Shown here: positions 1-64,000 of the stretch, piece by piece | How the letters are laid out: each line of letters opens with the position of its first letter | How positions within the stretch are numbered: position 1 is the stretch's first letter | Source of the DNA: Elusimicrobiaceae bacterium | GTDB lineage: Bacteria; Elusimicrobiota; Elusimicrobia; Elusimicrobiales; Elusimicrobiaceae | Direction of reading: 5' to 3' | Assembly (NCBI GenBank): GCA_017528825.1 | Contig: JAFXOI010000001.1 | Coordinates: 124,001 to 188,000 of the forward strand | DNA length: 64,000 bases | Notes under the pieces: model-generated | Seen by the model: only the letters and a program-made list of their open reading frames with translations | Database searches by the model: none | Told to the model about the DNA's origin: nothing | Program-made: the position numbers and the translations under genes

Positions 1-218
1 CGCCCTCTAAAACAAACAGCCGTGGTTTGCCGTCACGATTGACGGCAAACACTCGGCACCACACTTCCAAGGGATCAGCTCGGACGTGTAGTGCCTAAAA
101 CGACTGTTTTTGGTGTGAATGGGCTGCCTTTCGACAGCGCCCCCTACGGGATTCCAAAAACAGATAAATTTAAGTAAGCCGGATTAGGGCTTTGTTAACT
201 CTTTTCTCCTGTTACTAC
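1..218 (-). ncRNA. Structured RNA copy A, 3' end cut by window edge
   Basis: Read on the minus strand this is one of three copies of a shared fold (others at 38397-38668 and 51380-51655). An extended -10 (TGG-TAATAT, 225-233) sets the 5' end near 218, and GGAG follows at about 206-209. Pairings seen: a small 5' hairpin (about 176-193); P1, 154-163 with 104-113; a GAAA-capped hairpin at 123-138; P4, 55-68 with 82-95, whose loop reads GAGCTGATCCC; P5, 25-34 with 41-50; and the first arm of a CGGCTGTT terminator stem at 16-22. The terminator and the gene behind it lie left of the window. Family and function are unknown; the strand is inferred from G-U wobbles and from the terminators of the other copies. 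Confidence 0.72.
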
Positions 219-366
219 CCCACTATATTACCAAATTTTATGCATCCTTGTTTTTTACGGATTTTTTCCTATACTACTTAATAGGTTCTACTTACCCCGC
301 GGCAAGGAGGCTTATCAAATTTATCTAATTCTGCTTTTATAACTATTCTTTTCCGTCAATTACGCG

Positions 367-416
367 TTGACACAAATAGACAATTAATGATTAAATGTCT
401 ATACGGGATATCCCGT
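367..416 (+). promoter_or_regulatory. hpf operon promoter with perfect palindrome
   Basis: TTGACA at 367-372 and TTAAAT at 391-396 are 18 bases apart. A perfect 14-base palindrome, ACGGGATATCCCGT, lies at 403-416, where the transcript should begin. It is a good operator candidate for the whole hpf-PTS operon. A ribosome site GGAGG at 428-432 serves the ATG at 438. The regulator is not visible. Confidence 0.6.
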
Positions 417-437
417 TGAAATTATGTGGAGGAAGTT

Positions 438-989
438 ATGGAAATTAAAATCACCGCGAAAAACATTAAATTAACGCCTGCTATCAAACAATTCGTACAA
501 GCTCGCGTCAACAAAATTGAAAATTATTTTGACAATGTGGTATGGGCACAAGTTTTGTTGTCCGTAGAGAAAAAAATCAACCAACGAGCCGAAATCATTA
601 TTCACACCGGTGGGAAAGGCACCGTATCTGCTTCTGCCGTGGAAGGAGATTTGTATAAAGCCATTGATTCAGCCGTTACCAAAGCCGAAGCCCAGATGAA
701 GAAAGCCAAAGGCAAATCCAAAGCAAAACGTGCGGCTAAAAGAGCTCCTGTTGTGGAAGAAATGGCCACCTTCAATGACCATATTTTGTTGCCGGCCAAC
801 GATGTGAAGTTTTCCGTCATTAAACAAGTAGAAGTAACCCCGATGAACCCGGAAGATGCCGCCTACGAAATGGAACGTTTAGGATATTCTTTCTGGATGT
901 TCTTAGACGAAGATTCCAAACAAATCAACTTGATTTTCAAACGCTTGGACGGCACTTACGGTTTAATTAAACCTATTAAAAAGAAATAA
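438..989 (+). CDS. hpf: Ribosome hibernation promoting factor, long form
   Basis: 183-aa long-type HPF/RaiA protein. The N-terminal S30AE domain (about 1-95: MEIKITAKNIKLTPAIKQF, then a helix rich in Lys) binds in the 30S decoding channel. The C-terminal domain (about 125-180, including ERLGYSFWMFLD and the conserved DGTYGLI end) dimerises and joins 70S ribosomes into 100S particles. Start ATG 438 is chosen over an in-frame GTG at 426 because GGAGG lies seven bases before it. It is the first gene of an operon with hprK, rapZ and the PTS, which suggests that hibernation and sugar supply are controlled together. Confidence 0.93.
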   Translation: MEIKITAKNIKLTPAIKQFVQARVNKIENYFDNVVWAQVLLSVEKKINQRAEIIIHTGGKGTVSASAVEGDLYKAIDSAVTKAEAQMKKAKGKSKAKRAAKRAPVVEEMATFNDHILLPANDVKFSVIKQVEVTPMNPEDAAYEMERLGYSFWMFLDEDSKQINLIFKRLDGTYGLIKPIKKK

Positions 990-999
990 GAAGGAAGCG

Positions 1000-1959
1000 G
1001 TGCAAAAATTCACAAAATCCATAACCGTTAAAGACTTGCTCCAGATGAAACGCCTTCGTCTGGAGCTGGTCTGTGGTAGACGCTATATTCACCGCAACAT
1101 TTCCACGCCCAACATCAACCGGCCGGGGCTGGCTTTGTGCGGACATATGGATCATTTTTTGCCCAACGCAATTCAGTTATTCGGACCGGAAGAGTACGGC
1201 TTCTGCCGTAAAACGAAACCTAAAATTTTGCAAACCAGCATCGCCCATATGTTGGAAAAAGGGAAAGTGCCTTGCATTATTATGGTGGAAAATCTAAAAA
1301 CAGCTCCCGCCTTGCGCAAGGCCTGTTTGGAAGCGGAAGTCCCCGTATTGAAAACCTCGTTGGATTTGGCTGATTTCGCGGCTGAGATTCGTCGTTTTCT
1401 AGATGAAGAATTAGCGCCTGTTACCCATGTGCACGGTGTACTATTAAATGTAAGCGGAAGCGGTATTTTACTGCGCGGGGAAGCCGGTATCGGCAAAAGC
1501 GAATGTGCCTTGGAACTAATTAAGCGCGGACATATTTTGATTGCAGATGACGTAGTAGAAGTGCAGAAAAGATGGGGACGGTTTTTAATCGGTTCCTGTC
1601 CTGAAATGCTCAAGCACTACATGGAAGTGCGGGGCTTGGGGATTTTAGATATAGATTTACTGTTCGGTATCGGTGCCACCAAAGACGAGGGCGCCATCGA
1701 TATGGAAATTGAACTGGTCCCCCCCACCGAAACAATTGACCGTTTGGGGGTTGAACAGCGCACCACCGAGCTGTTGGGAGTGGAAATTCCCTCGCTGGCC
1801 TTGCCGGTTACTCCGGGGCGCAACTTAGCCGTTTTAATCGAAGTGGCCGCATTAAATCAGCAACTTAAATCCCAAGGCATTTTATCAGCCAAACAGTTTA
1901 GCCAAAAAATGCTAAACCGTATGAAAAAGAAAACGAGGACTCATGCACCAGAAGCGTAA
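1000..1959 (+). CDS. hprK: HPr kinase/phosphorylase
   Basis: 319-aa bifunctional enzyme that phosphorylates and dephosphorylates Ser46 of HPr. The N-terminal HPrK_N domain covers about 1-135. The catalytic domain has Walker A GEAGIGKS at 160-167 and the family signature [16 protein letters not shown] near 208-223. The start is GTG after AAGGAAG. It overlaps rapZ by 17 bases. Its target HPr is encoded downstream in the same operon and keeps Ser46, so the regulatory pair is complete. Confidence 0.95.
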
Positions 1960-2797
1960 ACTATTTATTATTACCGGTATGAGCGGAGCCGGCAAATCCC
2001 AAGCTCTTAAGATATTTGGCGATTTGGGATTTTATTGCGTGGACAATTTGCCGTTGGCATTGTTTCCGCAATTTGCTTCTTATGTCATCGAGCATGCCGA
2101 TTTACAACATGTGGCCTTGGGCATTGACGTGCGGGAAGGAGAACGTCTCAAAGAACTGCCCGCCCTGCTCAAACAAACAACCAAAGAAGATTTTGAAGTC
2201 AATGTCATTTTCTTAGATGCCAGCGACGAGTGTTTGATACGCCGTTTTTCGGAAACCAAACATAAACATCCTATTCATAAAAAATTAGCCGCGGCCATTG
2301 CCCATGAGCATGATTTGCTAAAACCCATTAAAATCGCTTCCGATAAAGTCATCGATACAACGGATTTAAAATTAGGGGAACTAAAGGAAAAAATATCTGC
2401 CCTACTGGAACTAAAAAAAGAAGGAGAAATGCAGATTTCCGTAGTGTCTTTCGGGTTCAAAAACGGCATTCCCAAAGATACGGATTTAGTAATGGATGTG
2501 CGGTTTTTGCCCAATCCGTATTATGTGAAGGAATTGAAAAATAAGACCGGCTTAGACAAAGCCGTACAAGACTATATTTTATCGTTTCAACAGACGCAAG
2601 AATTTGCCGATAAATTTGCCGATTTGATTAAATACTTAATTCCGCAATACATTAAGGAAGGGAAAAGTTATTTAACGATTGCCATGGGTTGTACCGGTGG
2701 CAAACACCGCAGCGTTTTTATGGCGCATCAACTGGCCGAAACGTTGCGCAAGCAAGGCTTAAGTGCTTCGGAATTTCACAGGGATATAGAGATTTAA
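1943..2797 (+). CDS. rapZ: RNase adapter / nucleotide-binding protein RapZ
   Basis: 284-aa RapZ/YvcJ-family protein. Walker A GMSGAGKS is at residues 12-19, and the C-terminal RapZ domain carries the conserved GCTGGKHRS motif near 250-258. In enterobacteria RapZ senses UDP-GlcNAc precursors and guides RNase E to sRNAs; in other phyla its role is less clear. The hprK-rapZ-PTS order is a known conserved neighbourhood. Full length; overlaps hprK and ends two bases before the EIIA gene. Confidence 0.93.
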
Positions 2798-2799
2798 CT

Positions 2800-3204
2800 A
2801 TGGTAAAACTTATTTTGGTCACGCACGGCAATTTGGCCGCTGAAATGTTAAATACCGCCGCCCAAATCTTGGGCAAACAAGCTGAAGAGGTGCAAACCTT
2901 ATCCGTCACTACCTCCAGCTCCATTGAGCAAGGCGCCCAAGAACTCAAAACTATGATTGCTCAAGCCGAACAGGGAGTGATTATACTGACCGATATTTTC
3001 GGAGGCAGTGCCACCAATATCGCGCTCAAAGCCGGACAAGATAATCCTCACTGCCACGTGATTACAGGGCTTAATTTGAGTATGCTGCTGACTGCTTTGA
3101 ACAGTCGTAAAAAACTAAATGACAAAGAATTGGCTGAAAAGATTGAATCAGACGGAAAACGAGCCGTCATTAATGCCACCGAATTGTTAATTAAAGGATT
3201 CTAA
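2800..3204 (+). CDS. PTS mannose-family EIIA
   Basis: 134-aa EIIA of the mannose/fructose/sorbose family. The N-terminus KLILVTHGNLA places the phosphorylated histidine at residue 9, and the IFGGSATNIA segment is typical of the fold. It accepts phosphate from HPr-His15 and passes it to the EIIB encoded next. ATG 2800 follows the rapZ stop directly, so translation is probably coupled. The sugar cannot be told from sequence. Confidence 0.9.
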   Translation: MVKLILVTHGNLAAEMLNTAAQILGKQAEEVQTLSVTTSSSIEQGAQELKTMIAQAEQGVIILTDIFGGSATNIALKAGQDNPHCHVITGLNLSMLLTALNSRKKLNDKELAEKIESDGKRAVINATELLIKGF

Positions 3205-3205
3205 T

Positions 3206-3673
3206 ATGGCTATTTTATTTGCCCGCGTGGATGACCGCTTGATTCATGGACAAATCGTCCAAGCGTGGCTACCGGAGCTCAACATTGACGAAGTGGTGAT
3301 TCCGTGTTCCAAGATGCAAGCGCAACGTATCAATAAAAACTTGTTGCGGCTTTCGTTGCCGTTTGAATATGATTTAACTGTTTTATCACCGGATCGTTGC
3401 GTAGCTTATATGACGCAATCACCCAAAAGAACTTTATTGCTTATGGAATCGTTGCAAGATCTGCAACCTTTACTAGAAGATGGTTTGCAAATCAAATCCG
3501 TCAATATCGGTGGCATGCATTTTAAGCCCAATGCTCAAAAATTAGCCGAAAATGTATTCTTGGATGAGCAGGACAAACGAACATTAAAAATATTGCACGA
3601 TTTGGGAATAGAAGTAGAAACAAGAGCGGTCCCCACTTCTAAATCTATTTCCTTAAAAGAGATTTTACAATGA
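3206..3673 (+). CDS. PTS mannose-family EIIB
   Basis: 155-aa EIIB. RVDDRLIHGQIVQAW carries the active-site histidine at residue 14, the family hallmark. It takes phosphate from EIIA and gives it to the sugar during transport through EIIC/EIID. It starts one base after the EIIA stop and overlaps EIIC by four bases (ATGA). Confidence 0.92.
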   Translation: MAILFARVDDRLIHGQIVQAWLPELNIDEVVIPCSKMQAQRINKNLLRLSLPFEYDLTVLSPDRCVAYMTQSPKRTLLLMESLQDLQPLLEDGLQIKSVNIGGMHFKPNAQKLAENVFLDEQDKRTLKILHDLGIEVETRAVPTSKSISLKEILQ

Positions 3674-4278
3674 CCCATGCCACTGCCATTTTACTATGCC
3701 TGTTGGCCTCGCTACTGGAGCTGGATACTACGTATGCTTTTCAAACGTTGCTATCCCGCCCTATCATAGCCGGGCCGATTTTCGGACTGTGTACCGGAGA
3801 CGCCATGGCCGGCTTGCAGGTGGGTATCTTTGCAGAACTGTTATTTTGCGACATTTCCCCCTTGGGCGGAGTAATCCCACCTAGCGGTGTTGTGTTAGTC
3901 ACTATTTCTCTTTTGTTACATGCCATGGGAATTGAACTGTACTTTAGCTTTTTTGTAGGAGTACTGGCCGCCATTTTATATTCCTTCTTAGATGCACTAC
4001 TACGCAAAAGCCGCGTCACGTGGATGGTGTTTGTGGAAAAAAAGATTACCCGCCACCCCAGTGATTTGAAACGCACTATTGCCGGCGCGTTGTTATTATC
4101 CTTTTCCATGACTTTTATTTTTCTGTCTGTATCCATTTGGGCCACTTCTCAAATCATTTTTTGGTTATTTCCTTATTTGACTCCTAAAATTCATTTTGCG
4201 TTTCATTTAGCATACACGGCGGTACCTTGGATTGGGCTGGCTACCTTGATACCGGCGTTTCGGTTTAAGGCGAGGTAA
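3670..4278 (+). CDS. PTS mannose-family EIIC
   Basis: 202-aa hydrophobic protein with about five or six membrane segments. The conserved front region (LLELDTTYAFQTLLSRPII, GLCTGDAMAGLQVGIFAEL) is that of mannose-type EIIC. It is somewhat shorter than typical ManY (about 260 aa). It forms the inner-membrane sugar channel with EIID. Confidence 0.85.
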   Translation: MTHATAILLCLLASLLELDTTYAFQTLLSRPIIAGPIFGLCTGDAMAGLQVGIFAELLFCDISPLGGVIPPSGVVLVTISLLLHAMGIELYFSFFVGVLAAILYSFLDALLRKSRVTWMVFVEKKITRHPSDLKRTIAGALLLSFSMTFIFLSVSIWATSQIIFWLFPYLTPKIHFAFHLAYTAVPWIGLATLIPAFRFKAR

Positions 4279-4280
4279 TT

Positions 4281-5105
4281 ATGAATTTGCGACTCAAACT
4301 GAATTTATTTTTTCGCTCTTTTTTCTTGCAAACCGGCTGGAATTATGCCAAGTATCAAAACTTGGGTTTTGCTTTTGTTATGATGCCCGTGTTGCGCCGT
4401 TTGTATGCTAAAGATGCCGAATCATTACCCACCGTATTGCAACGTTATTTGGATAATTTCAACACGCAACCGGTGATGGCCTCGTTCTGTTTCGGGGCAC
4501 TAGCCAAGCAAGAAGAACAAATTATTCAAGCCAACTCTTTGACCGATTATAAAGAACAAGTATTGGAATGGCAGGGGATCCGGCGGGGGCTTTCCATTAC
4601 AGCCGCCTCTATCGGAGACCGGCTTTTCTGGGGCACCTTAAAACCGCTCACCTTACTCATCGCCTTGTTTGTGTGGATGTTAGCCGGAGTAGATTTTTTG
4701 GAAACGGATTATCTAAACACCCCTTCCACTACGGTAATTCTGTCCGGCAGTTTAGTCGCATTTTTCATTTACAATATCGTGGCGCAATGGGTGCGTTGGC
4801 AAGGGATAGAGCTGGGATATGTTTCAGATAATTCTTCTTGTTTTGGATTAACCCGTTTCGACTGGAACCGCACCATCTATCACGCCAAACGTTTGGGATT
4901 ATATGTGGCAGTCGTACTCCTATTGCTGGGAGTATATCACTATTTCAAACAAGCAGATCTGGTGACCAATGTCCATAGTATAGCCAAAGCAATTTTAGTG
5001 CTGGCTTTTGTCATTATTGCATTTATTACGCGTCGTTTGCGCATCCCCAATGTGTACTTATACTTAACGAGCGTAGTAATTTTCAATTTAGTATGTCTAT
5101 TATAA
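4281..5105 (+). CDS. PTS mannose-family EIID
   Basis: 274-aa EIID: a soluble N-terminal region with the family pattern (FFLQTGWNYAKYQNLGFAF near 14-32) followed by about four membrane segments in the C-terminal half. It pairs with EIIC. Located two bases after EIIC and ten bases before HPr. Confidence 0.87.
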   Translation: MNLRLKLNLFFRSFFLQTGWNYAKYQNLGFAFVMMPVLRRLYAKDAESLPTVLQRYLDNFNTQPVMASFCFGALAKQEEQIIQANSLTDYKEQVLEWQGIRRGLSITAASIGDRLFWGTLKPLTLLIALFVWMLAGVDFLETDYLNTPSTTVILSGSLVAFFIYNIVAQWVRWQGIELGYVSDNSSCFGLTRFDWNRTIYHAKRLGLYVAVVLLLLGVYHYFKQADLVTNVHSIAKAILVLAFVIIAFITRRLRIPNVYLYLTSVVIFNLVCLL

Positions 5106-5115
5106 AGGGGAACGT

Positions 5116-5385
5116 GTGATTACACAAGATATTCAAATTACAAATCGTTTAGGGTTACATGCCCGACCGGCCGCGATGCTGGTACAGACCGCGTCGGATT
5201 TTGACTGTGACATTAAAATCAAAAAAGACACCGTAGAAGTCAATGCTAAAAGTATTATGGGTGTATTGATGTTGGCGGCCGAATACGGCTCTGTCTTGCG
5301 CTTGCAATGCGAGGGCGCTGACGAAAAACAAGCCGCCCAAGCAATTGCGGCTCTGTTTGCCAACAAATTCAACGAGGAGTTTTAA
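5116..5385 (+). CDS. ptsH: Phosphocarrier protein HPr
   Basis: 89-aa HPr. GLHARPAAM gives the EI-phosphorylated His15, and NAKSIMGV gives Ser46, the HprK target. Having both sites, with hprK in the same operon, means that Ser-P control of the PTS is possible here. GTG start with AAGGGGAA upstream. Confidence 0.95.
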   Translation: MITQDIQITNRLGLHARPAAMLVQTASDFDCDIKIKKDTVEVNAKSIMGVLMLAAEYGSVLRLQCEGADEKQAAQAIAALFANKFNEEF

Positions 5386-5387
5386 CG

Positions 5388-7127
5388 ATGTTTGTGATGA
5401 AAGGCATTGCTGCCAGCCCGGGAATAGCCATTGGACCAGCGGTTTTATTACCGACGGCGGATTTTGCCGTTTCAGACCAATATGTAGAGGCTTCTCAAGT
5501 AAAAGCCGAAACCATTAAATTTCAACAAGCATTAGAAAAAACCTTGCAAGATTTAGACGTGAGTGAGCAACAACTGCGTGAAACTGTTGGGCCGGAATAT
5601 GCCCACCTCATGTCCATGCATAAAATGATTTTGCAAGATCCTATGCTCAAAGACGCAACGTTGGCCAAAATAAAACAAGAGCATATGTCTGCCCAAGCGG
5701 CTATTTTTTTAACGCTAAAAGAGTTGGCCTCTTCCTTTGAGAAAATAGAAGATAACTTTTTCCGCGAACGCCGCAACGATATTTTTGACGTAGGCAAGCG
5801 TATCGTGACGTACTTGGCCGGAGATCGCAACTCTTTTTGGACCGCCATTCGCCGTCCCTCTATATTAGTTGCGCACAATTTGTTTCCGTCCGATGCCCTA
5901 AATTTGCGCCAGCACAACATTATAGCCTTCTGTACCGATCAGGGTGGAAAAACCAGCCATACGGCCATTTTGGCCCAAAGTCTGCGCATTTCAGCGGTGG
6001 TAGGGTTGTCCAATGCCGCGCGTCAAGTAAAAAACGGGGATACCGTCATCGCCGATGGTGAAAACGGCTTACTGATTATCAATCCGGATAAATATACTTT
6101 AGCCAGTTATAAGAAAATCCAGCGGGATCTGAAAAAAGCGGAATCTTTACTAAAAACCATCAATCATTTACCCACGGTTACCGCAGACGGCAAGAATTTT
6201 CAACTGATGGTAAACTTCGACCCGCGCACCGACTCTAAAGAAAATAAATCTCTCATTACAGACGGCTTGGGGCTGCTGCGAACGGAATTTTTATACATGA
6301 ACACCCCTAAACCTCCTTCCGAGCAAGAACAATATCAGGTTTATGTGTCCGTGGCCAAGAAATTTGATATGCGTCCGGTAACCATTCGCCTGGCCGATTT
6401 AGGCGCCGATAAGATGCCCGATTTCCCGCTCGATGAGTTTGACAAAGATCACAATCCTTTCATGGGTTGCCGTGGTATTCGCTTATTTCTGAAAAATCCG
6501 GATCTGATGCGCACTCAGTTGCGCGCCATTGTGCGTGCCGCGTGCGAAGTGCCGGCCCAAATTAAAATCATGGTACCTATGGTATCTTCCGTAGAAGAAA
6601 TGCGCCATGTACGCACCGCTTTGAACGAAGCGTTGGCAGAATTGGAGCAAGAAGGATTAAAACCCATTAATAAAATTGCTTTAGGTGCTATGATAGAAGT
6701 GCCTTCGGCGGCTATTGCCTTAGAAGGCATGATTTCGGAAATGGACTTCCTTTCCATCGGCACCAATGATTTAATACAATATCTTATCGCCGTAGATCGC
6801 GTGAACCCCGAAGTGGCGCATATGTATGACCCGTGCCATCCGGCCGTTCTGCGCACTATTCATCAGATTATACAAACCGCCCACCAACGGGGCAAAACCG
6901 TCAGCATTTGCGGAGAAATGGCCTCGGATGAAAAGATGATTCCGATGTTACTGGGATTGGGAACGGATATATTATCTGTGGCGCCGCGTATGTTCCTGCG
7001 CGTAAAAAACCGGATACGCAATTTGAATTTTGAAACTTGTGCTGACAGAGCCCAAGCGGCTTTGTTAGCCGGAAGCAGCGAAGACATTCGCAAATTAATC
7101 GAGCCAAACCAAGATGAAGATTCGTAA
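5388..7127 (+). CDS. ptsI: PTS enzyme I
   Basis: 579-aa phosphoenolpyruvate-protein phosphotransferase. Its phosphohistidine loop GGKTSHTAILAQ puts the active histidine at residue 191. The C-terminal PEP-binding barrel has GLLRTEFLYM, GCRGIRL and ICGEMASD. It starts the phosphate relay EI to HPr to EIIA/EIIB. It follows HPr by two bases and overlaps lepA by 14. Confidence 0.95.
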   Translation: MFVMKGIAASPGIAIGPAVLLPTADFAVSDQYVEASQVKAETIKFQQALEKTLQDLDVSEQQLRETVGPEYAHLMSMHKMILQDPMLKDATLAKIKQEHMSAQAAIFLTLKELASSFEKIEDNFFRERRNDIFDVGKRIVTYLAGDRNSFWTAIRRPSILVAHNLFPSDALNLRQHNIIAFCTDQGGKTSHTAILAQSLRISAVVGLSNAARQVKNGDTVIADGENGLLIINPDKYTLASYKKIQRDLKKAESLLKTINHLPTVTADGKNFQLMVNFDPRTDSKENKSLITDGLGLLRTEFLYMNTPKPPSEQEQYQVYVSVAKKFDMRPVTIRLADLGADKMPDFPLDEFDKDHNPFMGCRGIRLFLKNPDLMRTQLRAIVRAACEVPAQIKIMVPMVSSVEEMRHVRTALNEALAELEQEGLKPINKIALGAMIEVPSAAIALEGMISEMDFLSIGTNDLIQYLIAVDRVNPEVAHMYDPCHPAVLRTIHQIIQTAHQRGKTVSICGEMASDEKMIPMLLGLGTDILSVAPRMFLRVKNRIRNLNFETCADRAQAALLAGSSEDIRKLIEPNQDEDS

Positions 7128-8943
7128 TTTTTCTATTGTAGCCCATATTGATCATGGTAAGACCACCCTCTCGGACCGTATTTTAGAAGATACCGGCACG
7201 GTACCTAAACGCAAAATGCAAGCGCAACTCTTAGACGGAATGGATTTAGAGCGAGAGCGCGGCATCACCATTAAGGCCAAAGCCGTTCGCATTCAATACA
7301 AGGACTATATTTTGAACTTAATTGACACGCCGGGACATGTGGATTTTTCCTACGAAGTGGCACGCTCCTTGCGCGCGTGTGAAGGCGTGCTACTTCTGGT
7401 AGATGCTTCTCAAGGCGTAGAAGCGCAGACCGTGGCGCACGCACATTTGGCACAGAGTTTGGGACTAAAAATTATTCCGGTGATGAATAAGGTGGACTTG
7501 TCCCAATCCGACGCGGATGCTTCCGAAGAGCAACTGTGGGATATTTTAAGAGAGCCCATTGAAGCCGAGCGTGTCAGCGCCAAAACCGGCGCCGGCATTG
7601 AACATTTGTTAGACAGGATTGTTGCCGATATTCCTGCCCCGCAAGGGGACGTACAAGCACCCCTGCGTGCCTTGATTTTTGATTCCTTTTATGACCCGTT
7701 CCGCGGCGTGATTATGTATGTGCGCATGGTAGACGGTAGCGTCAAGGCTGGGCAAACCATTCGTTTTATGGCCACGGGGGCCAGTTACAAAGTGGAAGAA
7801 GTTGGGTTTATGACGCCCAAACAACTCCACAAAGCACCTTCTTTAAGCGCCGGAGAAGTGGGTTATTTAGTAGCCGGCATTAAAGATATTCATCAAGTAA
7901 AAGTGGGCGATACAGTCACTTTAGCCGACCGCCCCGCCCAAACCCCGCTGCCGGGCTATGCTGATGCCAAGCCCGTCGTATTTGCCAGTATTTTTCCGGT
8001 GGAAACGACCGATTTCCCGCTCCTGCGCACCGCGCTTGAAAAATTAAATTTATCCGATTCTTCTTTTCATTACCAAAGTGAAACTTCTAAAGCATTGGGC
8101 TTTGGGTTTCGCTTAGGGTTTATGGGCATTTTGCATATTGAAATCGTCAAAGAACGCTTGGAGCGCGAATTTAATTTATCCTTAATTGCCACCGCGCCAA
8201 ACGTGGTATATCACGTTAAATTTACTCCGCGCAAAAATCATCCGCAGGAACTGGCGGCCTTGCCCGATGCGCCCGATGATCCGGGGTATAAAATTATTGA
8301 TAATCCGGCCAATTTTCCGCCGCACGGAGATATTATTGATATCAAAGAGCCGGTCATTCACATCACCATTGTAACCCCCGTAGAATTTATGGACGGCGTG
8401 ATGACGCTACTCAAAGAAAAACGCGGCACCTTTATGAATATGGACCATTTATCTAATCAGCGCGTGATTATCAAATATGAAATGCCGATGGGTGAAATGG
8501 TCATTGATTTCTACAATAAACTCAAATCCGTTTCTAAAGGATATGCGTCTTTTGATTATGAGGTGGCCGGTTTTAGAAGTGCAGATGTAGTGCTAATGGA
8601 AATTCTGCTACACGGAACGCCGGTGGATGCCTTGTCTGTCGTCGTTCATAAAGACAAAGCACAAACCCAAGGCCGCGCGCTGTGCGCCAAGTTAAAAGAG
8701 CTAATCGGCCGCCAACAATTTGAAGTAGCGGTGCAGGCCGCCATTAACGGAAAAGTGATTGCGCGCGAAACGATACCCGCGTATCGCAAAGACGTCATTG
8801 CCAAATGTTACGGCGGTGATATTACGCGCAAACGCAAACTGCTTGAAAAACAAAAAGAAGGTAAAAAACGAATGAAATCCATCGGCAGTTTGAACATCCC
8901 GCAAGAAGCCTTCGTGGCCATGCTCAAGATTGACGAGGAATAA
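7114..8943 (+). CDS. lepA: Elongation factor 4 (LepA)
   Basis: 609-aa translational GTPase. G1 AHIDHGKTT, G3 DTPGHVDF and G4 NKVDL are intact, followed by domains II, III and V and the LepA-specific C-terminal domain with a Lys-rich tail (KRKLLEKQKEGKKRMKS). Length matches the family. It acts on stalled or mis-translocated ribosomes and ends the operon before a strong terminator. Confidence 0.95.
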   Translation: MKIRNFSIVAHIDHGKTTLSDRILEDTGTVPKRKMQAQLLDGMDLERERGITIKAKAVRIQYKDYILNLIDTPGHVDFSYEVARSLRACEGVLLLVDASQGVEAQTVAHAHLAQSLGLKIIPVMNKVDLSQSDADASEEQLWDILREPIEAERVSAKTGAGIEHLLDRIVADIPAPQGDVQAPLRALIFDSFYDPFRGVIMYVRMVDGSVKAGQTIRFMATGASYKVEEVGFMTPKQLHKAPSLSAGEVGYLVAGIKDIHQVKVGDTVTLADRPAQTPLPGYADAKPVVFASIFPVETTDFPLLRTALEKLNLSDSSFHYQSETSKALGFGFRLGFMGILHIEIVKERLEREFNLSLIATAPNVVYHVKFTPRKNHPQELAALPDAPDDPGYKIIDNPANFPPHGDIIDIKEPVIHITIVTPVEFMDGVMTLLKEKRGTFMNMDHLSNQRVIIKYEMPMGEMVIDFYNKLKSVSKGYASFDYEVAGFRSADVVLMEILLHGTPVDALSVVVHKDKAQTQGRALCAKLKELIGRQQFEVAVQAAINGKVIARETIPAYRKDVIAKCYGGDITRKRKLLEKQKEGKKRMKSIGSLNIPQEAFVAMLKIDEE

Positions 8944-8955
8944 ATCTTATAAACT

Positions 8956-8983
8956 AAAAACCCGCTCTTGTGAGCGGGTTTTT
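8956..8983. terminator. Bidirectional terminator lepA/cysS
   Basis: The hairpin CCCGCTC-TTGT-GAGCGGG is flanked by A5 on the left and T5 on the right. It can end both the rightward lepA operon and the leftward cysS operon. Confidence 0.9.
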
Positions 8984-8993
8984 AAGTATCATT

Positions 8994-10388
8994 TTAGATT
9001 TTTTCTACTTGTTGGCCTTGCGGCGTGTCCTTGACGCGGTATCCGGCCGCGGCCAATTGGTCACGCAACTCGTCGGATTTTTTATAATCTTTGGCTTTGC
9101 GCGCTTCGGCCCGTTGGTTAAGTAAAATCTCCACTTCCGCCGGCAATTTTTCGGTTTTTTCTTCCGGAGCGCGGAATAAATCTAGCGCCAAAATGCCATC
9201 GGCAAATTTCAAAAACTCCACTTTTTCTGCCGCATTTAATTCCGACCCGCGCAGACTTTCCCACACTACTGCCAGTGCCTTGGGAGCATTGATATCATCC
9301 TCCATGGCAGCTTGGAATTTTTGTTTGGCTTGTGCGCATTTTTCGGTAATAGGCTGGCTCTTGGCAGTAGCCACTAAGGCCGCCGTTTCTTTGCGCAAGG
9401 TTTGCAAACTTTTGCGCGCGCTGTCTAAACTTTCATAGGTAAATTCGAGTTGCGTGCGGTAATGCGCCGTCAAACACAAATACCGGTAATCCAACGGATC
9501 ATATCCTTTGTCGCGCAAGGTTTGCAAAGTAACAAAAGTACCGCCGGATTTAGACATTTTACCTGCGTGTAGTACTAAAAATTCGCCATGCACCCAAAAA
9601 CGCACATACGGTTGGCCGGTAGCGGCTTCGCTTTGTGCAATTTCATTGGTGTGATGCACAGAAACGTGGTCAATGCCGCCACAATGAATATCCAAGGTGT
9701 TACCCAAGTATTTCATCGCCATGGCAGAGCATTCAATATGCCACCCCGGAAAACCTACGCCCCACGGGCTGTCCCATTCCATTTGACGCTTTTTATCAAC
9801 GGGTGAAAATTTCCATAAAGCAAAATCGGTTGGGTTTTTCTTTTCTTCGCTCATTTCTACGCGCGCACCGCCTTTAAGCCCTTCCAAGCGGCTGCGACCG
9901 ACCAGTGCATCATAGCGCGAAAATTTAGAGGTATCATAGTAAATACCGTCAGAGGTGCGATAGGTGTATCCCTTTTCTTCCAACGTTTTCACCAGCGCAA
10001 TCATTTCCGGTATATGCGCCGTTGCACGACTGATAACGGTTGGCCGAGAACAATGCAGCGCATCATAATCAGCAAAAAATTTCTCTTCGTAAAACTTAGC
10101 AATATCCCACGCGCTTTTGCCTTCGCGCGCGGCGCCCACTTCCATTTTATCCTCGCCGTCATCGGCATCGGATACCAAATGTCCCACATCCGTTACGTTC
10201 ATCACGTGTTTGAGCGGCCAAGTCAAGCGCAACGTGCGGGCCAGTAAATCCTCAAAAATATAAGTGCGCATATTACCGATGTGTGCGTAATTATATACTG
10301 TCGGCCCACAGCAATACATGGTTACTTGTTGTTCATGTAACGGCTTAAATAGTTCTTTTGTTTTGCTCTCTGTATTATAAAGCTGCAT
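8994..10388 (-). CDS. cysS: Cysteinyl-tRNA synthetase
   Basis: 464-aa class I synthetase. The first zinc cysteine and HIGH-type motif are in CCGPTVYNYAHIGN (about 27-40), and KMSKSGGT is the second class I signature. Other zinc ligands are in the GWHIECSAMA region. Full length. Its start overlaps the lipoprotein gene upstream by 14 bases, so both are probably on one transcript with ispDF. Confidence 0.95.
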   Translation of the reverse strand: MQLYNTESKTKELFKPLHEQQVTMYCCGPTVYNYAHIGNMRTYIFEDLLARTLRLTWPLKHVMNVTDVGHLVSDADDGEDKMEVGAAREGKSAWDIAKFYEEKFFADYDALHCSRPTVISRATAHIPEMIALVKTLEEKGYTYRTSDGIYYDTSKFSRYDALVGRSRLEGLKGGARVEMSEEKKNPTDFALWKFSPVDKKRQMEWDSPWGVGFPGWHIECSAMAMKYLGNTLDIHCGGIDHVSVHHTNEIAQSEAATGQPYVRFWVHGEFLVLHAGKMSKSGGTFVTLQTLRDKGYDPLDYRYLCLTAHYRTQLEFTYESLDSARKSLQTLRKETAALVATAKSQPITEKCAQAKQKFQAAMEDDINAPKALAVVWESLRGSELNAAEKVEFLKFADGILALDLFRAPEEKTEKLPAEVEILLNQRAEARKAKDYKKSDELRDQLAAAGYRVKDTPQGQQVEKI

Positions 10389-10974
10389 TGGCTTGGGCCT
10401 CTTGAAGTAAAGTATTATATTGTTCTACAACCGTTTTGAAGAACAAGTTGCAGGTCTGTTGGCCAATCTCATTGGCGGCTTGCTCTCCCAACACACAATT
10501 CACTTCTACGTCTGAAAGCGGATTAACTGCCCCCACACTAGACATAGAATAGGTAAAACCGCCGGGCCGATAGGTACGTAAAGCTTTTTTATAACCGGTC
10601 GTTAGTGCTTGTTGAAATAAAGCCATATTTTTAGCATTTGCCTGCGCACCGAGTTTAATACGTTTCACAGCTGCCACCACGGTCACGTCCGTATAACGCC
10701 CATAAGAGGAAGCAATTTCTTCAGATGTAAAATCTTCGTCTGCGGAAGGGGTATATTCTTCTTGCTCCGTAGGAGAAGTGGTTGAAAAAGCCTGTTCGTC
10801 CAAGATGCTGGGTTGCGGCAAATGGCTGGTATAATCATCTGTTGAATGTACTGTCGGCCGCGTATAAGCCGAATAATCAATCCCCGACATTTTTTGACGG
10901 GTCTTCTGATGATTGGCTTCCGCACAAGCTCCTAACAGTAAAAGACTTATTCCTATTACCCCTAATTTATTCAT
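10375..10974 (-). CDS. Putative lipoprotein, unknown function
   Basis: 199 aa. The signal peptide MNKLGVIGISLLLLGAC ends in a lipobox (LLGAC), so Cys17 should be lipidated. The mature part is polar and Ser/Thr/Glu-rich (20-100), then a more ordered C-terminus with two cysteines (VNCVLGEQ, QQTCNLFF). No family recognised. It lies between ispDF and cysS with overlaps at both ends, so it is transcribed with housekeeping genes. The start was moved to the codon opening the signal peptide. Confidence 0.75.
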   Translation of the reverse strand: MNKLGVIGISLLLLGACAEANHQKTRQKMSGIDYSAYTRPTVHSTDDYTSHLPQPSILDEQAFSTTSPTEQEEYTPSADEDFTSEEIASSYGRYTDVTVVAAVKRIKLGAQANAKNMALFQQALTTGYKKALRTYRPGGFTYSMSSVGAVNPLSDVEVNCVLGEQAANEIGQQTCNLFFKTVVEQYNTLLQEAQANAAL

Positions 10975-12125
10975 TTTTTCTCTCCTACAAGTACCGTAGC
11001 CACCGCTTGGCACATGGCCGCTTCCCCGCGGCCGATTTCGCCTACGTGCTCATGGCTTTTAGATTTGAAACTGACATTCTTTTCTTCTAACTGAAAAATA
11101 CGGGCCAAACTGGCGCGCACCGCCGCGTAATGCGGGCTGATTTTAGGCTCTTGTGTAATTAATGTGGCATCAATGTGTACCAACTGCGCCCCTTTTTCTT
11201 TCACTATTTCCAATACGCGCGCGGCGATTTTTTTGCTATCTATATCTTTAATGGTCGGATCGGTCGGCGGGAATAAAAGGCCGATTTCTCCTTCACATAA
11301 CGCCCCTAGAATAGCATCGCAAATTGCATGCAGTACTACATCTGCATCACTATGACCCAGTAGTCCTTTCGTGTGCGGAATTTCTACCCCGCCTACTATA
11401 AATTTTCGTCCGGTCTGCATCCGGTGTAAATCAAAACCAAATCCGGTACGCTGTTGCAGACCTGCCTGCAAAAGTGCTTCCGCCATAATTAAATCCTCCG
11501 GCGTAGTAATCTTCAAATTTTGATAATCCGACTTTTCTATTTGCACCCGCACACCCAAACGTTCCACCAGTTGGGACTCATCGGTAGCATCCTGCAAATA
11601 ACCAAATTTATCCAAAGCACGGCGCAACACATTGGCCTGATAGCATTGCGGGGTTTGCGCCTGCCATAAAAGGGCTCGGTTTAATGTTTGTTCCACAAAG
11701 CCATTACGAACTTGTTTAATCGTATCTTTAACAGGCACTGCTAACACGGAGGCTCCATTTATAAAACCGCTTTGCAAGCAACGCGCTATCGCTTCGGCAG
11801 ACACTAAGGGTCGGGCGCCGTCATGAACGGCCACCGCTTGCACCCGCGGATCCAACACTGCCACTCCGTTGATAACAGAACCTAAACGGGTGGCACCCGG
11901 TTGGGCAAAAGTTATTTGGGGAAAACAAGAACGCAACGCTTCCCAGTTTTCGCAAGCAGTGACAACCACTATTTGTTTGATGACCGATACTTTTAGGAAG
12001 GCTTCTATGGTACGAATCAGCACCGCTTTGCCGGCCAGCGGCAACATCTGCTTGGGGCGGCCCATTCGTTTGCCTAGGCCACCGGCTACTAATACGGCTC
12101 CGGCAAAATGTAAGGTTTCCGACAT
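10971..12125 (-). CDS. ispDF: Bifunctional IspD-IspF
   Basis: 384-aa fusion of two steps of the MEP isoprenoid pathway. N-terminal IspD (about 1-220, CTP-binding LVAGGLGKRMGRPKQ) is 2-C-methyl-D-erythritol 4-phosphate cytidylyltransferase. C-terminal IspF (about 225-384, GFGFDLHRM and GLLGHSDADVVLHAICDA) is the cyclodiphosphate synthase. IspE is absent here, as usual for such fusions. The ATG overlaps the previous stop region (TAATATG), which suggests translational coupling. Confidence 0.95.
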   Translation of the reverse strand: MSETLHFAGAVLVAGGLGKRMGRPKQMLPLAGKAVLIRTIEAFLKVSVIKQIVVVTACENWEALRSCFPQITFAQPGATRLGSVINGVAVLDPRVQAVAVHDGARPLVSAEAIARCLQSGFINGASVLAVPVKDTIKQVRNGFVEQTLNRALLWQAQTPQCYQANVLRRALDKFGYLQDATDESQLVERLGVRVQIEKSDYQNLKITTPEDLIMAEALLQAGLQQRTGFGFDLHRMQTGRKFIVGGVEIPHTKGLLGHSDADVVLHAICDAILGALCEGEIGLLFPPTDPTIKDIDSKKIAARVLEIVKEKGAQLVHIDATLITQEPKISPHYAAVRASLARIFQLEEKNVSFKSKSHEHVGEIGRGEAAMCQAVATVLVGEKK

Positions 12126-12126
12126 A

Positions 12127-13074
12127 TTATTTCGTTTTCGCAAAAATCATCCGGCCGGAAGGAGTTTGCAAGATAGAGTAAACCGCTACTTCCGTCCGTT
12201 TACCAATATATCTGCGGCCTTCTTCCACCACTACCATGGTGCCGTCATCTAAATAACCGATTCCCTGTTCTTTTTCTTTTCCATCTTTCATGATGAACAA
12301 AGACATCGTTTCTCCCGGCAGCACTACAGGTTTTAAGGCCGTGGCCAAATCAGCAATATTCAGTACTGTTACATCATACAGAGCGCCAATTTTGTTGACG
12401 TTGAAATCTAAAGTGACCACTTCCGCGTCAAAGTTTTTAGCTAATTTGACAATCCGTTCGATTTCATTTTCTGCTTTAGGTGTTTTGGACGTTACACGCA
12501 CGGTGATTTCTTTTAGCTCTTGTAAGCGGGTTGCCACATCCAAACCGCGGCGGCCTTTGGCACGCTCCAAAGGATCTTTCGACGCCGCTAAAGTATTGAG
12601 TTGTTCCAAGACAAATACGGGTAGCACAATAATACCGGAGAGAAAGTTTATTTCACATAAATCTACAATACGTCCATCCATCAAAGCACTGGCGTCCGCA
12701 ATTTTGAGATGACGGCCCTTATAAGATAACCCTTCCAAATCACGTGACTTAAACAAACAGGCCAATACGCCGAATAAAATCAGCCCCATTTCCACATACC
12801 GCATATTATCCAGCCACCAGCTCGGAGCGCCGTTACCACCGAAGTTTTGTACGGCATAGTCAATAAATACAAACAACAACCATCCCAGCAAAAACCCGGA
12901 GCACGCAATCATCATTTTAATCAGACGCAATTGCTTAAATACGGCTTCTGCAATAATAACAATCAAAGCGCACAATAAACCCGCCGCCAGAGACAACGGA
13001 TCTTTATCAATAAAATCATAGGTTAAAAACGGAAATGCAATTAGCGTAGACAAACGAAAAATCCAAATAGGCAT
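12127..13074 (-). CDS. PIN-TRAM membrane protein (YacL-like)
   Basis: 315 aa. About four membrane helices lie in residues 1-110, then a PIN nuclease domain (DASALMDGRIVDLCE; VLPVFVLEQLNTLA; VVTLDFNVNKIG) supplying the acidic residues, then a C-terminal TRAM domain (PGETMSLFIMKDGKEKEQGIGYLDDGTMV). YacL-type proteins often sit beside ispD, as here. Cellular substrate unknown. GGAGG precedes ATG 13074; a longer upstream reading is not supported. Confidence 0.87.
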   Translation of the reverse strand: MPIWIFRLSTLIAFPFLTYDFIDKDPLSLAAGLLCALIVIIAEAVFKQLRLIKMMIACSGFLLGWLLFVFIDYAVQNFGGNGAPSWWLDNMRYVEMGLILFGVLACLFKSRDLEGLSYKGRHLKIADASALMDGRIVDLCEINFLSGIIVLPVFVLEQLNTLAASKDPLERAKGRRGLDVATRLQELKEITVRVTSKTPKAENEIERIVKLAKNFDAEVVTLDFNVNKIGALYDVTVLNIADLATALKPVVLPGETMSLFIMKDGKEKEQGIGYLDDGTMVVVEEGRRYIGKRTEVAVYSILQTPSGRMIFAKTK

Positions 13075-13204
13075 ATCTTCCTCCGGATACCTAGTTCTCT
13101 TAGGTACCACATATTAAAGTGTTTAATATATTTTATCATTCCGCGCGCCATTTGTCAGTCCCTTTCGCATGGTATAGGTTAAGTCTACGTCCCTACGCAG
13201 AATT

Positions 13205-13222
13205 TGATATGATATATATATG
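13205..13222 (+). promoter_or_regulatory. Extended -10 promoter, leaderless folD
   Basis: TG-a-TATGAT (13205-13213) is followed by exactly six bases and the folD ATG at 13220. No Shine-Dalgarno sequence fits, so the mRNA probably starts at or next to the ATG. The same spacing recurs at several other genes in the window. Confidence 0.6.
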
Positions 13223-14098
13223 TTACTTCAAGGAAAAGACCTCGCCGCTTCATTACGTGCCCCGTTAGCAGAACGGGCGGATTGCGTGCGGCATCATTTG
13301 GGTCGTCCGATTACCTTGTTTGCCGTAGGCTCTACAGAAGATTACGGGGCTTATGTGTATTTACAAAAAGAAGTGCAAGCCGCTGAAAAATTGGGTATTG
13401 CCACCCAAGTACATACTGTAAATTCCCAAACACCTGTTGCCTCTTTCTTGGCGCTGTTAGATCAGGCCTCTGCCGATCCGGCTGTAGACGCTATATTAAT
13501 TCCCCGTCCATTGCCGGCGGTGTTGGCGCAAAGTGGTTTTACCGCTCATCTTTCACCGGAAAAAGATATCGACGGCATGTCTACGCTGTCTATGGGCAAT
13601 TTGTTTTTGTGCAAAACTTGGGCAGACGTATCGCAACTCAAAACCTTTGTACCCTGCACGGCGGCGGCAGTTATTCGTTTTTTGGATTATCATCACATTT
13701 CACCGGAAGGATTAGAGGCCGTGGTCATTGGCCGCTCTCCTACCGTTGGAAAGCCATTGGCACATCTGCTCACGTGCCGCAATGCTACTGTTAAAATTTG
13801 CCACACATTTACACCCGATTTGTCCAAAGCATTGCAACAGGCGCGACTCATTTGCAGTGCCGCCGGGCAGCCTCATTTGTTGCATGCCGAAAATGTACCG
13901 GCCGGTTGTTGCGTAATTGATATTGCTACCAATTTGGATGAAAATCAACATCTCTGCGGAGACTGCCAAACCGAAGAGCTACTCGCAAAAGGATGCAATG
14001 TTTCTTCCGTTCCGGGCGGTATCGGGCCGGTAACGCTTGCATGTTTGCTCGAAAACATTATATTATGTGGAGAAAGAAAGAAGGAGACAAACCAATGA
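13220..14098 (+). CDS. folD: Methylenetetrahydrofolate dehydrogenase/cyclohydrolase
   Basis: 292-aa bifunctional FolD: NADP-dependent oxidation of 5,10-methylene-THF and hydrolysis to 10-formyl-THF. Signatures seen: YVYLQKEVQAAEKLGI with the catalytic lysine, IGRSPTVGKPLAHLL for the nucleotide site, and PGGIGPVTLACLLEN near the end. Full length. It overlaps the lipoprotein gene downstream by ATGA. Confidence 0.95.
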   Translation: MLLQGKDLAASLRAPLAERADCVRHHLGRPITLFAVGSTEDYGAYVYLQKEVQAAEKLGIATQVHTVNSQTPVASFLALLDQASADPAVDAILIPRPLPAVLAQSGFTAHLSPEKDIDGMSTLSMGNLFLCKTWADVSQLKTFVPCTAAAVIRFLDYHHISPEGLEAVVIGRSPTVGKPLAHLLTCRNATVKICHTFTPDLSKALQQARLICSAAGQPHLLHAENVPAGCCVIDIATNLDENQHLCGDCQTEELLAKGCNVSSVPGGIGPVTLACLLENIILCGERKKETNQ

Positions 14099-14529
14099 AA
14101 AATTTAATTTGCTTGATGACTATTGTACTTGGGACGGTCCTGCTGACCGCTTGCGCCTCTACTCAGGAAAATCCTGAAGAGCAAGGTACCCGTTATCAAA
14201 AGAAAATTTATTTAACGGAAAAAGATTATATGGACGATTTGGAAACCACTGCCCAGGCAGAACGACGGGAAGCCAAACCTAATACGGAATCCGAATACAT
14301 CTATAATGTACAGCCGGAAACTCAAAAGAATGTATATTTCTTTGATTACCGCACCCGCCCAATGGTCCCCGGCGAACCTTCCGAGCTGGAATATAAAAAG
14401 ACCAAACGTCTATGGGAGAAACCGCGCCGCTATTCCCCGGAACAATACTACGGTAATCAACCGGCCGAGGATACTTCTTCCTCCGGTTCTTCATCGTCTT
14501 ATAATAGTTACGACGATTACGACTATTAA
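14095..14529 (+). CDS. Putative lipoprotein, Ser/Tyr-rich tail
   Basis: 144 aa. The signal peptide MKNLICLMTIVLGTVLLTAC has lipobox LTAC, so Cys20 should be lipidated. The mature part is highly polar and ends in a Ser/Tyr/Asp-rich low-complexity tail (SSSGSSSSYNSYDDYDY). No family recognised. It is coupled to folD by a four-base overlap. The start is fixed by the signal peptide. Confidence 0.75.
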   Translation: MKNLICLMTIVLGTVLLTACASTQENPEEQGTRYQKKIYLTEKDYMDDLETTAQAERREAKPNTESEYIYNVQPETQKNVYFFDYRTRPMVPGEPSELEYKKTKRLWEKPRRYSPEQYYGNQPAEDTSSSGSSSSYNSYDDYDY

Positions 14530-14543
14530 GACTCTGTTTACTT

Positions 14544-14576
14544 AAAAATCCCGCTTCTTAGAAGCGGGATTTTTTA
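14544..14576. terminator. Bidirectional terminator folD operon/GDPD
   Basis: ATCCCGCTTC-TTA-GAAGCGGGAT with flanking A and T tracts, between converging genes. Confidence 0.9.
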
Positions 14577-15269
14577 TAGGAACCATTCGACATGATCTGT
14601 GAAAATTCCGTCCACACCTTGTGTTTGTAACTGCTCCGCCAAAGTACGGTCGTTCACTGTATACACCAGCACTTTCCAACCGCGACGATGGCAGGTATCC
14701 AAGATAGAGGGAGTTAAGCGGGTATGACTGATATGCACGCTTTCAACCTCTAATTGTGCCGCCTGTTCTTCATCGAAACAACGGGTCAATAAACCGATAC
14801 GGGCCTTGGGCATTAAACTGCGCAGGCGTTGCAGAGCAGGCACATCAAAACTGGAAAACAATACCTTCGATTGCAATTCCGCCGGCCAAGCACGCACTTG
14901 CCGGCATAAGACGTCCTCCAAAGCAGGATAGATATTATCATCGTTTTTGATTTCTATATTTAAGCATTGCAACTGTGCCGTGATAATAGGCAACACTTCA
15001 GACAATAAAGGCACATACTCCGGAGTATCATCAAACGGATTGGTAAGCGGATAATGTCGCAAATCTGCCGTTGTTAAATCAGCCAAGGCAACATCCACGC
15101 CGGCAGTGGCGGCTAAAGAGTAGTCATGATGCACGGCCAGTTGCCCATCTTTTAACAAATGGACATCCAACTCATAGCACGTGGCCCCTTGGGCGCGCGC
15201 TAGGGAGAAAGCTGAAAGCGTGTTTTGAACACGGGCGGCACTGGCTCCGCGGTGGGCAAAAACAATCAT
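14574..15269 (-). CDS. Glycerophosphodiester phosphodiesterase
   Basis: 231-aa GDPD-family enzyme. The start FAHRGAS carries the catalytic HRG motif, ELDVHLLKDGQLAVHHD supplies the metal-binding Glu/Asp and the second catalytic histidine, and NIEIKND the next acidic site. No signal peptide, so cytoplasmic; it hydrolyses glycerophosphodiesters to glycerol-3-phosphate and an alcohol. The ATG at 15269 lies six bases after an extended -10 (TGC-TACAAT), so the transcript is probably leaderless. Confidence 0.9.
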   Translation of the reverse strand: MIVFAHRGASAARVQNTLSAFSLARAQGATCYELDVHLLKDGQLAVHHDYSLAATAGVDVALADLTTADLRHYPLTNPFDDTPEYVPLLSEVLPIITAQLQCLNIEIKNDDNIYPALEDVLCRQVRAWPAELQSKVLFSSFDVPALQRLRSLMPKARIGLLTRCFDEEQAAQLEVESVHISHTRLTPSILDTCHRRGWKVLVYTVNDRTLAEQLQTQGVDGIFTDHVEWFL

Positions 15270-15302
15270 ATTCTTATTGTAGCAAAGACGCCTTATAAAA
15301 AA

Positions 15303-15329
15303 AATCCCCCGCTCTTTTGAGCGGGGGAT
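15303..15329 (-). terminator. Terminator of secreted-protein gene 15342-16022
   Basis: The CCCCCGCTC-TTTT-GAGCGGGGG hairpin lies just past the stop at 15342 in the direction of transcription. Confidence 0.85.
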
Positions 15330-15341
15330 ATATATCAAAAA

Positions 15342-16022
15342 CTACAGTGAAGTACCGGAAACCACAGACATTCTATGCTCTCCGCGGCAATCACGATGTT
15401 GCATATCTTTGGGAATGTTGTAGAAGTTAATTACCCATTTCGGAAAACCATAGGTATCGCATAGCGTTTCTTTGTTTACGAGCGCAGCGGCCTCATTTAA
15501 AGATAGCAATTGTTCTTCAGCCTTAACGTGTACATAATACTTATGATTTGCTATCTCTTTCACTTTGGGCATTATCTTTGAGTTTAACTGATTAATTTGT
15601 ATAACCAAATATTTAAGGGCACGAAAAGTACTTTGAAGGTCCCCGTCGGCCATCAAACCATCCTGTATATTTTTTTGGTAATAGGAAAAATCATCTACAA
15701 AAGACTGATCTAAGAGTTTATATCCCACGAGCGCATTCAAAGCATAAATGGCTCTTTTATGCTCGATTTGAGCTTGCTGTTCTAAAGAAAGTTCTTTTTG
15801 TCCAGCAGCTTTTTTCATGGCGGCAATATCTTCTTGTACTTTTGAATCAGCTGCTTTTAATGAAAGAGCTACCTTCTGTTCAAAATCCAACCTTTCCGCC
15901 ACTTTGTCTGCGGCTTCTTTTCTTTGTGAGTAGCCAGTAATTTGCACATCTGCCCAAACTGACGCGTAAACAGCACTCACAGCCAAGCAGAGCAATCCAA
16001 CTAACGCGATTATTTTCTTCAT
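15342..16022 (-). CDS. Secreted protein of the HxYYF family (member 1)
   Basis: 226 aa with a signal peptide (MKKIIALVGLLCLAVSAVYA). The body is helical and rich in Lys/Glu/Gln. Near 162-180 it has the motif HKYYVHVKAEEQLLSLNEAA, shared with the products of 16226-17230 and 46724-47299: a His, a YY(F/V) group, then L-x-SL and A. No known family recognised. The upstream region is shared by all four family genes, so they form a small regulon. Periplasmic or outer-membrane associated location is inferred. Confidence 0.75.
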   Translation of the reverse strand: MKKIIALVGLLCLAVSAVYASVWADVQITGYSQRKEAADKVAERLDFEQKVALSLKAADSKVQEDIAAMKKAAGQKELSLEQQAQIEHKRAIYALNALVGYKLLDQSFVDDFSYYQKNIQDGLMADGDLQSTFRALKYLVIQINQLNSKIMPKVKEIANHKYYVHVKAEEQLLSLNEAAALVNKETLCDTYGFPKWVINFYNIPKDMQHRDCRGEHRMSVVSGTSL

Positions 16023-16168
16023 ATTTTTCCTCCTTTTATGGTTAAAACCGGCGGCTTGCGCCCTGTCTTTAACCTATTTGATTTCCTTACCCCTATAGTA
16101 TTTCAAAAAAACAAAGATACGTCAAGTGTATTTTAGGCCTTTTTTCCAATTGGGCCTAAAGACCTTAT
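16023..16168 (-). promoter_or_regulatory. Conserved promoter and leader of HxYYF member 1
   Basis: In transcript direction: an imperfect AGGTCTTTAG-type palindrome (16149-16165), an AGGCCTAAAA half-site, TTGACG (-35), a T7-rich spacer, a -10 around AATACT, then a leader hairpin with outer stem GGTTAAA/TTTAACC (about 16040-16074) capped by GGC-GCAA-GCC, then GGAGG and ATG. The same order recurs at 17231-17370, 18055-18191 and 46589-46723. Confidence 0.68.
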
Positions 16169-16177
16169 ATCAAAAAG

Positions 16178-16203
16178 AACCCCCGCTCAAATAAGCGGGG
16201 GAT
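16178..16203 (-). terminator. Terminator of 16226-17230
   Basis: CCCCCGCT-CAAATA-AGCGGGGG hairpin directly after the stop codon in the leftward direction. Confidence 0.85.
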
Positions 16204-16225
16204 TCATTTCTTTTTGTGGTAAATC

Positions 16226-17230
16226 TTATTTCACATTATAGAATGCTCTGGCAAACGGTTTTAAACGGGCGGTGCTGATTCCATTACCCAAAGTCAGACA
16301 TTCGTGATCCACATTTTCGGCAATTTGATCTAACGAAGCCAATTTGCCGTAGTTGTACACAAAATAATACTGATGATTTAACAGGTCCTTTACTTCCGCC
16401 AACAATGCCTCGTCCTTAATGGATAGGGCCGTTTGAGCCAATTTTTCCAAAGCAATCTCTGCATCTTGATAAGCAAATGATTTTTGGGTGTCAGAGGCTA
16501 ATACGCCTACCAGATACTGGTGTTTGGCAAGCACACCGTTTAAAATACCCGAGTGTTCTGCATGAGAGGCCGCCTGTTTTCTCAGTGCGTTTTCTGCTCT
16601 CAGGGCTTCCCGGAGCGCTTGCGGAGCAACCGGATTAGCGGGAATCAAAGTGTTAAAATAAGACTCTGTTTCTCTATCGAACCCCGCCGTTTTGGCCTGA
16701 TAATTCGGCAGACTGTATTGTTTCACACTTAATTCGCTCAATTCAAGTGCCGCTTTTTTCAAAGAAACCAATCCTTCTGTTTTATAATTGGGGAAATAAT
16801 ACTGATGATTGAGAATGGCCTCAATATTTCTGCGCAACGTAGCATCTTCAATCCCTTGCATAAAAGAAGCGAAGATTTCCAATCTATTAACGTTGTCTTG
16901 ATAATAAAATTTGGGCTCAGTTCCTTTTGTGTTATTGAAAATATCACGCAATTGCTGATGCCACTCTTCCACTTCTTCTAAAGTTACGGTTGCATTCGTA
17001 ACGTCTTTTTCAAATAGATCTTTTAAAGCCTCAGAAGCTTCCTGAAATTCTTTTTCTTCTTGGTTCTTTAAACTCCCTACATCTACCGCTTGTGACAAAG
17101 CCTTTTCTTCTTTTTGGCTTCCCTTCTTAAATAAGCCACTATAGCTTGTCAAAACGGGGCTACTAATTATGGCGTGTGCTGTCCCTGAAAATAGACCAAG
17201 CACGCCAATCAATACCATCAGTTTTTTCAT
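16226..17230 (-). CDS. Secreted protein of the HxYYF family (member 2, two repeats)
   Basis: 334 aa with signal peptide MKKLMVLIGVLGLFSGTAHA. The mature protein is mostly helical. It contains the family motif twice: NHQYYFPNYKTEGLVSLKKA (about 144-163) and NHQYYFVYNYGKLASLDQIA (about 285-304), which suggests an internal duplication relative to the single-motif members. Function unknown. It shares promoter and leader with its neighbours. A single terminator and promoter on each side make it monocistronic. Confidence 0.78.
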   Translation of the reverse strand: MKKLMVLIGVLGLFSGTAHAIISSPVLTSYSGLFKKGSQKEEKALSQAVDVGSLKNQEEKEFQEASEALKDLFEKDVTNATVTLEEVEEWHQQLRDIFNNTKGTEPKFYYQDNVNRLEIFASFMQGIEDATLRRNIEAILNHQYYFPNYKTEGLVSLKKAALELSELSVKQYSLPNYQAKTAGFDRETESYFNTLIPANPVAPQALREALRAENALRKQAASHAEHSGILNGVLAKHQYLVGVLASDTQKSFAYQDAEIALEKLAQTALSIKDEALLAEVKDLLNHQYYFVYNYGKLASLDQIAENVDHECLTLGNGISTARLKPFARAFYNVK

Positions 17231-17370
17231 ATTCTTTCTCCTTTGGGCTCACGTCGGCAGCTTGCACCATCGTTAGCCGATAATTTTTCCACACTTATAG
17301 TATCTTAAAAAAACATCTCTACGTCAAGCGTATTTTAGGCCTGTTTCCCGATTAGGCCTAAAGACCTATA
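17231..17370 (-). promoter_or_regulatory. Conserved promoter and leader of HxYYF member 2
   Basis: Minus-strand order: palindrome-like TAGGTCTTTAGGCCTAA (17352-17368), half-site AGGCCTAAAATAC, TTGACG, T-rich 18-base spacer, GATACT, then a leader hairpin (about 17244-17281) whose outer stem differs in sequence from the other copies but still pairs, capped by GGT-GCAA-GCT, then GGAG before the ATG. Confidence 0.7.
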
Positions 17371-17378
17371 TCAAAACG

Positions 17379-17403
17379 AACCCCCGCTTTTTTTGAGCGA
17401 GGG
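17379..17403 (-). terminator. Terminator of 17416-18054
   Basis: CCCCCGCT-TTTTTTG-AGCGAGGG, one mismatch, just past the stop. Confidence 0.75.
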
Positions 17404-17415
17404 TCATTGAAAGGG

Positions 17416-18054
17416 TTATCTCTTTCTATAATCGGGCTTCCCGGTAGTTTTATGGTATTGCACCCATTTATCGTACATTTCTCCAAGAAAAACCCCTTTT
17501 TCATGCGGATTTCCGTCGATCATATTAAGTGCATAGGGCAAGAAATACAATTGGCCGCGCACTAAATATTGGTGACAAAGCGCGATTTTAATCATATTGA
17601 CTACTGTTTTGCTGTCAATTTTGCTAAAAGATTCGTCTAACGCCTTTCCCGCTCCTTGCACACGAAAAGCCACCATCCATTCTTCATCTTCCGGCCAATG
17701 GGATGCTTCTGGCATAGAAGTATTAAATCCATTGAACAGGGCCCCATGTAACTCTTGGATTTTTTCTAATTCCGCTGCGTATCTGGGAAATATAAATGCT
17801 AAACTTTTTAGCTGTTGTTGGCCTTTTTCAAATTGTTCTTTAGCAACTGCTGTAGCTTGCTCGGACGAATCTCCTTCCAATTCCGGGTGTTCCGGCAACA
17901 ATCCTTTTTGTTGTGTTGCAGTCTGCTTGGATTCTTCATGTTTGATTAATCCTTTCAAACTTTCTCTCATAATCATATGCTCAGCAATTGGATTCATAGC
18001 ATAAACCGCAGAAGCTAAACCAAGCACAGATACTAATAACATTAATTTCTTCAT
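17416..18054 (-). CDS. Secreted protein of the HxYYF family (member 3, divergent)
   Basis: 212 aa with signal peptide MKKLMLLVSVLGLASAVYA. The mature region is Glu/Lys/Gln-rich. The family motif is weak (CHQYLVRGQLYFLPYALNMI near 170-189), but the promoter, palindrome and leader hairpin are nearly identical to those of the 46724 gene, so it belongs to the same regulated set. Function unknown. Confidence 0.72.
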   Translation of the reverse strand: MKKLMLLVSVLGLASAVYAMNPIAEHMIMRESLKGLIKHEESKQTATQQKGLLPEHPELEGDSSEQATAVAKEQFEKGQQQLKSLAFIFPRYAAELEKIQELHGALFNGFNTSMPEASHWPEDEEWMVAFRVQGAGKALDESFSKIDSKTVVNMIKIALCHQYLVRGQLYFLPYALNMIDGNPHEKGVFLGEMYDKWVQYHKTTGKPDYRKR

Positions 18055-18191
18055 ATTTCCTCTCTCGTTAAGATCCGCTAGTGGCTTGCACCAAGCGAAC
18101 CGATTACTTTGCTACCCTCATAGTATCTTAAAAACGCAATCCCAATATCAAGCGTTTTTTGGCCCTATACCATTTTAGGTCTAAAGACCTA
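18055..18191 (-). promoter_or_regulatory. Conserved promoter and leader of HxYYF member 3
   Basis: Minus strand: TAGGTCTTTAGACCTAA palindrome (18175-18191, touching the alaS stop), AGGGCCAAAAAAC half-site, TTGATA, 18-base spacer, GATACT, then a leader hairpin (18069-18103) with stem CGCT/AGCG and GGT-GCAA-GCC cap. The -35/-10 region matches that of the 46724 gene almost base for base, although the two genes are 28 kb apart. Confidence 0.72.
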
Positions 18192-20801
18192 CTACAGGAT
18201 TTCCTTGACGGAACCCATGAAATCCTGCCAACTATCTTTGGCTTCGCCGCCGCCTTGAGCAAAATCCGGCCGGCCGCCGGCTTTTCCGTTCAAATTCGTT
18301 GCAATTTGTTTGGCCACTTCCACTGCATTCGTATTGGGCAACTGGCCCACCATTTTGACCACAAATGAACGTTTGCCGTCGCGGTCCGTAGCTACAATAA
18401 TGAGGGCTTTTTCGTACTTTTGCCCAATAGTGTCGGCAATGGTGCGCAACTCGCGTGGTTGGGCTCCTTCTGCATTTTGAAGCACTACCGTCACGCCGTT
18501 TTTAAGGGTAAAAGCAGTTTGCGCCACGCCGCCGGCCGCCAATGTTTTCTCGCGGAAAGCCGCATAACGTTTCCGCACTTCTTTGAGCTCATCTAAAATT
18601 TGATTTAGTCGCACGCCCACTTCCGGCACCGGCACCATCAGTCGCGCGGCCATTTGTTCCACTCCGGCATGTACAGTCTTCAAATAGTCTAGTGCCGCTT
18701 GTCCGGCCACGCCTTCAATACGCCGCACTCCGGCAGATAAGGAACCTTCTTTCAAAGGCACTACTGTAATAACTTGCGCGGTATTGGTAACATGGGTGCC
18801 GCCGCATAATTCCAAACTATATTTTTTATCTGGTTCTTCAAAACTGCCTCCCATGAGCACAAAACGGGCCGGATCGGCATATTTTTCCCCTAACAAAGTG
18901 ACGGCACCTAATTTAGCCGCATCTTTTAGCGGACGTTCCTGACAGGTAACCGGTAAAGCCTGTTCGATGGCTTGTTGCACCAGCGTCCACACCTGCTTCC
19001 AATCTGCTTGGGTAGGTGTTTTAGATAAAGTATAGTCAAAACGGAAACGTTCCGGGGATACAAAAGACCCACTCTGATGTACGCCGGTCCCAAACACTTT
19101 CCGCAAGGCCGCGTTCACCAAGTGAATAGCGCTATGATTGGCCGCGGCTCTGCCACGCAACGGGCCATTGACGGACAAAATCACTTCATCTCCCACAGCC
19201 AGCGTCCCTTTTACCTTATGCACAAATACTTTACCGATGGGTTTTTGTACATCCAATACCTCGGCTACTGTTTGACCGTCTTTCAAAATTAGTCCCGTGT
19301 CACCTACTTGGCCGCCGGATTCCGCATAAAAAGAGGTTTTATCAAATACGGCATACCCTTCCCCGTTTAAGGTTTTGACTTCTTCTAATTCCGGGTTCAG
19401 TACGCTTAGTACCCGCGCTTTTTGCGTCAGGGTGGTGTAACCGGTAAACTGCGTAGCCGGATAGGTCACCTCTACATATTGCAAATGTTTGACTTTTTCT
19501 TTGGAAAGCTCATCGGCATAACTGCGGCTTTTGGCCGAAGCAGCTTCTTTGGCCTTTTCGTAACCGGTCTCATCCACTTTCACTCCTTTGGCGGCCGCTA
19601 TCTCACGCGTAAGTTCCAAGGGAAATCCAAAAGTCTCATGCAGATAAAAAGCATCTTCGCCCGATAGCATTTTCGTTCCGTTGGCTAGTAATGCATCCAG
19701 TTTTTCTTCTCCGGTTTGAAGGGTCTTCAAAAAGGTTTCCTCTTCTTTTTTGAGCACTTCTTCAATATGAGATAAATTTTTATCAATTTCCGGATATAAC
19801 CCGTCAAAAATTTGACTGACTTTTTTAGCCAGTGTATATAAGAACGGCTCTTTACTGCCCATTAACTTACCGTAGCGGGCCGCGCGACGGATCAAACGGC
19901 GCAGAATGTACCCGCGCCCCTCGTTAGAGGGCAAAATACCTTCCGCAATTAAAAAGGAAGAACTGCGCACATGGTCTGCCATAATGCGCAAGGCAGAAAT
20001 TTCCTGCGGAGTTTTCCCGTCTATATGTAAAATCTTTTTGGCCTCGTCGGTCAGCGGAGTGAATAAATCCGTTTCAAAAATATTTTGCTTTTTTTGCATC
20101 ACCATGCAAAGACGTTCGAGCCCCATGCCGGTGTCGATATTATTATGCGGCAATGGCTGCAAGGAGCCGTCCTCTTGGCGGTTATAGCTTTCAAACACTA
20201 CGTTCCAAATTTCTACAAATCGCCCGCAATCACACGTAATATCACAGTGCGGATTTTTACATCCTTTATCGCCAAAATCATAATAAATTTCCGTACACGG
20301 GCCGCACGGACCGGTGGGCCCCATGGTCCAAAAATTATCGGCTTCCCCTAATTCAAAAATCCGCTCGGCCGGCACATATTTAAGCCACGCCTGATAGGCT
20401 TCCTCATCGCGCGGAGCAATGCCGCCTTTGTAGATGCTGACATAGAGTTTGTCCGGAGAAATACCCAGCACTTTTGTTAAATACTCCCAAGACCAGTCAA
20501 TAGCCTCTTTTTTGAAATAATCCCCGAAAGAGAAATTGCCCAGCATTTCAAAGAAAGTCAAATGTCTTTCCGTAAATCCTACGCTGTCAATATCGGTGGT
20601 GCGCACGCATTTTTGACAAGAACAGGCGTTTTTTAAGGAACGATCAATCCCCATAAAGTTAGCCTTAAATTGCACCATACCCGCAGAAGTAAATAACAAA
20701 GTCGGGTCATTGTGTGGAATTAAAGGGCTCGACGGCACTACCGGTAAACCTTTGGCATGAAAAAAATTCAAAAATCCGTTTCTCACTTCGGTACTTTTCA
20801 T
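18192..20801 (-). CDS. alaS: Alanyl-tRNA synthetase
   Basis: 869-aa class II synthetase. The N-terminal catalytic core starts MKSTEVRNGFLNFFHAKG and includes the TSAGMVQFKANFMG region and GRGYILRRLIRRAARYG. The editing domain has zinc-site motifs NHSAIHLVNAALRKV and CGGTHV, and the C-Ala domain ends the protein. Full length. The ribosome site GAGG lies upstream of ATG 20801. Confidence 0.96.
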   Translation of the reverse strand: MKSTEVRNGFLNFFHAKGLPVVPSSPLIPHNDPTLLFTSAGMVQFKANFMGIDRSLKNACSCQKCVRTTDIDSVGFTERHLTFFEMLGNFSFGDYFKKEAIDWSWEYLTKVLGISPDKLYVSIYKGGIAPRDEEAYQAWLKYVPAERIFELGEADNFWTMGPTGPCGPCTEIYYDFGDKGCKNPHCDITCDCGRFVEIWNVVFESYNRQEDGSLQPLPHNNIDTGMGLERLCMVMQKKQNIFETDLFTPLTDEAKKILHIDGKTPQEISALRIMADHVRSSSFLIAEGILPSNEGRGYILRRLIRRAARYGKLMGSKEPFLYTLAKKVSQIFDGLYPEIDKNLSHIEEVLKKEEETFLKTLQTGEEKLDALLANGTKMLSGEDAFYLHETFGFPLELTREIAAAKGVKVDETGYEKAKEAASAKSRSYADELSKEKVKHLQYVEVTYPATQFTGYTTLTQKARVLSVLNPELEEVKTLNGEGYAVFDKTSFYAESGGQVGDTGLILKDGQTVAEVLDVQKPIGKVFVHKVKGTLAVGDEVILSVNGPLRGRAAANHSAIHLVNAALRKVFGTGVHQSGSFVSPERFRFDYTLSKTPTQADWKQVWTLVQQAIEQALPVTCQERPLKDAAKLGAVTLLGEKYADPARFVLMGGSFEEPDKKYSLELCGGTHVTNTAQVITVVPLKEGSLSAGVRRIEGVAGQAALDYLKTVHAGVEQMAARLMVPVPEVGVRLNQILDELKEVRKRYAAFREKTLAAGGVAQTAFTLKNGVTVVLQNAEGAQPRELRTIADTIGQKYEKALIIVATDRDGKRSFVVKMVGQLPNTNAVEVAKQIATNLNGKAGGRPDFAQGGGEAKDSWQDFMGSVKEIL

Positions 20802-20884
20802 AAAAATCCTCTATTAATGGTATATAGTTATTATATCAAATAGCATAGCGGATTCACGGCCCGTCATTTTGTTATAATGAGGGT

Positions 20885-21238
20885 ATGCATAAAATAATCG
20901 CTTATTTCTTAATTTTCGTCGGCTTGGTGCTGATGTTCTTTGCCTTCACGGGGATGTATCAAACCTTCGTGAACAAAAAACCGGTAGTACAGGTATTGCA
21001 ATTAAAACCTTTTGCAGTCAATACGCAATTTGGCTCCATGCAAATGGACAGCACGCTCGTCAATCAAATTCTTAATCTCACCCTGTTTGCTCTATTTATG
21101 TTCTTTTTGCTAGGAGCGGGACGTGCGATAGCCGGTATTGGCAATGGTTTGTTAAAAACCGAGCGTATCTGCGAAACCTTGCAACTACTGCGTAAAGAAG
21201 ATGTGGTGCAACACGAACAAGAGATTCGCAAATTATGA
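20885..21238 (+). CDS. Small membrane protein, two helices
   Basis: 117 aa with membrane segments at about 4-25 and 60-85 and a charged C-terminus (RKEDVVQHEQEIRKL). No family recognised. The ATG at 20885 lies six bases after TGT-TATAAT, so the mRNA is probably leaderless. It overlaps the lipid kinase gene by ATGA and may belong to the same envelope function. Confidence 0.75.
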   Translation: MHKIIAYFLIFVGLVLMFFAFTGMYQTFVNKKPVVQVLQLKPFAVNTQFGSMQMDSTLVNQILNLTLFALFMFFLLGAGRAIAGIGNGLLKTERICETLQLLRKEDVVQHEQEIRKL

Positions 21239-22119
21239 AAACGCTGTTTATTGTCAATCCCATTAGCGGCGGGAAGAAACAGCCGGCCGGCCGGTGGGCC
21301 GATTTGATTAGCACCTATTTTCCGCAAGCCGAAATTAAATATACGCAATACGCCGGTCACGCTACGGAACTGGCATCCCATGCCGTACAAAACGGGTATG
21401 AAAAAATCTTCGTAGCCGGTGGGGACGGCACGATTAATGAGGTGGCGCGGGCATTAGTCGGTACTTCTGTGATATTGGGTATTGTGCCCAAAGGCTCCGG
21501 CAACGGACTGGCCCGCGAATTAGCCATCCCTCTATGCTTTGAAAAAGCATTGGCGGCTTTGCAAAAAGCACAGGCGGTATCTTGCGATGTAGGCCTGGCT
21601 AACGGAGAGTATTTCTTCAATGTCGCAGGCGTAGGTATTGAAGCGGAAATCGCCCGCCAATTTGATCAATTTGGCAAAAGTGGCAAGCGCGGCAAGTGGC
21701 CGTATTTTAAGTTGGGAATTGAAGGATTTTTTCATTACAAACCTGCTTCTTTGCGTTTGCAATACGAAGGGAAAGAAGAAATCATCTGTCCGTTGACCTT
21801 AGTATTTGCCAACGGCACTCAATACGGTAGCGGCTTTTATATCGCGCCGCAGGCCAGTTTGACCGACGGAAAACTGGAAATGGTGGAAGTAAAAAATGTT
21901 TCCAAAATCCGTTTGGCATGGGCCGCGCCGGCTTTTTTCCGCAAAAAACCGCTTCCCAATACCGTGCAACGCACGCAATCTGTCACGCAAGCCGTTTTGC
22001 AAGCAGACGGAGAAATTGTGTATCACTTAGACGGAGAGCCTAAAGTGGCACAACACCGCTTGGAAATCAAGCTATTGCCACACGCTTTGCGATTACTCGT
22101 GCCCACAGGAGAACACTAA
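21235..22119 (+). CDS. Diacylglycerol/lipid kinase (DgkB/YegS type)
   Basis: 294-aa DAGK-catalytic family protein. The nucleotide site is FVAGGDGTINEVARAL and the next signature is VPKGSGNGLARELAIP; the C-terminal beta-rich domain follows (TQYGSGFYIAPQASLTDGKLE). It phosphorylates diacylglycerol or a related lipid with ATP at the inner membrane. It shares overlaps with both neighbours (four bases upstream, one base downstream). Confidence 0.88.
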   Translation: MKTLFIVNPISGGKKQPAGRWADLISTYFPQAEIKYTQYAGHATELASHAVQNGYEKIFVAGGDGTINEVARALVGTSVILGIVPKGSGNGLARELAIPLCFEKALAALQKAQAVSCDVGLANGEYFFNVAGVGIEAEIARQFDQFGKSGKRGKWPYFKLGIEGFFHYKPASLRLQYEGKEEIICPLTLVFANGTQYGSGFYIAPQASLTDGKLEMVEVKNVSKIRLAWAAPAFFRKKPLPNTVQRTQSVTQAVLQADGEIVYHLDGEPKVAQHRLEIKLLPHALRLLVPTGEH

Positions 22120-22607
22120 TGGCACGCCGGAAACGAAAATCCATTTCTCAAAAACAAATCAAATTTTGGGTATCGCTGATTGTCGCGGTGATTGCCGCTG
22201 TCATGCAACAAACCGGCAAACCCGTATCTGAAGATATGCCCGACAGTAGCGCTCTGCAAAATGTATCTGTTGCTTCTGTGTACGACGGAGATACGTTCAA
22301 AATTAACTTAAATTGTTCTTTAGCGGTATATTGTGAAAAAGTACCGGTGCGGGTGTTGGGAGTAGATTGTCCGGAAATAAAAGGAAAAACCGAGAAAGAA
22401 AAACGCCTTGCTAAACAAGCCAAGACGTTTACTCAAAATTTCTTAGAAAAAGGGCCCATTTCTCTTTCTAATTGTCAGCGGGATAAATACTTCCGCCTTT
22501 TATGCGACGTCACCAACAGCCAAGGCCAGAACTTAGCCAAAGAACTCATCAAACACAATTTAGGCTACGAATACTGGGGCGGCACCAAATCCACCCGATA
22601 TCAATAG
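22119..22607 (+). CDS. Membrane-anchored staphylococcal-nuclease-like protein
   Basis: 162 aa. A basic start (ARRKRKSISQKQIKF) and a hydrophobic segment (about 15-31) anchor it; the SNase domain follows, with VYDGDTFKINL, VRVLGVDCPEIKG and RDKYFRLLCDV supplying the Asp/Arg/Glu/Arg catalytic set. Probably degrades nucleic acid outside the cytoplasm, using calcium. Three cysteines may form disulphides. Last gene of the three-gene operon. Confidence 0.82.
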   Translation: MARRKRKSISQKQIKFWVSLIVAVIAAVMQQTGKPVSEDMPDSSALQNVSVASVYDGDTFKINLNCSLAVYCEKVPVRVLGVDCPEIKGKTEKEKRLAKQAKTFTQNFLEKGPISLSNCQRDKYFRLLCDVTNSQGQNLAKELIKHNLGYEYWGGTKSTRYQ

Positions 22608-22629
22608 GCAAAAATCGGTAAGTTGTACT

Positions 22630-23823
22630 TTATAAATCCTTAAAATTATTCGGGTCCATATAGTACGGGTCACAACGAGAAGATGCGCATTTAGGAGCAG
22701 AATCTGGGCAATATGCGCCACAACAACAAGAAGTATCCTCGTAAACATTTTCAGGAATATAATCTCCATATCGTTTACAAGCTCCATTTACGTTTGCATA
22801 ACAAATTGCCCCATTTTTGAAGGTACTTGTAATACAGTTTTGACTTTTGTTTCCTACGCAAATACCGCCGTCATAAACACTTCCATCGCTTCCACAAGGA
22901 CCTTCATGATTACAAATGACAGCTCCCTTTATTCCATTACTATTATGACTACAAGATCTACCATAACCAATAGTTTTACTGCCAACACACATTCCCCCTT
23001 CTTCAATAATAAGATCAGCACAAGGCGTGTAAGAACCCGCTGTTACCCGGCATACTCCGCCGTTTTTAATGGTAGAATGACAACATGCACAATTATTGGT
23101 CTTATAATCTCCAGGGCCTGCTATACATTCTCCTCCATCCTCTACGATCGTGTTATGACACCCATTTGTATCTGCTTGACAAATTTCTTCTTCTCCTATT
23201 GTCTTACTGTTTTGGTCTTGAAACCCACATTGGCCGTCACCCAAATGGTTTGAATCTAATGCATTACACCGAGTTGGGTCATCTTTATAACACTTGGTTT
23301 TACTCGTACTCCAACTGCGGCTCGCATTATCACACGTGGCTTTATCAATAGATTGGTCTAACAAATAACCCGTATAGCCATCAGCCGAAGTTAATTCTTG
23401 CCCTTGCAACAAACCACCGCAAAGTCTGTTGGCTCTCTCATCTCCGGTAGCCGCTTCACAATGTAACTGTCCGGCAAATTTCGGATTATCATCTAAGTAA
23501 CTAGCCAGTCTTACATTGGCTAGTTTGCTATTTGTCACTCTGATTACATTGGGGTCAGAGGTGTTATTGGGTGTAATTAAATTAAATGTTAAATCGTTGT
23601 TCTCCATTGTCACATCCAAATTAGCCATGGTGTCGGTATATCCGTCATTGGACATCTTAAATGCTTCTTCCGCGTCTTTTATCGCTTTAGCTCCCGGGAG
23701 CATTGTACTCCAATGGCTTTTATCCACCGCCCCTTGATACATTGGGATGGCAATGGCAGAAAGAATCCCAATAATCAGAACTACGATTAATAGTTCTATT
23801 AAAGTAAAGGCTTTCTTTGACAT
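22630..23823 (-). CDS. Type IV pilin-like protein with cysteine-rich repeats
   Basis: 397 aa. The prepilin leader MSKK precedes A-FTLIELLIVVLIIGILSAIA, the type IV pilin/pseudopilin helix, with Glu5 of the mature form present. Residues about 20-180 match the paralogue at 37301-38365. The C-terminal 200 residues are Cys/Gly/Asn-rich with loosely repeated units of the form (T/S)-x-F/I-x-x-G-(A/G)-x-C. The start is chosen at the leader, after AAGGAG; an upstream ATG is not supported. Surface or pilus location expected. Its promoter has a T13 spacer (see 23910-23938). Confidence 0.87.
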   Translation of the reverse strand: MSKKAFTLIELLIVVLIIGILSAIAIPMYQGAVDKSHWSTMLPGAKAIKDAEEAFKMSNDGYTDTMANLDVTMENNDLTFNLITPNNTSDPNVIRVTNSKLANVRLASYLDDNPKFAGQLHCEAATGDERANRLCGGLLQGQELTSADGYTGYLLDQSIDKATCDNASRSWSTSKTKCYKDDPTRCNALDSNHLGDGQCGFQDQNSKTIGEEEICQADTNGCHNTIVEDGGECIAGPGDYKTNNCACCHSTIKNGGVCRVTAGSYTPCADLIIEEGGMCVGSKTIGYGRSCSHNSNGIKGAVICNHEGPCGSDGSVYDGGICVGNKSQNCITSTFKNGAICYANVNGACKRYGDYIPENVYEDTSCCCGAYCPDSAPKCASSRCDPYYMDPNNFKDL

Positions 23824-23909
23824 TTTTATTCTCCTTTTAAACAGGCCTAAAACGCCCATAATACAACGTTTAATGACTCAGTGCCTTAAAAACAGCGGCG
23901 TCATAAAAA

Positions 23910-23938
23910 ATGGTAGCAAAAAAAAAAAAACGAGTCAA
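23910..23938 (-). promoter_or_regulatory. Pilin promoter with T13 spacer
   Basis: On the minus strand, TTGACT (23933-23938) and TACCAT (23910-23915) are separated by 17 bases, 13 of which are an unbroken T run (23918-23930). Length changes in the run would alter the spacing, a known way to switch surface-protein promoters on and off. Confidence 0.55.
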
Positions 23939-23953
23939 GCCTTTTCTGATAAT

Positions 23954-24286
23954 ACTTTTTCTTCCCGAAGAAAAAGTATCCAAAAAGACGCTCAGCCAAT
24001 AAGCAAAAAAGAATCTGCAAACGGCTGTTTGATAAACTCACTTTGCTCATACATATCAAACAGACTACCCCGTTTGCAGACTCTTTTTTACTACGCTTCA
24101 AGGCCGATTTATAACAACAAATACCGTTTACAAATTTCGGGGATGATATTATTTAATTGCCCTCCTCTCGTCACCCCGCAGGGTTTCTGTGCGGGGTATG
24201 ACGCCGTTGCAAAACGACCCTATCAAGGCATAAAAAAGCTGTTATACCGAGCGTAAACCCTAGCCCTGTATAACAGCCGTTTTTTT
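23954..24286. repeat. Intergenic cluster of four hairpins
   Basis: This 473-base gap between the pilin and Nudix genes has no credible gene. It holds a perfect 11-bp hairpin (23954-23977), a long two-step hairpin with T6 on one side and A6 on the other (24011-24089), a GC-rich hairpin CGTCACCCCGCA/TGCGGGG-TA-TGACG (24169-24203), and a terminator GCTGTTATAC/GTATAACAGC with flanking A6 and T7 (24232-24286). The last can end the leftward Nudix gene. Its ACAGCCGTTTTTTT end resembles the terminators of the structured RNAs elsewhere in the window, but their other stems are absent. Confidence 0.65.
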
Positions 24287-24296
24287 GTTGAATTTT

Positions 24297-24833
24297 CTAC
24301 GAATGCAAACGATACCACTGCAGTAAAATCAAAGTTTTGGCATCGTGGATTTTTCCTTTTTCAATCATTTCATACACGACACGCAGCGGAAATTTTTTCA
24401 AATTAATAAATTCGTCTTCATCCGGCGCATCTTTGCCGCGGGTCAGACCGGTGGCGATGTATAAGTGCAATTCCTCGTTGGAAAAAGCATTGCTGGGGTG
24501 AAACATTAATACTTCTTTCATCCTTTTGGCACTTAATCCGGTTTCCTGTTTTAGTTCGGCTTTGGCACACGCCAAAAAAGTCTGCCCCTTTTCCCGCTTT
24601 CCGGCCGGAATTTCCCACGTTACTTGACCAATCGGGTATCGGTACTGTTGCACCAAATACACATGGTCTTTTTCTACGGGCAGTACGCCGCAGGCACCGC
24701 GATGGTCAAAATACAAACGCGTGGAAGTATGACCGTTAATCAAACGTACGGTATCTAATTTAACCCCCAGCACCCCTCTATACAAAGTCTTACTGGACAC
24801 TTTGGTTTCTTTTAATTTACTATAATGAGACAT
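24297..24833 (-). CDS. Nudix hydrolase, ADP-ribose pyrophosphatase-like, altered box
   Basis: 178 aa. WEIPAGKREKGQ...AKAELKQETGL is clearly the Nudix region of the ADP-sugar pyrophosphatase group, but three consensus positions differ: the Glu after G-x5 is Gln, the Arg before the first Glu is Ala, and the first Glu of the EE pair is Gln. Two of the metal-binding glutamates remain. Activity or substrate may be changed. The ATG lies six bases after TAAGAT, and its promoter overlaps the divergent dnaE promoter. Confidence 0.82.
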   Translation of the reverse strand: MSHYSKLKETKVSSKTLYRGVLGVKLDTVRLINGHTSTRLYFDHRGACGVLPVEKDHVYLVQQYRYPIGQVTWEIPAGKREKGQTFLACAKAELKQETGLSAKRMKEVLMFHPSNAFSNEELHLYIATGLTRGKDAPDEDEFINLKKFPLRVVYEMIEKGKIHDAKTLILLQWYRLHS

Positions 24834-24863
24834 ATAAGTATCTTATAATATTGGCCGGTATCT

Positions 24864-27800
24864 ATGAAAGAATTTGTCCATTTACACAATCATTCTGAGT
24901 ACTCCTTGTTAGACGGTATGTTGCGCATTTCCGAGCATCATAAACCTTCTCGTTTTCTAAAAGGGCTGGCCGAACAAGGTATTAAATCTCTGGCTATCAC
25001 CGATCATGGGAATATGTATGGAGCTTTGGATTTCTATGAGTCTGCCCGTGGAGCCGGCCTCAAACCTATTGTGGGTTGCGAAGTCTATATTACAGAAGGA
25101 AAATACACCGAGAAAGACAAATCCCGCACCGGTCATTTAACATTACTGGCCAAAAATCATCAAGGGTACCTTAATTTGATGCAGCTCAATTCCGAAGCGT
25201 GGGTCAATGGGTTCTATTATCATCCGCGTATTGATAAAGAATTGCTGGCTAAATATTCGGAAGGGCTTATCGCTTTGTCCGGTTGTTTGAAAGGGTTTGT
25301 ATCTCAATACGCCTTAACGGCTCCTTTTGAAAAAACCTGCGCCATAGCGCAAGAATATGCCGACATTATGGGCCCCGGCAATTATTACATTGAGCTGATG
25401 GACCACGGCATTAAAGAAGAGCAAGAGGCCCTGCCTATTCTTAAAGAAGTAGCCAAAAAATTGGGATTAAAAACGGTAGCCACCAATGACTGCCACTATG
25501 AAAAAAAGGAAGACTGGGAAGCACACGATGTCAACCTTTGTATCTCTACGGGCAAAACATTGGCCGACCCGCAACGGCTTAAAATGACCACGCACGATTT
25601 ATATTTTAAATCGCCCGATGAAATGTATGAGCTGTTTGCCCATACCCCTCAAGCCCTCGAAACCACACTAGAAATTGCGGAAAAATGTAATTTGGAATTT
25701 CCAAAACATGGATTTATTCTGCCCAATTTTGATATTCCGCCGCAGTATCCCAACTCCGCCGAGTATTTCAAAGCCCTCTGCCGCGAAGGCCTTAATAAAA
25801 AAATGCATGGCAATGTACCGCCGGAGTATATGAAACAGCTGGAATTTGAATTTGACGTGATTATCAAAATGGGATTTGACTGTTATTTCCTTATCGTACA
25901 GGATTTTATCCATTGGGCACGCCAACATGACATTCCTATCGGGCCGGGACGCGGTAGCGGTGCGGGCAGTATTGTGGCTTATAGTTTGGACATCACGCGC
26001 GTAGACCCCATTAAAAGCAAACTGTTGTTTGAGCGTTTCTTAAATCCGGACCGTGTCAGTATGCCGGATTTGGATATCGATATGTCCGACACCGGGCGCG
26101 AACGCGTCATTGATTATGTACGCCAAAAATACGGTGCGGATAAAGTCTCCCAAATTATCACTTTTGGGACCATGAAGGCCAAACTGGCAGTGCGCGATGT
26201 CGCCCGTGTAATGGGTATTAGTGTCACGGAAACCAACCGTGTGGCCAAAATGATTCCAAATGACCCCAAAATCACCTTGGATGATGCCTTAAACAATATC
26301 AAAGAATTACAAGTAGAAGTAGCCAACAATCCTACTTCCAAACAACTCTTTGATATGGCACGCAAAATTGAGGGACTCAAACGTCATACCGGCATCCACG
26401 CGGCCGGCGTACTGATCACCAAAGAATCCGTTTCCCATTATGTGCCGCTGGCCCGCGGAGCCAAAGATGCTATTACCACTCAATTTGAAGGAGAGCCCTG
26501 TTCCAATTTAGGCCTCTTAAAAATGGACTTTTTAGGGCTGCGTACCTTAACGGTTATCGATAATGCCGAGAAATTAATCCGCGCGCGGCACAATCCCAAT
26601 TTCGATATTAATGAAATCCCGCTAGACGATAAAAAAACCTACGATTTATTGTGTGCGTGCCAAACCTTGGGTATCTTTCAATTGGAAAGCGGCGGCATGC
26701 GGGATTTGATTAAAAAACTACAACCCACCCAATTTGGCGATATTTCCGCCTTGGTGGCCCTGTATCGTCCGGGCCCAATGGAATCGGGCATGATGGATAT
26801 GTTTGTCCGGCGCAAAAGCGGACAAGAAAAAATTACCTACGAAACCCCGCTATTGGAAAATGTGTTAAAAGACACCTACGGTTGTATGCTCTATCAAGAG
26901 CAAATTATGCAGATTTCCAAAGTGCTGGGCGGTTTTACCCCCGGAGAAGCCGACACCCTGCGCAAAGCCATGGGTAAGAAAAAATTGGAAGTAATGGAAC
27001 AGTTTGGTAAGAAATTTATTGCCGGAGCTAAAGCTCATAATATACCGGAAAAAACAGCGACTCATATCTATGATCAAATGAAAGCCTTTGCCGGATACGG
27101 TTTCAATAAATCCCACTCTTATGCGTATGCGCTAGTATCTTATCAGACCGCCTACTTAAAGGCCAACTATCCTATCGAATTTATGTGTGCAGCCCTAACC
27201 AACGAAATTGGGCACAATGCCATTGGGGCCGACGATAAAGAAAATAAAATTGCCACCTATTTGGAAGAAGCCAAAAAAATGGGATTTGAAATTTTACCAC
27301 CGGATATCAATAAATCCCAACCGGAATTTTCCGTAGAACAAAAAGACGGAAAAGAATATATCCGCTACGCTTTGGAAGCTATTAAAAATGCCGGCACGGA
27401 AGGATGTATTTCCATTGCCAACGAAGCGAAAAAGAAACCCTTTGAATCTTTAGAAGATATGTGCGCCCGTATTGACATTTATCAGGCTAACAAAAAGACG
27501 ATTGAGAGCTTGACCAAAGCGGGCGCTCTGGATAGTTTATTGCCGGACAAAGACCCCAAAGAGGCCCGGGCAATTTTGCTAAGCCAAATTGATCAAGCTA
27601 TCGACACGGCCCACTTAATTGCCAAAGAGCAAGAAAATTGTACCGCCAGTTTATTTGGTGATGATTTCTCTGCCACCATGACGCTCAAAAAGAAAGAATC
27701 CACGACTGTCACCAGACCGCTTACTCAAAATGAATTGCTGGGATACGAAAAAGAAGTGATGGGAATTTACTTTAGCGGACACCCCATTGCCCGCTACCAA

Positions 27801-28361
27801 TCCTATTTTTCGCGCTTAAATTGCGTGGACATTAAAACAATTTTAGACGGAAAAGCCTCCGGAAGACTCAATGTGATTGGTATTGTAACCCGCATGAAAA
27901 AACGACAAAATAAGCAAAAAAAAGAATGGGCCCAATTTGTCATTGAAGATTGTACCGGCTCTATTGCCATTAATGCGTTTGCCCGCACGTGGGAACAAGT
28001 AGGGCACAAAATCACGCCCAATGCCATTTTGTTTTTCTCCGGAGAGGTGCGCATTGATGATGAGAGTGCGCGGGTGGAAATGAATTTACAGGATGTAGGA
28101 AATGTAACGGATTTAATTGCCAATATCGCTACAAAGCTGACTATCCGACTTCCCGCTAATTACGAGCCTGCTCAATTGCAAAAACTCAAGCTCCTCTTAG
28201 ATGCTGCCAAAGGAGTGACCAAAGTGTATTTGGAAGTCCCTTCTAAACAAGACCCCTCTAAACTACACCGGATTCGCACCGGCAAATCCATCATGGTGCA
28301 CCGGGCACTGCTGGAACATTTAGAAAACACATTGGGTGAAAAAGCGTGGAGTTTTGAATAA
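24864..28361 (+). CDS. dnaE: DNA polymerase III alpha subunit
   Basis: 1165-aa replicative polymerase. N-terminal PHP domain (HLHNHSEYSLLDGML), C-family palm with PDLDIDMSDTGRERVIDYV supplying the catalytic aspartates, GYGFNKSHSYAYALVSYQ in the fingers, HhH region, then an OB fold (VIGIVTRMKKRQNKQKKEWA). Full length. TATAAT at 24844-24849 gives a leader of under 10 bases with no ribosome site. Confidence 0.96.
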   Translation: MKEFVHLHNHSEYSLLDGMLRISEHHKPSRFLKGLAEQGIKSLAITDHGNMYGALDFYESARGAGLKPIVGCEVYITEGKYTEKDKSRTGHLTLLAKNHQGYLNLMQLNSEAWVNGFYYHPRIDKELLAKYSEGLIALSGCLKGFVSQYALTAPFEKTCAIAQEYADIMGPGNYYIELMDHGIKEEQEALPILKEVAKKLGLKTVATNDCHYEKKEDWEAHDVNLCISTGKTLADPQRLKMTTHDLYFKSPDEMYELFAHTPQALETTLEIAEKCNLEFPKHGFILPNFDIPPQYPNSAEYFKALCREGLNKKMHGNVPPEYMKQLEFEFDVIIKMGFDCYFLIVQDFIHWARQHDIPIGPGRGSGAGSIVAYSLDITRVDPIKSKLLFERFLNPDRVSMPDLDIDMSDTGRERVIDYVRQKYGADKVSQIITFGTMKAKLAVRDVARVMGISVTETNRVAKMIPNDPKITLDDALNNIKELQVEVANNPTSKQLFDMARKIEGLKRHTGIHAAGVLITKESVSHYVPLARGAKDAITTQFEGEPCSNLGLLKMDFLGLRTLTVIDNAEKLIRARHNPNFDINEIPLDDKKTYDLLCACQTLGIFQLESGGMRDLIKKLQPTQFGDISALVALYRPGPMESGMMDMFVRRKSGQEKITYETPLLENVLKDTYGCMLYQEQIMQISKVLGGFTPGEADTLRKAMGKKKLEVMEQFGKKFIAGAKAHNIPEKTATHIYDQMKAFAGYGFNKSHSYAYALVSYQTAYLKANYPIEFMCAALTNEIGHNAIGADDKENKIATYLEEAKKMGFEILPPDINKSQPEFSVEQKDGKEYIRYALEAIKNAGTEGCISIANEAKKKPFESLEDMCARIDIYQANKKTIESLTKAGALDSLLPDKDPKEARAILLSQIDQAIDTAHLIAKEQENCTASLFGDDFSATMTLKKKESTTVTRPLTQNELLGYEKEVMGIYFSGHPIARYQSYFSRLNCVDIKTILDGKASGRLNVIGIVTRMKKRQNKQKKEWAQFVIEDCTGSIAINAFARTWEQVGHKITPNAILFFSGEVRIDDESARVEMNLQDVGNVTDLIANIATKLTIRLPANYEPAQLQKLKLLLDAAKGVTKVYLEVPSKQDPSKLHRIRTGKSIMVHRALLEHLENTLGEKAWSFE

Positions 28362-28382
28362 ACTATCCGTCGCGAGTACCAT

Positions 28383-28829
28383 GTGTTGCAAACACATTCT
28401 TTTCATTGGAAGCATCCCGATAAAATAAGGTCAAGCGCGTACTCTTTGCATCTTCATCAGCCATTTATGCAACTGGACTATGAACATCGCCCACTCGTAC
28501 TGGACTGGGACGGACGGCAACGGCGTGATTTTATCTCCGTACATGATATTGTGCAGGCCAATTTATTGGCCATTGAAAAAGCCTCTGCCGGGCAAACCTA
28601 CAACGTCGCCACTGGGAATAGTTGCACGCTGCTTGAACTAGTCGATATGATAGAAAAAACAGCAGGCTATCCTTTGCAACGCATCAGAGGCCCCAAACGT
28701 CCGGGAGATCTGCATCAATCTTGTGCCGATATCAGCAAACTGCGCAATTTAGGATTTGTTCCGAAAGTTACTTTACAACAAGGACTAACCGAGATGTGGC
28801 AACATCAACTGCGCCAAAAAACGAAGTAA
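28383..28829 (+). pseudogene. C-terminal fragment of an NAD-dependent sugar epimerase
   Basis: 148 codons that match only the C-terminal half of an extended short-chain dehydrogenase: RRDFISVHDIVQANLLAIE, YNVATGNSCTLLELVDMI, and a final helix with RGPKRPGDLHQSCADISK. The Rossmann half with the glycine motif and the YxxxK active site is missing; only dnaE lies upstream. The GTG start has no clear ribosome site. Most likely a decayed remnant; expression as a small protein cannot be excluded. Confidence 0.65.
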
Positions 28830-28832
28830 AAA

Positions 28833-29492
28833 TCAAAACCGATAACCTAGCCCTGCCGTTACTTCCTGGCGAATATGCGGGCCTTCAAACAAAAAATTAT
28901 CCCATTTCTTGCGGTCATAATGGATGACATAATCGCCAAACAGGAAAAGATCTTTCCATAGACGTACTTTTCCCCCGATTCCGGCCACCAATACCAAACT
29001 TTTTTGATTAAAATCGCGATGTTGACGTTTGAAGCGGCTTTGCTGACTGGCTTGACCTATTCCCGCCAGTAGATACAGTTGTGGCTCTGTGTTAGGTGTC
29101 AGAACAACTCTGAGCAAGGCTTCCCATTCATTGCGTTCAAAGGCCGTGAGCGCTTTTGTTTTCATATCAGCCGATTTGAGTTGTTCTACCGCTAAACCGG
29201 CCGCTATAATGTCGTTGAAGTGAAAAAATCCTCTCAGTTGCCACCCGCGCATCGCCCGAGAGATGGAATTATTTTCCTTGTCTTGTATTTCTCCGGCAGA
29301 CAATACGCCCGCCGCGTCTATCTCAAACAAAGACAGACTAGGAGCAGTAGCACGCTTTTCTTCATACACTTGAGGGATAGGCCGGTAAACACGATAACTT
29401 TGTGCTTGGCTTTTAGTTGCGATAAAACACAAAAGACCTGATAAAATAATTACGCTATACCAGTAACGCCCTAAGGATAATTGTCGAACCAT
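28833..29492 (-). CDS. Outer-membrane beta-barrel protein (OmpA/OmpX-like size)
   Basis: 219 aa with a signal sequence (about 1-31, cut after SQAQ). Alternating hydrophobic strands fill the rest, and it ends in AGLGYRF, the terminal aromatic signature read by the BAM machinery. No specific family is recognised; an eight-stranded barrel is likely by size. Confidence 0.75.
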   Translation of the reverse strand: MVRQLSLGRYWYSVIILSGLLCFIATKSQAQSYRVYRPIPQVYEEKRATAPSLSLFEIDAAGVLSAGEIQDKENNSISRAMRGWQLRGFFHFNDIIAAGLAVEQLKSADMKTKALTAFERNEWEALLRVVLTPNTEPQLYLLAGIGQASQQSRFKRQHRDFNQKSLVLVAGIGGKVRLWKDLFLFGDYVIHYDRKKWDNFLFEGPHIRQEVTAGLGYRF

Positions 29493-29653
29493 AGACGTTT
29501 ATTTTATAAAAAGTATTTTCGGGATTTATATAATGTTTTTCTAAAAGAAAAACAGCCTTTTTAGATTACCTGTATAGACGGTGTTTGGCTACAAAAACAA
29601 GGCTTTTTTGCGTTAATATCCTCTCAAAATATCTGTCCTCAAGTGAAATATGG

Positions 29654-29691
29654 TATAATAAAAATAGATTTAAGCCCGGTTGGCGCAGGGC
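29654..29691 (+). repeat. Old tRNA-Val promoter plus 5' fragment
   Basis: TATAAT (29654-29659), then 14 bases, then GCCCGGTTGGCGCAGGG (29674-29690). The intact tRNA-Val has the same box at the same distance and the same first 17 bases with one change. This is the stump of the original gene, cut by an integration. About 90 bases of unrelated DNA separate it from the next partial copy at 29783. Confidence 0.7.
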
Positions 29692-29782
29692 TAGTAAAAT
29701 TAAGTTCGTTCCCGACAGGGAACCGCGCGCCGAAGTAAAAAGTTACGGTTTATACCGAGCTATGTTTAGTTGTATCAATCGT

Positions 29783-29826
29783 TTTAAGCCCAGTTGGCGC
29801 AGGGGTAGCGCGTTCCCTTGACATGG
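29783..29826 (+). repeat. attL: 44-base duplicate of tRNA-Val 5' half
   Basis: 44 bases identical to 36691-36734, running from five bases before the tRNA through the anticodon to ACATGG. After this the sequence diverges, so the crossover lies at the anticodon stem. It marks the left end of a ~6.9-kb element whose right end is the intact tRNA-Val. Confidence 0.82.
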
Positions 29827-29925
29827 AGACATGCAAAATCAGTTTTTAACCGCTTATTAGTCCTCGTTCTACGACGAGGATTTTGCTTTTTATACTCCAT
29901 TACTAACCACCTTCAAAATGGGCAA

Positions 29926-29943
29926 GTGTCCAAAAAGTGTCCA
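29926..29943 (+). promoter_or_regulatory. Left integrase arm-site candidate
   Basis: The 18-base sequence GTGTCCAAAAAGTGTCCA contains two GTGTCCA units 11 bases apart. The identical 18 bases occur at 36528-36545 near the other end. Position about 100 bases inside attL fits arm-type integrase binding. Confidence 0.5.
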
Positions 29944-29985
29944 TTTTTGCATAAAATCGTACCTAAAATGGACTTTTGGCAAGCA

Positions 29986-30984
29986 TTACGCTTTACCTTG
30001 GGGCGTATTCATGCAAGCAATAACTTCTTTCAAGTATTCCGGGCTAAAGTGAGCATAGCGGTTGGTCATACGTGGCGTAGTGTGTCCTAAAATACCTTGT
30101 AAATTGGACATAGACCCGTTATGTACCCGGAATGTAGTAGCAAACGTATGCCGTAAGTCATGGAATGTTAGCCCTTTTAATCCGGCTTTGGCTTTAGCAC
30201 GCTTAAACGCACTTTCAAATGTACTTACTTTCATCGTAAAAACTCTACCGGACTTCTTTGCTCCGATTTCAGACAATACCGCTTGTAAATTGTTTGACAT
30301 AGGCACAATACGTTTTTTGCGTGTTTTAGATTGTAAGATATAAATAACACCCAACTCCATATCCACATTAGACCAATCAAGATCAAAGATTTCCCGTCTC
30401 CTCATACCGGAATGAAGAGCAAACCGCACAATTTGTTGAGCTTGTTTGTTTTTACAATACTGAAATAATTGTGTTAATTTATCATTACCCCAATATGACT
30501 CACGGTTATTATCTTCCGGCTTTTTAGCTACCACTATGCACGGGTTTTTACCGTTCCACAAATCGTGTTTGATACCAAACTCTATAACGGCTCCTAATAC
30601 CGCAAAATAACGGTTACATGTACTGCTCTTGTGTGTGTCAGCTAACTCATTATAAAATTGTTGCAATTTGGCACTGGTTAGATATTTCATTTTCACATTA
30701 CCCAACGTATTTTTTAACATCTTCCACATAGAATATGCCGAACGTCCCGGCAGTTCTTTTCCGTGAAGTTGCCAATAAGCGTCCGCTAGTTGTCCATACG
30801 TTACTTTTAAGGTGCGACGTTCCGGAAAGAAAACATCATCTTCTTTTTCTTTCATGAGGCGTGTGGCTACTTCTTCAGCATATTTCTTTGTACCATGTAT
30901 TTTCTTACGCCACCGCTTGCCTTCACTATCACGGAAGTCAATAAGATATACTTTGCCTTTTTCAATTTCCTTCACATGCTTCAT
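29986..30984 (-). CDS. Tyrosine integrase of the tRNA-Val element
   Basis: 332-aa site-specific recombinase. An N-terminal SAM-like core-binding domain covers about 60-150; the catalytic domain has Arg in ALHSGMRRREIFDL, HDLRHTFATTF (HxxR), and LGHTTPRMTNRYAHF with the nucleophilic Tyr. It sits next to attL with its 3' end toward the junction. Ribosome site AAGGTG precedes the ATG. Confidence 0.93.
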   Translation of the reverse strand: MKHVKEIEKGKVYLIDFRDSEGKRWRKKIHGTKKYAEEVATRLMKEKEDDVFFPERRTLKVTYGQLADAYWQLHGKELPGRSAYSMWKMLKNTLGNVKMKYLTSAKLQQFYNELADTHKSSTCNRYFAVLGAVIEFGIKHDLWNGKNPCIVVAKKPEDNNRESYWGNDKLTQLFQYCKNKQAQQIVRFALHSGMRRREIFDLDWSNVDMELGVIYILQSKTRKKRIVPMSNNLQAVLSEIGAKKSGRVFTMKVSTFESAFKRAKAKAGLKGLTFHDLRHTFATTFRVHNGSMSNLQGILGHTTPRMTNRYAHFSPEYLKEVIACMNTPQGKA

Positions 30985-31061
30985 ATCACACCTTTATAAC
31001 ACCTATCTACTCTTTACTTCGCTTTACTTTTCAACGTGTATTTATGAAATTTATTTATATC

Positions 31062-31144
31062 TATCAATATATATCAATATAACATATTATTTATCAATAG
31101 TCAATAGTTTTTTATATCTTTCAATACCCACAATGTGTTATAAT
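31062..31144 (+). promoter_or_regulatory. Phased TATCAATA repeats and promoter of RHH gene
   Basis: TATCAATA occurs at 31062, 31072 and 31092, with weaker copies at about 31101 and 31119, spaced near 10 or 20 bases, so on one face of the helix. A -10 TGT-TATAAT (31136-31144) follows, six bases before the ATG at 31151. The repeats lie between the divergent integrase and RHH genes and are likely the RHH protein's own operator. Confidence 0.55.
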
Positions 31145-31150
31145 ATAGGC

Positions 31151-31303
31151 ATGGAAAAACAAACATCAAAGAAAACCAATCCGACTATTGCTTTTGTAGC
31201 TACTCCGGAAATCGTACAGGCCTTAGAAAAACGTTCTAAAACAGAGGAACGCAGTATTTCTTGGCTGATCCGCAAAGCATTGGAAGCGTATTTGCATATC
31301 TAA
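31151..31303 (+). CDS. Ribbon-helix-helix protein (CopG/Arc-like)
   Basis: 50 aa. PTIAFVATPEIVQALEKRSK followed by TEERSISWLIRKALEAYL fits a beta strand plus two helices as in RHH repressors. A longer reading from 30812 has no support. Probably controls integrase or replication genes of the element. Leaderless: ATG six bases after the -10 and no ribosome site. Confidence 0.75.
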   Translation: MEKQTSKKTNPTIAFVATPEIVQALEKRSKTEERSISWLIRKALEAYLHI

Positions 31304-31435
31304 TACTATTTCCGTTATAGCGGGGTGCTTTTTAGCTGCAATCAGTGCCATCTAAACAGCACCCACGCTTACGACCTGTAATAAGCTATTTTAAATGCCT
31401 TTTCCTGCGCCAAAATAGCCTATTATTGGCGTTTC

Positions 31436-31612
31436 TTAGCTTGCTGAACTATCTAGCCACTCTTCTATCTTTTCCGCAACAAACAACACTTTGCGGCCTA
31501 TTTTACGGACACAGTCTGCGGGAATTCTTCCCATACTTTTCCAAGTATAGATCGTTCCCGGTGTGCTCCGTAGATACTCAGCTAATTCTTCTGCTGTTAT
31601 TAGCTTTTCCAT
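31436..31612 (-). CDS. Excisionase-type HTH protein
   Basis: 58 aa. MEKLITAEELAEYLRSTPGT then IYTWKSMGRIPA and a final RKVLFVAEKIEEWL make a helix-turn-helix of the HTH_17/AlpA/excisionase type. It lies 21 bases after the replication gene and is probably cotranscribed with it. A homologous domain is fused to the C-terminus of the replication protein in the second island (60290-61579). Confidence 0.75.
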   Translation of the reverse strand: MEKLITAEELAEYLRSTPGTIYTWKSMGRIPADCVRKIGRKVLFVAEKIEEWLDSSAS

Positions 31613-31633
31613 CTTTAATTCTCCTAATTTAAA

Positions 31634-32746
31634 TTACCCCAAAGGGGTTGAAATCAATAGCTCTATAATCGCTAGTAGTACTGGGGCAAAAAGACACGTA
31701 TTATCTTCATTTACGATCTCTTTGCGAGTTAATCCGTCCAAGTATGTTTTACTGATTGGACTTAATGCTTTTACTTCTTTCATAAACAGCTCCTTAAATT
31801 CAGCTAGATAATTCACATCTTCCAGCTGTAATGTTTCAAATCGTCTCATAAAATCACGCGCATGTCGCTTGTCAAAATGCTGTTCTATTATCTTTCTCAC
31901 AGACTCTACTCCTCCGTACACACAAGCAAGCACATACATCATATCGGTCAATAGGGAGCGTGTATTGTCATGTTTGTATTGATCTAGCCACACATGCACT
32001 TTATCTATTGCTTTTGGTTTATCGGGTATATGCCAATGTTGCATAGTTTGAGTGAGATTCTTCTGCAGTACAGAGAAGATAATGTTGTGTGCAATCAATT
32101 CGTTAAGACAGCACGATTTTATAGATATACCGCACACTGCTAATTCACGACGGATTTCTTTGGCAGTTTTAAGGGAGCATTCAAAGCGGTAAAACGTACC
32201 CGGAAGATTCTTTAATATATCTTTTAGATCTTGCGGAGCATGCTTATCTTGCAGTATTTCAGCAGTCTTGTTATAGAAGGCTATCTTGCGTAGTTTGAGT
32301 GAGCTGGCAGACATGTGTCCTTCGTCGGGATAGAATGTAAATGCTTGCTTATAATGACCGCCTCTATGAATATCTTGAAGATAAGGATATAATGTCTGAC
32401 TACTATACGGAACATAGCATTCTTTTGCGTAGTCCAAACGGTATGTATGAGCGTATAGTAAAATGGCAGGACAAGTGATAATCTGAGCCTTCCACAAGGC
32501 ATCTTTCAGACGAACCAATACACACAATATATCATCCGGAGTAATTTCAAACAAGTTGTTTCCATACAACAGTTTAGCAGGACAAAATTCAATCTTTAAC
32601 TTGTCATCAGATAATACTTCTGTGTATGGAAAATAGTCTTGCTGTTGACGTAAATACTTCAAATTTTGTACAACACTTAACGAGTCAGGTATCTTTGATT
32701 GATACTCTGTATTAGGCTCTAATAATATGCCAACTGTGTTAATCAT
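31634..32746 (-). CDS. Phage/plasmid replication protein, II/X-like
   Basis: 370 aa. MINTV near the start, then EFCPAKLLYGNNLFEITPDD, which matches VRFSVPKLIYGNNLLEVTDA in the 60290-61579 protein. This pattern resembles gene II/X-type initiators of filamentous-phage-like rolling-circle replication. The catalytic Tyr cannot be assigned with certainty. It suggests that the element can replicate as a phage satellite or plasmid. Confidence 0.65.
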   Translation of the reverse strand: MINTVGILLEPNTEYQSKIPDSLSVVQNLKYLRQQQDYFPYTEVLSDDKLKIEFCPAKLLYGNNLFEITPDDILCVLVRLKDALWKAQIITCPAILLYAHTYRLDYAKECYVPYSSQTLYPYLQDIHRGGHYKQAFTFYPDEGHMSASSLKLRKIAFYNKTAEILQDKHAPQDLKDILKNLPGTFYRFECSLKTAKEIRRELAVCGISIKSCCLNELIAHNIIFSVLQKNLTQTMQHWHIPDKPKAIDKVHVWLDQYKHDNTRSLLTDMMYVLACVYGGVESVRKIIEQHFDKRHARDFMRRFETLQLEDVNYLAEFKELFMKEVKALSPISKTYLDGLTRKEIVNEDNTCLFAPVLLAIIELLISTPLG

Positions 32747-32771
32747 AACGCTTCATCCTGCCTTTAATTGA

Positions 32772-32964
32772 TTTAAATCCCTATATGTATAACCTATTCG
32801 TTCGGTCTGTTGTGCTTTATAGTGTTATGCAGTTAAACGCATTAAAACCCCTATATATATAAATCATCTGTTCTGTCTGGGACTTAATCCGTCTGAGAAA
32901 GCATCTTTATAAGCAGAAAATCCAACAAGCAAAAGCGGGGATTTATGCCTTAGCATAAACCCGC
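32772..32964. other. Origin-like region: direct repeats and a 12-bp hairpin
   Basis: Two diverged repeats of about 36 bases (32772-32810 and 32841-32879; core CCCTATATrTATAA...TCTG) are followed by a strong hairpin at 32935-32964: GCGGG, GA bulge, TTTATGC, loop CTTA, GCATAAA, CCCGC. It lies just upstream of the replication gene, where a rolling-circle origin is expected. The rest of the 560-base gap shows only a short GTAA-capped hairpin near 33200 and no convincing gene. Confidence 0.5.
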
Positions 32965-33306
32965 GCGCACCACTTTGCGCCACTTTTTGTCCACAGCAAA
33001 GCACAATTAACACTTAAAAACCGAGAAACAGATGGTTTATGCACGCGGTAAGTGTTTCAAAAATTACTAATTCTCAGGGGAATTTTAGGTGTGAATTAAA
33101 AGAGGATTTAAATACATTAAGCTATAGAGGAAAACACGCTCTGTATCATTGCAAAAAACATAGGACCTGTTTTGAGGATAGATTTAGATATGGCCTCCAA
33201 GCGTGCGTAAGCACGCGCATGCGGTCATCTGCCACAAAAGCTACCCAAATTCTTAAATTCTAGTGGGTTATTTAGATCCTATAGTTAAAAATGGTATACT
33301 ACAAAC

Positions 33307-34275
33307 ATGAGAAAAGTATTTAGAAATGAAACGGATATTGTTGAATTCTTTGCTAATCCTAGTTTATCTTTAATGGAACTAGAGAATTATTCATTTGAGG
33401 TTGAACAATGGCCTGATTTGACAGTAAAAGATCCTAATCGTGATATGGTAATGGAGTATAGCTTTATCCAAAGTCTTACTGCCTTGCAAGAAGAAATTTA
33501 CCACTCTTATGCACTCTTAAAATATCATAATCGCACGAAAAAACTTACAGAAGTAGAAAAACAATCATTACATATTCAAGTTAAAGTCAAAGCTGGATGT
33601 ACAGAATTTGTTGTGAACGGTGCTGAAATTGCTAAGGAGTTAATACAAAATCTGACTGGTACACAGGTAATGCTATGTGTGATTTCTTTTATATTGTGTT
33701 ATTTCAGCTCTTCTGCATATTCTCAGTATTTAAAGAATAAGACAGAATTGAAGGAAAAGGATTTGGAGTCAGATAAGTATAAAGCGGCAATAGAAACTTT
33801 AGGAAAAGCAAACGAACTAAATGCAGAAATTTGTAAGAGAAGTATAGAAGTTAAAAAAGAGATTATTAAACCTTTAGCTATCAATAAACAGGTGCAAATC
33901 GGAACATCTTTGTTCACTCAAGAAGAATTAGAAGATGTATTGAAAAAAAGCAGATCTTCTTTTGATCAAACACGGCTAGATGATTTTTACACGATTGAAA
34001 AGGTAGAACAGATTGAGGACAGTGGATTTAAATGTACGTTAGGTAATAATAATTATTCTTTTAGTGCTATTTTGCCAAATTCACTATTCAATGATGATAA
34101 GCTTCCTATTATTCAGAATAGTCTGTTTAAAAGAACGCCTATCTTTTGTGTTATCAACGCTAAAGTATGTGATAATCGGCTTAAAGATGCAGAATTGCTT
34201 GATGTTGCATATAGCAAAGTTCCGTATAACAAGCCTAATTTAATTCAAGTAGAAGATATTGAGGAAGAGTCTTAA
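33307..34275 (+). CDS. Membrane-anchored protein of unknown function
   Basis: 322 aa. A polar N-terminal domain (1-115), one membrane segment (about 118-137: TQVMLCVISFILCYFSSSAY), then a Lys/Glu-rich helix and a C-terminal beta-rich domain (about 200-320). No family recognised. It has its own extended -10 (TGG-TATACT), six bases before the ATG, so probably leaderless. It sits in the cargo part of the tRNA-Val element beside the coiled-coil nuclease; a defence role is a guess. Confidence 0.65.
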   Translation: MRKVFRNETDIVEFFANPSLSLMELENYSFEVEQWPDLTVKDPNRDMVMEYSFIQSLTALQEEIYHSYALLKYHNRTKKLTEVEKQSLHIQVKVKAGCTEFVVNGAEIAKELIQNLTGTQVMLCVISFILCYFSSSAYSQYLKNKTELKEKDLESDKYKAAIETLGKANELNAEICKRSIEVKKEIIKPLAINKQVQIGTSLFTQEELEDVLKKSRSSFDQTRLDDFYTIEKVEQIEDSGFKCTLGNNNYSFSAILPNSLFNDDKLPIIQNSLFKRTPIFCVINAKVCDNRLKDAELLDVAYSKVPYNKPNLIQVEDIEEES

Positions 34276-34519
34276 AACAGGATTTTGTGTAAATTAGTGC
34301 GTTGTTATCATAGGAGGAACCATTTCCCTCCTTGATCAGTTCTCCACCTAGACTTTGGCCATTAAGCTTTACATCACAGAGCAGACGGAAGTATTTATCT
34401 CACCCACAGGTGTGCAGCAGAAGTTTTCCGCCTTTTCAATGACATAATTCAGGAGAAACGGAAATTAAATAACATGCCTGCAGATGAGGTAAGGTACCAT
34501 GCCCTAAACGAGTAAGAAA

Positions 34520-36325
34520 CTACTCCGTTGGATGCCAACGATAGGCTCTTCTAAAACCCATTTTTTCGGCTTCTGCTACTGTTTTTGCATAAAAGGCATT
34601 AGGGTTATTCCCAAGTTGAAAATTATCATATTGCTGATCAAACGGCAGATGAAATATTTTCCCATCAGGCGAATCCGGATTGCACTTGATTTTGGGGTAT
34701 TTCTTATCCAATTTTACATTTTCCCGCAAATCTATGTTCAAAATATGGGCTACCCTTCGTGCGGTATCAGATACCTGTGTTGAAGTAACAAATACGGGAG
34801 TGACTGTTCCTTGTTTTAAAATTTTCCAAGGATCTTCCGTTGGAAAGTGTTCCATAATATAATCAATAGTAGTACCAAATAGTTGGAATATGTAGTTCTC
34901 GTATATGGTTTTGTTTGCGGCCCAATACTTGCACTGTATAAGTTCGGTTTTTCCGTCTTTTGATGCAATGATGTCGATGCCCATATCTTGCCAACGCTTT
35001 TTTGCACCATTCATAATAACTTTCCACTGTTTTATATCGTAGGTATAGCCTATGTAGCGCTCATAAAATAAGCCAATTTGCCAATTCGTTTTATCATAGG
35101 AATCTTCGTATCTGTCCAAAACGCGTTGAAATTTTTCTGTTTTGGTTAAGGTTTCACGCTCTTCCGGTGATAGATAGTGGATAAATACTTCTTCTTCCTC
35201 TTGGTCGTCCGCATTAGCTTTCAGAACAGCTTCCATGGGATATTCCTTAAAATCATTTAACCACGGGAACATTTTTTCATAGGCATTAATGATATATTCA
35301 TATTTGCGTAAGTCTTTAATCTTTGCTTTCTGTTCACGTTTGAGCTCAGCAACAATTTGGCTGGAGTTTAAAGCAGCACGTTTTTTATTGCGGAAATACT
35401 GTGAAAATCTATCAAGATAGTCTGTCGCATATTCTGAGGTTACCTGTCCGAACGCATCACCGGTTTCCAACAATTTTTTACTTAAATTATCTGCAAACTC
35501 TTTTTTAAGGATTTCCAAACTGGCAAAGGATGCATCTATAGCTTTTTGAAAGTTTGCCTGTTTCTCGTTAATCTCACTCATGCATTTCTCTCTATAGCTT
35601 TCAATATTTTGCAAATTTTCGGCACGAACTTGGTCTAATTCGTTTTCTCGTTGCATTCTATGTTCTTCAATAAATTTTAAATTTTTGGCACGATTAGCTT
35701 CTAATTCCGCTTTTTGATTATTAATTTCTAGTTGTTGACTTGCAATAGACGCTAGACTCTTTTCTCTATCCGTTCGAAATTTTCTTCTATCTTCTTCTAA
35801 TAATTTTTGATGAGTCGATATCCATTTGGTTTGATTTTCATTTTCAGTTTGTATCTTATAGACTTTTTCTGACAAGGTAAGTAGATGTTTATAAAAAAAG
35901 AAATAGAGTTGGCAAATTACTTCATATTCCTTTTCTACGAATTCACTGAGTCTAAGTGAATCAAATTTTTCTCTTTCCTTTTCTTCAGGATGTATACGCA
36001 AATATGCTTCTACTTTGCTGATAGCATCTTTTTGAAGAGATGCTGCTATATGATCCTCTACGTACTTAACAAAGCTATAGGGTAATTTCGGAGCTTGTAG
36101 GCCTTTCCACAAATCAACAAATTCCTCCCTTTTATCTAGGAAAGTATATCGAGTGTCCGCTAATTCTTTGATGCATTCTTCATACAACTTGTCCATGAAT
36201 TTTTGAGGTTGAGCAAAAATGACTTTAAAAGTGGCTAGTATCTTGACAATATTTTGCTCCAAAATTTTATTTCGTTCTTTTAAATCAGCTATTTCCTTTT
36301 CGTTATTAGAGAAGAAAAACCCCAT
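34520..36325 (-). CDS. Coiled-coil protein with Mrr-like nuclease domain
   Basis: 601 aa. A long charged helical region (about 1-330, with heptad-like Glu/Lys/Leu patterns) is followed near 420-520 by a PD-(D/E)xK-type domain: QIGLFYERYIGYTY, WQDMGIDIIASKDGKTELIQCKYW (catalytic D...E-x-QCK). The tail resembles restriction endonucleases that sense foreign or modified DNA. No methylase is next to it. Good ribosome site AAGGAG. Candidate defence gene of the element. Confidence 0.75.
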   Translation of the reverse strand: MGFFFSNNEKEIADLKERNKILEQNIVKILATFKVIFAQPQKFMDKLYEECIKELADTRYTFLDKREEFVDLWKGLQAPKLPYSFVKYVEDHIAASLQKDAISKVEAYLRIHPEEKEREKFDSLRLSEFVEKEYEVICQLYFFFYKHLLTLSEKVYKIQTENENQTKWISTHQKLLEEDRRKFRTDREKSLASIASQQLEINNQKAELEANRAKNLKFIEEHRMQRENELDQVRAENLQNIESYREKCMSEINEKQANFQKAIDASFASLEILKKEFADNLSKKLLETGDAFGQVTSEYATDYLDRFSQYFRNKKRAALNSSQIVAELKREQKAKIKDLRKYEYIINAYEKMFPWLNDFKEYPMEAVLKANADDQEEEEVFIHYLSPEERETLTKTEKFQRVLDRYEDSYDKTNWQIGLFYERYIGYTYDIKQWKVIMNGAKKRWQDMGIDIIASKDGKTELIQCKYWAANKTIYENYIFQLFGTTIDYIMEHFPTEDPWKILKQGTVTPVFVTSTQVSDTARRVAHILNIDLRENVKLDKKYPKIKCNPDSPDGKIFHLPFDQQYDNFQLGNNPNAFYAKTVAEAEKMGFRRAYRWHPTE

Positions 36326-36527
36326 AATTTGCTCCTTATCTTACTTGGTTTCTAAAGTACATAGTATAACGTGCATAGAAGAATTATACTAAATGCCTAA
36401 AATTAATTGTGTGATATATATGTACAGATATGGTAGGCAGATGGTTGCAGTAGAAAGTGTCCCTTTTGTACGTTATTTTTGCATGGCGTATATTGGATTG
36501 CAATAGAACAGTTCAGTGTCGCGCAAT

Positions 36528-36545
36528 GTGTCCAAAAAGTGTCCA
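36528..36545 (+). promoter_or_regulatory. Right integrase arm-site candidate
   Basis: Exact copy of the 18 bases at 29926-29943, same orientation, with one more diverged unit (CTGTATCCA) behind it. About 150 bases inside the right end. The rest of 36326-36695 has no visible gene. Confidence 0.5.
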
Positions 36546-36695
36546 AACTGTATCCAAAAACATTCATTTCCATTAAAGTACATTCAAACAAAAGCAACCT
36601 GAATCAATTTTGCTAAAAACACCACTCTGGCACTTATTTTCTGACGGAAAACTTTTATTATCGTGCTAGATTTTGTATAATAGTTTTAGATTTAA

Positions 36696-36770
36696 GCCCA
36701 GTTGGCGCAGGGGTAGCGCGTTCCCTTGACATGGGAAAGGTCATAGGTTCAAATCCTATACTGGGCACCA
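36696..36770 (+). tRNA. tRNA-Val (GAC)
   Basis: 75 bases with encoded CCA. Acceptor GCCCAGT/ACTGGGC, anticodon stem TTCCC/GGGAA, loop TTGACAT giving anticodon GAC, T-arm ATAGG-TTCAAAT-CCTAT. TATAAT lies 14 bases upstream. The 5' half and promoter are supplied by the integrated element, because the duplicate of this half remains at 29783-29826. Confidence 0.95.
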
Positions 36771-36773
36771 TTG

Positions 36774-37170
36774 AAAAACCCGTCCTTGTGACGGGTTTTT
36801 TAATGGCCAGTAGCACACCCACTGCTGGGTGTGCGGTAGGATTTGAAAGGCGCAGCGATGTACGAGTTTGCGTGCGAACTTGTGAGCCGCAAGGCGAGTA
36901 CCGCGAGCCCGGCCTGCAGGAAAATTCCGTCAGGAATTTTACCGGAAGGCAAGTCCTATACTGGGCAAATTTAAAACCACCCTTTTGGGTGGTTTTTTAA
37001 TTTTGGCAGTAAGTAACACACACTGCTGAGTGTTACGTTAGGATTTGAAAGCCGGAGCGATGTTTTTGTTTGAGATGCGAACCGCACCCGCGAGCAACGA
37101 TCGGCAGATGCCGTGGCCGTGCCGGAGCGTTTATTAGATAAATCGTACAAATTAATATACGGTAGCACCG
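36774..37170 (+). repeat. Diverged tandem unit after tRNA-Val (terminator, hairpin, reversed T-arm)
   Basis: Two units follow the tRNA. Each starts with a terminator (36774-36801 and 36973-36998), then a hairpin with loop CTGC (stems GCACACCCA/TGGGTGTGC and TAACAC/GTGTTA), then TAGGATTTGAAAG and CG-AGCGATGT. The second unit is preceded by TCCTATACTGGGCA (36954-36967), the 3' end of tRNA-Val. TAGGATTTGAA is the reverse complement of the tRNA T-arm. No gene is seen up to 37300. Confidence 0.65.
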
Positions 37171-37300
37171 ACAAACGGACAACCGACCGCTTATCCCCCT
37201 ATGGCGTATGGGTATTACGCAAAAAAGAATAAGGAGGTTATATTTGCTATAAACAGTTACCCTCAATATTGGGGATGTATTGTATCTCTATCATAATTTT

Positions 37301-38365
37301 TTACATATTTATGCCATACTGCGTACTTATATTTTGCACTTGTGCCTCTACTTCAGCACAACGAGCTGACGAACAACGATGTTCATTTGGACAGGATGCC
37401 CCACCGCAACAACATGCGTTATCATTATAACTCACACCTGCACAACCATATCTATAATAAGTAGATTCTCCTGCATAACATACAGAGCCATTCGTAAACG
37501 TGCTATCGCATCCTCCATAAAAACTTGTAGTGACACAAATTGCATTATCAAAAGTATTATTTGCACAAGAGCTCTCATTTTTTGTGATACATACGGCTCC
37601 GTTTGCAAAGGAAGAATTTGTACAACCCGCTTTTGCCATGTCCCAACATACTCCCCCATCTTTAAATGAGGAATTATTACAAGAATTATAAATATAACCT
37701 TTACATATACCTCCTTCATTTACCTCGACGTTACTAGATGCTCCATATCCACAAAACGGCGTAGAATTGCCATATATACCATTGGCTTGATAGGGCATAG
37801 CTAATGCTGAACATCTTTCTTGGTCGGTTCTATAACATGTTCCATTTTTTTGCGAAAAGGCACGGCCAACATGATCACAAGTGGCCTTGTCTATAGCTTG
37901 GTCTAAAAGATACGCGGTGTAGCCCTCGGCACTAGTTAAATCTTGGCCTATAAGTAGCTTTCCGCAAAGTTTTTCGGCCCGTTCATCGCCTGTCTTAGCC
38001 TCACAATGCAGTTGCCCGGCAAATATTGGACTGTCGTTAAGGTAACTAGCCAGTCTTACATTAGCAAGCTTACTATTCGTAACCCGTATCACGTTGGGAT
38101 CTGCGGTATTATTGGGCGTTACTAAGGCAAAGGTTAAATCAGTATTATTCATAGTAACATCTAAATTAGCCATATTATCTGTATAAGCACCATTAGTCAT
38201 TTTAATGGCTTCTTCAGCATCTTTAATGGCCTTAGCTCCGGGGAGCATTGTGCTCCAATGGCTTTTATCCACCGCGCCCTGATACATGGGGATTGCAATA
38301 GCTGATAAAATACCAATAATCAGTACGACAACTAGCAATTCTACTAACGTAAATGCTTTGTGCAT
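37301..38365 (-). CDS. Type IV pilin-like protein with cysteine-rich repeats (paralogue)
   Basis: 354 aa. Prepilin leader MHK, then A-FTLVELLVVVLIIGILSA. About 170 residues are near-identical in layout to 22630-23823 (AIPMYQGAVDKSHWSTMLPG). The C-terminus has repeats such as SSFKDGGVCWD, SSFANGAVCITK, NTFDNAICVT, STFTNGSVCYA, roughly every 15-18 residues, then a CCCGGASCP cluster. This looks like a disulphide-rich solenoid. It has AAGGAAA before the ATG and lies 30 bases after the terminator of structured RNA B. Confidence 0.87.
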   Translation of the reverse strand: MHKAFTLVELLVVVLIIGILSAIAIPMYQGAVDKSHWSTMLPGAKAIKDAEEAIKMTNGAYTDNMANLDVTMNNTDLTFALVTPNNTADPNVIRVTNSKLANVRLASYLNDSPIFAGQLHCEAKTGDERAEKLCGKLLIGQDLTSAEGYTAYLLDQAIDKATCDHVGRAFSQKNGTCYRTDQERCSALAMPYQANGIYGNSTPFCGYGASSNVEVNEGGICKGYIYNSCNNSSFKDGGVCWDMAKAGCTNSSFANGAVCITKNESSCANNTFDNAICVTTSFYGGCDSTFTNGSVCYAGESTYYRYGCAGVSYNDNACCCGGASCPNEHRCSSARCAEVEAQVQNISTQYGINM

Positions 38366-38396
38366 AAGATTTCCTTTAAAATATTGGCCTGGGCAA

Positions 38397-38668
38397 AAGA
38401 AAACGGCTATTATGCCCAAGCGCGAATCAGTCACCTAGTCATAACAGCCGTAGTTTGCCGCGCCCGAAGGCGTGGCAAACATTCGGTACAACACAACGGG
38501 ATTATAAGTTCCATTGCGTTGTACCTAAAACAGCTGCTTTTGGACTGATTCGTGGCCTTTGGTTTCCCAAAAGCTATCCGTATTCTGCATACGGTTCCAA
38601 AAACAGATTAAAATTTATTCATAAGCGCAGTTTCTTGCGCGTAACTATCTATCCTCCTATAAAGGGAT
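38397..38668 (-). ncRNA. Structured RNA copy B, upstream of pilin gene
   Basis: Minus-strand transcript. -10 TGC-TATAAT (38675-38683); AGGAGG near 38652-38658; 5' hairpin GCGCA/TGCGC; P1 38597-38606 with 38534-38543; P2 CCGTAT/ATACGG; P3 38556-38573 with GAAA loop; P4 38485-38525; P5 GTTTGCC/GGCAAAC (38453-38480); terminator stem 38404-38450 with T-rich tail. The terminator loop segment 38422-38431 pairs with 38544-38553 over 10 bp. It ends 30 bases before the pilin ATG, so it may be a leader with attenuator or a separate RNA. Confidence 0.78.
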
Positions 38669-38699
38669 GTTGGTATTATAGCAAATCCCTATACGATAT

Positions 38700-39083
38700 T
38701 TATTTCCCTTCACGTTCCTTTTGTTTCATTTCCCGCCAGACGGCTAAGGCCTCTTCCGGGGTGGCGGCTTTGGCGTGGTCTCCAAACACATGGGGGTGGC
38801 GCCGATGGAGTTTTTCATCCAAGTAAACAATCACATCTTCTATGGAAAATTTGCCTTCTTCGCGGGCAATTTGCGCATGCATTAATACCTGCAGCAACAC
38901 ATCCCCCAGCTCTTCTTTCATATTTTCATCATCTTTCTTTTCTATAGCTTGTACCAATTCTTCGCTTTCATTGCGAAGGCATTTAATCAAACTCTCATGA
39001 GTTTGTTTTTTATCCCACGGGCACCCCTCCGGTCCGCGCAAGGTAGCAATCGTATGCACTAATTCCTCAAATTTTGTTTTCAT
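38700..39083 (-). CDS. mazG: MazG-type nucleotide pyrophosphohydrolase, one domain
   Basis: 127 aa, about half the length of E. coli MazG (two domains). It has the metal-binding pattern LRGPEGCPWDKKQTHESL, NESEELVQAIEKKD, and MKEELGDVLLQVLMHA (ExxE...ExxD). Hydrolyses NTPs or damaged dNTPs to NMP and PPi. Ribosome site GGAGAG upstream. Confidence 0.9.
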   Translation of the reverse strand: MKTKFEELVHTIATLRGPEGCPWDKKQTHESLIKCLRNESEELVQAIEKKDDENMKEELGDVLLQVLMHAQIAREEGKFSIEDVIVYLDEKLHRRHPHVFGDHAKAATPEEALAVWREMKQKEREGK

Positions 39084-39114
39084 ATTCTCTCCAAAAATGC
39101 TATACCATTATTAT

Positions 39115-40446
39115 ATGAAAATAAACTTCAGACTGGCGCTGAGCGCACTTTGCATCCTATTCCTCGTTCCTTGTGTGACCGCACAAGTAACCATTGTCAA
39201 ACAAGAAGGCAACAAAATCTATTTAGACACTTCCGAATATAATCGAAAAGTATCGGTAGGAGACACCTTCAAAATTATTCTCTCACAAGAGAAATTAACC
39301 AATCCCAAAACCGGTAAAGATTTAGGCCTTATTAATCATTATTCCGAAGAAGGAAAAATCGTAGAAGTGCAAGCGTTGTACGCCGTCGGTCAAATATCCG
39401 TTGCAGGGCAATATGCCGGCAAAGAAGCCGTCTTAGAAAATCACATGCCCGCGCCGGTCTCTGTAAAACCTACCACAACGGCCGATGCTCCGGTTGCGGC
39501 GGCGGTTTCACAGTCCACCCGTAAAGCTACTTCTTATCAAGTAATCGAACGGGAAGTAATCAGCGCGGTAAAAGCGGATTTGTTACCTTTCCCTGACGAA
39601 GAAATTGCCGTGCTGGACAAAAAAGGGAATTTAGCATTGTACTCCGTATCGGGGGAGATGTTGCAAGAACAATCCTCTTACACGTTGCCCGTTGGTCACA
39701 AGCCGCTCTCTTTGTCAGCGGTCGACGTAATGAACACCGGATATGCTCAACTTTTTGTCGCGGTCTATCAAGAACAAGAACAAAAAATTTCTACTTGGGT
39801 GTTTGACGTACAGAACAAAGAATTTGTCCGTCAGACCGCCTTGCCTTACTTTGTTAAAGAACTGGGTTGTGCCGAACAAAAAGAAATCTATGCCCAGAAA
39901 CCTTTCATCAGCAGTGCTAAACCCGGCGAAGCACATAAATTAGCGTACGAAAAAGGGCGTTTTTCTTTAGCAAAAGATTCTTTCGCCACCCGAGGAAATT
40001 GGTTAACCGGTATCAATGAATATGAAATTCAAAACGAGGAAACAGAGAATTTTGTCTACACAGCCTACAACGGGGTATTGCGCATGCGCTTAAACAATGG
40101 CAAATACATTGACAGCCCTGACCAATTTGCCACTGCTCCAAACCGAATTAAATATACACAAAAGATCATTCCCTTTTATCCTTCCATCCAAGTGTACGGC
40201 CCCAAAGGCCACGCCACCTTGGCGGCCATTGAAAATACCTCCAAACTGGGTATTCTTTCGGAACAATTTGGACAATACAACGGCGGGAAACTTCACTTTT
40301 TAAGTTATCAAAACGGTCGTTTGGCTATTGATGAAACCGTGGAATTAAGCGGTTTTGCCTATGACACCAATTGCACCGCACGCGGTATTTTAATTCCGCA
40401 AGTACTAAGCAGCGGACAAACTATTTTGACTGAAATTTATAGATAA
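39115..40446 (+). CDS. Secreted protein, possible beta-propeller
   Basis: 443 aa with a signal peptide (about 1-23, VTAQ cut). Residues 24-100 form a small beta domain (VGDTFKIILSQEKL). After a Pro/Ala/Thr-rich linker, the rest has repeating patterns of the form D-x-x-N-x-G-x-x-x-L (VDVMNTGYAQLFVAVYQ, ENEYEIQ-like), as in propeller repeats. Family not recognised. A -10 (TGC-TATACC) ends eight bases before the ATG; no ribosome site. Confidence 0.68.
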   Translation: MKINFRLALSALCILFLVPCVTAQVTIVKQEGNKIYLDTSEYNRKVSVGDTFKIILSQEKLTNPKTGKDLGLINHYSEEGKIVEVQALYAVGQISVAGQYAGKEAVLENHMPAPVSVKPTTTADAPVAAAVSQSTRKATSYQVIEREVISAVKADLLPFPDEEIAVLDKKGNLALYSVSGEMLQEQSSYTLPVGHKPLSLSAVDVMNTGYAQLFVAVYQEQEQKISTWVFDVQNKEFVRQTALPYFVKELGCAEQKEIYAQKPFISSAKPGEAHKLAYEKGRFSLAKDSFATRGNWLTGINEYEIQNEETENFVYTAYNGVLRMRLNNGKYIDSPDQFATAPNRIKYTQKIIPFYPSIQVYGPKGHATLAAIENTSKLGILSEQFGQYNGGKLHFLSYQNGRLAIDETVELSGFAYDTNCTARGILIPQVLSSGQTILTEIYR

Positions 40447-40457
40447 TCGGAGTATAT

Positions 40458-41147
40458 ATGGAAAACAAAAATGAAGTAATCAAACTATTGGATAAAGGCT
40501 TTATTCGATTAGTAGATTTTATGGGAAGCGATAACCGCGTGGTGAGTTCGGCGCGGGTTTCTTTTGGCGGCGTGTCGAAGGGCGAAGAACAAGATAAGCG
40601 CTTAATTAAATATCTGCTGGAGCACCGTCATCATACTCCGTTTGAACATTGCTACTTTCAGTTTCATGTTTGTTGTCCGATCTATGTGGCTCGCCAATGG
40701 ATGCGCCACCGCTGGGGTTCTTTTAATGAAATCAGTGCCCGCTATACCCAAGTAAAAGATGAATTTTATATTCCGTCTGTTTTCCGCGGACAAGATATTA
40801 AAAACCGCCAAGGTTCTGTAGCGGCGGATTTTGACAATGAAGCCTTGCGTAAGTTATACGAAGAAAGCGTAGAGGCTTCTTTTGCTGCTTACAATAAGTT
40901 GATTGAGGCCGGTGTGGCTCGCGAAATGGCACGCGGAGTACTGCCCGTTTGTCAATATACGCAATTCTATTGGAGCGTAAACGCCCGCAGTTTGTTAAAC
41001 TTTTTACAACTGCGCACCGACGGCCATGCTCAATATGAAATCCGTGTATATGCCGATGCCATCGCACAGATTTTCAAAGAAAAAATGCCGTGGTCTTGGG
41101 AAGCGTTTGAAGCATTAAACAAAACCTTGCCTCTCGGCGCAGAATAA
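40458..41147 (+). CDS. thyX: Flavin-dependent thymidylate synthase
   Basis: 229 aa. The ThyX signature RHRWGSFNEISARY (RHRx7S) is complete, and ARVSFGG and the C-terminal LLNFLQLRTDGHAQYEIR are typical. Makes dTMP from dUMP with FAD, NADPH and methylene-THF, which FolD helps to supply. Ribosome site GGAG. Eleven bases after the secreted protein gene. Confidence 0.95.
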   Translation: MENKNEVIKLLDKGFIRLVDFMGSDNRVVSSARVSFGGVSKGEEQDKRLIKYLLEHRHHTPFEHCYFQFHVCCPIYVARQWMRHRWGSFNEISARYTQVKDEFYIPSVFRGQDIKNRQGSVAADFDNEALRKLYEESVEASFAAYNKLIEAGVAREMARGVLPVCQYTQFYWSVNARSLLNFLQLRTDGHAQYEIRVYADAIAQIFKEKMPWSWEAFEALNKTLPLGAE

Positions 41148-41169
41148 AATTATCACAGGGAGAAAAACT

Positions 41170-42381
41170 ATGAAAGTACTAGGTATCATTATGGCCGGCG
41201 GAAAAGGAGAGCGTCTCTATCCGCTTACCAAAGAACGTTCTAAACCATCGGTCCCCTTCGGCGGAAAATACCGCATTGTGGATTTCGTATTGTCTAACTT
41301 TGTCAATTCCGGAATTTTTTCTTCCTATGTATTAGTTCAGTACCTCTCCCAAAGTTTAATCGAGTATCTGCGCACCACTTGGCGCACGGAAGGTTTGATC
41401 CCCGATCACTTTTTAACTTGCGTACCGCCGCAAATGCGTATGGGAGAAATTTGGTATCGCGGTACAGCCGATTCCGTCCGTCAAAATATCAATTTAGTAC
41501 GGGATTTTGCACCGGATTTGGTGGCTATTTTCGGCGCTGATCACATCTACCGTATGGATGTGCGGCAAATGATTGATTTCCACCTCAAGAATAAAGCCGA
41601 TGTTACGGTGGCTGCCAACACGGTTTCTATTAAAGAAGCCTCGGCCTTTGGGGTACTGGGCACGGACGACAACCACCGGATTGTTCAATTCGATGAAAAA
41701 CCGGCTAAACCACGCCCTATCCCGGGCAACCCGAAAGCCGCTTTTGCTTCCATGGGTAATTATATTTTTAACGCAGATGTCTTGCTTCAAGTGCTACAAA
41801 AACGATTTTGTGATGTGCCTTCCTTGGATTTCGGAAAACATATTTTACCGAAAATTTTGTCTGAATATCGCACCTTCGCTTATGACTTTCAAAGCCAAAT
41901 CCTGCCCGGAATTAAACCTTATGAAGAACAAGGGTACTGGCGGGACGTGGGAACCATTGAATCCTTTTGGCAAACCAACATGGATTTGTTGGGCACCCAT
42001 CCCAAATTAGATCTTAACAATCCGAAATGGCCTATTAATACGTCCGCATTTCGTGTTCCCCCTACGCAGTATATTGGCGGAACTGTGGCCAATTCTATGA
42101 TTAGTAACGGATGTATTATTCATCCAAAATCTACCATTAAAGATTGTGTCCTTTCCAGCAATGTCATTGTGCATGAAGGAGTGGAGCTGGAAGGCTGCGT
42201 GATTATGGATAATTGTGAAATTAAAGCCGGTGCAAAACTTAAAAAAGTTATTATTGACCGCTTTAACACGATTCCTGCCAAACAAACCATCGGAATCAAT
42301 CAAGATACAGATGCACAACGCTATTACATTGATCCGTCCGGCATTGTGGTCATTCCACGCGGGAAGAGTAAATTTCTGTAA
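41170..42381 (+). CDS. glgC: Glucose-1-phosphate adenylyltransferase
   Basis: 403 aa. N-terminal nucleotidyltransferase with AGGKGERLYPLTKERSKPSV and FGADHIYRMD; the C-terminal left-handed helix with hexapeptide repeats (IIHPKSTIKDCVLSSNVIVH). Makes ADP-glucose for glycogen. Glycogen synthase is not in the window. GGGAG ribosome site. Confidence 0.95.
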   Translation: MKVLGIIMAGGKGERLYPLTKERSKPSVPFGGKYRIVDFVLSNFVNSGIFSSYVLVQYLSQSLIEYLRTTWRTEGLIPDHFLTCVPPQMRMGEIWYRGTADSVRQNINLVRDFAPDLVAIFGADHIYRMDVRQMIDFHLKNKADVTVAANTVSIKEASAFGVLGTDDNHRIVQFDEKPAKPRPIPGNPKAAFASMGNYIFNADVLLQVLQKRFCDVPSLDFGKHILPKILSEYRTFAYDFQSQILPGIKPYEEQGYWRDVGTIESFWQTNMDLLGTHPKLDLNNPKWPINTSAFRVPPTQYIGGTVANSMISNGCIIHPKSTIKDCVLSSNVIVHEGVELEGCVIMDNCEIKAGAKLKKVIIDRFNTIPAKQTIGINQDTDAQRYYIDPSGIVVIPRGKSKFL

Positions 42382-42384
42382 ACT

Positions 42385-42413
42385 AAACGGGCCCTTTAAC
42401 AAGGCCCGTTTAT
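42385..42413 (+). terminator. glgC terminator
   Basis: AACGGGCC/GGCCCGTT hairpin followed by TATT, directly after the stop. Confidence 0.85.
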
Positions 42414-42425
42414 TGTGCTAACATT

Positions 42426-42878
42426 ATGCAAATAAATATCTTTTATCAAACCGAAATTCCCAGCTATTTACACCGCACCCGGTTATTCAAGGCGGCCTGC
42501 GCAAAAGCGTTAAAAAAATTCCGCCGCGAACCGGCAGATGTAAATGTTGTGTTTGTAGATGAAAAAGAAATTTTACGCATTAACAAAACCTATTTGAATC
42601 ATCACTACGTCACTGACGTGATTTCTTTTAATCATGAAAAACCGCCCTTTGATTTGCCGGGCGAATCTTGGGCATTTGGGGATGTGTACGTTTGCTATCA
42701 AGTAGCCCGCAAGAATGCTCCTTTGTTTCAACACTCTATCTTAAAAGAAATGATGATGTATGCGGTACACGGTTGCTTGCATTTATCCGGCCTAGATGAT
42801 CACTCTGCGCAAGAGCGCGCCGAAATGGATAGAAAAGCAGAAAAAATTATCGCCGATACATTAGCCGAACTGGCCTAA
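42426..42878 (+). CDS. ybeY: Endoribonuclease YbeY
   Basis: 150 aa. HGCLHLSGLDDH gives the three zinc histidines (HxxxHxxxxxH), and NKTYLNHHYVTDVISF is the second conserved block. Acts in 16S rRNA 3' maturation and ribosome quality control. No ribosome site seen; it follows the glgC terminator by 12 bases, so a promoter must lie in or next to it. Confidence 0.93.
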   Translation: MQINIFYQTEIPSYLHRTRLFKAACAKALKKFRREPADVNVVFVDEKEILRINKTYLNHHYVTDVISFNHEKPPFDLPGESWAFGDVYVCYQVARKNAPLFQHSILKEMMMYAVHGCLHLSGLDDHSAQERAEMDRKAEKIIADTLAELA

Positions 42879-42881
42879 AGT

Positions 42882-43931
42882 TTATACAAAAAGCCACAAC
42901 GCGATAAAATAGCCGGCCATCAGCACCAGGCCCGTCGGCACCGCAATGCGGGCCCATTCCCGGCTCTTAATGCCTAGTTTTTCAGCCGCCACGATGTTGG
43001 GCAAATTTCCCTGCACCAGCATACTGCCAAAAGCGGCCAGTCCAATCACCGTATACGTTAGGTTATGTAGCGTAATGGTGGGGGTTACTTCAATGGCAGC
43101 CAGCGTAGCATTGTCAATAATTATCGAAGAAGCATTCGCCCAAAATAAAATCTTTCCGCTCAAATGAGCAATCGTACTTTGCGCAAACGGACGCAATCCG
43201 GTGCTGATTAAATGTAAAGCCGCCACAAATAAGTAAATATGCCACGTGCGGCGCAACATGGTTTTGTAATTTTCTTTATCCTCGCAGATATGCAGCTGTA
43301 GTTGGGTATTAGCCGTTCTGACCGTATAACCGGCCGCCAAAGCCATCAGCGCAATCCCCGGGGCAATCCACCAGAAAAAATGACGTAGCATGAAAAAGAA
43401 ATCTGCTTGATTGGGACCGGCGGCCAGTTCATTATAAATTACCAACCCCAACGGTTCAGCCACGGGCAATAGAACAGCTCCCAGTCCAATAGCGTAACAG
43501 GCATATACCGTTACTTTCACCGTTTGACTGCGCTCCAAGTTAACCACTTGTAAAACTTCGGCCAATACCAAGGCCGCCACCGTCACGCTAAATATGCTGC
43601 TGGTGAGCCCCAATAAAAAAACCAAAACCGCAAAACTGTAACACGGCTCCAAATGCTTAAATAAGAAGAACAGAACCCGAAAAATGTAACGAGAATAATA
43701 GTTAAAAATAATACTGACTACCAATACTACAAATGCCACATTTACCGGTGCATTTAGCGTGTCGTAAATAAAATCATGGCTCCAGCCATGGGTGATTGTA
43801 ACGGCGGTAACCCCGACCATCAACAGAAATATCTCCAAATGGTTTTCCACCCATTTGGAAACTTGCGGCCATACTAGTAAATTCAATACCAAAACAGCCA
43901 GTAATAATTGAGTCAAAAACGAAATTTCCAT
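42882..43931 (-). CDS. DUF1646-type membrane permease
   Basis: 349 aa with about nine or ten membrane segments. Sequences such as HGWSHDFIYDTL, LGLTSSIFSVTVAALVLAEV and NASSIIIDNATLAAIE are those of the DUF1646 family, related to ion antiporters; substrate unknown. The ATG lies six bases after TAAAAT, so likely leaderless. Confidence 0.78.
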   Translation of the reverse strand: MEISFLTQLLLAVLVLNLLVWPQVSKWVENHLEIFLLMVGVTAVTITHGWSHDFIYDTLNAPVNVAFVVLVVSIIFNYYSRYIFRVLFFLFKHLEPCYSFAVLVFLLGLTSSIFSVTVAALVLAEVLQVVNLERSQTVKVTVYACYAIGLGAVLLPVAEPLGLVIYNELAAGPNQADFFFMLRHFFWWIAPGIALMALAAGYTVRTANTQLQLHICEDKENYKTMLRRTWHIYLFVAALHLISTGLRPFAQSTIAHLSGKILFWANASSIIIDNATLAAIEVTPTITLHNLTYTVIGLAAFGSMLVQGNLPNIVAAEKLGIKSREWARIAVPTGLVLMAGYFIALWLFV

Positions 43932-44028
43932 ACTTATATTTTACTAAAAAGCAACGTAATACCCTGAAATAAATCTGTGTATTTTTGTAAAATGATAAAT
44001 AGATGTTAAGTTGCAAAAGGAGAAAGAC

Positions 44029-44649
44029 ATGAAAAAAATATTTGCTGTACTGTGCACAGTAGCCGCCTCCAGCATGGTATTTGCCGCTCAAACCTGCGAT
44101 TGCCAAGCCGGAGATGCAGATTGCTATATTAACTGCGTGCAAACCAAAGTAGTAGCTGCCCGCCAAAACACTGGCAAAAAAGTGAAACAAACAAAAGCCC
44201 AAAAAGAAGCAGCCAAAGAAGCCGCTAAAGCTCAAAAGGAACAAGCTAAAGCCAATGTGGAAGCTCAAAAAGCTCAAGTAAAAGCTGCGGCCCAAGCCCA
44301 AAAAGAAGCAGCCAAAGAAGTGGCCGAACTTAAAAAAGCAGAAACCAAACAAGCCGCTGCAGATCAAAAAGCTGCTTTGAAAGCTCAAAAAGAACAAGCC
44401 AAAAACCAAATAGCGAAAGTGAAAGCCGAAGGCCAAACAAAAATTAATGCGGCCCAAGCCAAAGTCGATGAAGCCAAAGCCGCGGTAAAGAACGCCTCCA
44501 GCAAAGAGGAAAAAGCCGCTGCCCAAGCTCGATTAGACGAAGCTAAAGCTGCTTTAAGCGCCAAAAAAGCTGAAGTAAAAGAAACCACCAAAGCCACCGA
44601 AAAAGGAGCCAAAGAAGAATTGGCCGCCTGGAAAGCTTTGGTAAAATAA
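44029..44649 (+). CDS. Secreted Ala/Lys-rich coiled-coil protein
   Basis: 206 aa. Signal peptide MKKIFAVLCTVAASSMVFA, then a short Cys-rich segment (CDCQAGDADCYINC), then about 150 residues of Ala/Lys/Glu/Gln with AQKEAAKEAAK-like repeats, predicted to be one long helix or coiled coil. No family named. Good AAAGGAG site; monocistronic with terminator. Might be a periplasmic spacer. Confidence 0.78.
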   Translation: MKKIFAVLCTVAASSMVFAAQTCDCQAGDADCYINCVQTKVVAARQNTGKKVKQTKAQKEAAKEAAKAQKEQAKANVEAQKAQVKAAAQAQKEAAKEVAELKKAETKQAAADQKAALKAQKEQAKNQIAKVKAEGQTKINAAQAKVDEAKAAVKNASSKEEKAAAQARLDEAKAALSAKKAEVKETTKATEKGAKEELAAWKALVK

Positions 44650-44667
44650 GTTGTTTTGATTTATAAC

Positions 44668-44696
44668 AAAACGCCCTCTATTCGAGGGCGTTTTTT
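44668..44696 (+). terminator. Terminator after coiled-coil gene
   Basis: ACGCCCTC-TATTC-GAGGGCGT followed by T6. Confidence 0.9.
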
Positions 44697-44734
44697 GTGT
44701 GTACACTTGAAAAGGTGTTTCTCAATTTTTCACT

Positions 44735-45217
44735 TTAACAACACGCGCAATCTTCATCTTCTTCTATATTCAGCATTTTAAGGACATCTATAGAAGGATT
44801 ACTATCGCAATCTCCCGTTCGTCCAGTTATATTTCCATTCCGATCTAAACACACGCAAACATCCGTGCCGTCCCCAAACCTATAATCGGCACTGGCAATG
44901 TTATCATCCGCTCCCGTACTATACGTGTAATACCAAAATGATTTACTTGAAGTCCAATGACCATCTGGTTCTCCTATAGAAATACTCAGATTATCAAATT
45001 TGTCACAATCATTTGTTTTTCCGGTGCTTCCGTGTTCTAATTCGCAAATACGCACAGCATCTCCAATGGCTTTGAGATTTATAAACGCTTCAGCAAAGCG
45101 TGATTTAATGACCGCCTTTTCATACTGCGGCAAGGCAATGGCAGATAAAATACCGATAATTAACACTACAACCAGCAACTCAATGAGCGTAAATGCTCTG
45201 TTACTTTTTACAAACAT
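44735..45217 (-). CDS. Type IV pilin-like protein (short)
   Basis: 160 aa. Leader MFVKSNR, then A-FTLIELLVVVLIIGILSAIA and LPQYEKAVIKSR, the form most often seen in Elusimicrobium-type pilins. The C-terminal domain is about 120 residues with Cys pairs and ends EDEDCACC. Strong site AAGGAGGAA. TTGACA and a T8 tract lie about 65 bases upstream. Confidence 0.88.
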   Translation of the reverse strand: MFVKSNRAFTLIELLVVVLIIGILSAIALPQYEKAVIKSRFAEAFINLKAIGDAVRICELEHGSTGKTNDCDKFDNLSISIGEPDGHWTSSKSFWYYTYSTGADDNIASADYRFGDGTDVCVCLDRNGNITGRTGDCDSNPSIDVLKMLNIEEDEDCACC

Positions 45218-45301
45218 ATACTTCCTCCTTATGTAATTTTTTAAATGATACTAAAAAAAACGATGTCAAGCTCTTTTATTTCGCGACGCTAAAACGATAA
45301 T

Positions 45302-45334
45302 AAAGCGGAGAAGAAATTATTCTTCTCCGCTTTT
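45302..45334 (-). terminator. Terminator of 45354-45911
   Basis: AAAGCGGAGAAGAA/TTCTTCTCCGCTTT, a 14-bp stem, with A/T flanks, just past the stop. Confidence 0.85.
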
Positions 45335-45353
45335 ATAGTACCACTTTATTCTC

Positions 45354-45911
45354 TTATAAAATAATCATGCGCACTGCCATGATAACCAGCACCAGACCGG
45401 CTACGAATTCTACCCGTTTACTCAAGACAGTCTTGGATGTTTTGCTTCCCAAGTGAAAACCCAAAATAGTCATCAAAAACGTAATTACCAGTAAAAAGAG
45501 TACTTGCGGGAACCAACTTTTGTTCATTAATTCTAAAGAATATCCCACAAAACCAAACTGTAAACCGGACAGCGTACAAACACGTAACATCTTTTTCCAG
45601 TCATCAACTTCTGTTTCCTTAAAACTGGGAGATTTTTCAATCGTCTCCAGCATATATTTGATACCTAAGAGCAACAAGAAGGAAAAGGCAATCCAATTGT
45701 TAGCCGGACCAAAATATCCGCGGAAAAACAGAATACTAACAATATATCCTAACGTAAAAAACAAGGCGTTAAACCCAGCAAAAAACAAGGCCGCCTTGAT
45801 AGAAAAAATACTCTTTGTCTTTAGTTCCATGTTCATGGCCGACATATTTGCTGTCACCATATTGTCTGTACAAAGACAAATGAAAATAATAATCATTGCA
45901 ATTAGTCCCAT
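45354..45911 (-). CDS. MntP/YtaF-like membrane exporter
   Basis: 185 aa, six membrane segments. LCTDNMVTANMSAMN is the first half of the MntP-family repeat, and a second half follows after the central loop. It is distinct from the 45943 protein, which is closer to true MntP. Metal specificity unproven. Ribosome site AAGGAG. Confidence 0.78.
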   Translation of the reverse strand: MGLIAMIIIFICLCTDNMVTANMSAMNMELKTKSIFSIKAALFFAGFNALFFTLGYIVSILFFRGYFGPANNWIAFSFLLLLGIKYMLETIEKSPSFKETEVDDWKKMLRVCTLSGLQFGFVGYSLELMNKSWFPQVLFLLVITFLMTILGFHLGSKTSKTVLSKRVEFVAGLVLVIMAVRMIIL

Positions 45912-45942
45912 AGTTTCTCCTTATTGATAGTCTTGATTTATA

Positions 45943-46506
45943 TTACCAAATTCCAAGGCCGCTGAGCAGTATTTTTATGCCAAGTCCTATTAACACTACG
46001 CCTCCAAAGGCCTCCATATATTTCTCGAATTGACGACCTAATAGAGCTCCCATCAAAAAACCAAAAATACTGGTCAAAAACACACAAACAGACAGAGCTA
46101 TAAGCGTACTTACATAAGAAATTTGCCCAAAGGCAGACGCTACTCCTACGCCCAAGGCATCAATGCTGGTAGCCAATGCTAGACCAATGCATTCAAAACC
46201 GGTCAAATTCACCCCCGGTATATGCTCTGCTGATGAGTGACTTTCCCATACCATTTTTCCGCCCACCCAACCTAGCAAGGTGAAAGATATCCAGTGATCA
46301 AAATGATGAATAATTCGGCCTAATTCGGCTCCTCCCCACCACCCCGCACTAAACATCACCACATGGGCAATGGCAAATAAAGCACTGATAAACAGAATTT
46401 TTCTAAATGAAAGGGCTCGATGCATTCCGGTGCCGCTTGCTAATGCAACAGCCAAATTATCCATAGATAAACCTAACGCCATGAGCCATATAGTCACGAT
46501 ATGCAT
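45943..46506 (-). CDS. mntP: Manganese efflux pump MntP
   Basis: 187 aa, six membrane segments in two repeats, with LGLSMDNLAVALASG and ATSIDALGVGVASAFG supplying the conserved acidic residues. Exports Mn(II). The ATG at 46506 lies six bases after TGC-TATGAT, so probably leaderless; no yybP-type leader is present. Its relative lies directly downstream. Confidence 0.88.
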   Translation of the reverse strand: MHIVTIWLMALGLSMDNLAVALASGTGMHRALSFRKILFISALFAIAHVVMFSAGWWGGAELGRIIHHFDHWISFTLLGWVGGKMVWESHSSAEHIPGVNLTGFECIGLALATSIDALGVGVASAFGQISYVSTLIALSVCVFLTSIFGFLMGALLGRQFEKYMEAFGGVVLIGLGIKILLSGLGIW

Positions 46507-46588
46507 ATGTTTATCATAGCATTTCCGTTTTACTACTGCCAATCGTTATAAGCACTACAAATTTTGCTGTTCGTATAAAAATTGGCAA

Positions 46589-46712
46589 TTAGGTCTTTAG
46601 ACCTAAAAAAGAGTGGGGCTAAAAAACACTTGATATTGGGATTGTGTTTTTAAGATACTGTAAGTGTAGTAGATTAATCAGTTCGCTGAGCGCAAGCCAC
46701 CAGCGGATCTCA
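46589..46712 (+). promoter_or_regulatory. Conserved promoter and leader of HxYYF member 4
   Basis: Perfect palindrome TTAGGTCTTTAGACCTAA (46589-46606), GGGCTAAAAAAC half-site, TTGATA (46630-46635), 18-base spacer, GATACT (46654-46659), then leader hairpin 46681-46708 with GTTCGCTG pairing to CAGCGGAT and a GCAA cap (46692-46695), then AAGGAG. Same order as at 16023, 17231 and 18055. Confidence 0.75.
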
Positions 46713-46723
46713 AGGAGAAATAT

Positions 46724-47299
46724 ATGAAGAAATTAATGATGCTGGTATGTCTGTTAGGGCTGGCAACGATGGCATATGCTGAAAGTCCTGCTGTGGCAGT
46801 TCGTATTATGGACCCTAACTTTGGTAATCCTTCTCAACATTCATCCGCACCTTCCGTGCAGAAACAACAAGTCTCCTCTGGCACCAATATCTCGACCGTT
46901 GTCATCGCTGGGACAGTTGCAGTTATTAGTAAAATTGCACATCAATCCGAATTACAAGCTCAAGCAAATAATGAAGCTCAACAAGCTGAAGACAAATTGG
47001 ACGAACTAATTAAATACAACGAAAATTTTAAAGTCGGGTTGCAAGTTATCAAAGCTAAGCATGCGAAACTTGTTGAAGTAATCAGCCATACCTCTAATAG
47101 AAAGCAAGTACTCAAAGAAGCCAATGTTGTACTGGAAGATTTGATACAAACCACGATGAAATTAAATTATCAGCCGCTCGTTGAAAAAGTAGTAGAAGCG
47201 TTGGATCACCCGTACTACTTCCCGTTGCGTAATCCCGACAAGTTAATTTCCCTTCCCAAACAAGCCAGATTAGCTTGCACGGTGCAAAAAACGAAATAA
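46724..47299 (+). CDS. Secreted protein of the HxYYF family (member 4)
   Basis: 191 aa with signal peptide MKKLMMLVCLLGLATMAYA. Helical Gln/Glu/Lys-rich middle and, near the end, LDHPYYFPLRNPDKLISLPK, the family motif. Separated by 28 kb from the three-gene cluster but with a nearly identical upstream region. Function unknown. Confidence 0.75.
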   Translation: MKKLMMLVCLLGLATMAYAESPAVAVRIMDPNFGNPSQHSSAPSVQKQQVSSGTNISTVVIAGTVAVISKIAHQSELQAQANNEAQQAEDKLDELIKYNENFKVGLQVIKAKHAKLVEVISHTSNRKQVLKEANVVLEDLIQTTMKLNYQPLVEKVVEALDHPYYFPLRNPDKLISLPKQARLACTVQKTK

Positions 47300-47334
47300 T
47301 TCAGTGATTTGCATAAATTGAAATAAATATACAA

Positions 47335-47365
47335 CAAAAAACCTGCTCAAAAGAGCGGGTTTTTG
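47335..47365 (+). terminator. Terminator of 46724-47299
   Basis: AACCTGCTC-AAAA-GAGCGGGTT, one wobble, with A5 before and T5 after. Confidence 0.85.
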
Positions 47366-47445
47366 TAAAAAAGAAATTAGGTTTGTTAAATGCCGAATAT
47401 TTGCCAATTAGCCTTTCAACTTGCTACAATATAGTACCGATTTAT

Positions 47446-47523
47446 GGTGGATGTAGCTCAGCTGGTTAGAGCGCCGGTCTGTGGAACCGGAGGTCGCGGG
47501 TTCAAATCTCGTCATCCACCCCA
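47446..47523 (+). tRNA. tRNA-His (GTG)
   Basis: Acceptor GTGGATG/CATCCAC, with G-1 at 47446 opposite C73 as required for His. Anticodon stem CCGGT/ACCGG, loop CTGTGGA giving GTG. CCA is encoded (47521-47523). It is the left boundary of the second island: the serine recombinase gene runs into its 3' end. Confidence 0.95.
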
Positions 47524-49050
47524 TATTAAACCCCTAGAACTTTTAAGTTCTGGGGATTTATTATGTAGTAGTTCCGTCGGAACTGCGCTTGTTTCCAAGC
47601 GCAATTCCTTTTCCTTTGCTTCGGCTATAAAGTTAAACGGCATCCGATACTGCGTTTGAATGTCGTTGTGCTCATCCAATACGAAGTTTTCCCCCAACAT
47701 ACGCACAATTTTGGCTTTGTCAAAATTATCCGCTTTCCGGAATAATGTACCTAAATTAGATACAATTTCCAGCGTTTCTTCGCTCTTCTGAACGATTGTG
47801 GCCGGATCTGTGCCTATAGCTTGAAGTGCTTGCTGAATACGAGCTATTTCCGCATTTATCTCCTGTTCCTTGCGGTTCCACATCTCTTGGCTGCCAGTAC
47901 CTTCCAAACGCAAATCATACAGCTTGCTGAGCTTGGTTTCGGCATGTTTCAGTTCTGTTTCCAAGGTGGTTCTCTGGTGGTTTTTTACGGATTCGGCTTG
48001 CTTTGCCATCTCTGCAATACCTTCTTTCAACCAAGTAACAGTTTCAGCAGGTAACACAATTTTATCCACAACACTTTCAAACTTGGCTGCGAGGTCATCT
48101 TCCAATAAATAACCAGCGTGCTTATGCTGTCCTTTGGAAAAGCTGCATCGGTAGTAAGTGTATTTTCCTTTGGCTATTTGCCCCAGAATCGTACAATCAC
48201 AATGTCCGCACCGAAGCAAACCCTTAAAAGCGAAGCTCTGTTTGGTTTTATACGGCCGATGATTGCCGGATAACTTAGCATTGGCCTGATCCCAAAGCGT
48301 TTTACTTACGAGCGGTGTATGGTTTCCCTGGTATCGTTTCTTTCCCCAATCAAATTCTCCGTAGTAGAACGGATTTTTGAGAATGCGGTACAAGGTACTT
48401 TTCCGGACTTTGGTGTTACGTGTCTTATGTCTAAGCCCCAACACAAACATCTGGTCTTCCAAAGCAATTAGGGAATACGCTCCACTGGCTACCTTCTCAA
48501 ACATCATTTTGACAAGAGGAGCATTGACTGGATCAATTTCCACTTCACCTTCTTTATTTAAGTAACCCAACGGCGTATTAGAAGGGTAAATACCACTCTC
48601 GGCTTTCTCATCCATGCCCATTTTCGTTTTACGAGATATATCATTTGACATTTTTTTGGCCACAGCCACTTCAATGTCCAGCATGAACTCGTCGTCAGGG
48701 TTGGAATCCTTGTTGTACACCTTATTGGTACGGCTGAAATGAATGGTCTTGCCATATTCGTTTATCAGTTCCTTGATCTTGATCTTGTCAAAATCATTAC
48801 GCGTCATCCGGTCTAAAATATCAAAGATCACGTGCTTAACTTCCGAATGTTTTTTGGCATAATCCAACATCTGAATGAACCTGCAACGTTTCTTTTTACC
48901 CCAGGCAGATTCTGATCCGCGCCAGGTACGAACTATTTCTAAATTATGTTTCTGGGCATACTCTTTACCGAGCTTTTCTTGGGCATCTAGCGAATAGCCA
49001 TCTTCTTGGCCTTTGCTGGACACCCTTAAATACAATACGGCTTTCTCCAT
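47512..49050 (-). CDS. Large serine recombinase at tRNA-His
   Basis: 512 aa. Resolvase domain starts AVLYLRVSSKGQEDGYSLDAQ with the nucleophilic Ser near 11; recombinase domain (about 160-265); zinc ribbon (LLRCGHCDCTILGQ with a later Cys); coiled-coil (about 350-420). The last residues IWGG and the stop are encoded by the complement of the tRNA-His acceptor end, so this is the form of the gene after integration. Probable integrase of the island. Confidence 0.92.
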   Translation of the reverse strand: MEKAVLYLRVSSKGQEDGYSLDAQEKLGKEYAQKHNLEIVRTWRGSESAWGKKKRCRFIQMLDYAKKHSEVKHVIFDILDRMTRNDFDKIKIKELINEYGKTIHFSRTNKVYNKDSNPDDEFMLDIEVAVAKKMSNDISRKTKMGMDEKAESGIYPSNTPLGYLNKEGEVEIDPVNAPLVKMMFEKVASGAYSLIALEDQMFVLGLRHKTRNTKVRKSTLYRILKNPFYYGEFDWGKKRYQGNHTPLVSKTLWDQANAKLSGNHRPYKTKQSFAFKGLLRCGHCDCTILGQIAKGKYTYYRCSFSKGQHKHAGYLLEDDLAAKFESVVDKIVLPAETVTWLKEGIAEMAKQAESVKNHQRTTLETELKHAETKLSKLYDLRLEGTGSQEMWNRKEQEINAEIARIQQALQAIGTDPATIVQKSEETLEIVSNLGTLFRKADNFDKAKIVRMLGENFVLDEHNDIQTQYRMPFNFIAEAKEKELRLETSAVPTELLHNKSPELKSSRGLIWGG

Positions 49051-49051
49051 C

Positions 49052-49234
49052 TTAACTTTCCTTTGCGTTTAGCAGCTTCTCTATATGGTACTGCTGCATT
49101 TTGTTTGGCACGGTCTTATCGTTAAACCAACGATTAACTGTAACAAATGACACGCCTAACATTTCGGCTAGCTTGGCTTGTGAAATCCTTCTCTCTAATC
49201 TAAACTTTTCCAACTCATCTATAAGTGGCATCAT
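49052..49234 (-). CDS. Small XRE-type HTH regulator
   Basis: 60 aa, RISQAKLAEMLGVSFVTVNRW is a full helix-turn-helix, then WFNDKTVPNKMQQYHIEKLL. Located one base before the recombinase gene on the same strand, so it probably controls it. It could start one codon later (MPLID). Confidence 0.85.
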   Translation of the reverse strand: MMPLIDELEKFRLERRISQAKLAEMLGVSFVTVNRWFNDKTVPNKMQQYHIEKLLNAKES

Positions 49235-49247
49235 ATATCATATTATA

Positions 49248-50336
49248 TCATTTATTATCTCCTTTTTTTAGTTGTTCTACAATAGAAGGAAGCAGTTGCG
49301 TAAGCTGTTCAATCACACTGACTTCCTTTTGTCGTCCGTCTATATTCTTCAAAACGGATATCAGTTCCGCTGGTTGGTAGTTACCATAAACGTTCAATGT
49401 AGTGGCCACTTCTTCATGACCAAAATTTTGGCTCACGGCCTTGATTTCTTTTCCATTCTGTGCTTTGCTTATAGCTAACTGAATGGCAAGGTGTCGGTAC
49501 AAATGGGGATGAAAGTATTTTAATCCGGCTTCTTCGGCACGTTGCTTCACTACACGCTGGATGTTAGTTCCATCCTTCCAAAACACGGGTTCCACTTCTA
49601 GGGCATCTTGGAAGCTCAGATTGCCTTCTTCTTTGCGGTTCTTGGAGCGTGGAAACATCGGATCCGTACCTACAAAACCGCGCTTATACAAATAGGCCAC
49701 CCAATCCAGCACATACTGCGCCATTTGTTCATCAAAGCGGAACATTTTGGAATAGATACGTTTGGTAAATTTGGTTTTTACACCGTCTTCCGGATTCTGA
49801 TCCACCAGTAGGGTGTTTGCATCAAACGCTTTTAAGGATAAAGTGGCCACTGCTGAATCACGCATTCCTGTCAGGCACAGGAACGAAATCAGAGCACGAT
49901 CCCGCTGATCCACTTCTGTAAGTGGCTGAATAGATTCCACCAGCTGCCTAACATCTTCCAAAGTCGGGATATGTTCTAGCTTTCCGGTTCTTAAAAGTTG
50001 CTTTTCTTTATGGGAAAGGTTTAAATAGTCCACCGCATCCCGCTGGATTTTGCTCTTATACCCAGGTTGCCATGAAAGCCACTCAAAGAACTGTTTCATC
50101 TGCTTGATGCAGTTTGCATGAGTTGTTTTGGCTAACTTTTGAGCTTGCAAATACACCTTGAAATCAATGGCCTTCTGGGCATTGAATGTTTTGTAATCAG
50201 CGTGTTTGGTAAAGGCGTCGTACCTGGCAAGTGCTCTGCGAGCTACTTTAATACTGTCATCACCCAAACCTTTGGAATGGGTTAGATAGGTTTCATATTT
50301 ACGTTTCATTTGTTCGTTTATGCTATTGTAAGTCAT
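49248..50336 (-). CDS. Tyrosine recombinase, XerC/D-like
   Basis: 362 aa. N-terminal SAM-like core-binding domain (about 10-105). Catalytic region: LTGMRDSAVATL (Arg), HPHLYRHLAIQ (HxxRH), FGHEEVATTLNVYGNY (His and Tyr). Start at 50336 after AGGAG. Having both recombinase types in one operon is unusual; one may handle excision or multimer resolution. Confidence 0.88.
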   Translation of the reverse strand: MTYNSINEQMKRKYETYLTHSKGLGDDSIKVARRALARYDAFTKHADYKTFNAQKAIDFKVYLQAQKLAKTTHANCIKQMKQFFEWLSWQPGYKSKIQRDAVDYLNLSHKEKQLLRTGKLEHIPTLEDVRQLVESIQPLTEVDQRDRALISFLCLTGMRDSAVATLSLKAFDANTLLVDQNPEDGVKTKFTKRIYSKMFRFDEQMAQYVLDWVAYLYKRGFVGTDPMFPRSKNRKEEGNLSFQDALEVEPVFWKDGTNIQRVVKQRAEEAGLKYFHPHLYRHLAIQLAISKAQNGKEIKAVSQNFGHEEVATTLNVYGNYQPAELISVLKNIDGRQKEVSVIEQLTQLLPSIVEQLKKGDNK

Positions 50337-50414
50337 GGTTTTTCTCCTGGTTTCTAATTTCATTATACTGACAGCATTTCACTAACGATCCATGCTGCAC
50401 ACTAATACTTAATG

Positions 50415-50870
50415 TCATATGGTATTCTCCTGTATTGTTTTTTGGTTTTCGGACTGATACTGCTTCATGATTTCCAACACTTCCGGTGTTTTAGTAGAAC
50501 CGACACGGCTTATTTCGTTGCCACACGTTTCACATTTTCCTACAATTTGGAACTGCTGGTATTGGCCCATTTTCTTGTGGCTTGGTACGATCCGGACACA
50601 ACCAGACACGCTTCGTTTGGGAGCATGGCAATGCATGCAAAAGAATTCATTCGGTTGTAGCGGTTGTTTCTGTGCCTTGCGTTGCTGAAACAAATACGTC
50701 TTCACTTCTTCCCCCTTAAACAGTAAAGGGAACGTGTCCGGCAACGCGGGCAGTCCATCTCTATGCCATGCTTGTACCGTACGCACATGTACCTTCAAAG
50801 TATCTGCTAACTCTTGGGAAGTATAAGTTTTGTCCTTCTTAATCAAATGTATAGGCACTTTCTTACGCAT
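50415..50870 (-). CDS. HTH protein with zinc ribbon
   Basis: 151 aa. N-terminal excisionase/MerR-like HTH (YTSQELADTLKVHVRTVQAW), then a four-Cys zinc ribbon: CMHCHAP and CETCGNE about 45 residues apart. DNA-binding regulator or directionality factor of the island; exact family unknown. Confidence 0.7.
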   Translation of the reverse strand: MRKKVPIHLIKKDKTYTSQELADTLKVHVRTVQAWHRDGLPALPDTFPLLFKGEEVKTYLFQQRKAQKQPLQPNEFFCMHCHAPKRSVSGCVRIVPSHKKMGQYQQFQIVGKCETCGNEISRVGSTKTPEVLEIMKQYQSENQKTIQENTI

Positions 50871-51081
50871 ATTTTATCCTCAACTGACGTAACAACATTT
50901 CTAAACCGATCATATTTCTGGCAATCTGGGCACACTCTTCATCACTCAAATCTCTACCAGCAAGCGGCTGAAACAGCTGTCTTGTCTTATCTAAAAACTC
51001 TTCGCTGAATGAAGTTAAATTTTCAGCGGAGTACGTCTGATCTTTACTCATCTTGTATAGTAGGCAAAGGTTATAATTCAT
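50863..51081 (-). CDS. Small hypothetical protein
   Basis: 72 aa, or 62 aa if it starts at MSKDQT. Helical and acidic (GRDLSDEECAQIARNMIGLEMLLRQL). It overlaps the HTH gene by eight bases, which supports it as a real coding sequence. No family recognised. Confidence 0.55.
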   Translation of the reverse strand: MNYNLCLLYKMSKDQTYSAENLTSFSEEFLDKTRQLFQPLAGRDLSDEECAQIARNMIGLEMLLRQLRIKYA

Positions 51082-51270
51082 GTTTTGAAGGCCACTGACA
51101 GTATTTCAATGGCACAACACGGAACCTTCTACCTTCCTATAATCAACCTAAGTGTTCAAAAAAATCCCCCACCGTCGGAGAAATGTCCTTTTTTCAAAAA
51201 CACCAAAGACCTGTTTTTGCGCCTTTTAAGGAGGTTGTAAGCATTTAACTGGTGTCTTGAACTGATTTTT

Positions 51271-51298
51271 ACCCCTCTATATTCAATCCATCTGTTCT
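51271..51298 (+). repeat. Copy of the element-1 origin-type motif
   Basis: ACCCCTCTATATTCAATCC followed by ATCTGTTCT closely matches 32847-32874 in the other island (most positions identical). The 300 bases between 51082 and 51380 show no gene; this motif and the promoter of structured RNA C are the only signals. Confidence 0.45.
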
Positions 51299-51379
51299 AA
51301 ATGATTTTTTTGGCCTACAAAACACAACCAAACATGGGAATTTATACGCATCTGGGTACAGGTTTGCTAAAATGGAAGT

Positions 51380-51655
51380 ATCACATTAAATTTGCAAAGG
51401 AGATAAAACAGAACAGCCCGAACTGGGCATAAACTTTTTTACTGTTTTTGGGATCCTGCTGGAAGAGTAGGATAGCTATTGGGAAACCAATATCTAAGCT
51501 CACCAAAACAGCCAATTTAAGCATAGACACTGAGAGCTGATCCCTTTCGGTGCTTATGCCGAAAATGCTTCTTGCCGTCTGCAAAGACGGCAAGGGGTTA
51601 CGGCTGTTTATATCCGGGGCTGAGCTTAGACCTGGACGTAATACAGCCGTTTTTA
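51380..51655 (+). ncRNA. Structured RNA copy C, upstream of restriction operon
   Basis: -10 TGC-TAAAAT at 51365-51373; GGAG 51399-51402 with no start codon behind it; 5' hairpin GCCC/GGGC (51416-51428); P1 51442-51451 with 51503-51511; P2 ATCCT/AGGAT (51453-51473); P3 TATTGG-GAAA-CCAATA (51477-51492); P4 51521-51533 with 51547-51559 and loop GAGCTGATCCCTT; P5 51571-51594; terminator 51601-51649 plus T5. The terminator loop 51621-51630 is an exact complement of 51493-51502. It ends 47 bases before the methylase ATG. Confidence 0.8.
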
Positions 51656-51701
51656 TATCCCCAAGCTGTCCGCTTTTCCTTTGGATTCCGCCCATATATT
51701 T

Positions 51702-52358
51702 ATGACGGAACGAAAGGAACAACAAATCAAAAGCGAGAAACGCGTGGCCGACTTTGGCGAAGTGCTCACCGCACGCCGTGAAGTGGAAGCCATGCTGGAC
51801 CTGGTCAAAAATGAATCGGAACGCATAGACAGCCGCTTCTTGGAGCCCGCATGCGGCACGGGGAACTTCCTTACTGCCATATTGGAACGCAAGCTCAAAA
51901 CTTTACGGGCACGCTACCGCACTAAACGGGCCGACTTTGAAGCCCAACTGCTCTCCGCCTTAGGCAGCATCTACGGCATTGACTTATTAGAAGACAACGT
52001 CAAAGAATCCCGCCAACGCCTTTTTGATATGGCCGTACAGTGCTACAAAGATTCCCTGCGTAAGAAACCCGATGAAGCATTTCAAAACATCATCCGCTTT
52101 GTACTAAGTAAGAACATTCTGCAAGGTGATTCATTAAACGGAATAGACAAAATCACGTTCACCCAGTGGACACTGCTCGGCTACCGATTTAATAGGGAAG
52201 AGTACGCTTTCCAAGCATTAAACAATAAACCGGAAGACGGACTGGACTTGTTCGGCACGTCTTCCTTAAACGAAAAACAGCAACCCGTGTACATTCCGCA
52301 AGCTGTTAAACGTTACCCGCCTGTACATTACCGCAAATTATTGGAGGAAACTAAATGA
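51702..52358 (+). CDS. N6-adenine methylase, SAM-binding half
   Basis: 218 aa. RVADFGEVLTARREVEAMLDLV and FLEPACGTGNFLTAIL (motif I) are those of Eco57I/type I-like adenine methylases; YGIDLLEDN is the next SAM contact. The catalytic NPPY motif is absent, though the following gene has its own motif I and NPPY. Probably a subunit or a reduced methylase. ATG 51702 fits the family N-terminus (MTERKEQQ) better than the upstream TTG. Overlaps the next gene by four bases. Confidence 0.78.
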   Translation: MTERKEQQIKSEKRVADFGEVLTARREVEAMLDLVKNESERIDSRFLEPACGTGNFLTAILERKLKTLRARYRTKRADFEAQLLSALGSIYGIDLLEDNVKESRQRLFDMAVQCYKDSLRKKPDEAFQNIIRFVLSKNILQGDSLNGIDKITFTQWTLLGYRFNREEYAFQALNNKPEDGLDLFGTSSLNEKQQPVYIPQAVKRYPPVHYRKLLEETK

Positions 52359-53905
52359 CGTTCTTAAAAGAATTGCACAAGCCGGACATTTTGGACTGCA
52401 TTGCCCACTTGTCTTCCGACGAAGTATTCACACCACCCAAGCTGGTAAATGAAATGCTGGATATGCTTCCGCCCGAACTGTTCCGAAGTACGGAAACAAA
52501 GTTTTTGGATCCTGGTTGCAAATCCGGCGTGTTCCTGCGGGAAATTGCCAAACGCTTGATTGAAGGCGAAAAAGAACTCATTCCCGACCTGGAAAAGCGG
52601 ATCCGGCACATCTTTACAAACCAATTGTACGGGCTGGCTATTACGGAGCTGACAGGGCTTTTGGCACGGCGTTCCACTTACTGTTCCAAGAAAGCAGATG
52701 GGGAATACTCCATTTGTACATTTAGCACACCGGACGGCAACATTGACTATACTCGCACGGAACACGTCTGGGAAAACGGCAAATGCACCTTATGCGGGGC
52801 CAGCCAAAGCCAGTACGACCGTGGCGACATTTTAGAAACCCACGCATACAGTTTTATTCACTGCGACGAAGAACACAACAAAACAGTTTTCAAGAGGTTA
52901 AAAGATATGAAATTTGACGTAATTATCGGCAATCCGCCGTATCAACTAAGTGATGGTGGAGCACAAGCAAGTGCCAGCCCGATTTATCAGTTATTTGTAG
53001 AACAAGCCAAACGACTAAACCCGCGGTATCTAACCATGATTATACCTTCCCGCTGGATGACTGGGGGCAAAGGATTGGATGCTTTCCGAAGCACGATGAT
53101 TCATGATAAACATTTCAAAACATTACACGATTTTGCAGATTCAAATGAGTGTTTCAGAGGGGTAGATATTAAAGGTGGTGTGTGTTATTTCTTGTGGACA
53201 CGCGATTCTGAACAAAAGTGCGACATTTACCGACATGATATAAACGGTGTTAGCCATTCAAAACGCTACTTGGTAGAAGAAGGAGATGACATTTTTATCC
53301 GGTGTAATCAACTTATTCCCATCAAAGATAAAGTCCAAGCCAAACAAGAAGAAAGTTTTATGAGTTTGGTATCAGCCATGAAACCTTATGGACTACGCGG
53401 AGATGTATTTGAACACCCAATCAAATATGACTTGCCAAAAATGGGGTGCAGAAGAATTAAAGACGGATACGAAGTTGTGGGATTATGCCACCTAAGACGA
53501 GAATCACGTTTTATTCCGCCCGATTATCCCATCCCACAACGTAATATGCTCCATGATTATAAAATTTTTATGACACGCAATTATGGATGTGGCGAGATAG
53601 GAGAAGTACCAGCCACGCCAGTCCTGGCCACGCCAGGAATGTTATGCACCGAAACATTCATTCAGATTGGGCCCTTCAAAACCCAAAAGGAAATGGAGAA
53701 CTGTTTTAGTTATATTAAAACCAAATTCTTCCGTTGCATGGTAGGTATTAGAAAACAGGACCAAGGAGCTGGAAGGGCTGTTTATAAATATGTGCCAATG
53801 CAAGATTTTAGCGAACCGTGGACGGATGCCAAGTTATACAAAAAGTACGGACTGACGAAGGACGAAATCAACTTTATAGAGTCCATGATTAAGCCGATGG
53901 AATAG
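52355..53905 (+). CDS. Eco57I-type adenine-N6 DNA methylase
   Basis: 516 aa. Motif I LDPGCKSGVFLREIA, catalytic motif IV FDVIIGNPPYQLSDGG, with a Cys4-like insert between (YCSKKADGEYSIC; GKCTLCGAS) that may bind zinc. The C-terminal half is a specificity region. Translationally coupled to the gene before and ten bases from the helicase. Confidence 0.88.
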   Translation: MTFLKELHKPDILDCIAHLSSDEVFTPPKLVNEMLDMLPPELFRSTETKFLDPGCKSGVFLREIAKRLIEGEKELIPDLEKRIRHIFTNQLYGLAITELTGLLARRSTYCSKKADGEYSICTFSTPDGNIDYTRTEHVWENGKCTLCGASQSQYDRGDILETHAYSFIHCDEEHNKTVFKRLKDMKFDVIIGNPPYQLSDGGAQASASPIYQLFVEQAKRLNPRYLTMIIPSRWMTGGKGLDAFRSTMIHDKHFKTLHDFADSNECFRGVDIKGGVCYFLWTRDSEQKCDIYRHDINGVSHSKRYLVEEGDDIFIRCNQLIPIKDKVQAKQEESFMSLVSAMKPYGLRGDVFEHPIKYDLPKMGCRRIKDGYEVVGLCHLRRESRFIPPDYPIPQRNMLHDYKIFMTRNYGCGEIGEVPATPVLATPGMLCTETFIQIGPFKTQKEMENCFSYIKTKFFRCMVGIRKQDQGAGRAVYKYVPMQDFSEPWTDAKLYKKYGLTKDEINFIESMIKPME

Positions 53906-53914
53906 GAGAACCCC

Positions 53915-56440
53915 ATGCCCGAATTATTGAACAGCCACAAGATTCCACAAATATATGTCTATACGGAACCGCAATATAAGACCGCCGACTGGGAAGGCAA
54001 ACGCAATGGCCGTGGGTTCCTAAAAATTGGATTCACTACCGGCAATGTAGTGGACCGGATCCGACAACAATTCCCTACCCATAAACCCGTGGATAACCCC
54101 TTTGAAGTGCTATTGGAAGACGTTGCCATCCGCAAAGACGGCACGTTCTTTACTGATAAGGATGTGCACCGCATCCTGCGTAAAAACGGGGCAGAAGAAC
54201 GCACCACGCAAGGCAAGCATACAGAATGGTTTGAATGTACGTTGGAAGAGGTGGAACAGGCCATCTTTGCCGTTAAAAACCACAAAACCACTATCACCGA
54301 ACGCCGGATGGATTTTGCCATGCGGCCCGAACAAGCCCAAGCGGTCAAAGTTACTAGCGAATACTTCAAAAACTTTTCCTATGAGCGGGAACACAAAACA
54401 CCGCACTTCCTGTGGAACGCCAAAATGCGGTTTGGCAAAACATTTACCGCGTACCAATTAGCCAAAGAGATGGGCTGGAAAAAGGTGCTGGTGCTTACAT
54501 TTAAGCCAGCGGTGCAAAATTCGTGGGAATCGGATCTAGTCAGCCATGTGGATTTCAAGGACTGGCAATTCGTTTCCCGTACCGGAACACAATATAATGA
54601 AATAGATCCCAAGAAGCCGTTTGTGTGGTTTGCCAGCTTCCAAGACGTACTGCAAAAAACGGATGCGGGCGGTATTAAACCGCGTAATGAAGAGATTCAC
54701 TGTATAAACTGGGATTGCATTATACTGGACGAATACCACTTTGGGGCCTGGCGTGAAAACGCAAAGGATCTGTACGATGCCGAAGACAAAGCAGAACAGA
54801 AAAAACAAGACGGCGACGGCTTGGAATACTACGATGAAGAGCAGATGCCACTAACCACCAGTGCTTATTTGTACCTGTCCGGCACGCCGTTCCGTGCGTT
54901 AAACAACGGTGAGTTTTTAGAAGACCAAATCTTCAACTGGACTTATACCGACGAACAACGCGAGAAAAACAACTGGGATCCCAAACAAGGAGAAAACCCG
55001 TACTTGGAGCTTCCCCAAATGGTGATGATGACCTACCAAATGCCGGAAGAAATACGTTCCATTGCCTTGCTGGGTGAGTATAACGAATTTGACCTGAACG
55101 AGTTTTTCAAAGCAAAAGAAGAAGGTTCCGTGTGTAAATTTGTGCACGAAGCAGAAGTGGCCGACTGGCTAAATTTGATCCGTGGTCAATACAAACCCAC
55201 CACCTTAGATGAACTGAAAATCGGCAAGAAACCGCCGATGCCATATTCCGACGTGCGTTTGCTCAGTGCCCTAAGCCATACATTTTGGTTTTTGCCGTCC
55301 GTGGCCAGCTGCAAAGCAATGGGTACGTTACTAAGCAAGCATCCGGTTTATAAAGAATATAAGGTGATTGTCTGTGCCGGAAATGAAGCCGGAATGGGCG
55401 TGGATGCCCTGGAACCTGTCCGGCGTGCCATCGGCAAAGGGTTTGACACAAAAACGATCACGCTCTCCTGTGGGAAACTTACCACAGGTGTAACAGTGCC
55501 GGAATGGGGCGGGATTTTTATGCTGCGTAATACGTCCAGCCCAGAAACTTATTTTCAATCGGCCTTCCGTGTGCAATCTCCCTGGACGGTTAAAAATCCG
55601 GACGGAACGAACCCAAATGAAAAAGGTATTGTGAAAGATACCTGTTATGTGTTTGACTTCGCACCGGATCGGGCATTGAGCCAGATTGCCGAATACAGTG
55701 CACGCTTAAACGCAAACAGTAAGGAATCGCCGGAAAAGCGTGTGGAAGAGTTTATCAACTTCCTGCCCGTGCTCTGTTATGACGGCAGCACTATGGAACT
55801 AATCAACGCCAGCGAGCTGCTGGACTTGGTTATCTCCGGCACGGCATCTTCCATGCTGGCACGGCGTTGGCAAAGTGCCTTACTTGTAAATGTGGACAAC
55901 CCGACCTTGCTCAAACTGATGGAAAACGACAAGGCCATGGATGCTTTATCTCGCATTGAAGGGTTCCGTAATTTGAATAAGGACATCACAACGCTAGTGA
56001 ACAAGTCCGAAGCACTTAAAAAAGCTAAGCAAGAGAACAAAGAAGAACTTTCAAAGAAAGAAAAGAAGGAACTAACACAAGAAGAAAAAGAAATTAAATC
56101 CAAACGAAAAGAGATACAAGAAAAGCTACTCAAATTCGCAACTAGGATCCCCGTGTTTATGTATTTGACGGACTACCGCGAACAAACCTTGCAAGACGTA
56201 ATCACCCAGCTGGAACCGGAACTCTTCCAGAAGGTAACGGGCTTAACAATACCGGACTTTGAACTGCTGGTCAATATAGGCATCTTTAACGAGCAGATCA
56301 TGAACTCGGCCGTGTTTGCGTTCCGGCGTTATGAGGAAGCCAGCTTGTCCTATACTGGGCTGACCAAGCACCAAGAACTGCTGATTGGTGGTTTTAACAC
56401 AAAGATAGAGCGTACGGAATGGGAAAACATGGGGATGTAA
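53915..56440 (+). CDS. GIY-YIG nuclease fused to SF2 helicase
   Basis: 841 aa. N-terminal T5orf172/GIY-YIG-like domain (about 8-125: IYVYTEPQ, FLKIGFTTGNVVDRIRQQ, WFECTLEEVE). Helicase: Walker A in NAKMRFGKTFTAYQLA (about 167-182), DEYH box ILDEYHFGAW, later motifs SCGKLTTGVTVPEWGG and QSAFRVQSPW. This is the restriction part of the operon, cutting through the GIY-YIG domain after translocation. A Lys/Glu-rich stretch lies near 700-740. Confidence 0.85.
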   Translation: MPELLNSHKIPQIYVYTEPQYKTADWEGKRNGRGFLKIGFTTGNVVDRIRQQFPTHKPVDNPFEVLLEDVAIRKDGTFFTDKDVHRILRKNGAEERTTQGKHTEWFECTLEEVEQAIFAVKNHKTTITERRMDFAMRPEQAQAVKVTSEYFKNFSYEREHKTPHFLWNAKMRFGKTFTAYQLAKEMGWKKVLVLTFKPAVQNSWESDLVSHVDFKDWQFVSRTGTQYNEIDPKKPFVWFASFQDVLQKTDAGGIKPRNEEIHCINWDCIILDEYHFGAWRENAKDLYDAEDKAEQKKQDGDGLEYYDEEQMPLTTSAYLYLSGTPFRALNNGEFLEDQIFNWTYTDEQREKNNWDPKQGENPYLELPQMVMMTYQMPEEIRSIALLGEYNEFDLNEFFKAKEEGSVCKFVHEAEVADWLNLIRGQYKPTTLDELKIGKKPPMPYSDVRLLSALSHTFWFLPSVASCKAMGTLLSKHPVYKEYKVIVCAGNEAGMGVDALEPVRRAIGKGFDTKTITLSCGKLTTGVTVPEWGGIFMLRNTSSPETYFQSAFRVQSPWTVKNPDGTNPNEKGIVKDTCYVFDFAPDRALSQIAEYSARLNANSKESPEKRVEEFINFLPVLCYDGSTMELINASELLDLVISGTASSMLARRWQSALLVNVDNPTLLKLMENDKAMDALSRIEGFRNLNKDITTLVNKSEALKKAKQENKEELSKKEKKELTQEEKEIKSKRKEIQEKLLKFATRIPVFMYLTDYREQTLQDVITQLEPELFQKVTGLTIPDFELLVNIGIFNEQIMNSAVFAFRRYEEASLSYTGLTKHQELLIGGFNTKIERTEWENMGM

Positions 56441-56463
56441 AACACGCCTATTCTTTCGCGATT

Positions 56464-56496
56464 AGCCACCAAACACATACCTGTTTGGTGGCTTTT
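56464..56496 (+). terminator. Terminator of restriction operon
   Basis: AGCCACCAAACA/TGTTTGGTGGCT, 12 bp, followed by T5. Confidence 0.9.
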
Positions 56497-56503
56497 TACT
56501 TAA

Positions 56504-56588
56504 ATAAACAGAAAATACGTTTATATTGACTTTTTATTTGCTTTTATGCTATGCTATTAGTACAAAGATAAACAGAAAATATGTTTAT
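56504..56588 (+). promoter_or_regulatory. Promoter flanked by twin palindromic operators
   Basis: Two 21-base sites differ at one base (56504-56524 and 56568-56588) and are each inverted repeats ATAAAC...GTTTAT. Between them lie TTGACT (56526-56531) and TATGCT (56550-56555), 18 bases apart. One site touches the -35, the other covers the start region, as in repressor loops. Ribosome site GGAGG at 56595-56599. Confidence 0.7.
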
Positions 56589-56604
56589 TTAACGGAGGAG
56601 CTAA

Positions 56605-57879
56605 ATGTTTAAGTCATTTAAGGTTGTGAATTTCAAATCAATTTTGGAAACAACAGTGCCGCTAACCTATATGGAAAAGAAGGCACCCAATGGCTATAAA
56701 GAAAAAGAAACGATTCCCTTTTTAGAAGCTGGAAGAGATAGAGTCGTACCGCTTTTGATGCTTTTCGGCGCAAACGCTTCGGGTAAAACAAACCTTGTTG
56801 CTGCGTTTTCTTGTTATCTTCATATATTGCGGGAAGGTATCAAAGGAAAATTTATTCCAAACAAACTAAACAAAAAATACAATACTACTACCTTTGAGTT
56901 GAATTTTATCTGGAAGGGAGCGGAGTACACACACTTTATTGAGTACGATCAAACACACATTATTAAAGAAAAATTTACCCGCCAAAAGAAGGTGCTGTTT
57001 GAAATACAAGGCCATAAATTCGTAACACAAACCATTGAAACAAAAGGATACGGGCTAACGGAATTTAACAATATTCTTTCCGTGGAATGTTCAGAAGGAG
57101 ATATGCAAATCCACTCTTTCTTAACCAAACTAACCGGACGACTTCCAGGTCTTGATCAAAACATCTCTGGGGCATGTCAATACTTGATTATAGATACGCG
57201 AGTAATTACTCTTGGAAATACATTGCATCCTTCCATGATATTTGATGCGTTCAAAGGTTTGGGTATATCTTTTGACGAGGCCTTTGCCGAAATAACCCAC
57301 ATTCTCCAACTTCTGGATCTGACAATCACACGTTTAGAGCTGATTCAAGAAGAAAAAACGATTCCGTTTTTGCCACCAGTAACGGTAGCTCCCGCATCGT
57401 TTTATGTTGAAAAAGAATCGCACCAACTCAAACAGCGGTTAGATCGTATCATTTCGTTCCACAAGGACATTGAAGGAAAAGAAATCCCTTTTGAGTTTTT
57501 CCAAGAAGAATCGCAGGGAACAATCCGCTTATTTTCTATTATCGGCACCTTTATTTTAGCCATCAAAAGAGGCGGCGTCCTTATTTGGGATGAATTGGAT
57601 GCTTCGTTGCACCCTTGTTTGTTAAAAGAATTATTACAGATGTTCAAATCCAAACGGTATAATACAATGAATGCCCAACTAATTACATCTTTACATGATC
57701 CCTACATATTGGAAGATGAAAATGTGCGGGTATCTGATATTGCGGTTATTAACAACACTGTTTCCAAAGGCACTACTCTCACCCGTGTTGTTGATTTTGA
57801 CAATGCCAGAAACGATGTCAATTTTCGTAAGCAATACTTAGAAGGGCATTACAGAGGGATTCCAAACGCTTACTTATGA
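56605..57879 (+). CDS. AAA ATPase of abortive-infection type (AbiL/RloA-like)
   Basis: 424 aa. FKSFKVVNFKSI start, Walker A FGANASGKTNLV (about 54-65), ABC-like signature region, Walker B GGVLIWDELDASLHP (about 322-336) and a switch histidine in SLHDPYIL. This is the AAA_15/AAA_21 class found in phage-defence pairs. Overlaps its partner by ATGA. Confidence 0.83.
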   Translation: MFKSFKVVNFKSILETTVPLTYMEKKAPNGYKEKETIPFLEAGRDRVVPLLMLFGANASGKTNLVAAFSCYLHILREGIKGKFIPNKLNKKYNTTTFELNFIWKGAEYTHFIEYDQTHIIKEKFTRQKKVLFEIQGHKFVTQTIETKGYGLTEFNNILSVECSEGDMQIHSFLTKLTGRLPGLDQNISGACQYLIIDTRVITLGNTLHPSMIFDAFKGLGISFDEAFAEITHILQLLDLTITRLELIQEEKTIPFLPPVTVAPASFYVEKESHQLKQRLDRIISFHKDIEGKEIPFEFFQEESQGTIRLFSIIGTFILAIKRGGVLIWDELDASLHPCLLKELLQMFKSKRYNTMNAQLITSLHDPYILEDENVRVSDIAVINNTVSKGTTLTRVVDFDNARNDVNFRKQYLEGHYRGIPNAYL

Positions 57880-58469
57880 CACAACAAATCAAAAATATCT
57901 ATATTGTGGTTGAAGGTAGCTCAGAAAAATCTTTTTTTACCAAGCTGAACTCCTATTGTTCGCGCATGGATATTCCGGTGAGTTTCAAAATAGAAAATGC
58001 CGAAGGCCACACCTTGAAGAAAGTGTTGGATGCTGTCAAAAAGGCGGGTAAGAAAATTAAAAAGGACCTCGGCGGAGTATTAACAACAGATGTAATGGTA
58101 TTTTTAGATTATGATGTTTTCAAACGTGGAGAGGACATAGCACCTTATAATGCCAGATTAAAACGCTTATACTTCTTTGAGTACAGCTTTGAAGATTTCC
58201 TCGTTTCTCTGTTACCCACCGAAGAAAGCCAAAAATGGAAACGGATATGTGAAGAACAAGGGCATTACCAAAGCCCAATGAATGCCACAGCTGTGGAATC
58301 ACACATCAAAGCCATATTCCCTCATTACCGAAAAGGAGATTGCCCCCTGTACGAAATTACCGAAGAACATGTGCGAAGGATGCCCACGACTAATTTTCAT
58401 GAAGATATTCAACACGCTGAGTTATTGCTACTCCGATATGTTCTTCCCCCTGTAACCCCTAAGCATTAA
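57876..58469 (+). CDS. RloB-like partner protein
   Basis: 197 aa. IYIVVEGSSEKSFFTKLNSY, VMVFLDYDVFKRGEDI with an acidic DxD, and C-terminal His/Cys residues fit the RloB/AbiLii family, which has a TOPRIM-like core. With the ATPase it forms a two-gene defence unit; phage specificity unknown. Confidence 0.8.
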   Translation: MTQQIKNIYIVVEGSSEKSFFTKLNSYCSRMDIPVSFKIENAEGHTLKKVLDAVKKAGKKIKKDLGGVLTTDVMVFLDYDVFKRGEDIAPYNARLKRLYFFEYSFEDFLVSLLPTEESQKWKRICEEQGHYQSPMNATAVESHIKAIFPHYRKGDCPLYEITEEHVRRMPTTNFHEDIQHAELLLLRYVLPPVTPKH

Positions 58470-58536
58470 AATCCCCTGGGATTTAGCAGTTTTTGAGCAG
58501 TGCCAGCGTGCATAAGACATGTGTTTCTTGGCATTG

Positions 58537-58582
58537 AAAATCCGCCAAATTACCGATTTTTGAAAGCAAGTTGGCGGATTTT
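58537..58582 (+). terminator. Terminator-like hairpin after RloB gene
   Basis: Perfect 12-bp stem AAAATCCGCCAA/TTGGCGGATTTT with a 22-base loop. It can end the defence operon. A TATAAT (58585-58590) right after it faces the 3' end of the next recombinase gene, with no clear gene behind it. Confidence 0.65.
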
Positions 58583-58594
58583 GTTATAATATAC

Positions 58595-60205
58595 TCATAG
58601 TAGTCGGAGTTCGGATTTATAAACAGGGATGCTGTAAAGCCCAAATGCAAAGTAGTTATACATTTCGTGCAATAAAGTACCCCATACGCAATACTTAGAC
58701 CCTTCGGCCACGAAACTGAAGGGTTTTTTCATTATAATTTCAATACTTTTTCCTTTCATTAAGAGGTTCGCAAATAAAAGGTTCAAAATCTTACGTTTCT
58801 GCAAATTCTGCGAACCTGCATAGAGTTCCGGCAAACGTGAAAGCAGGTTTACAGCACGTGCCAACGTCCACGCTACCTGTTTGGAAGGTTTCTGCTTACC
58901 GGACAGCTTAGCTTGCAGACTCTTTTCTTCCTCTGCCAGAGCTTGCAGCTTTTCATTAACTGTTTGACTGGGAAGAAGTCCTGCTGCTTCCTTCTGTATC
59001 CAGACTTCCTTCTCTTTGGCAATCTGGCCTAACCGCCGCTGTGCGTTAGCTAATTCTGTCTGTTGAGCTTTCTCCTGCGTGTTCAGTTTACCAATCAGCT
59101 GAGCCAGTACACCTTTCAGCAAAGCAGGTGGAACTTGAATTGCTTTGAGTGTTTCCATAACCGCTTTAGTAGCTACTTCTTCACGGATTTCCCCACAAGA
59201 ACACTCCTTGTTATTTGCTTTGCCAGCACAGCGTAAATAAACGTAGTGGTGTTCTCCGTTGTTTGTTTTATTCTTCTTGTATCTGTGGTAACTGGAAATG
59301 TACGATTCACAATCAGCACATTTTATCATCCGTTTGAAAGTGAAAGGCAGTTTATCGTACCGGAGTGGTTGTTTATTAAAACCTTCACGTACCTGTTGAC
59401 ATTTGTCAAACAACTGTTTAGAGATGAGAGGACCGTAACTATGTGGTCTCAAAGCTCCCTTTACGTTCATTATGCCATAGTAAAACGGATTAGTAAGTGT
59501 TCGTTGCATACTGGCTGCATTAAATGGTACACCTCTACAGCTGATAAGTCCAGCCTTCTTAAAATCCCTAGATGCTTGCTCCAGTGAATAATTACCTGTA
59601 GCGTAATCTTGAAAAAACTTTTGAACCAGTGGTGCTGCTACTGGGTCAATGATGATTGTTTTCTTACCGTTCTGCTCTACGTTTTTATAACCGACCGGAG
59701 CTTTACATGGCCATTCGCCTTTCTCAATCTTGCGAGCTATTCCCTTTCGGGTATGGACCTTGATGGCATTGATGTAAGCCCGTGCACCCATTACGTTCAC
59801 ATCCCAGACAAGAGCATTATTGAAGTAGTTTTCCGAATTGATTACTAAATTAGATTGCACAAAGTGTAGTTCCATTTGGCTTGCTAAAATGAAAGGTTCA
59901 CAAGCTACAGTTTCATTAAAACGACGTTGGAAACGGTCCACAGTGTGTGCAATTACAGCGGTACATCCCTTTTGCTGGGATACGAATTGTATCATCTTAT
60001 TAAACTCTTTACGTGCTCCTTGGGTAGATGATTCCACAATTTGATATTCCTTTACAACCTGCAAGTTATTCTGTGTTGCGTATTTACGGCACATTTCAGT
60101 TTGAGCATCTAAAGAGTATCCATCCTCTTGACTCCGGCTTGATACTCTGGCTAAGATAACCGCTTTTGTGGCGGTCAGTTTAGTATTTTGATTGTTATTT
60201 GTCAT
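58595..60205 (-). CDS. Second large serine recombinase
   Basis: 536 aa. Resolvase domain AVILARVSSRSQEDGYSLDAQ with Ser near 22; recombinase domain (about 165-270); zinc ribbon MIKCADCESYISS; coiled-coil (about 370-430). It is diverged from the 47512-49050 protein. The last ~30 residues after KPFSFVAEGS look like read-through into target DNA, as at tRNA-His, which hints at a second nested element. Confidence 0.9.
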   Translation of the reverse strand: MTNNNQNTKLTATKAVILARVSSRSQEDGYSLDAQTEMCRKYATQNNLQVVKEYQIVESSTQGARKEFNKMIQFVSQQKGCTAVIAHTVDRFQRRFNETVACEPFILASQMELHFVQSNLVINSENYFNNALVWDVNVMGARAYINAIKVHTRKGIARKIEKGEWPCKAPVGYKNVEQNGKKTIIIDPVAAPLVQKFFQDYATGNYSLEQASRDFKKAGLISCRGVPFNAASMQRTLTNPFYYGIMNVKGALRPHSYGPLISKQLFDKCQQVREGFNKQPLRYDKLPFTFKRMIKCADCESYISSYHRYKKNKTNNGEHHYVYLRCAGKANNKECSCGEIREEVATKAVMETLKAIQVPPALLKGVLAQLIGKLNTQEKAQQTELANAQRRLGQIAKEKEVWIQKEAAGLLPSQTVNEKLQALAEEEKSLQAKLSGKQKPSKQVAWTLARAVNLLSRLPELYAGSQNLQKRKILNLLFANLLMKGKSIEIIMKKPFSFVAEGSKYCVWGTLLHEMYNYFAFGLYSIPVYKSELRLL

Positions 60206-60289
60206 TTTCTTTTCCTCACTATCTATAATTTACTATTATTTACTTTGATTTACAAGTATCTTGTATAACAACTATAATATATAAGACAC

Positions 60290-61579
60290 TCACACTATTT
60301 TCTTACCACAAAATAGGGTAAATAAGTCCTCTTTTCTAAGACGATACTCATTGCCAATCTTAAAGTACCCAATCCGGCCTTCCTTTAACCATTTTTGCAG
60401 CGTTCGTTCGTTTACTTTAGCGTACTTTGCCGCATCCTTTACCGTTAGTAAACACTGATAAGTCAGTGGCTCTTTGTTCCTTAACAGTTTTTGACGCAAC
60501 CCCCACGAATGTTTGCCTAACCACTTAAACTGTTTCAGCTCTGCATCTATCATCCGTAGCACGTCATATTCTGCCGGAAGTACCAGTGAAGGCACGTTCT
60601 TCTGCAATTTACCAAACAAAGCAGGCATCTTATCTTTTGGATACAAGGCACTCATCAATTTATAAGCAGCAGCATATCCCATAGAATTAACCACGCTACG
60701 AAGTCCGAGCAACTCTAAATCCCGTTCTAGCACACCCGTAACCGGTCCGGCTAACAATTGGTACTCCGGAGCGTAACACATAGGTGGTATAAATTGTACA
60801 GACTTATAAATAGTATCCCAGTAATCCGTGATAATCTCTTTTGCCTTTTGCTCACTGAATACATCTTGAAAGGTTAAGTCCGTACTTTTGAAGTGTCGCT
60901 TGAAGCTGGTTTTCTTGTTCAATCGGACTTCTATTCTCAGAATATTTTTTAGGTCAGGTCGTTTGAACAACCACTCCAACTTTGTATCTTTCCGGTGGTA
61001 CTGGAGAACTTCTTGGCGCTTGTCGTAGAAACAAACTTCCCGTGTTTTGTTGTGAAACGAAAATTGCCTACCATTACGAAAAATAGTTTTCTGTACATCC
61101 ATTCCCGCAATACACGGTTTGGCTGCTACTAAACGTGTCAACACTAATTCAACAGGCACACCATAACATATGATGTTTTTACCATAGTGGACTTTATTCA
61201 CGGAAGCAGCACGGATTGCATTTATATCAACCTTGATTCCCATTGTCTGTAGCTTGGTTTGTAGCATCTGGCATACCGTGTTAAACTGGGCATCTGTTAC
61301 CTCTAATAGATTGTTCCCGTAAATTAATTTTGGTACGGAAAAACGCACAAACAAGCAGTAGCAGGATTTGTATCCGGAGAAATTCCAGATTTCCACGTGT
61401 GGGTAATAGTCCTGTAGCCGCTTTTCTTGGCCACGCTTATTCCACTTGTGCCAGTTACTACCGGAAAAGCTTGCCACATCTATATTGCTAAATAAATCAG
61501 GTTGTTCTACTTCCCAAGCAATAGAACCATAAGAGCCATCTAAATACTTATCAATTTTCAAGGCAACAGTATCAATCAT
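60290..61579 (-). CDS. II/X-like replication protein fused to excisionase-type HTH
   Basis: 429 aa. MIDTVALKIDKYL start and VRFSVPKLIYGNNLLEVTDA as in the 31634-32746 protein; residues about 370-429 (CLLTVKDAAKYAKVNERTLQ, KWLKEGRIGYFKIGNEYRL) are a separate HTH_17/excisionase domain. In the tRNA-Val element the equivalent HTH is a separate gene next to rep. Possible coupling of replication to excision. Confidence 0.72.
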   Translation of the reverse strand: MIDTVALKIDKYLDGSYGSIAWEVEQPDLFSNIDVASFSGSNWHKWNKRGQEKRLQDYYPHVEIWNFSGYKSCYCLFVRFSVPKLIYGNNLLEVTDAQFNTVCQMLQTKLQTMGIKVDINAIRAASVNKVHYGKNIICYGVPVELVLTRLVAAKPCIAGMDVQKTIFRNGRQFSFHNKTREVCFYDKRQEVLQYHRKDTKLEWLFKRPDLKNILRIEVRLNKKTSFKRHFKSTDLTFQDVFSEQKAKEIITDYWDTIYKSVQFIPPMCYAPEYQLLAGPVTGVLERDLELLGLRSVVNSMGYAAAYKLMSALYPKDKMPALFGKLQKNVPSLVLPAEYDVLRMIDAELKQFKWLGKHSWGLRQKLLRNKEPLTYQCLLTVKDAAKYAKVNERTLQKWLKEGRIGYFKIGNEYRLRKEDLFTLFCGKKIV

Positions 61580-61791
61580 TGGACACCGCCTTGAAACGTA
61601 ACATCTTCGTCCGGTAAGCCGTGAACGTCTTTGTGCGGCAGAGCTCGGTCTATTTCATCTAAGACCTTTAATAATTCTGACAGGTCATATTGAGCATCAA
61701 ACGCTTCTTGTTCAGAAACAATGTGCCCGTAGAGCTCCTCTAAGGACTCTTTGAACGACTTTTCGTTATTTGAAGTACTATTTTGTTTCAT
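61576..61791 (-). CDS. Small acidic hypothetical protein
   Basis: 71 aa, Glu/Asp-rich helix (SFKESLEELYGHIVSEQEAF, LSELLKVLDEIDRALP). Overlaps the replication gene by ATGA, which supports coding. No family recognised. Confidence 0.6.
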   Translation of the reverse strand: MKQNSTSNNEKSFKESLEELYGHIVSEQEAFDAQYDLSELLKVLDEIDRALPHKDVHGLPDEDVTFQGGVQ

Positions 61792-61916
61792 AGTACTTCA
61801 GTTTCGCACGGCGAAAATAACGGAAAGCAATAGCAATATGGACCTATATGCTCAGACGTAGGCGAGGTGGGACAAACCCAGATTTAGCAGCTCTCTTATA
61901 TGGGACCTTACAAAAA

Positions 61917-61946
61917 GAACCCCTTTGGCAATATGCCAAAAGGGTT
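61917..61946 (-). terminator. Terminator of 61971-62885
   Basis: GAACCCCTTTGGCA/TGCCAAAAGGGTTC hairpin, 25 bases past the stop in the leftward direction. Confidence 0.8.
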
Positions 61947-61970
61947 CATAAAACGTAAGTTTTTGCGTTA

Positions 61971-62885
61971 CTATACAGGAGTTACGTCTATCAATCTAAT
62001 GTGACGTTTATCAACCTCTATACGGAAATTAGCTTGACCGTACCCGTCCTTCTTGCATTGTTTATTAACTTTCTTTCTTATTTCACGTCCAAGCTCACGG
62101 ATACGCTCTAAAGCGAATTCTATATCTTCTTCCCCTTTTCTGTTGGTATTATCTATTTCTAATTCTCTAATAATTTTATCGGTATCTGCCACACCATTTT
62201 TAGACGATACCAACATATCTAATAAGCGTTTCTGTTTATCTGAAGACCTATCAAATTCTATTGGGTGGCCTTGGCATTTCGCCTGAGTAGAATTCAACCG
62301 TACACGCCAACCAGTACGAACATGGGTTACTACATTATCCCATAAGGCAGAATCATCCACTTCCACTATAAAATATTTTTTACCTGTTGTATTATTTCCG
62401 AGACTCCCTCTGACTGGAAATCCATTATAACTGCATGCCATTACAAAGGATGCTGTATCCAATGGATAGGCATTGATTATACCGGAATTTATACGTTTAC
62501 TAATATTTGTAAATTCAAAAGATATCTTGCGTTTGTGGCGACCCTGTATAGACACAATCCTTGTCAGGACTGCATCCATTTTTTCACAACCCAATACCAC
62601 TTCATTACTAGAAACTTTATTCCTTCGATATAAGGAAAGGTATTTTTCAATGAGTCGTCGGAGCTTACTCTTATTTGTACATTTTAGTGTTATAGTATCT
62701 GCGTGGATGTTTTCTTTATCTGAGCATTGTACTAATACGCTAACTGTATGATGCTTAGCAAAAAATAAACTATGTTTCTTAAATATTTCTGTTGGAATCT
62801 GTACAGGTTTCTTTGCATTGTATAGCAACATCATTAATAACACATCTAAGGTAGCGTATTGTGGATTTAATTTATCTTGCAGCAT
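61971..62885 (-). CDS. Hypothetical island protein
   Basis: 304 aa, basic. The N-terminus (LDVLLMMLLYNAKKPVQIP) resembles helical adaptor regions. The C-terminal 100 residues (KQKRLLDMLVSSKNGVADTD, IEFALERIRELGREIRKKV, HIRLIDV) could form a winged helix. No family named. Coupled to the HTH gene upstream (four bases apart). Confidence 0.6.
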   Translation of the reverse strand: MLQDKLNPQYATLDVLLMMLLYNAKKPVQIPTEIFKKHSLFFAKHHTVSVLVQCSDKENIHADTITLKCTNKSKLRRLIEKYLSLYRRNKVSSNEVVLGCEKMDAVLTRIVSIQGRHKRKISFEFTNISKRINSGIINAYPLDTASFVMACSYNGFPVRGSLGNNTTGKKYFIVEVDDSALWDNVVTHVRTGWRVRLNSTQAKCQGHPIEFDRSSDKQKRLLDMLVSSKNGVADTDKIIRELEIDNTNRKGEEDIEFALERIRELGREIRKKVNKQCKKDGYGQANFRIEVDKRHIRLIDVTPV

Positions 62886-62888
62886 GGT

Positions 62889-63257
62889 TTATTTACTCTG
62901 TTTACTAAAGTTAGATTGGCTCTTAACAACCTTCTTAAGAGTAGCTTTCTTAACTATCTTGGTCCGACTAGGTCTATTTGCTGTTCTATTCGGTTTTTTA
63001 GATGCTGTTTGCTGAGCCATTTTACCCCTTTCAATCGTTTTTGAAGATGTTGGGGTTATGCAGCTATGCTGAACAGCTATGGATTGTTGTGCAGCCTGAT
63101 ACGCATCCTGTAAGTATGCTTCAAAATCACTGTTTCGGATGCGTAGTTCTTTACCGAATTTATACGATTTCAGTTTACCTCGTTTAATTTCACGGTAAAC
63201 CGTCATCTTGTTTACTTGCAAAATATGAGCTATTTGTTCTGATGTCAAAAATTTCAT
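62889..63257 (-). CDS. Excisionase/AlpA-type HTH protein with basic tail
   Basis: 122 aa. KFLTSEQIAHILQVNKMTVY, REIKRGKLKSYKFGKELRI and DFEAYLQDA form an HTH_17 domain (1-60); the tail (about 75-122) is Lys/Ser/Thr-rich and unstructured (RPSRTKIVKKATLKKVVK). TGTAC half-sites just upstream (63259-63271) may be its operator. Confidence 0.75.
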   Translation of the reverse strand: MKFLTSEQIAHILQVNKMTVYREIKRGKLKSYKFGKELRIRNSDFEAYLQDAYQAAQQSIAVQHSCITPTSSKTIERGKMAQQTASKKPNRTANRPSRTKIVKKATLKKVVKSQSNFSKQSK

Positions 63258-63373
63258 ATTGTACAGTGTACTATATTTTGCTTTAGATTACAGTTATTTA
63301 CCCATATACTAGCTAAATCCACTACTATTTTATAGGCCTTTGCTCGTATTAGATTAAATGGTTCTTTGTTACT

Positions 63374-63407
63374 ATCCCGCATAATAGAACAACATGTTAT
63401 GCGGGAT
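63374..63407. other. Perfect 11-bp hairpin
   Basis: ATCCCGCATAA/TTATGCGGGAT with a 12-base loop, in a 440-base gap (63258-63700) with no well-supported gene. Its GCATAA/CCCGC content recalls the origin-like hairpin at 32935-32964, so it may be an origin of this element; a terminator is less likely because no T tract follows. Confidence 0.45.
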
Positions 63408-63700
63408 GGCATAGATACCTATATTGGCCTATGCTTGAGTACCTTATCACAACATGTGTCTGTAACTTTGTAAATACTGTTTGTTGAGTTAAAAATAAGC
63501 CAACGCTTGCGTGTTGAGTTTTTCCGATAGATTCCCCACACTAATATACAACGATAGAGTGCCTCTCCAATATTAGCTGTTTCATTAGAAATTAGGAAAT
63601 CCATTTTTTTATATTGGATAATATCCTATGTTTATCTCTCATCTGAAGAAAAATAATCCACACATATTCACAGTGGACAAACAATAGAACAATCTATATG

Positions 63701-64000
63701 TTAATTATTATTAAATTGCTTGTAAATGTTTGAGAGATCTTTTTTATACTGAGGTAAATCCTGAATTGTTTCAGAAAAGGCCTCTTGAACCGCGTTATTA
63801 TAATCTGCTTCAGATACTTTTAATAACAAATAATAACGATAAAACATTTGATCCTGTTTGCTATGTTTAACTCGAATCTTTTGATAATAACTATCTTCTA
63901 TATGAGTACCTGTAAGAATGAGTCCATCTACTTTCTCATAAAAAACATCTTGTATAGAATGATTTGAAATTATATGATTGCTTTGTATAGTTAAAACAAA
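63701..64000 (-). CDS. 3' part of an unidentified gene
   Basis: 99 codons open to the window edge, stop at 63701-63703. FVLTIQSNHIISN, DSYYQKIRVKHSKQDQMFYR and YYLLLKVSEADYNNAVQEAF look like a real protein. The YYLLLK...EY pattern is seen in some LPP20-type lipoproteins, but the assignment is weak because the N-terminus is missing. Confidence 0.55.
   Translation of the reverse strand, partial: FVLTIQSNHIISNHSIQDVFYEKVDGLILTGTHIEDSYYQKIRVKHSKQDQMFYRYYLLLKVSEADYNNAVQEAFSETIQDLPQYKKDLSNIYKQFNNN

What the first reader, a model, noticed from the sequence alone, without database searches (positions are those of the whole stretch)
38397..38668. A family of three ~270-nt structured RNAs with one fold and diverged sequence
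Copies A (minus 1-218, partial), B (minus 38397-38668) and C (plus 51380-51655) share, in order: extended -10 promoter, GGAG, small hairpin, P1 (CTGTTTTTGG with CCAAAA-CAG), P2, P3 capped by GAAA, P4, P5 and, where visible, a rho-independent terminator. Stems change in a compensatory way: P3 is GCTGTC/GGCAGC in A, CTTTTGG/CCAAAGG in B and TATTGG/CCAATA in C, always around GAAA. P4 differs in all three, but its loop keeps GAGCTGATCCC (A, C) or a related AATCCC form (B). This pattern is expected of a selected RNA, not of a recent repeat. I do not recognise the family.
Basis: partly seen in the sequence, partly recalled or inferred. Interest (0 to 1): 0.92.

Follow-up and report, generated by a model that had tools for sequence, protein, structure and literature searches.

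The report
RNA switches guarding bacterial pilin genes
The three look-alike RNAs belong to an undescribed family of about 46 RNA leaders in this one gut-bacterium genome, most of them directly in front of a pilus-protein gene, whose paired segments can form either a transcription stop or an anti-stop, so each one probably works as an on/off switch for the gene behind it.

Summary
The three window copies belong to a family of about 46 copies in this 1.53-Mb genome. The family occurs in 94 of 341 genomes of the phylum, in two families of Elusimicrobiota. Nothing in Rfam 15 matches. Covariation is overwhelming: 44 of 65 pairs change on both sides and stay paired. In the own genome 36 of 40 complete copies lie just upstream of a type IV pilin gene. 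Elsewhere they also precede glycosyltransferase, secreted-protein and DNA-methylase genes. I read it as a cis-acting transcription attenuator. P1's 3' strand, a conserved toehold and a hypervariable 10-nt segment can pair with the terminator's 5' arm and loop, forming an antiterminator that excludes P1 and the terminator. Two extra layers are likely: an SD/AUG hairpin whose loop complements P1's 5' strand, seen only with pilins that have the leader, and palindromic P4 loops that switch symmetrically, as expected of kissing homodimers. The input signal is unknown. No transcript data were available.

The parts
38675..38685 (-). copy B: extended -10 promoter element (TTTGCTATAAT)
   Evidence: TGnTAnnnT found upstream in 31 of 40 copies, a -10 within one mismatch in all 40
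38597..38606 (-). copy B: P1 5' strand CTGTTTTTGG (99% pairwise identity over 40 copies although its partner varies A/G)
38578..38594 (-). copy B: hairpin P2
38556..38573 (-). copy B: hairpin P3 with GAAA loop
38543..38552 (-). copy B: ATa, hypervariable antiterminator segment CGAATCAGTC
   Evidence: all 10 pairs of this helix show changes on both sides
38531..38543 (-). copy B: P1 3' strand CCAAAAGCAG plus toehold CTG; pairs with P1 5' strand or with T5
38485..38525 (-). copy B: hairpin P4; apical loop 38500-38510 AACTTATAATC with palindrome TTATAA
38453..38480 (-). copy B: hairpin P5
38439..38450 (-). copy B: T5, terminator 5' arm (CGGCTGTTATGA), also antiterminator 3' arm
38423..38432 (-). 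copy B: ATb in the terminator loop (GACTGATTCG), perfect complement of ATa
38400..38413 (-). copy B: T3, terminator 3' arm and U run
37301..38365 (-). 354-aa type IV pilin gene controlled by copy B (SD at about 38373, ATG 38363-38365)
   Evidence: PF07963 over the curated cut-off
51363..51373 (+). copy C: -10 element (TTTGCTAAAAT)
51442..51654 (+). copy C: element from P1 to terminator; P1 51442-51451/51503-51511, ATa 51493-51502, P4 51519-51560, P5 51568-51597, T5 51601-51613, ATb 51621-51630, T3 51641-51654
   Evidence: (E 5e-25)
51702..52355 (+). gene downstream of copy C: DNA methyltransferase-like protein, followed by an Eco57I-type methylase (52355-53905)
   Evidence: MmeI_Mtase match just below its cut-off; Eco57I E 8e-38
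1..235 (-). copy A, cut by the window edge: -10 region 223-235, P1 154-163/104-113, P3 123-138, ATa 115-122, P4 55-95, P5 25-50, T5 13-22; ATb and T3 lie outside the window
   Evidence: downstream gene is a DUF4422 protein

Best explanation
This is a cis-acting leader RNA, a transcription attenuator, that ends in a conditional terminator directly in front of a gene, most often a type IV pilin. Shown from sequence: an element of about 215 nt (about 270 with its promoter region) has two mutually exclusive folds. In the OFF fold P1 closes (CUGUUUUUGG with CCAAAAACAG) and T5:T3 forms the terminator. In the ON fold P1's 3' strand, the YCG toehold and the variable ATa segment pair with T5 and ATb, a nested antiterminator of about 25 bp that opens P1 and blocks the terminator. 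Inferred: the antiterminator forms by toehold strand displacement as T5 emerges, and read-through expresses the gene. Inferred for most pilin copies of Elusimicrobiaceae, but not for A, B or C: the freed P1 5' strand then pairs with its second complement in the loop of a hairpin that hides the SD or AUG, which also raises translation. Inferred: palindromic P4 loops let two leaders kiss, a possible input. What tips the balance in the cell is unknown.
For: Position: in 35 of 40 complete copies a pilin start lies on the same strand 2-202 nt after the U run, mostly 31-45 nt, and a 36th has its pilin further down behind an inserted repeat, so there is little room for a second promoter. Antiterminator: ATa:ATb is unique in each of 40 copies and matches itself (mean 9.7 bp, against 4.2 for other copies; 9.9 against 4.2 in 91 relatives of both families). 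All 10 of its pairs have double changes. The toehold pairs in 40/40, 40/40 and 37/40 copies although it belongs to no other helix. The duplex energy is -30.6 kcal/mol with its own partner and -20.0 with others. Before T3 is made, antiterminator-forced folds average -84.9 kcal/mol, equal to the MFE (-85.0), while P1-forced folds average -77.4. Conservation follows the number of partners: P1 5' 0.99, T5 0.99, P1 3' 0.88, ATa 0.33. Translation layer: SD-region folding z -2.8 and a P1-complementary loop (at least 9 of 10) in 25 of 40 copies; 39 pilins without leader give z 0.05 and 3 of 39.
Against: No RNA-seq, probing or reporter data. In full-length RNA the P1+terminator fold is the ground state by a mean 7 kcal/mol (0 to 14.3), so antitermination must be kinetic or assisted. 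The ATa:ATb pairing could also form as a pseudoknot in the terminated RNA; covariation alone does not tell the two apart, and the higher score of the antiterminator model only shows that this helix carries more information. The translation layer is absent from copies A, B and C, from non-pilin genes and from the second family. No ligand or factor is known.
Confidence: 0.78

Rival explanations
1. A free-standing structured RNA (about 220-270 nt) released by its own strong terminator and acting in trans, with ATa:ATb as a pseudoknot that docks the terminator hairpin onto the P1 multiloop and P4 loops as dimer contacts; pilin genes merely sit behind it.
For: Own promoter and terminator; P1+terminator is the ground state of the full RNA; palindromic loops as in homo-oligomeric RNAs; all copies end in the same terminator.
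Against: 36 of 40 copies lie in front of pilins in the same orientation; the SD hairpin exists only where the leader exists; the conserved toehold and the nested co-linear pairing are explained only by an antiterminator.
Confidence: 0.14
2. A metabolite or ion riboswitch: the P1-P2-P3 domain is an aptamer whose ligand stabilises P1 and so the terminator.
For: P1 closes a multihelix domain and competes with the antiterminator, the standard arrangement of an OFF riboswitch (general knowledge).
Against: Across both families almost no unpaired position in P1-P3 is conserved beyond the AA after P1; P2 and P3 vary in length and sequence; the regulated genes share no metabolic pathway. This would be a kind of input to the attenuator rather than a full alternative.
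Confidence: 0.2
3. A repeat or mobile element (MITE-like) that happens to be palindromic and spreads with pilin genes.
For: Up to about 46 copies here and at least 73 in a relative; contig ends C15 and C16 break inside it.
Against: Copies are diverged, with compensatory changes in 44 of 65 pairs; fixed orientation relative to genes; no transposase or target-site evidence was found; viral contigs hold only chance P1 hairpins.
Confidence: 0.02
4. A recombination substrate: conserved leaders serve as homology or cut sites for pilin gene conversion (antigenic variation).
For: About 115 pilin N-termini in one genome and shared leader plus N-terminal sequence.
Against: Gene conversion would homogenise the leaders, yet they are only 70-78% identical and each ATa:ATb is private; selection acts on RNA pairing; non-pilin genes carry the same leader.
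Confidence: 0.04

Closest known systems
Terminator/antiterminator leader attenuators and transcriptional riboswitch expression platforms
   Same: Leader with mutually exclusive terminator and antiterminator; the antiterminator segment varies freely in sequence.
   Different: No Rfam match; one conserved family repeated in front of tens of paralogous pilin genes; little conserved unpaired sequence; a second exchange partner for P1 in the SD hairpin.
T-box leaders
   Same: Similar size, many copies per genome, one variable apical loop class per copy, terminator/antiterminator choice.
   Different: No T-box match in Rfam scans; the regulated genes are not aminoacyl-tRNA synthetases; the variable loops are palindromes, not specifier codons.
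OLE, ROOL and GOLLD RNAs (Nature 2025, PMC12286853)
   Same: Loops that switch between palindromes; that paper uses the same kind of switch (GGCC, GAUC, AGCU in OLE L9.3) as evidence for symmetric intermolecular kissing.
   Different: Those are large RNAs whose study concerns homo-oligomers; here the palindromic loop sits in a gene leader of about 215 nt with 1 to at least 73 copies per genome. No sequence or Rfam similarity.
Riboswitches reported upstream of pilin or adhesin genes (cyclic-dinucleotide classes, from general knowledge)
   Same: A leader RNA controlling surface appendages.
   Different: No cyclic-dinucleotide riboswitch match in Rfam, and a different architecture.

Membership tests
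Any Rfam 15 family | score at or above the family's gathering threshold | tested here: not met
   Window: only two tRNAs; copies B and C: nothing credible down to E 10; copies of the second family: only tRNAs, chance hits
T-box leader | match to the T-box model (conserved antiterminator T-box sequence) | tested here: not met
   the antiterminator here is YCG plus the P1 3' strand
T-box leader | regulates aminoacyl-tRNA synthetase or amino-acid genes | tested here: not met
   pilin, glycosyltransferase, TPR, DNA methylase genes
Transcription attenuator (as a kind) | intrinsic terminator between promoter and gene | tested here: met
Transcription attenuator (as a kind) | conserved antiterminator mutually exclusive with the terminator | tested here: met
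   (pairing shown by covariation; formation in the cell not shown)
Transcription attenuator (as a kind) | regulated read-through measured | not testable with these tools
   no RNA data available
Metabolite riboswitch | conserved aptamer with many invariant unpaired residues | tested here: not met
   consensus over 96 relatives
Metabolite riboswitch | ligand binding | not testable with these tools
   needs in-line probing or reporters
Homo-oligomeric RNA (works like, not member of, OLE/ROOL/GOLLD) | apical loops self-complementary, with symmetric covariation | tested here: met
   15 of 31 distinct loops hold a 6-nt palindrome against 1.7 expected, maximum 6 in 2000 shuffles; 125 of 137 RNAs hold a palindrome of 4 or 6 nt
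Homo-oligomeric RNA (works like, not member of, OLE/ROOL/GOLLD) | dimer observed | not testable with these tools
   needs native gel, mass photometry or cryo-EM
OMEGA/HEARO or raiA RNA | Rfam match to these models | tested here: not met

The most novel reading that the evidence does not exclude
A new class of RNA-only regulators in which tens of paralogous surface-protein genes per genome each carry a private antiterminator lock, transcription and translation are coupled by moving one invariant strand (P1) from the terminator fold to the start-codon hairpin, and leaders sense one another through class-specific palindromic kissing loops, so that the population of leader RNAs helps decide which pilins are made.
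Probability: 0.22. Interest if true: 0.95.

Novelty: new variant of a known kind. Interest (0 to 1): 0.83.

Why it matters
It would be one of the most copy-rich structured leader families for its genome size (about 46 copies here, at least 73 in a 1.7-Mb relative). It gives a handle on how bacteria that carry 50 to 150 pilin genes choose which to express. It is also a natural data set for RNA switching, because one scaffold recurs with tens of independent antiterminator sequences in a single genome. If the palindromic loops do dimerise, it joins cis-regulation with RNA-RNA homodimerisation.

Tried and rejected
Rfam at gathering and permissive thresholds, on copies of both families: no family. 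Viral contigs: 47 hits to the P1 pattern are P1-only hairpins of at most 24 bits. Pseudoknot as the sole reading of ATa:ATb: weakened when constrained folding showed it nests with P1':T5. 'Address tag' selection for distinct ATa sequences: ATa identity between copies is 0.33 against 0.27 expected from composition, so drift under complementarity suffices. Second-layer hairpin as a general feature: rejected for non-pilin copies and for the second family. Literature searches found no description of this RNA or of pilin attenuators in Elusimicrobiota; only open-licence papers are held. Elusimicrobium minutum under the accession I tried was not in the collections. Failed calls with wrong coordinates or strand: 70, 71, 73.

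Full report
What is there. The three copies read by the first stage are present as described. Copy B used as a DNA query against its own genome (1.53 Mb, 41 contigs; the window is contig 1, 124001-188000) returns about 40 further copies at 70-78% identity. A covariance model built from 40 complete copies (R1) finds 43 strong copies (two truncated at the ends of contigs 15 and 16), two clear ones (C19:14517, C22:6586) and up to three weaker ones. A second model (R2) finds the same set. No Rfam family matches at gathering or permissive thresholds, for own-genome copies or for distant relatives.

Is it a selected RNA? Yes. On the 40-copy alignment 93.5% of cells in the named structure are standard pairs, against 38-48% with partners slid by 1-3 columns. 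Forty-four of 65 pairs have changes on both sides that keep the pair, and no shuffle of 500 reaches any of the five measures (RNAalifold agrees).

The 10 nt just 5' of P1's 3' strand (ATa) are complementary to 10 nt inside the terminator loop (ATb). Each of 40 copies has its own sequence. The longest perfect match to its own partner averages 9.7 bp, against 4.2 bp to partners of other copies, and 9.9 against 4.2 in 91 relatives. All ten pairs show double changes, most with all four Watson-Crick types.

How it is arranged. ATa - P1' (CCAAAAACAG) - YCG lies before P4 and P5; T5 (CGGCUGUU) - UUGGG - ATb lies after them. ATa:ATb is therefore nested with P1':T5 and forms one long antiterminator enclosing P4 and P5. 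It excludes P1 (P1 5' with P1') and the terminator (T5 with T3). The YCG after P1' belongs to no helix of the terminator fold, yet it can pair with T5 in 40/40, 40/40 and 37/40 copies, with C or U facing G. In transcripts stopped just before T3, antiterminator-forced folds average -84.9 kcal/mol, the same as the unconstrained minimum (-85.0), while P1-forced folds average -77.4. Once T3 is present the P1+terminator fold is lower by a mean of 7.0 kcal/mol. The RNA thus has the energetics of a kinetic switch. Sequence conservation tracks the number of alternative partners: P1 5' 0.99, T5 0.99, P1' 0.88, ATa 0.33, where 0.27 is expected from composition. The hypervariability is thus explained by drift under complementarity and needs no addressing function. 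A covariance model with the antiterminator structure scores 62 of 67 relatives higher than the terminator-state model, by a mean of 9.1 bits. That shows how informative the helix is, not which fold prevails.

What it sits in front of. The own genome has 115 matches to the pilin N-terminal model PF07963, 113 of them over the curated cut-off. In 35 of 40 complete copies a pilin start follows the U run on the same strand, usually within 31-45 nt. In one further copy (L020, contig 5 at 83086) the pilin (C5:82795) comes after an inserted repeat. The other four precede a lipoprotein, a HAD-like protein, a DUF4422 protein (copy A) and a DNA methylase gene (copy C). Among 80 downstream proteins in relatives 41 match PF07963; the rest include glycosyltransferases, polysaccharide enzymes, TPR proteins and DNA methylases.

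A second layer in pilin copies. Between the U run and the start codon most pilin copies form a hairpin that hides the SD or AUG, built from different sequences in different copies (for example TTTGCGTC..TTTTCC with GGAGAATCGTATGCAAA, and TGTTGGGTTTC with GAAACACAACA). The mean folding z is -2.8. Its loop region is complementary to P1's 5' strand at 9 or 10 of 10 positions in 25 of 40 copies, against 9% in shuffles. Thirty-nine pilin genes without the leader show neither (z 0.05; 3 of 39). Occupying that loop raises predicted SD accessibility from 0.44 to 0.74 (23 copies). In relatives the feature is seen with Elusimicrobiaceae pilins (13 of 30, 4.5 expected) but not with other genes or in the second family. 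It is also absent from A, B and C.

Palindromic loops. The P4 apical loop is one of a small set: TAATTA, TCATGA, TTATAA, TTCGAA, TTGCAA, TAGCTA, or the 4-nt GATC, AGCT, GGCC, TGCA. Fifteen of 31 distinct loops hold a 6-nt palindrome, against 1.7 in shuffles (maximum 6 of 2000 trials). Overall 125 of 137 RNAs hold a palindrome of 4 or 6 nt. Changes are symmetric about the centre, where neighbouring bases cannot pair within one molecule. The cryo-EM study of OLE, ROOL and GOLLD uses this same argument, with GGCC/GAUC/AGCU switching in OLE L9.3, to support symmetric intermolecular contacts (PMC12286853). Dimerisation is therefore likely here, but it has not been shown.

Distribution. Ninety-four of 341 genomes of the phylum have a match, in two families (six candidates scored per genome, so counts are lower bounds). 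An exact-pattern scan of 84,980 species genomes returns 85 stretches: 83 titled as Elusimicrobiota (Elusimicrobiaceae, Endomicrobia, Candidatus Ruminimicrobiellum and relatives) and two titled only 'uncultured bacterium'. Pilin counts do not track it simply: G022 has 125 pilins and 4 leaders.

What I conclude. Shown: a conserved RNA family with two mutually exclusive pairing schemes and a fixed place in front of genes. Inferred: transcription attenuation (0.78), a coupled translation switch in pilin copies (about 0.5), homodimerisation through P4 (about 0.6). Unknown: the input and the direction of control in the cell. The few conserved unpaired positions argue against a classical metabolite aptamer.

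Noticed in passing
own genome G000 and relatives: 115 pilin N-terminal matches in a 1.53-Mb genome; relatives have up to at least 150.
   Followed up: partly
window 23823-23910 (-), also L250, L253, L254, L273, L274: A different conserved 5' region (CCGCTGTTTTCAAGGCACT...ATTACGGGCGTTTTAAGATGATTAAACAGGAGAATAAAAATG) precedes another pilin subfamily; CTGTTT and AAACAG next to the SD could pair. Possibly a second leader type.
   Followed up: no
window 24230-24285 (-): An isolated hairpin ACGGCTGTTATAC...GTATAACAGCTTTTTT resembling the leader's terminator arms without the rest of the element.
   Followed up: no
L009, L020, L030, L035, between leader and pilin ORF: Palindromic repeats (CATTCCCGA..., ATGCTGAG...CTCAGCAT) are inserted at the 5' ends of several pilin genes and would add N-terminal extensions.
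   Followed up: no
window 37301-38365 (-): The pilin behind copy B has a cysteine-rich C-terminal part made of repeated modules such as NSSFKDGGVC / NSSFANGAVC.
   Followed up: no
window 51702-53905 (+): The genes behind copy C look like an MmeI/Eco57I-type methylase in two overlapping reading frames, possibly a split gene.
   Followed up: no
G000 contigs C15:1-135 and C16:1-135: Both contigs end inside identical leader sequence with different upstream flanks, so the assembly breaks at the repeats and the copy number may be underestimated.
   Followed up: no

Follow-up and report, generated by a model that had tools for sequence, protein, structure and literature searches.

A putative palindromic operator-promoter precedes exported-protein genes across the class Elusimicrobia and is probably operated by one two-component regulator

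Nearly all Elusimicrobiota are uncultured, and in the literature searched we found no described regulon from Elusimicrobia. The binding sites of NarL and NarP are built of heptamers, which for NarL form inverted arms of 7 around a 2-bp centre. ComA uses a tripartite site, in which a palindrome is accompanied by a further element beside the -35. For the regulon of DosR/DevR, a response regulator of the NarL/LuxR family in M. tuberculosis, the motif contains GGGACTWWAGTCCC (PMC2275270), and Lys179, Lys182 and Asn183 of DosR contact DNA (PMC4082495).

The palindrome analysed here resembles each of these systems in part. It shares with NarL the inverted arms of 7 and the 2-bp centre, although the base sequence differs, and with ComA a palindrome plus an element beside the -35, although the third element is here a degenerate second palindrome. 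The likeness to DosR/DevR extends to a palindrome with a 2-bp centre, similar half-sites and tens of targets. GGGACTWWAGTCCC is close in form to the AGGTCTTTAGACCT found here, and K-T-x-K-N in the recognition helix, which supplies contacts in DosR (PMC4082495), is common to our candidate regulator, RR-B. However, base 4 of the half-site differs (A against T), the targets here are exported proteins, the kinase is dCache-like where the sensor of DosR is a haem protein, and binding by RR-B is a prediction.

The window, meaning the whole stretch of 64,000 nucleotides analysed, comes from a genome of 1.53 Mb. Judged by RR-B, its nearest named relatives are MAGs from the gut that carry the labels Elusimicrobiaceae, Elusimicrobium and Candidatus Avelusimicrobium, at about 88-90% identity. 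A preliminary description of the window had reported a common order of elements upstream of four secreted-protein genes, and reading and aligning all four upstream regions confirmed it: in 4/4 genes we found the palindrome, a AGGCCTAA-like element, TTGAYR, a spacer of 17-18 nt, [GA]ATACT, a hairpin, a Shine-Dalgarno sequence and ATG, with a mean column identity of 77%. The measured spacer between -35 and -10 is 18 nt in two promoters and 17 nt in the other two. The genes with their predicted operators and promoter elements are as follows.

46724..47299, plus strand: gene of a signal-peptide protein, 191 aa, without a Pfam family above cut-off
46589..46606, plus strand: distal operator TTAGGTCTTTAGACCTAA of gene 46724, inverted repeat with arms of 8 and a centre of 2
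46614..46632, plus strand: degenerate proximal operator TGGGGCTAAAAAACACTTG over the -35, compared with the consensus TTTAGGTCYAAAGACCCTKG
46630..46635, plus strand: -35 TTGATA of gene 46724
46654..46659, plus strand: -10 GATACT of gene 46724, after an 18-nt spacer
17416..18054, minus strand: gene of a signal-peptide protein, 212 aa
18176..18191, minus strand: distal operator TAGGTCTTTAGACCTA of gene 17416..18054, immediately behind the alaS stop
18149..18167, minus strand: proximal operator TAGGGCCAAAAAACGCTTG, with -35 TTGATA at 18146-18151 and -10 GATACT at 18122-18127
16226..17230, minus strand: gene of a signal-peptide protein, 334 aa, with an NHQYYF segment twice
17353..17368, minus strand: distal operator TAGGTCTTTAGGCCTA of gene 16226..17230
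17325..17343, minus strand: proximal operator CAGGCCTAAAATACGCTTG, with -35 TTGACG at 17322-17327 and -10 GATACT at 17299-17304
15342..16022, minus strand: gene of a signal-peptide protein, 226 aa
16151..16166, minus strand: distal operator AAGGTCTTTAGGCCCA of gene 15342..16022
16123..16141, minus strand: proximal operator AAGGCCTAAAATACACTTG, with -35 TTGACG at 16120-16125 and -10 AATACT at 16097-16102

The AGGCCTAA element had been taken for a separate half-site. It is indeed present, but (as in TAGGGCCAAAAAACGCTTG) it aligns with the canonical proximal operator and -35 (TAGGTCCAAA-GACCCTTG) known from other genomes, being one base longer with a decayed right arm; it is thus a putative degenerate second operator of the same kind and not an element of its own. 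A lone third half-site in the style of ComA was dropped once the canonical sites had been aligned and this second palindrome was seen. Consequently, the window promoters read as the canonical tandem in which the proximal site is weak and the -35 better. All four genes have a distal site that is almost a perfect palindrome and a -35 closer to consensus; they depart from the canonical promoter in a site spacing of 24-25 instead of 22 bp and in the decay of the proximal site.

All four window proteins are paralogues, none of them (0/4) reached the Pfam cut-off, and the three minus-strand genes form a tandem array right behind alaS. Part of the upstream likeness is therefore due to duplication, and independent support for the shared block comes from other genomes. 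That recent gene duplication accounts for the likeness entirely, with no regulatory meaning, is hardly credible to us: the tandem arrangement, the paralogy and the restriction of the hairpin to these genes would agree with it, but the first protein shares only 26-29% identity with the other three while the operator is nearly constant, and throughout the genus many exported-protein genes that are unrelated also have this operator upstream. For the operator, this reading is refuted.

Within the window, the palindrome does not stand out from chance, as loose AGGTCTTTAGACCT matches with at most 3 mismatches numbered 8 against 4.1 expected. Exact matches to AGGTCTTTAGRCCT in the whole 1.53-Mb genome were only three of the four window sites, the fourth being AGGTCTTTAGGCCC, which differs from it. 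When GGTCTTTRGACCTAAA was searched with up to 2 mismatches in 21 genomes, G003, G009 and G007, for example, had 20, 13 and 11 sites, compared with 0, 0 and 1 for the reversed-motif control. Most of the sites that we read lie shortly upstream of a signal-peptide gene, and the adjoining genes are otherwise unrelated. Forty-five sites aligned in gene orientation yielded the consensus TTTAGGTCYAAAGACCCTKG, and most have another TAGGTC element some 22 bp further upstream. A sequence profile built on these 45 sites found 7-53 sites per genome in 66/66 genomes of the genus (E up to 0.5). In the window's own genome the profile gave 12 matches at E up to 10, and the further sites read there likewise stand in front of exported-protein genes. 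A signal-peptide gene lies downstream of 119 of the 132 sites with a following ORF, against 12% of random window points, where signal peptides were called by a simple hydrophobicity rule and the profile, trained on sites beside such genes, supplied some of the loci. Canonical sites also precede the orthologues of the window genes behind alaS in G037, G010 and G067 and in the further relative G055. A mobile or REP-like repeat was rejected, since the sites precede exported genes in a constant orientation and at a constant distance from the -10. The palindrome is thus the local copy of a predicted control switch that stands before many exported-protein genes across the class Elusimicrobia. The analysis supports the earlier suggestion that these genes form one regulon controlled by a protein, and extends it to an operator-promoter that is genus-wide and largely class-wide.

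The promoter geometry bears on how such a switch would act. The operator is an inverted repeat of dimer type, with arms of 7, a centre of 2 and the proximal site near -42, an activator position. A sigma-70 type -10 was found 24-25 nt past GACC at 77 of 119 sites. The -35 at canonical sites is poor, amounting only to TNG, which together with the fixed distance to the -10 fits dependence on an activator. These same two features speak against the palindrome as a repressor operator, at which a dimer over the -35 would keep the exported genes off until a signal arrives. A proximal site that abuts or overlaps the -35 would suit repression too, and the window genes, unlike the canonical sites, have a -35 near consensus; on balance we hold repression to be quite unlikely and infer activation.

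Some promoters of the regulon lie very close to their genes. Thirteen sites are exactly 36 nt from the ATG, and among the 22 sites at 36-38 nt the -10 ends 6-7 nt before the ATG in 16, so that leaderless mRNAs are predicted. Candidate leaderless members with the site 36-37 nt from the ATG include L034, L064, L069, L088, L098 and L105, and they would be well suited to studies of how translation proceeds when a Shine-Dalgarno sequence is missing. At other loci (e.g. L030, L062, L063 and L073), everted half-sites (GACCTA-n8-9-TAGGTC) followed by a T-run occur upstream of the canonical site; this arrangement looks like the intrinsic terminator of the upstream gene, doubling as a distal operator.

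For the phylum test, we scored 159 genomes for the exact motif TAGGYCYWWRGRCCY and for an RR-B orthologue at E<1e-60. The Elusimicrobia, the class that bears the predicted switch, live in guts and groundwater. The motif is found in families f1, f2, f5, f7 and f8 and essentially nowhere besides in the sample. It is present in 68 of the 71 genomes with an RR-B orthologue and in 4 of the 88 without (Fisher 6e-36 with the tree ignored; by family, 5/5 against 0/18). Since this co-occurrence holds at class level, it is unable to single out one gene, and any regulator of the same clade would fit.

Seven Response_reg domains are encoded in the window's genome, and a recognised DNA-binding output accompanies only two of them, RR-A (P0001) and RR-B (P0002), both NarL/LuxR-type. 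RR-B combines a receiver with a LuxR-type DNA-binding domain (Response_reg 2.7e-29, GerE 2.2e-17). Its gene neighbours a dCache-like kinase, a receiver-kinase hybrid, a T2SSF protein and TadE-like genes, the TadE matches being near cut-off. The KTIKN of RR-B aligns with the KTVKN of DosR/DevR (3c3w), and the equivalents of Lys179, Lys182 and Asn183 are all kept in its recognition helix. At locus L298, the gene for RR-B is preceded at about 115 bp by a tandem operator. Only two strong sites were found across 894 kb of RR-B neighbourhoods, this being one of them; for most RR-B genes, no site lies directly upstream. In G168 (f1), RR-B has diverged to 62% identity, the first contact Lys is replaced by Asn and the motif is missing, whereas G014 keeps an intact recognition helix yet has no motif; G118, G191 and one G139 copy did not match the recognition-helix pattern and were left out of this check.

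The same regulon and promoter might be served by a different binder, either another class-wide transcription factor or RR-A, with RR-B only sharing the range. The co-distribution does follow the tree, and RR-A is also NarL-type and present throughout the genus. On the other hand, close orthologues of RR-A are missing from most motif-bearing f5 and f7 genomes, which disfavours it, and its recognition helix reads NTIHVH where RR-B has KTIKNH. The operator before the RR-B gene at L298, the joint helix change and motif loss in G168 and the DosR-like contacts favour RR-B, so we consider a different binder unlikely. The switch is probably operated by one two-component regulator, and RR-B is the probable binder of the palindrome.

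Taken together, we regard it as likely, from sequence evidence, that the shared block is a promoter dependent on an activator and serves a large regulon of exported proteins in the class Elusimicrobia, with RR-B as the most likely activator. In this model, a dimeric activator would bind a tandem pair of TAGGTCY-WW-AGACCYA sites (arms of 7, centre of 2) spaced by about 22-25 bp. Of the two, the proximal one, centred near -42 and abutting or overlapping a TNG/TTG -35, would take the class II activator position, with a sigma-70 type -10 at a fixed distance past it. RR-B, a response regulator of the NarL/LuxR family whose gene adjoins those of two histidine kinases (one with a dCache-like sensor domain) and of the Tad pilus, would occupy the predicted operator stretch TAGGTCYWWAGACCY and, when phosphorylated, would activate the genes of secreted and surface proteins jointly. 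A broader idea, which we put forward only tentatively and hold to be somewhat doubtful, is that a class-wide Tad-linked two-component system activates a large share of the accessory exported proteome, partly via leaderless mRNAs, as a contact- or host-sensing programme. This proteome would comprise protease-like and ankyrin proteins and many function-unassigned families.

The leaders of the four window genes carry in addition a hairpin with a GCAA loop.

46680..46709, plus strand: leader hairpin of gene 46724
18072..18101, minus strand: leader hairpin of gene 17416..18054
17246..17278, minus strand: leader hairpin of gene 16226..17230
16040..16074, minus strand: leader hairpin of gene 15342..16022

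An outer 8-bp stem surrounds the loop in 4/4 leaders, with differing sequences and 7-8 pairs in each, and it is unlikely under arm shuffling in every copy (P 0.0017-0.029); the free-energy stability is modest (z -0.3 to -1.8). A MAFFT-based consensus fold misaligned the stems, and an alignment anchored on the GCAA loop was used in its place. This alignment of four paralogous sequences leaves out variable internal-loop bases and was picked with knowledge of the stem, which favours structure. Of its 44 pair cells over 11 pairs, 41 are paired (93%), with compensatory changes on both sides in 5 of the 11 and a constant GCAAGC tip. Pairing falls to 23-53% in slid-partner controls. A short hairpin model barely tells its own members from background within the window. 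The hairpin is a real covarying structure, found only on the four paralogues.

An RNA control step had been proposed for these leaders, with a resemblance to the c-di-GMP-I (GEMM, RF01051) aptamer. The resemblance is limited to a short GCGCAAGCCnCCGG-like string in one leader: here there is one simple hairpin, the second half is absent, and nothing in Rfam matched at the thresholds used. GEMM was rejected, since the window gave nothing at the gathering threshold and cmscan of the four leaders returned no GEMM even at E up to 10. A regulatory RNA switch more generally, whether riboswitch-like or the target of an RNA-binding protein, would draw on the compensatory changes, the constant tip and the improbable outer stems. 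Against it, the four leaders contain no terminator, the stem ends ahead of the Shine-Dalgarno sequence, which is unpaired in the main folds, and a GNRA-capped helix of any kind occurs in only 2 of 70 regulon leaders of at least 25 nt. Conservation in related genomes likewise fails, as the hairpin is lacking from the orthologue leaders behind alaS in G037, G010, G067 and G055, where the operator is present. We therefore hold an RNA switch to be very improbable. The RNA part of the earlier proposal is supported only in part: the covarying hairpin stands, and the best reading makes it a local feature of the mRNAs of the window paralogue family, not a second control step common to the regulon. On these four mRNAs alone, the GNRA-capped 5' hairpin ahead of a free Shine-Dalgarno sequence would most simply be an mRNA-stability or translation-tuning element spread via gene duplication.

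With one signature marking exported proteins and pointing to one regulator, the secreted arsenal of each genome becomes listable from sequence, and what gut Elusimicrobiota export, and in reply to what, becomes a directly testable question. A Pfam scan of ten proteins, eight of them targets, gave one clear ankyrin and two weak ankyrin matches; among the same eight targets, one had a trypsin-like match that fell just short of the cut-off, and four gave none. A structure prediction of one target protein (pLDDT 53) was too poor for use. The related exported targets L025 and L098 have in common a segment MYRGM...KNGLEVxK...YPEGTKAIxA that by eye recalls ADP-ribosyltransferase-type folds, L025 having no Pfam match. 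The repeated NHQYYF segment of the 334-aa protein (16226-17230, minus strand) suggests an internally duplicated domain. Finally, the highest count of exact operator matches among the genomes was seen in G143 (family f7), with 32 forward and 32 reverse, which may point to a regulon of unusual size or one with many perfect palindromes.

Follow-up and report, generated by a model that had tools for sequence, protein, structure and literature searches.

Leaders of pilin and other surface genes in Elusimicrobiota are probably an undescribed class of transcription attenuators that dimerize. In the reading that we favor, with a probability of about 60% judged from sequence comparison and predicted folding, the leader would be a strand-exchange attenuator in which a hypervariable pair of segments, the barcode, strengthens or seeds the antiterminator, and in which leaders kiss one another through hairpin P4. 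Attenuation, strand exchange and kissing loops are already known parts. The RNA class itself is undescribed, as far as could be checked, and so is the way in which it combines a helix kept only as a pairing with a loop kept only as a palindrome, in dozens of copies before pilin and contingency-type genes.

Leader copies in the window and in related genomes

Copies A, B and C of the leader lie in the window, the whole stretch of 64,000 nt that was analyzed. Copy C (51442..51653, plus strand; covariance model R1, 137.8 bits, E 5e-39) starts with the P1 5′ strand CTGTTTTTGG (51442..51451), which pairs with 51503-51511, followed by hairpins P2 (51453..51473, placed by the covariance model) and P3 (51477..51492). 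Barcode strand a, PKa, TCTAAGCTCA (51493..51502), comes next, and then the P1′ strand CCAAAACAG (51503..51511), which with the following nucleotide is also the 5′ side of the antiterminator; its two partners, the P1 5′ strand and the terminator 5′ strand, are mutually exclusive. Further downstream are hairpin P4 (51521..51559) with the palindrome GATC in its apical loop (51539-51542), hairpin P5 (51566..51597, likewise from the covariance model), the terminator 5′ strand (T5, 51600..51615), barcode strand b, PKb, TGAGCTTAGA (51621..51630), in the terminator loop, and the terminator 3′ strand with its U-tract (51635..51654), all on the plus strand.

Behind copy C lies a putative controlled restriction-modification operon (51702..56440, plus), assigned by Pfam matches (Eco57I 8e-38, T5orf172 3e-10, ResIII 9e-7); its products are an MmeI/Eco57I-type N6 methylase and a GIY-YIG/ResIII protein, and the first ORF matches MmeI_Mtase just under the cut-off. 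The cluster at 51702-57879, comprising a split Eco57I/MmeI-type methylase, a GIY-YIG (T5orf172) and ResIII protein and then a gene for an AAA_21 (AbiEii-like) ATPase, is a possible defense island.

Copy B (38400..38606, minus; R1 212.1 bits, E 7e-61) precedes a putative controlled gene for a type IV pilin-like protein (37301..38365, minus; Pfam N_methyl PF07963, 9e-6). Its P4 hairpin (38485..38525, minus) has the palindromic loop TTATAA at 38502-38507. The terminator 5′ strand ACGGCTGTTATG (38440..38451, minus) pairs with the 3′ strand (38403..38414, minus), and its first 9 nt can alternatively pair with AGCAGCTGT of P1′. Copy A (1..163, minus) is cut by the window edge and complete in the contig (R1 100 bits truncated, 132 complete); it precedes a DUF4422/glycosyltransferase-8 gene outside the window.

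A promoter-like extended −10 sequence, TTTGCTAAAATGG (51363..51375, plus), stands upstream of copy C, and the motif recurs at the equivalent place in copy B (TTTGCTATAATACC, 38672..38685, minus). Both assignments are weak because the strict motif is found in 33 of 219 copies only (2 in shuffled sequences), a minority on which a conserved promoter was rejected. Several copies apparently have a short hairpin, P0, of 4-5 bp and variable sequence ~15-35 nt upstream of P1 (38625-38640 in copy B).

The first relatives in the same genome and genus were found by exact-core searches, and R1 was built from seven relatives at that level. The covariance model detects ~48 copies in this 1.5-Mb genome (G000). 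Genus-wide, R1 finds copies in 61 of 66 genomes (species), with 1 to at least 36 in each genome that has any, so that copy number ranges from 0 to ~48. A second covariance model, R2, extends the range beyond the genus, with matches in a second genus (g8), in single members elsewhere in the order and in another Elusimicrobiota family (f15). The named records with copies are Elusimicrobiota MAGs, many of them from rumen or gut samples, and include the UBA1436 assembly. Eight pattern matches in viral contigs and nine in other phyla scored at most 20.5 bits with the model; given these low scores, and since such matches arise from the palindromic pattern, they were judged chance and a viral origin was rejected.

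The leader is ~210 nt long, in a cis-acting 5′ position and on the strand of its gene, and nearly all copies carry an intrinsic terminator (stem plus U-tract) ahead of the start codon, as an attenuator should. In one case (L225) two divergent copies stand in tandem (1501-1686 and 1268-1442) before an EcoRI-type methylase gene.

A helix conserved only as a pairing

The preliminary description had proposed that in copy C the ten bases after P3 pair with the terminator loop, and 51493-51502 and 51621-51630 are indeed perfect complements, exactly as claimed. The pairing proposed at the same places in copy B was right in substance, but its register was off by one: in the register given (38553-38544 with 38431-38422) the supposed wobble is an A·C mismatch. 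In the corrected register strand a, CGAATCAGTC (38543..38552, minus), forms a perfect 10-bp helix with strand b, GACTGATTCG (38423..38432, minus), in the terminator loop. In copy A the barcode pairs over 8 bp (CCATTCAC/GTGAATGG).

We then compared 225 distinct full copies. In 216 of them (96%) the post-P3 segment forms an uninterrupted helix of 8 bp or more with the terminator loop, compared with 6.4% when partners were swapped among copies, and the mean helix length is 9.7 bp compared with 5.2 bp after swapping. The barcode pairing is not due to chance. It is formed by 186 different strand sequences; at positions 2-9 Watson-Crick pairs make up 94-100%, each position using several or all four pair types, and all four occur at positions 2-8. 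With the register fixed by the flanks, G·U pairs make up 1.7% of the barcode, against 3% in P2, 6% in P1 (which is 93% Watson-Crick over the copies) and 7-18% in other helices. The suggestion that different sequences keep the same pairing is thus supported far beyond the two copies from which it was drawn, and the homologues, which might have lacked complementarity, keep it in the same 216 of 225 cases. The preliminary description had also spoken of a GAAA hairpin. This holds for P3 of copy C but not for the class, where the P3 loops are GAAA, GATA, AGAA, TTAG and others, a variability on which a GAAA-receptor tertiary contact was rejected.

Nine copies lack a barcode of 8 bp or more. Several of these come from fragmented assemblies or look chimeric, and some carry strands that match other barcodes. 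L023, for instance, combines a CATTCTGAGT strand with the partner for CATTTTCCCT near a contig end, which points to recombination or misassembly.

Two leaders of an HSDR_N gene in different genera (L120:1888-2094, minus, and L203:6081-6287, plus) are near-identical in the body and in most of the flanks, as is the gene behind them. Their barcodes nevertheless differ at 6 of 10 positions, each change in one strand being compensated in the other, with the bases between the strands almost unchanged. This difference represents a wholesale barcode replacement. L203 in turn has the same barcode as L093, which precedes a different gene, and barcodes are also identical between some RNAs that have no more than average similarity in the body.

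One case of recent transfer between genera, together with the high and variable copy number and the fact that the barcode strands are inverted repeats, could be taken as the mark of a mobile repeat or of an invertible DNA switch with the barcode strands as its arms. We regard this as very improbable: the copies typically precede a gene of like orientation by 30-90 nt, their upstream flanks are unrelated, terminal repeats were not seen, and no inverted allele was found in the 66 genomes and no credible match in viral contigs. Three pattern matches to an inversion between the barcode strands in these genomes proved to be P3 variants or reverse-strand matches, and this candidate was rejected.

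Two mutually exclusive pairings of P1′

Covariation supports the earlier proposal of a long-range pairing through which termination can be tied to the folded body. That this pairing is only a pseudoknot on the finished terminator was not supported; the barcode sequence is equally compatible with such a pseudoknot and with a nested antiterminator. Directly 3′ of barcode strand a, AACAGYCGT (P1′ plus 4 nt) is complementary to the terminator 5′ strand ACGGCTGTT. In L086 and L087 P1 starts with TTA and P1′ has TAA or TGG at its end, with accompanying changes in the terminator 5′ strand; in divergent copies the joint change of P1, P1′ and terminator from CTG/CAG to TTA/TAA keeps the antiterminator complementarity, and in the CAGCTCGT variants a bulge restores it. 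Independent covariation of the antiterminator comes from this minority of divergent copies only, because the sequence of its 8-9-bp core also serves P1 and the terminator.

Since P1′-TCGT is complementary to the terminator 5′ strand and adjoins the barcode, the barcode would be nested in the antiterminator before the terminator 3′ strand (T3) exists. Using nearest-neighbor energies, which leave out pseudoknots, kinetics and tertiary contacts, we folded transcripts ending after the loop barcode, and antiterminator plus barcode were predicted in 212 of 216 copies. The mean predicted energy of these 216 pre-T3 transcripts was −76.5 kcal/mol for the antiterminator versus −62.5 kcal/mol for the P1 state. 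In full transcripts the terminator was predicted in 200 and P1 in 199 of the 216. Complementarity and the predicted folding of pre-T3 transcripts agree on a mutually exclusive antiterminator and show, at this level, that almost every copy retains both base-pairing states. The barcode may lengthen the nested antiterminator and may also form a pseudoknot in the terminated state; a 10-bp helix in a closed loop of ~13 nt would be sterically tight, so that full pairing should be favored with the terminator open.

A static pseudoknot would explain part of these observations. In this case the barcode would pair with the loop of the completed terminator, stabilizing or straining it and linking it to the P1-P3 body, without a functional antiterminator. 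The near-universal barcode complementarity fits this, as does the covariation between the upstream strand and the terminator loop (216/225, four pair types at most positions), and in the minimum free energy structure of the full transcript, P1 plus terminator, both barcode strands are unpaired and free to pair. Two observations are left out of account, however: P1′-TCGT is conserved as a complement of the terminator 5′ strand, and before T3 the nested form is predicted to be favored (−14 kcal/mol). In addition, 10 bp in a closed loop of ~13 nt would be strained. We consider it unlikely, and the least likely of the RNA-based alternatives.

In the strand-exchange attenuator that we favor, the leader would decide whether transcription enters the gene behind it. 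In the OFF state P1 (its 5′ strand with P1′) would close the P2/P3 junction and free the terminator 5′ strand, leading to the terminator. In the ON state P1′ and the 4 nt 3′ of it would pair with the terminator 5′ strand, and the adjoining 10-nt barcode with the terminator loop, so that a single long antiterminator would surround P4 and P5. As the RNA is transcribed, TCGT and the barcode strands, which the P1 state leaves unpaired, could serve as toeholds for displacement of the P1 5′ strand by the terminator 5′ strand. Stabilization of P1 would then favor termination and its opening would favor read-through. The barcode would be free to vary because it must match only its own partner; P1, antiterminator and terminator share one frozen sequence.

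Two motifs were noted 3′ of the terminator. A P1′-like repeat, CCAAARRCAG, occurs within 60 nt of it in 27 of 223 copies, compared with 0.2 in shuffled sequences (for example L041, L043 and L059), and could base-pair with the P1 5′ strand once the ON state has released it. Fewer copies have GAGCC[CA]GA downstream, complementary to GGCTC of the terminator.

Expression platforms in which P1, antiterminator and terminator exchange strands are known from riboswitches (review PMC10907184; ZMP riboswitch, PMC7337938). As in these riboswitch and attenuator platforms, the P1 3′ strand of the leader pairs alternatively with the terminator 5′ strand, and the decision would be made co-transcriptionally. 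Unlike them, the leader has no conserved binding pocket, its antiterminator runs into a hypervariable barcode reaching the terminator loop, and it occurs in dozens of copies per genome with a palindromic P4 loop. T-box leaders are likewise long and structured and use a specific RNA pairing in the choice between terminator and antiterminator; the partner there is a tRNA, whereas here it lies in cis or in another leader, and the leader has neither a T-box motif nor a T-box match in Rfam.

The three-way junction followed by an expression platform is also the usual layout of a metabolite riboswitch, with P1/P2/P3 as a small-ligand aptamer and the antiterminator as the platform. Cyclic di-GMP would be the obvious guess for pilin genes: class I and II c-di-GMP riboswitches control type IV pili elsewhere and are, like the present leader, terminator-bearing leader RNAs before type IV pilin genes (PMC6366702), and genes for GGDEF proteins (c-di-GMP enzymes) are present in all 66 genomes of the genus. 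However, one A in J1/2 is nearly the only conserved unpaired position of the P1-P3 junction, and the P2 loop, P3 loop and J2/3 vary freely, which disfavors a classic aptamer. The architecture also differs from that of the c-di-GMP riboswitches. With Rfam 15 at the gathering score, two tRNAs were the only matches in the window; at E up to 1 no family, c-di-GMP-I/II and T-box included, and thus no riboswitch model matched the element. In the open-access literature searched on Elusimicrobiota riboswitches, pilins and prepilins no account of it was found. A metabolite riboswitch seems doubtful to us.

Self-complementary P4 loops and the genes behind the leader

The length of P4 hardly varies (147 copies have 41 nt), and in 193 of 203 copies (95%) the apical loop is palindromic. 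About 19 palindromes are used, including TAATTA, GATC, TTATAA, TCATGA, TTCGAA, AGCT and TTGCAA. Among 44 distinct P4 loops, 25 contain a palindrome of at least 6 nt, compared with 2.5 in shuffles, and 39 one of at least 4 nt, compared with 14.8. The 6-nt palindromes use all four pair types at each level, so that self-complementarity of the loop is maintained by compensatory changes. The loops of P2, P3 and P5, taken as controls, have no excess of palindromes over shuffles. The commonest layouts of the P4 loop are 2+6+1 and 2+4+1, and 6 of the 10 non-palindromic exceptions are GACG tetraloops. These comparisons show selection of the P4 loop for self-complementarity, as far as sequences can.

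Two loop motifs are described for retroviral kissing dimers, 6-nt palindromes and GACG: the HIV-1 DIS has the former in an apical loop, and MoMuLV/MoMuSV have the latter (PMC7357161). The leader resembles the retroviral DIS in that the core of a hairpin loop is conserved only as self-complementary, and both loop types are present. It differs in that these are bacterial mRNA leaders with ~19 palindromes, the flanks are not the purines of the HIV DIS, and the dimers are predicted. A partner for the P4 palindrome elsewhere in the same leader was found in 3 of 131 cases, equal to the control, and since the leader holds no second copy of the palindrome the natural partner would be another molecule. 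We infer that leader RNAs dimerize through P4. Many of the palindromes are all A-U and would kiss weakly. If two leader RNAs kiss through P4, a nascent leader could be influenced by other leader transcripts, and differing barcodes would confine the long pairing to the partner within the same RNA or to a copy transcribed from the same gene. Contact between leaders via the P4 loop is a serious candidate for the input of the switch.

In this genome 40 of 46 copies stand ahead of a pilin-like gene, and over all copies ~131 of 215 (60%) do so. The start codon follows on the same strand at a median of 39 nt after the element. The 1.53-Mb genome holds 113 prepilin-type (N_methyl) genes, of which ~40 (~35%) carry the leader. 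Other targets encode lipoproteins, other exported proteins, glycosyltransferases, pyruvyl transferases, a sulfatase-fold membrane protein and restriction-modification proteins, the last comprising the Eco57I-type operon behind copy C, EcoRI-type methylases and HSDR_N proteins. By analogy, this list resembles phase-variable contingency loci. Between terminator and start codon, a predicted hairpin often covers the ribosome-binding site or AUG, as it does in many pilin leaders (median z −2.6, n=113; 38364-38399, minus, in copy B), which suggests a second, translational layer of control.

These targets bear on a further possibility, an RNA memory private to each gene. A terminated leader would act in trans on the nascent leader of its own gene through the P4 kiss and the barcode, blocking (or seeding) the antiterminator, so that each pilin, glycan or restriction gene would be independently bistable. 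The self-complementary P4 loops, the rarity of G·U pairs in the barcode (1.7% compared with 6-18% in most helices) and the resemblance of the targets to contingency loci are all consistent with this. In addition, within genomes no identical barcodes occur among 1654 pairs of complete copies, compared with 5.2 expected from equally similar pairs between genomes, although the test is confounded, since assembly breaks or collapses copies that are identical. In the present genome the contigs C15 and C16 (starts; L079 and L080) share 141 nt of leader, including one barcode, and differ in upstream sequence. Such shared ends indicate that the leader repeats break assemblies, and the shared barcode itself speaks against privacy. 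The count is suggestive of strict privacy of barcodes within a genome, which in view of the shared ends we do not claim; the memory is a tentative idea that we hold to be improbable. Equally speculative is the view that each pilin, surface or restriction gene has its own RNA address, with the P4 kiss and self-recognition by a private barcode setting the terminator.

With the leader an undescribed class of structured RNA, reaching ~48 copies in a 1.5-Mb genome, is added to a phylum in which no such leader is reported by the open literature that was searched. A helix whose pairing alone is conserved (186 sequences), together with a loop of which only the palindromic character is kept, would suit the study of RNA self-recognition, and the leader would be a natural system for toehold strand displacement and possibly for RNA dimerization in gene control; functional RNA oligomers are rarely observed in nature, according to a 2020 review (PMC7357161). 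For a small gut bacterium with 113 prepilin genes, it suggests a testable way in which the genes to be expressed might be chosen. If RNA addresses are indeed read, they would provide dozens of independent, protein-free switches, amounting to epigenetic phase variation by RNA.

Follow-up and report, generated by a model that had tools for sequence, protein, structure and literature searches.

A candidate class of leader RNAs, mainly of pilin-like genes, in gut Elusimicrobiota with the predicted anatomy of a transcription attenuator

Three copies of a structured RNA in the window

The window analysed here is a stretch of 64,000 nt from an Elusimicrobiaceae bacterium (assembly GCA_017528825.1, contig JAFXOI010000001.1, positions 124,001 to 188,000; genome G000 in the following), and it contains three copies of one structured RNA (Table 1). 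Copy C is located upstream of a restriction-modification operon that starts with a split methyltransferase gene and is followed by an AbiL-like pair. The sequence-only reading had placed the end of a structured RNA 47 nt before the ATG of the methylase gene, without an obvious promoter in between, and these coordinates are correct: the U-run ends at 51654 and the ATG starts at 51702. The predicted fold of copy C has an energy of -104.7 kcal/mol, as opposed to -70.1 ± 4.7 kcal/mol for dinucleotide shuffles (z -7.4; core z -7.6). A consensus promoter scan of positions 51200-51800 revealed no full sigma-70 consensus and was also negative for the 47 nt after copy C, in which a clear Shine-Dalgarno sequence was not found. 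The putative promoter stretch TTTGCTAAAAT occupies the position that TTTGCTATAAT / TTTGTTATACT have 5′ of other copies; it also matches a promoter-like sequence ahead of another gene in four genomes. Copy C is among the most diverged members of the RNA class and is 98.9 % identical to its counterpart in genome G031. Besides the restriction-modification operon and the AbiL-like AAA/RloB pair, the island in which it sits (47512-60205) encodes a tyrosine integrase and two large serine recombinases. In a comparison of loci L001 and L002 from two genomes (window 49860-53200), the pattern of identity was mosaic and broke where the leader RNA has its 3′ end.

Copy B, on the reverse strand, is the best match to the covariance model and precedes a gene for a type IV pilin-like protein; the distance of about 30 bases given for it earlier was measured as 29 nt. 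B and C have clearly diverged, yet all helices are common to both. Copy A is the only third covariance-model match within the window (C1:124089-124171 on the contig); most of its terminator and the gene that it precedes (DUF4422 plus glycosyltransferase 8) are located just past the window start. The pilin gene at 22630-23859 and the hairpin near 24272 had been considered as copy A and were rejected, as this is not the same RNA.

Table 1 Features of the three RNA copies and their flanking genes (positions in the window)
Feature	Positions	Strand	Basis or remark
Putative promoter of copy C, TTTGCTAAAAT	51363..51373	+	-10-like TAAAAT, 51368-51373
Copy C, whole leader RNA	51375..51654	+	Fold z, covariance-model match; start predicted at about 51380
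P0, variable 5′ hairpin GCCC/GGGC	51416..51428	+	Fold; present in only some copies
P1 5′ strand, CTGTTTTTGG	51442..51451	+	Copy comparison; almost invariant between copies
P1a hairpin	51453..51473	+	GNRNA pentaloop in most copies
P1b hairpin, ATTGG-GAAA-CCAAT	51478..51491	+	GNRA loop
pk5, first lock strand, TCTAAGCTCA	51493..51502	+	10/10 complementary to pk3
P1 3′ strand, CCAAAACAG plus CC	51503..51513	+	Partner: P1 5′ strand
AAACAGCC within P1 3′ strand	51506-51513	+	Alternative partner: terminator 5′ arm (predicted antiterminator)
P2 hairpin	51516..51566	+	Palindromic apical loop GATC, 51539-51542
P3 hairpin	51567..51598	+	Fold
P4, terminator stem, ACGGCTGTT..ATACAGCCG	51600..51649	+	
pk3 in P4 loop, TGAGCTTAGA	51621-51630	+	
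Terminator U-run, TTTTT	51650..51654	+	Sequence
47-nt spacer to ATG	51655..51701	+	No promoter motif
Split methyltransferase, N-terminal part (MmeI-like, Type II/IIG)	51702..52358	+	Pfam, PADLOC
Eco57I-type methylase	52355..53905	+	Pfam, E 8e-38
Restriction subunit, T5orf172 (GIY-YIG type) plus ResIII helicase	53915..56440	+	Pfam, PADLOC
-10 box of copy B, TATAAT	38675..38680	-	Sequence
Copy B, whole leader RNA	38395..38668	-	Fold z -9.6; best covariance-model match
pk5 of copy B, CGAATCAGT	38544..38552	-	Matching pk3 at 38423-38432
29-nt spacer of copy B	38366..38394	-	Sequence; contains AAAGGA
Type IV pilin-like gene (N_methyl) after copy B	37301..38365	-	Pfam; ATG at 38365
Copy A, 5′ part of third leader	1..212	-	Covariance-model match, 89-171

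Distribution of the RNA and the genes that it precedes

Diverged homologues with the helices of B and C were found in relatives by DNA search. A covariance model was built from B and its homologues with C left out, and it matched C at E 1.5e-10. The model was limited to the P1 domain because MAFFT alignment of full-length copies misplaced the helices; in one row (L009x), used for the seed only, a single loop base was removed to keep it in frame. At E below 1e-3 it detects 46 copies in the 1.53-Mb genome G000. The RNA is present in genera g1 and g15 of family f1, with 61 of the 66 genomes of the genus, two of which carry at least 63 copies each, and all 18 listed genomes of the sister genus, and in 14 genomes of a second family (f21), while 248 of 340 genomes of the phylum had no match. 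When 85,000 named species genomes were scanned with a pattern, every matching record bore a title beginning with Elusimicrobi- (from rumen, horse, yak and others) or the title "uncultured bacterium", and no viral contig matched the pattern. Matches to the antisense strand of P1, which a loose scan also returned, were filtered out. Only tRNAs and chance matches were obtained with the 4227 Rfam families at gathering and permissive thresholds, and a literature search, mostly covering papers accessible without subscription, returned no paper that describes this RNA or reports control by leaders in Elusimicrobiota. As judged from these comparisons, it is a previously undescribed RNA class, chiefly a leader of pilin-like genes in gut Elusimicrobiota. 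It would be a new leader class with unusually many paralogues for a genome of this size. Contigs C15 and C16 of G000 both end in one and the same leader copy (positions 41-137); assemblies thus break inside leaders, and the copy number may be underestimated.

According to the sequence-only reading, it would be unusual for one RNA class to control a defence operon as well as a surface protein. One class does precede genes of both kinds, and over a broader range. In G000, 38 of the 46 copies are followed by a type IV pilin-like gene on the same strand, such a gene lies upstream or on the other strand in three, and most remaining copies precede another co-directional gene. The genome contains 114 genes with the N_methyl motif (the type IV pilin N-terminal motif), so that one third of the pilin-like genes are led by the RNA. 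Two leaderless pilin-like genes examined in the window have a TTGAC-type promoter near the gene. Other led genes, in G000 and related genomes, encode glycosyltransferases of families 2, 8 and 9, DUF4422 proteins, outer-membrane beta-barrel proteins, lipoproteins, sulfatase-fold membrane enzymes, YrbL and a HAD hydrolase. Several kinds of restriction-modification-type genes are also led, namely, those for an EcoRI-type methylase (in about five loci), an N6_N4 methylase, SNF2/ResIII and PLD-SNF2 helicases and the split methylase after copy C. The leader would in this way tie together genes for meeting the host and phages: pili, surface sugars, outer-membrane proteins and restriction-modification.

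The gap from the U-run to the ATG measures 27-45 nt in nine of ten pilin copies, and the Shine-Dalgarno sequence lies inside it. A TATA[ACT]T box is located upstream of the RNA in 71 % of the copies and within the gap in 3 %, which leaves no room for a separate promoter of the gene. A stand-alone small RNA acting in trans from an incidental location, the alternative raised earlier, would fit the presence of a promoter and a terminator of its own. A possible target for the P1 5′ strand could also be pointed out, since a spacer stretch complementary to it (like UUUUCCAAAAACAG, matching the P1 3′ strand) occurs before 41 % of the genes, as opposed to 2 % after shuffling. Such a reading is nevertheless very improbable given the co-directional genes, 38 of the 46 copies preceding one gene family at a fixed spacing, and the promoterless gap, although terminated transcripts could still act in trans in addition. 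Position and gene set point to a cis-acting leader rather than a bystander, and the leader reading is thereby supported at the level of sequence. The spacer complement precedes 49 % of the pilin genes, directly before the Shine-Dalgarno sequence; B and C are without it. As the P1 5′ strand would be free in antiterminated RNA, it could pair with this stretch and influence translation, which is offered as a lead only. A leader peptide was considered and rejected: one copy has an ATG after AGGAGG, and the others are without it.

Leaders of the same genome have a similarity of 55-82 % to each other, which does not track that of the pilins behind them (Mantel r 0.003). Leaders and genes seem to have been shuffled against each other, although saturation of the RNA sequence may mask some correlation. 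At the C locus, G000 and G031 share 98-100 % identity between about 50960 and the point where the RNA ends; past it, the identity is mostly 82-95 %. This fall in identity right at the RNA end, the lack of correlation with the pilins and the 46 dispersed copies would all suit a recombination site or mobile DNA element spreading to positions before genes, with the RNA fold as a secondary feature. Covariation and terminator anatomy are, however, RNA features, the RNA has a fixed orientation and distance relative to the gene, no associated protein gene was seen and the pattern is absent from viral contigs, so that a mobile element is hardly probable at all.

Helices, lock and alternative folds

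The closing helix P1 (CUGUUUUUGGA/UCCAAAAACAG) encloses the hairpins P1a and P1b and is followed by P2, P3 and the terminator P4. The P1a loop is a GNRNA pentaloop in 81 of 142 copies, and that of P1b is mostly GNRA. The P1, P1a and P1b helices show strong covariation, with 346 double-changed cells as opposed to 80 ± 8 in shuffles, and a covariation score of 0.44, as opposed to 0.16 after shuffling and 0.04-0.10 when slid. Changes in P1 mostly give G-U on the 3′ strand, the 5′ strand being almost invariant. A stem with a U-run is present in the 153 copies that were segmented; one automatic terminator caller placed a few copies wrongly.

The P1 3′ strand and its neighbours, pk5-UCCAAAAACAGYCG, are complementary to the closing helix P1 and also to the terminator 5′ arm and loop, CGGCUGUU-N-UUUGGGU-pk3. 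Since one strand has two partners, the terminator fold and the predicted antiterminator fold are mutually exclusive. The pk5/pk3 pair forms a lock of 9-10 bp with a cognate score of at least 7 in 96 % of the 153 copies, as opposed to 3 % for non-cognate combinations. There are 118 different lock sequences among the copies, and all 42 compared within G000 differ from each other. Active avoidance of cross-talk between locks of one genome was not seen, non-cognate pairing being close to chance. Of 131 distinct copies, 128 can form 7-8 of the 8 pairs of the antiterminator core AACAGYCG/CGGCUGUU, and the UCCAAA complement (UUUGGG) is present in the terminator arm in 58 %, as opposed to 10 % after shuffling. 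Non-cognate strands come close to cognate ones in core pairing (7.7 and 7.8 of 8, respectively). With so little variation in the core, covariation of the antiterminator is seen in the lock and in a few divergent copies. Three of the latter, with helices partly lined up by hand, have changed in both partners: C22:6588 (AACAGUCGC/GCGACUGUU, 9/9), L260 (AAAUAAUCG/CGAUUAUUU, 9/9) and L266 (AAAUAGUCAU/AUGGCUAUUU, 10/10). In second-family copies, for which the anchors were chosen without use of the antiterminator, the mean antiterminator score was 7.3, as opposed to 4.3 in shuffles and 6.9 for non-cognate strands.

When each copy was folded under constraint, the terminator state was the more stable one by an average of 3.8 kcal/mol (sd 4.7), out of about -90 kcal/mol, in a comparison that leaves out pseudoknot energy and kinetics. 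In 132 of 149 copies, the fold with P1 and terminator had the lower energy of the two. This preference would fit a leader with a static fold and leaky read-through, in which there would be no antiterminator and pk5/pk3 would make a tertiary contact within the terminated form; the lock can also be interpreted as a pseudoknot that connects P1 with the terminator loop. For a static pseudoknot, however, the extra in-register complementarity beside the lock (AACAGYCG/CGGCUGUU and UCCAAA/UUUGGG) would be needless, and the divergent copies retain it by paired changes. A static fold is therefore improbable. Comparison among the copies shows that the RNA is placed as a leader, and it bears out every helix, the two pairings that exclude each other and the copy-specific lock; an alternative antiterminator predicted to exclude the terminator is kept by covariation.

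Proposed switch and related systems

The anatomy deduced from these sequences is that of an on/off switch read during transcription of the gene. The RNA is most probably, at roughly three chances in four, a cis-acting 5′ leader working as a transcription attenuator with a terminator/antiterminator switch. Transcription would start at the promoter upstream of the RNA and, at 27-45 nt from the gene, would run into the intrinsic terminator. At an early stage, strand UCCAAAAACAG would close helix P1. The emerging terminator 5′ arm could then invade P1 via the toehold YCG and pair with the UCCAAAAACAG strand, upon which pk3 would lock the arm onto pk5. The resulting antiterminator would consist of about 8 bp (AACAGYCG/CGGCUGUU), often UCCAAA/UUUGGG, plus the 9-10-bp lock; once formed, it would exclude the terminator and the gene would be read. 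With P1 held shut, the terminator would form and the gene would be off. P1 with P1a and P1b is the likely sensor, and a metabolite, a protein or dimerisation via the palindromic P2 loop are candidate inputs. We infer the direction of control, the co-transcriptional order of these steps and the existence of an input. The model leads to point-by-point predictions for lock, toehold and palindrome, and the copy-specific, self-matching lock would offer a natural data set of dozens of paralogous RNA switches in one cell.

A palindrome of at least 4 nt was found in the P2 apical loop of 93 % of the copies (34 % after shuffling) and in 81 % of unique loops (33 % after shuffling); 62 % of the copies have a 6-nt palindrome, as opposed to 4.5 % after shuffling. 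Palindromes occur in 1-5 % of the control loops P3, P1a and P1b. The P2 loops contain 15 different palindromes, and such wholesale exchange is what selection for loop-loop self-pairing predicts. HIV-1 DIS is a dimerising RNA with a palindromic kissing loop. P2 resembles it in loop size (9-10 nt), in the 6-nt palindrome of about half of the loops and in the self-complementary apical loop that characterises kissing-loop dimers. In contrast to DIS, many different palindromes occur across paralogues of one bacterial leader, and dimerisation is predicted from sequence; the loops suggest that the leaders form kissing dimers.

A variant of the attenuator is a switch without input, in which two near-equal states would act as a stochastic contingency switch of surface and restriction genes. 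The states are near-balanced in energy, and pili, glycosyltransferases, outer-membrane proteins and methylases are the usual phase-variable kinds. The recurrent P1a pentaloop, the P1b GNRA loop and the palindromic P2 loop exceed the needs of a coin flip, however, and this variant is conceivable but rather unlikely. It is distinctly unlikely, too, that some 40 paralogous leaders with their own locks form an RNA-encoded contingency system with individual gene switching without DNA rearrangement and with dimerisation reporting the amount of leader. If so, pilins, glycosyltransferases and restriction-modification genes would each be switched by a leader of their own.

The attenuator has several counterparts among known systems. 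In strand-exchange riboswitches, an upstream domain is closed by P1, and the 3′ strand of this helix also forms part of an antiterminator, which is incompatible with the intrinsic terminator. RfaH/ops, LoaP and EAR-type antitermination control surface-polysaccharide, pilus and similar genes after the start of transcription. The leader described here would share this control of surface genes after transcription start, and its P1a GNRNA pentaloop resembles lambda boxB; in contrast to those systems, the terminator belongs to the RNA itself. A NusG paralogue was rejected as antitermination factor, as at most one NusG gene was present per genome tested, without a difference between genomes. The layout of P1, antiterminator and terminator is common to the leader and strand-exchange riboswitches such as the yxjA purine riboswitch (PMC9756952). 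Unlike transcriptional riboswitches, the leader has no known ligand or aptamer, occurs in tens of copies per genome, carries copy-specific locks and has no Rfam match. The set of led genes does not point to a candidate ligand. In C. difficile, c-di-GMP (GEMM) riboswitches are located upstream of type IV pilus genes (PMC6200980), so that a leader RNA before type IV pilin genes is found in both cases. Leader size, helices and terminator arrangement differ, however, and the GEMM Rfam model gave no match at the gathering score in the window and 20 further loci. GGDEF genes are present in tested genomes with and without the RNA, and c-di-GMP may therefore be available. T-boxes are likewise long leaders with mutually exclusive terminator and antiterminator, but the genes led here are unrelated to amino acids, and the T-box Rfam model had no match in the window or the further loci. 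A type III toxin-antitoxin RNA (ToxI) was rejected: the RNA contains no tandem repeat, and the led genes are those for pilins, glycosyltransferases and methylases.

Other repeats were noticed beside the leaders. Short repeated insertions, e.g. ATGCTGAGCAAAGACGACTCAGCATGACG, are present in G000 at C1:93137, C5:80281, C3:63091, C25:30670 and other positions, where they either separate the leader from the pilin motif or fall within the N-terminus of the pilin. A separate conserved leader-like repeat of 77-129 nt, up to 84 % alike and with a GGTCTTTAGACC-like palindrome, lies upstream of small secreted proteins (MKKLM...) at 16089-16165, 17291-17367, 18114-18190 and 46590-46718 (reverse complement) of the window. 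A region of about 6.9 kb that contains an integrase (29986-30984) is bordered on both sides by an exact 44-nt repeat (29783-29826 and 36691-36734), which covers a tRNA gene in part, and the two repeats look like the attachment sites of an integrated element.
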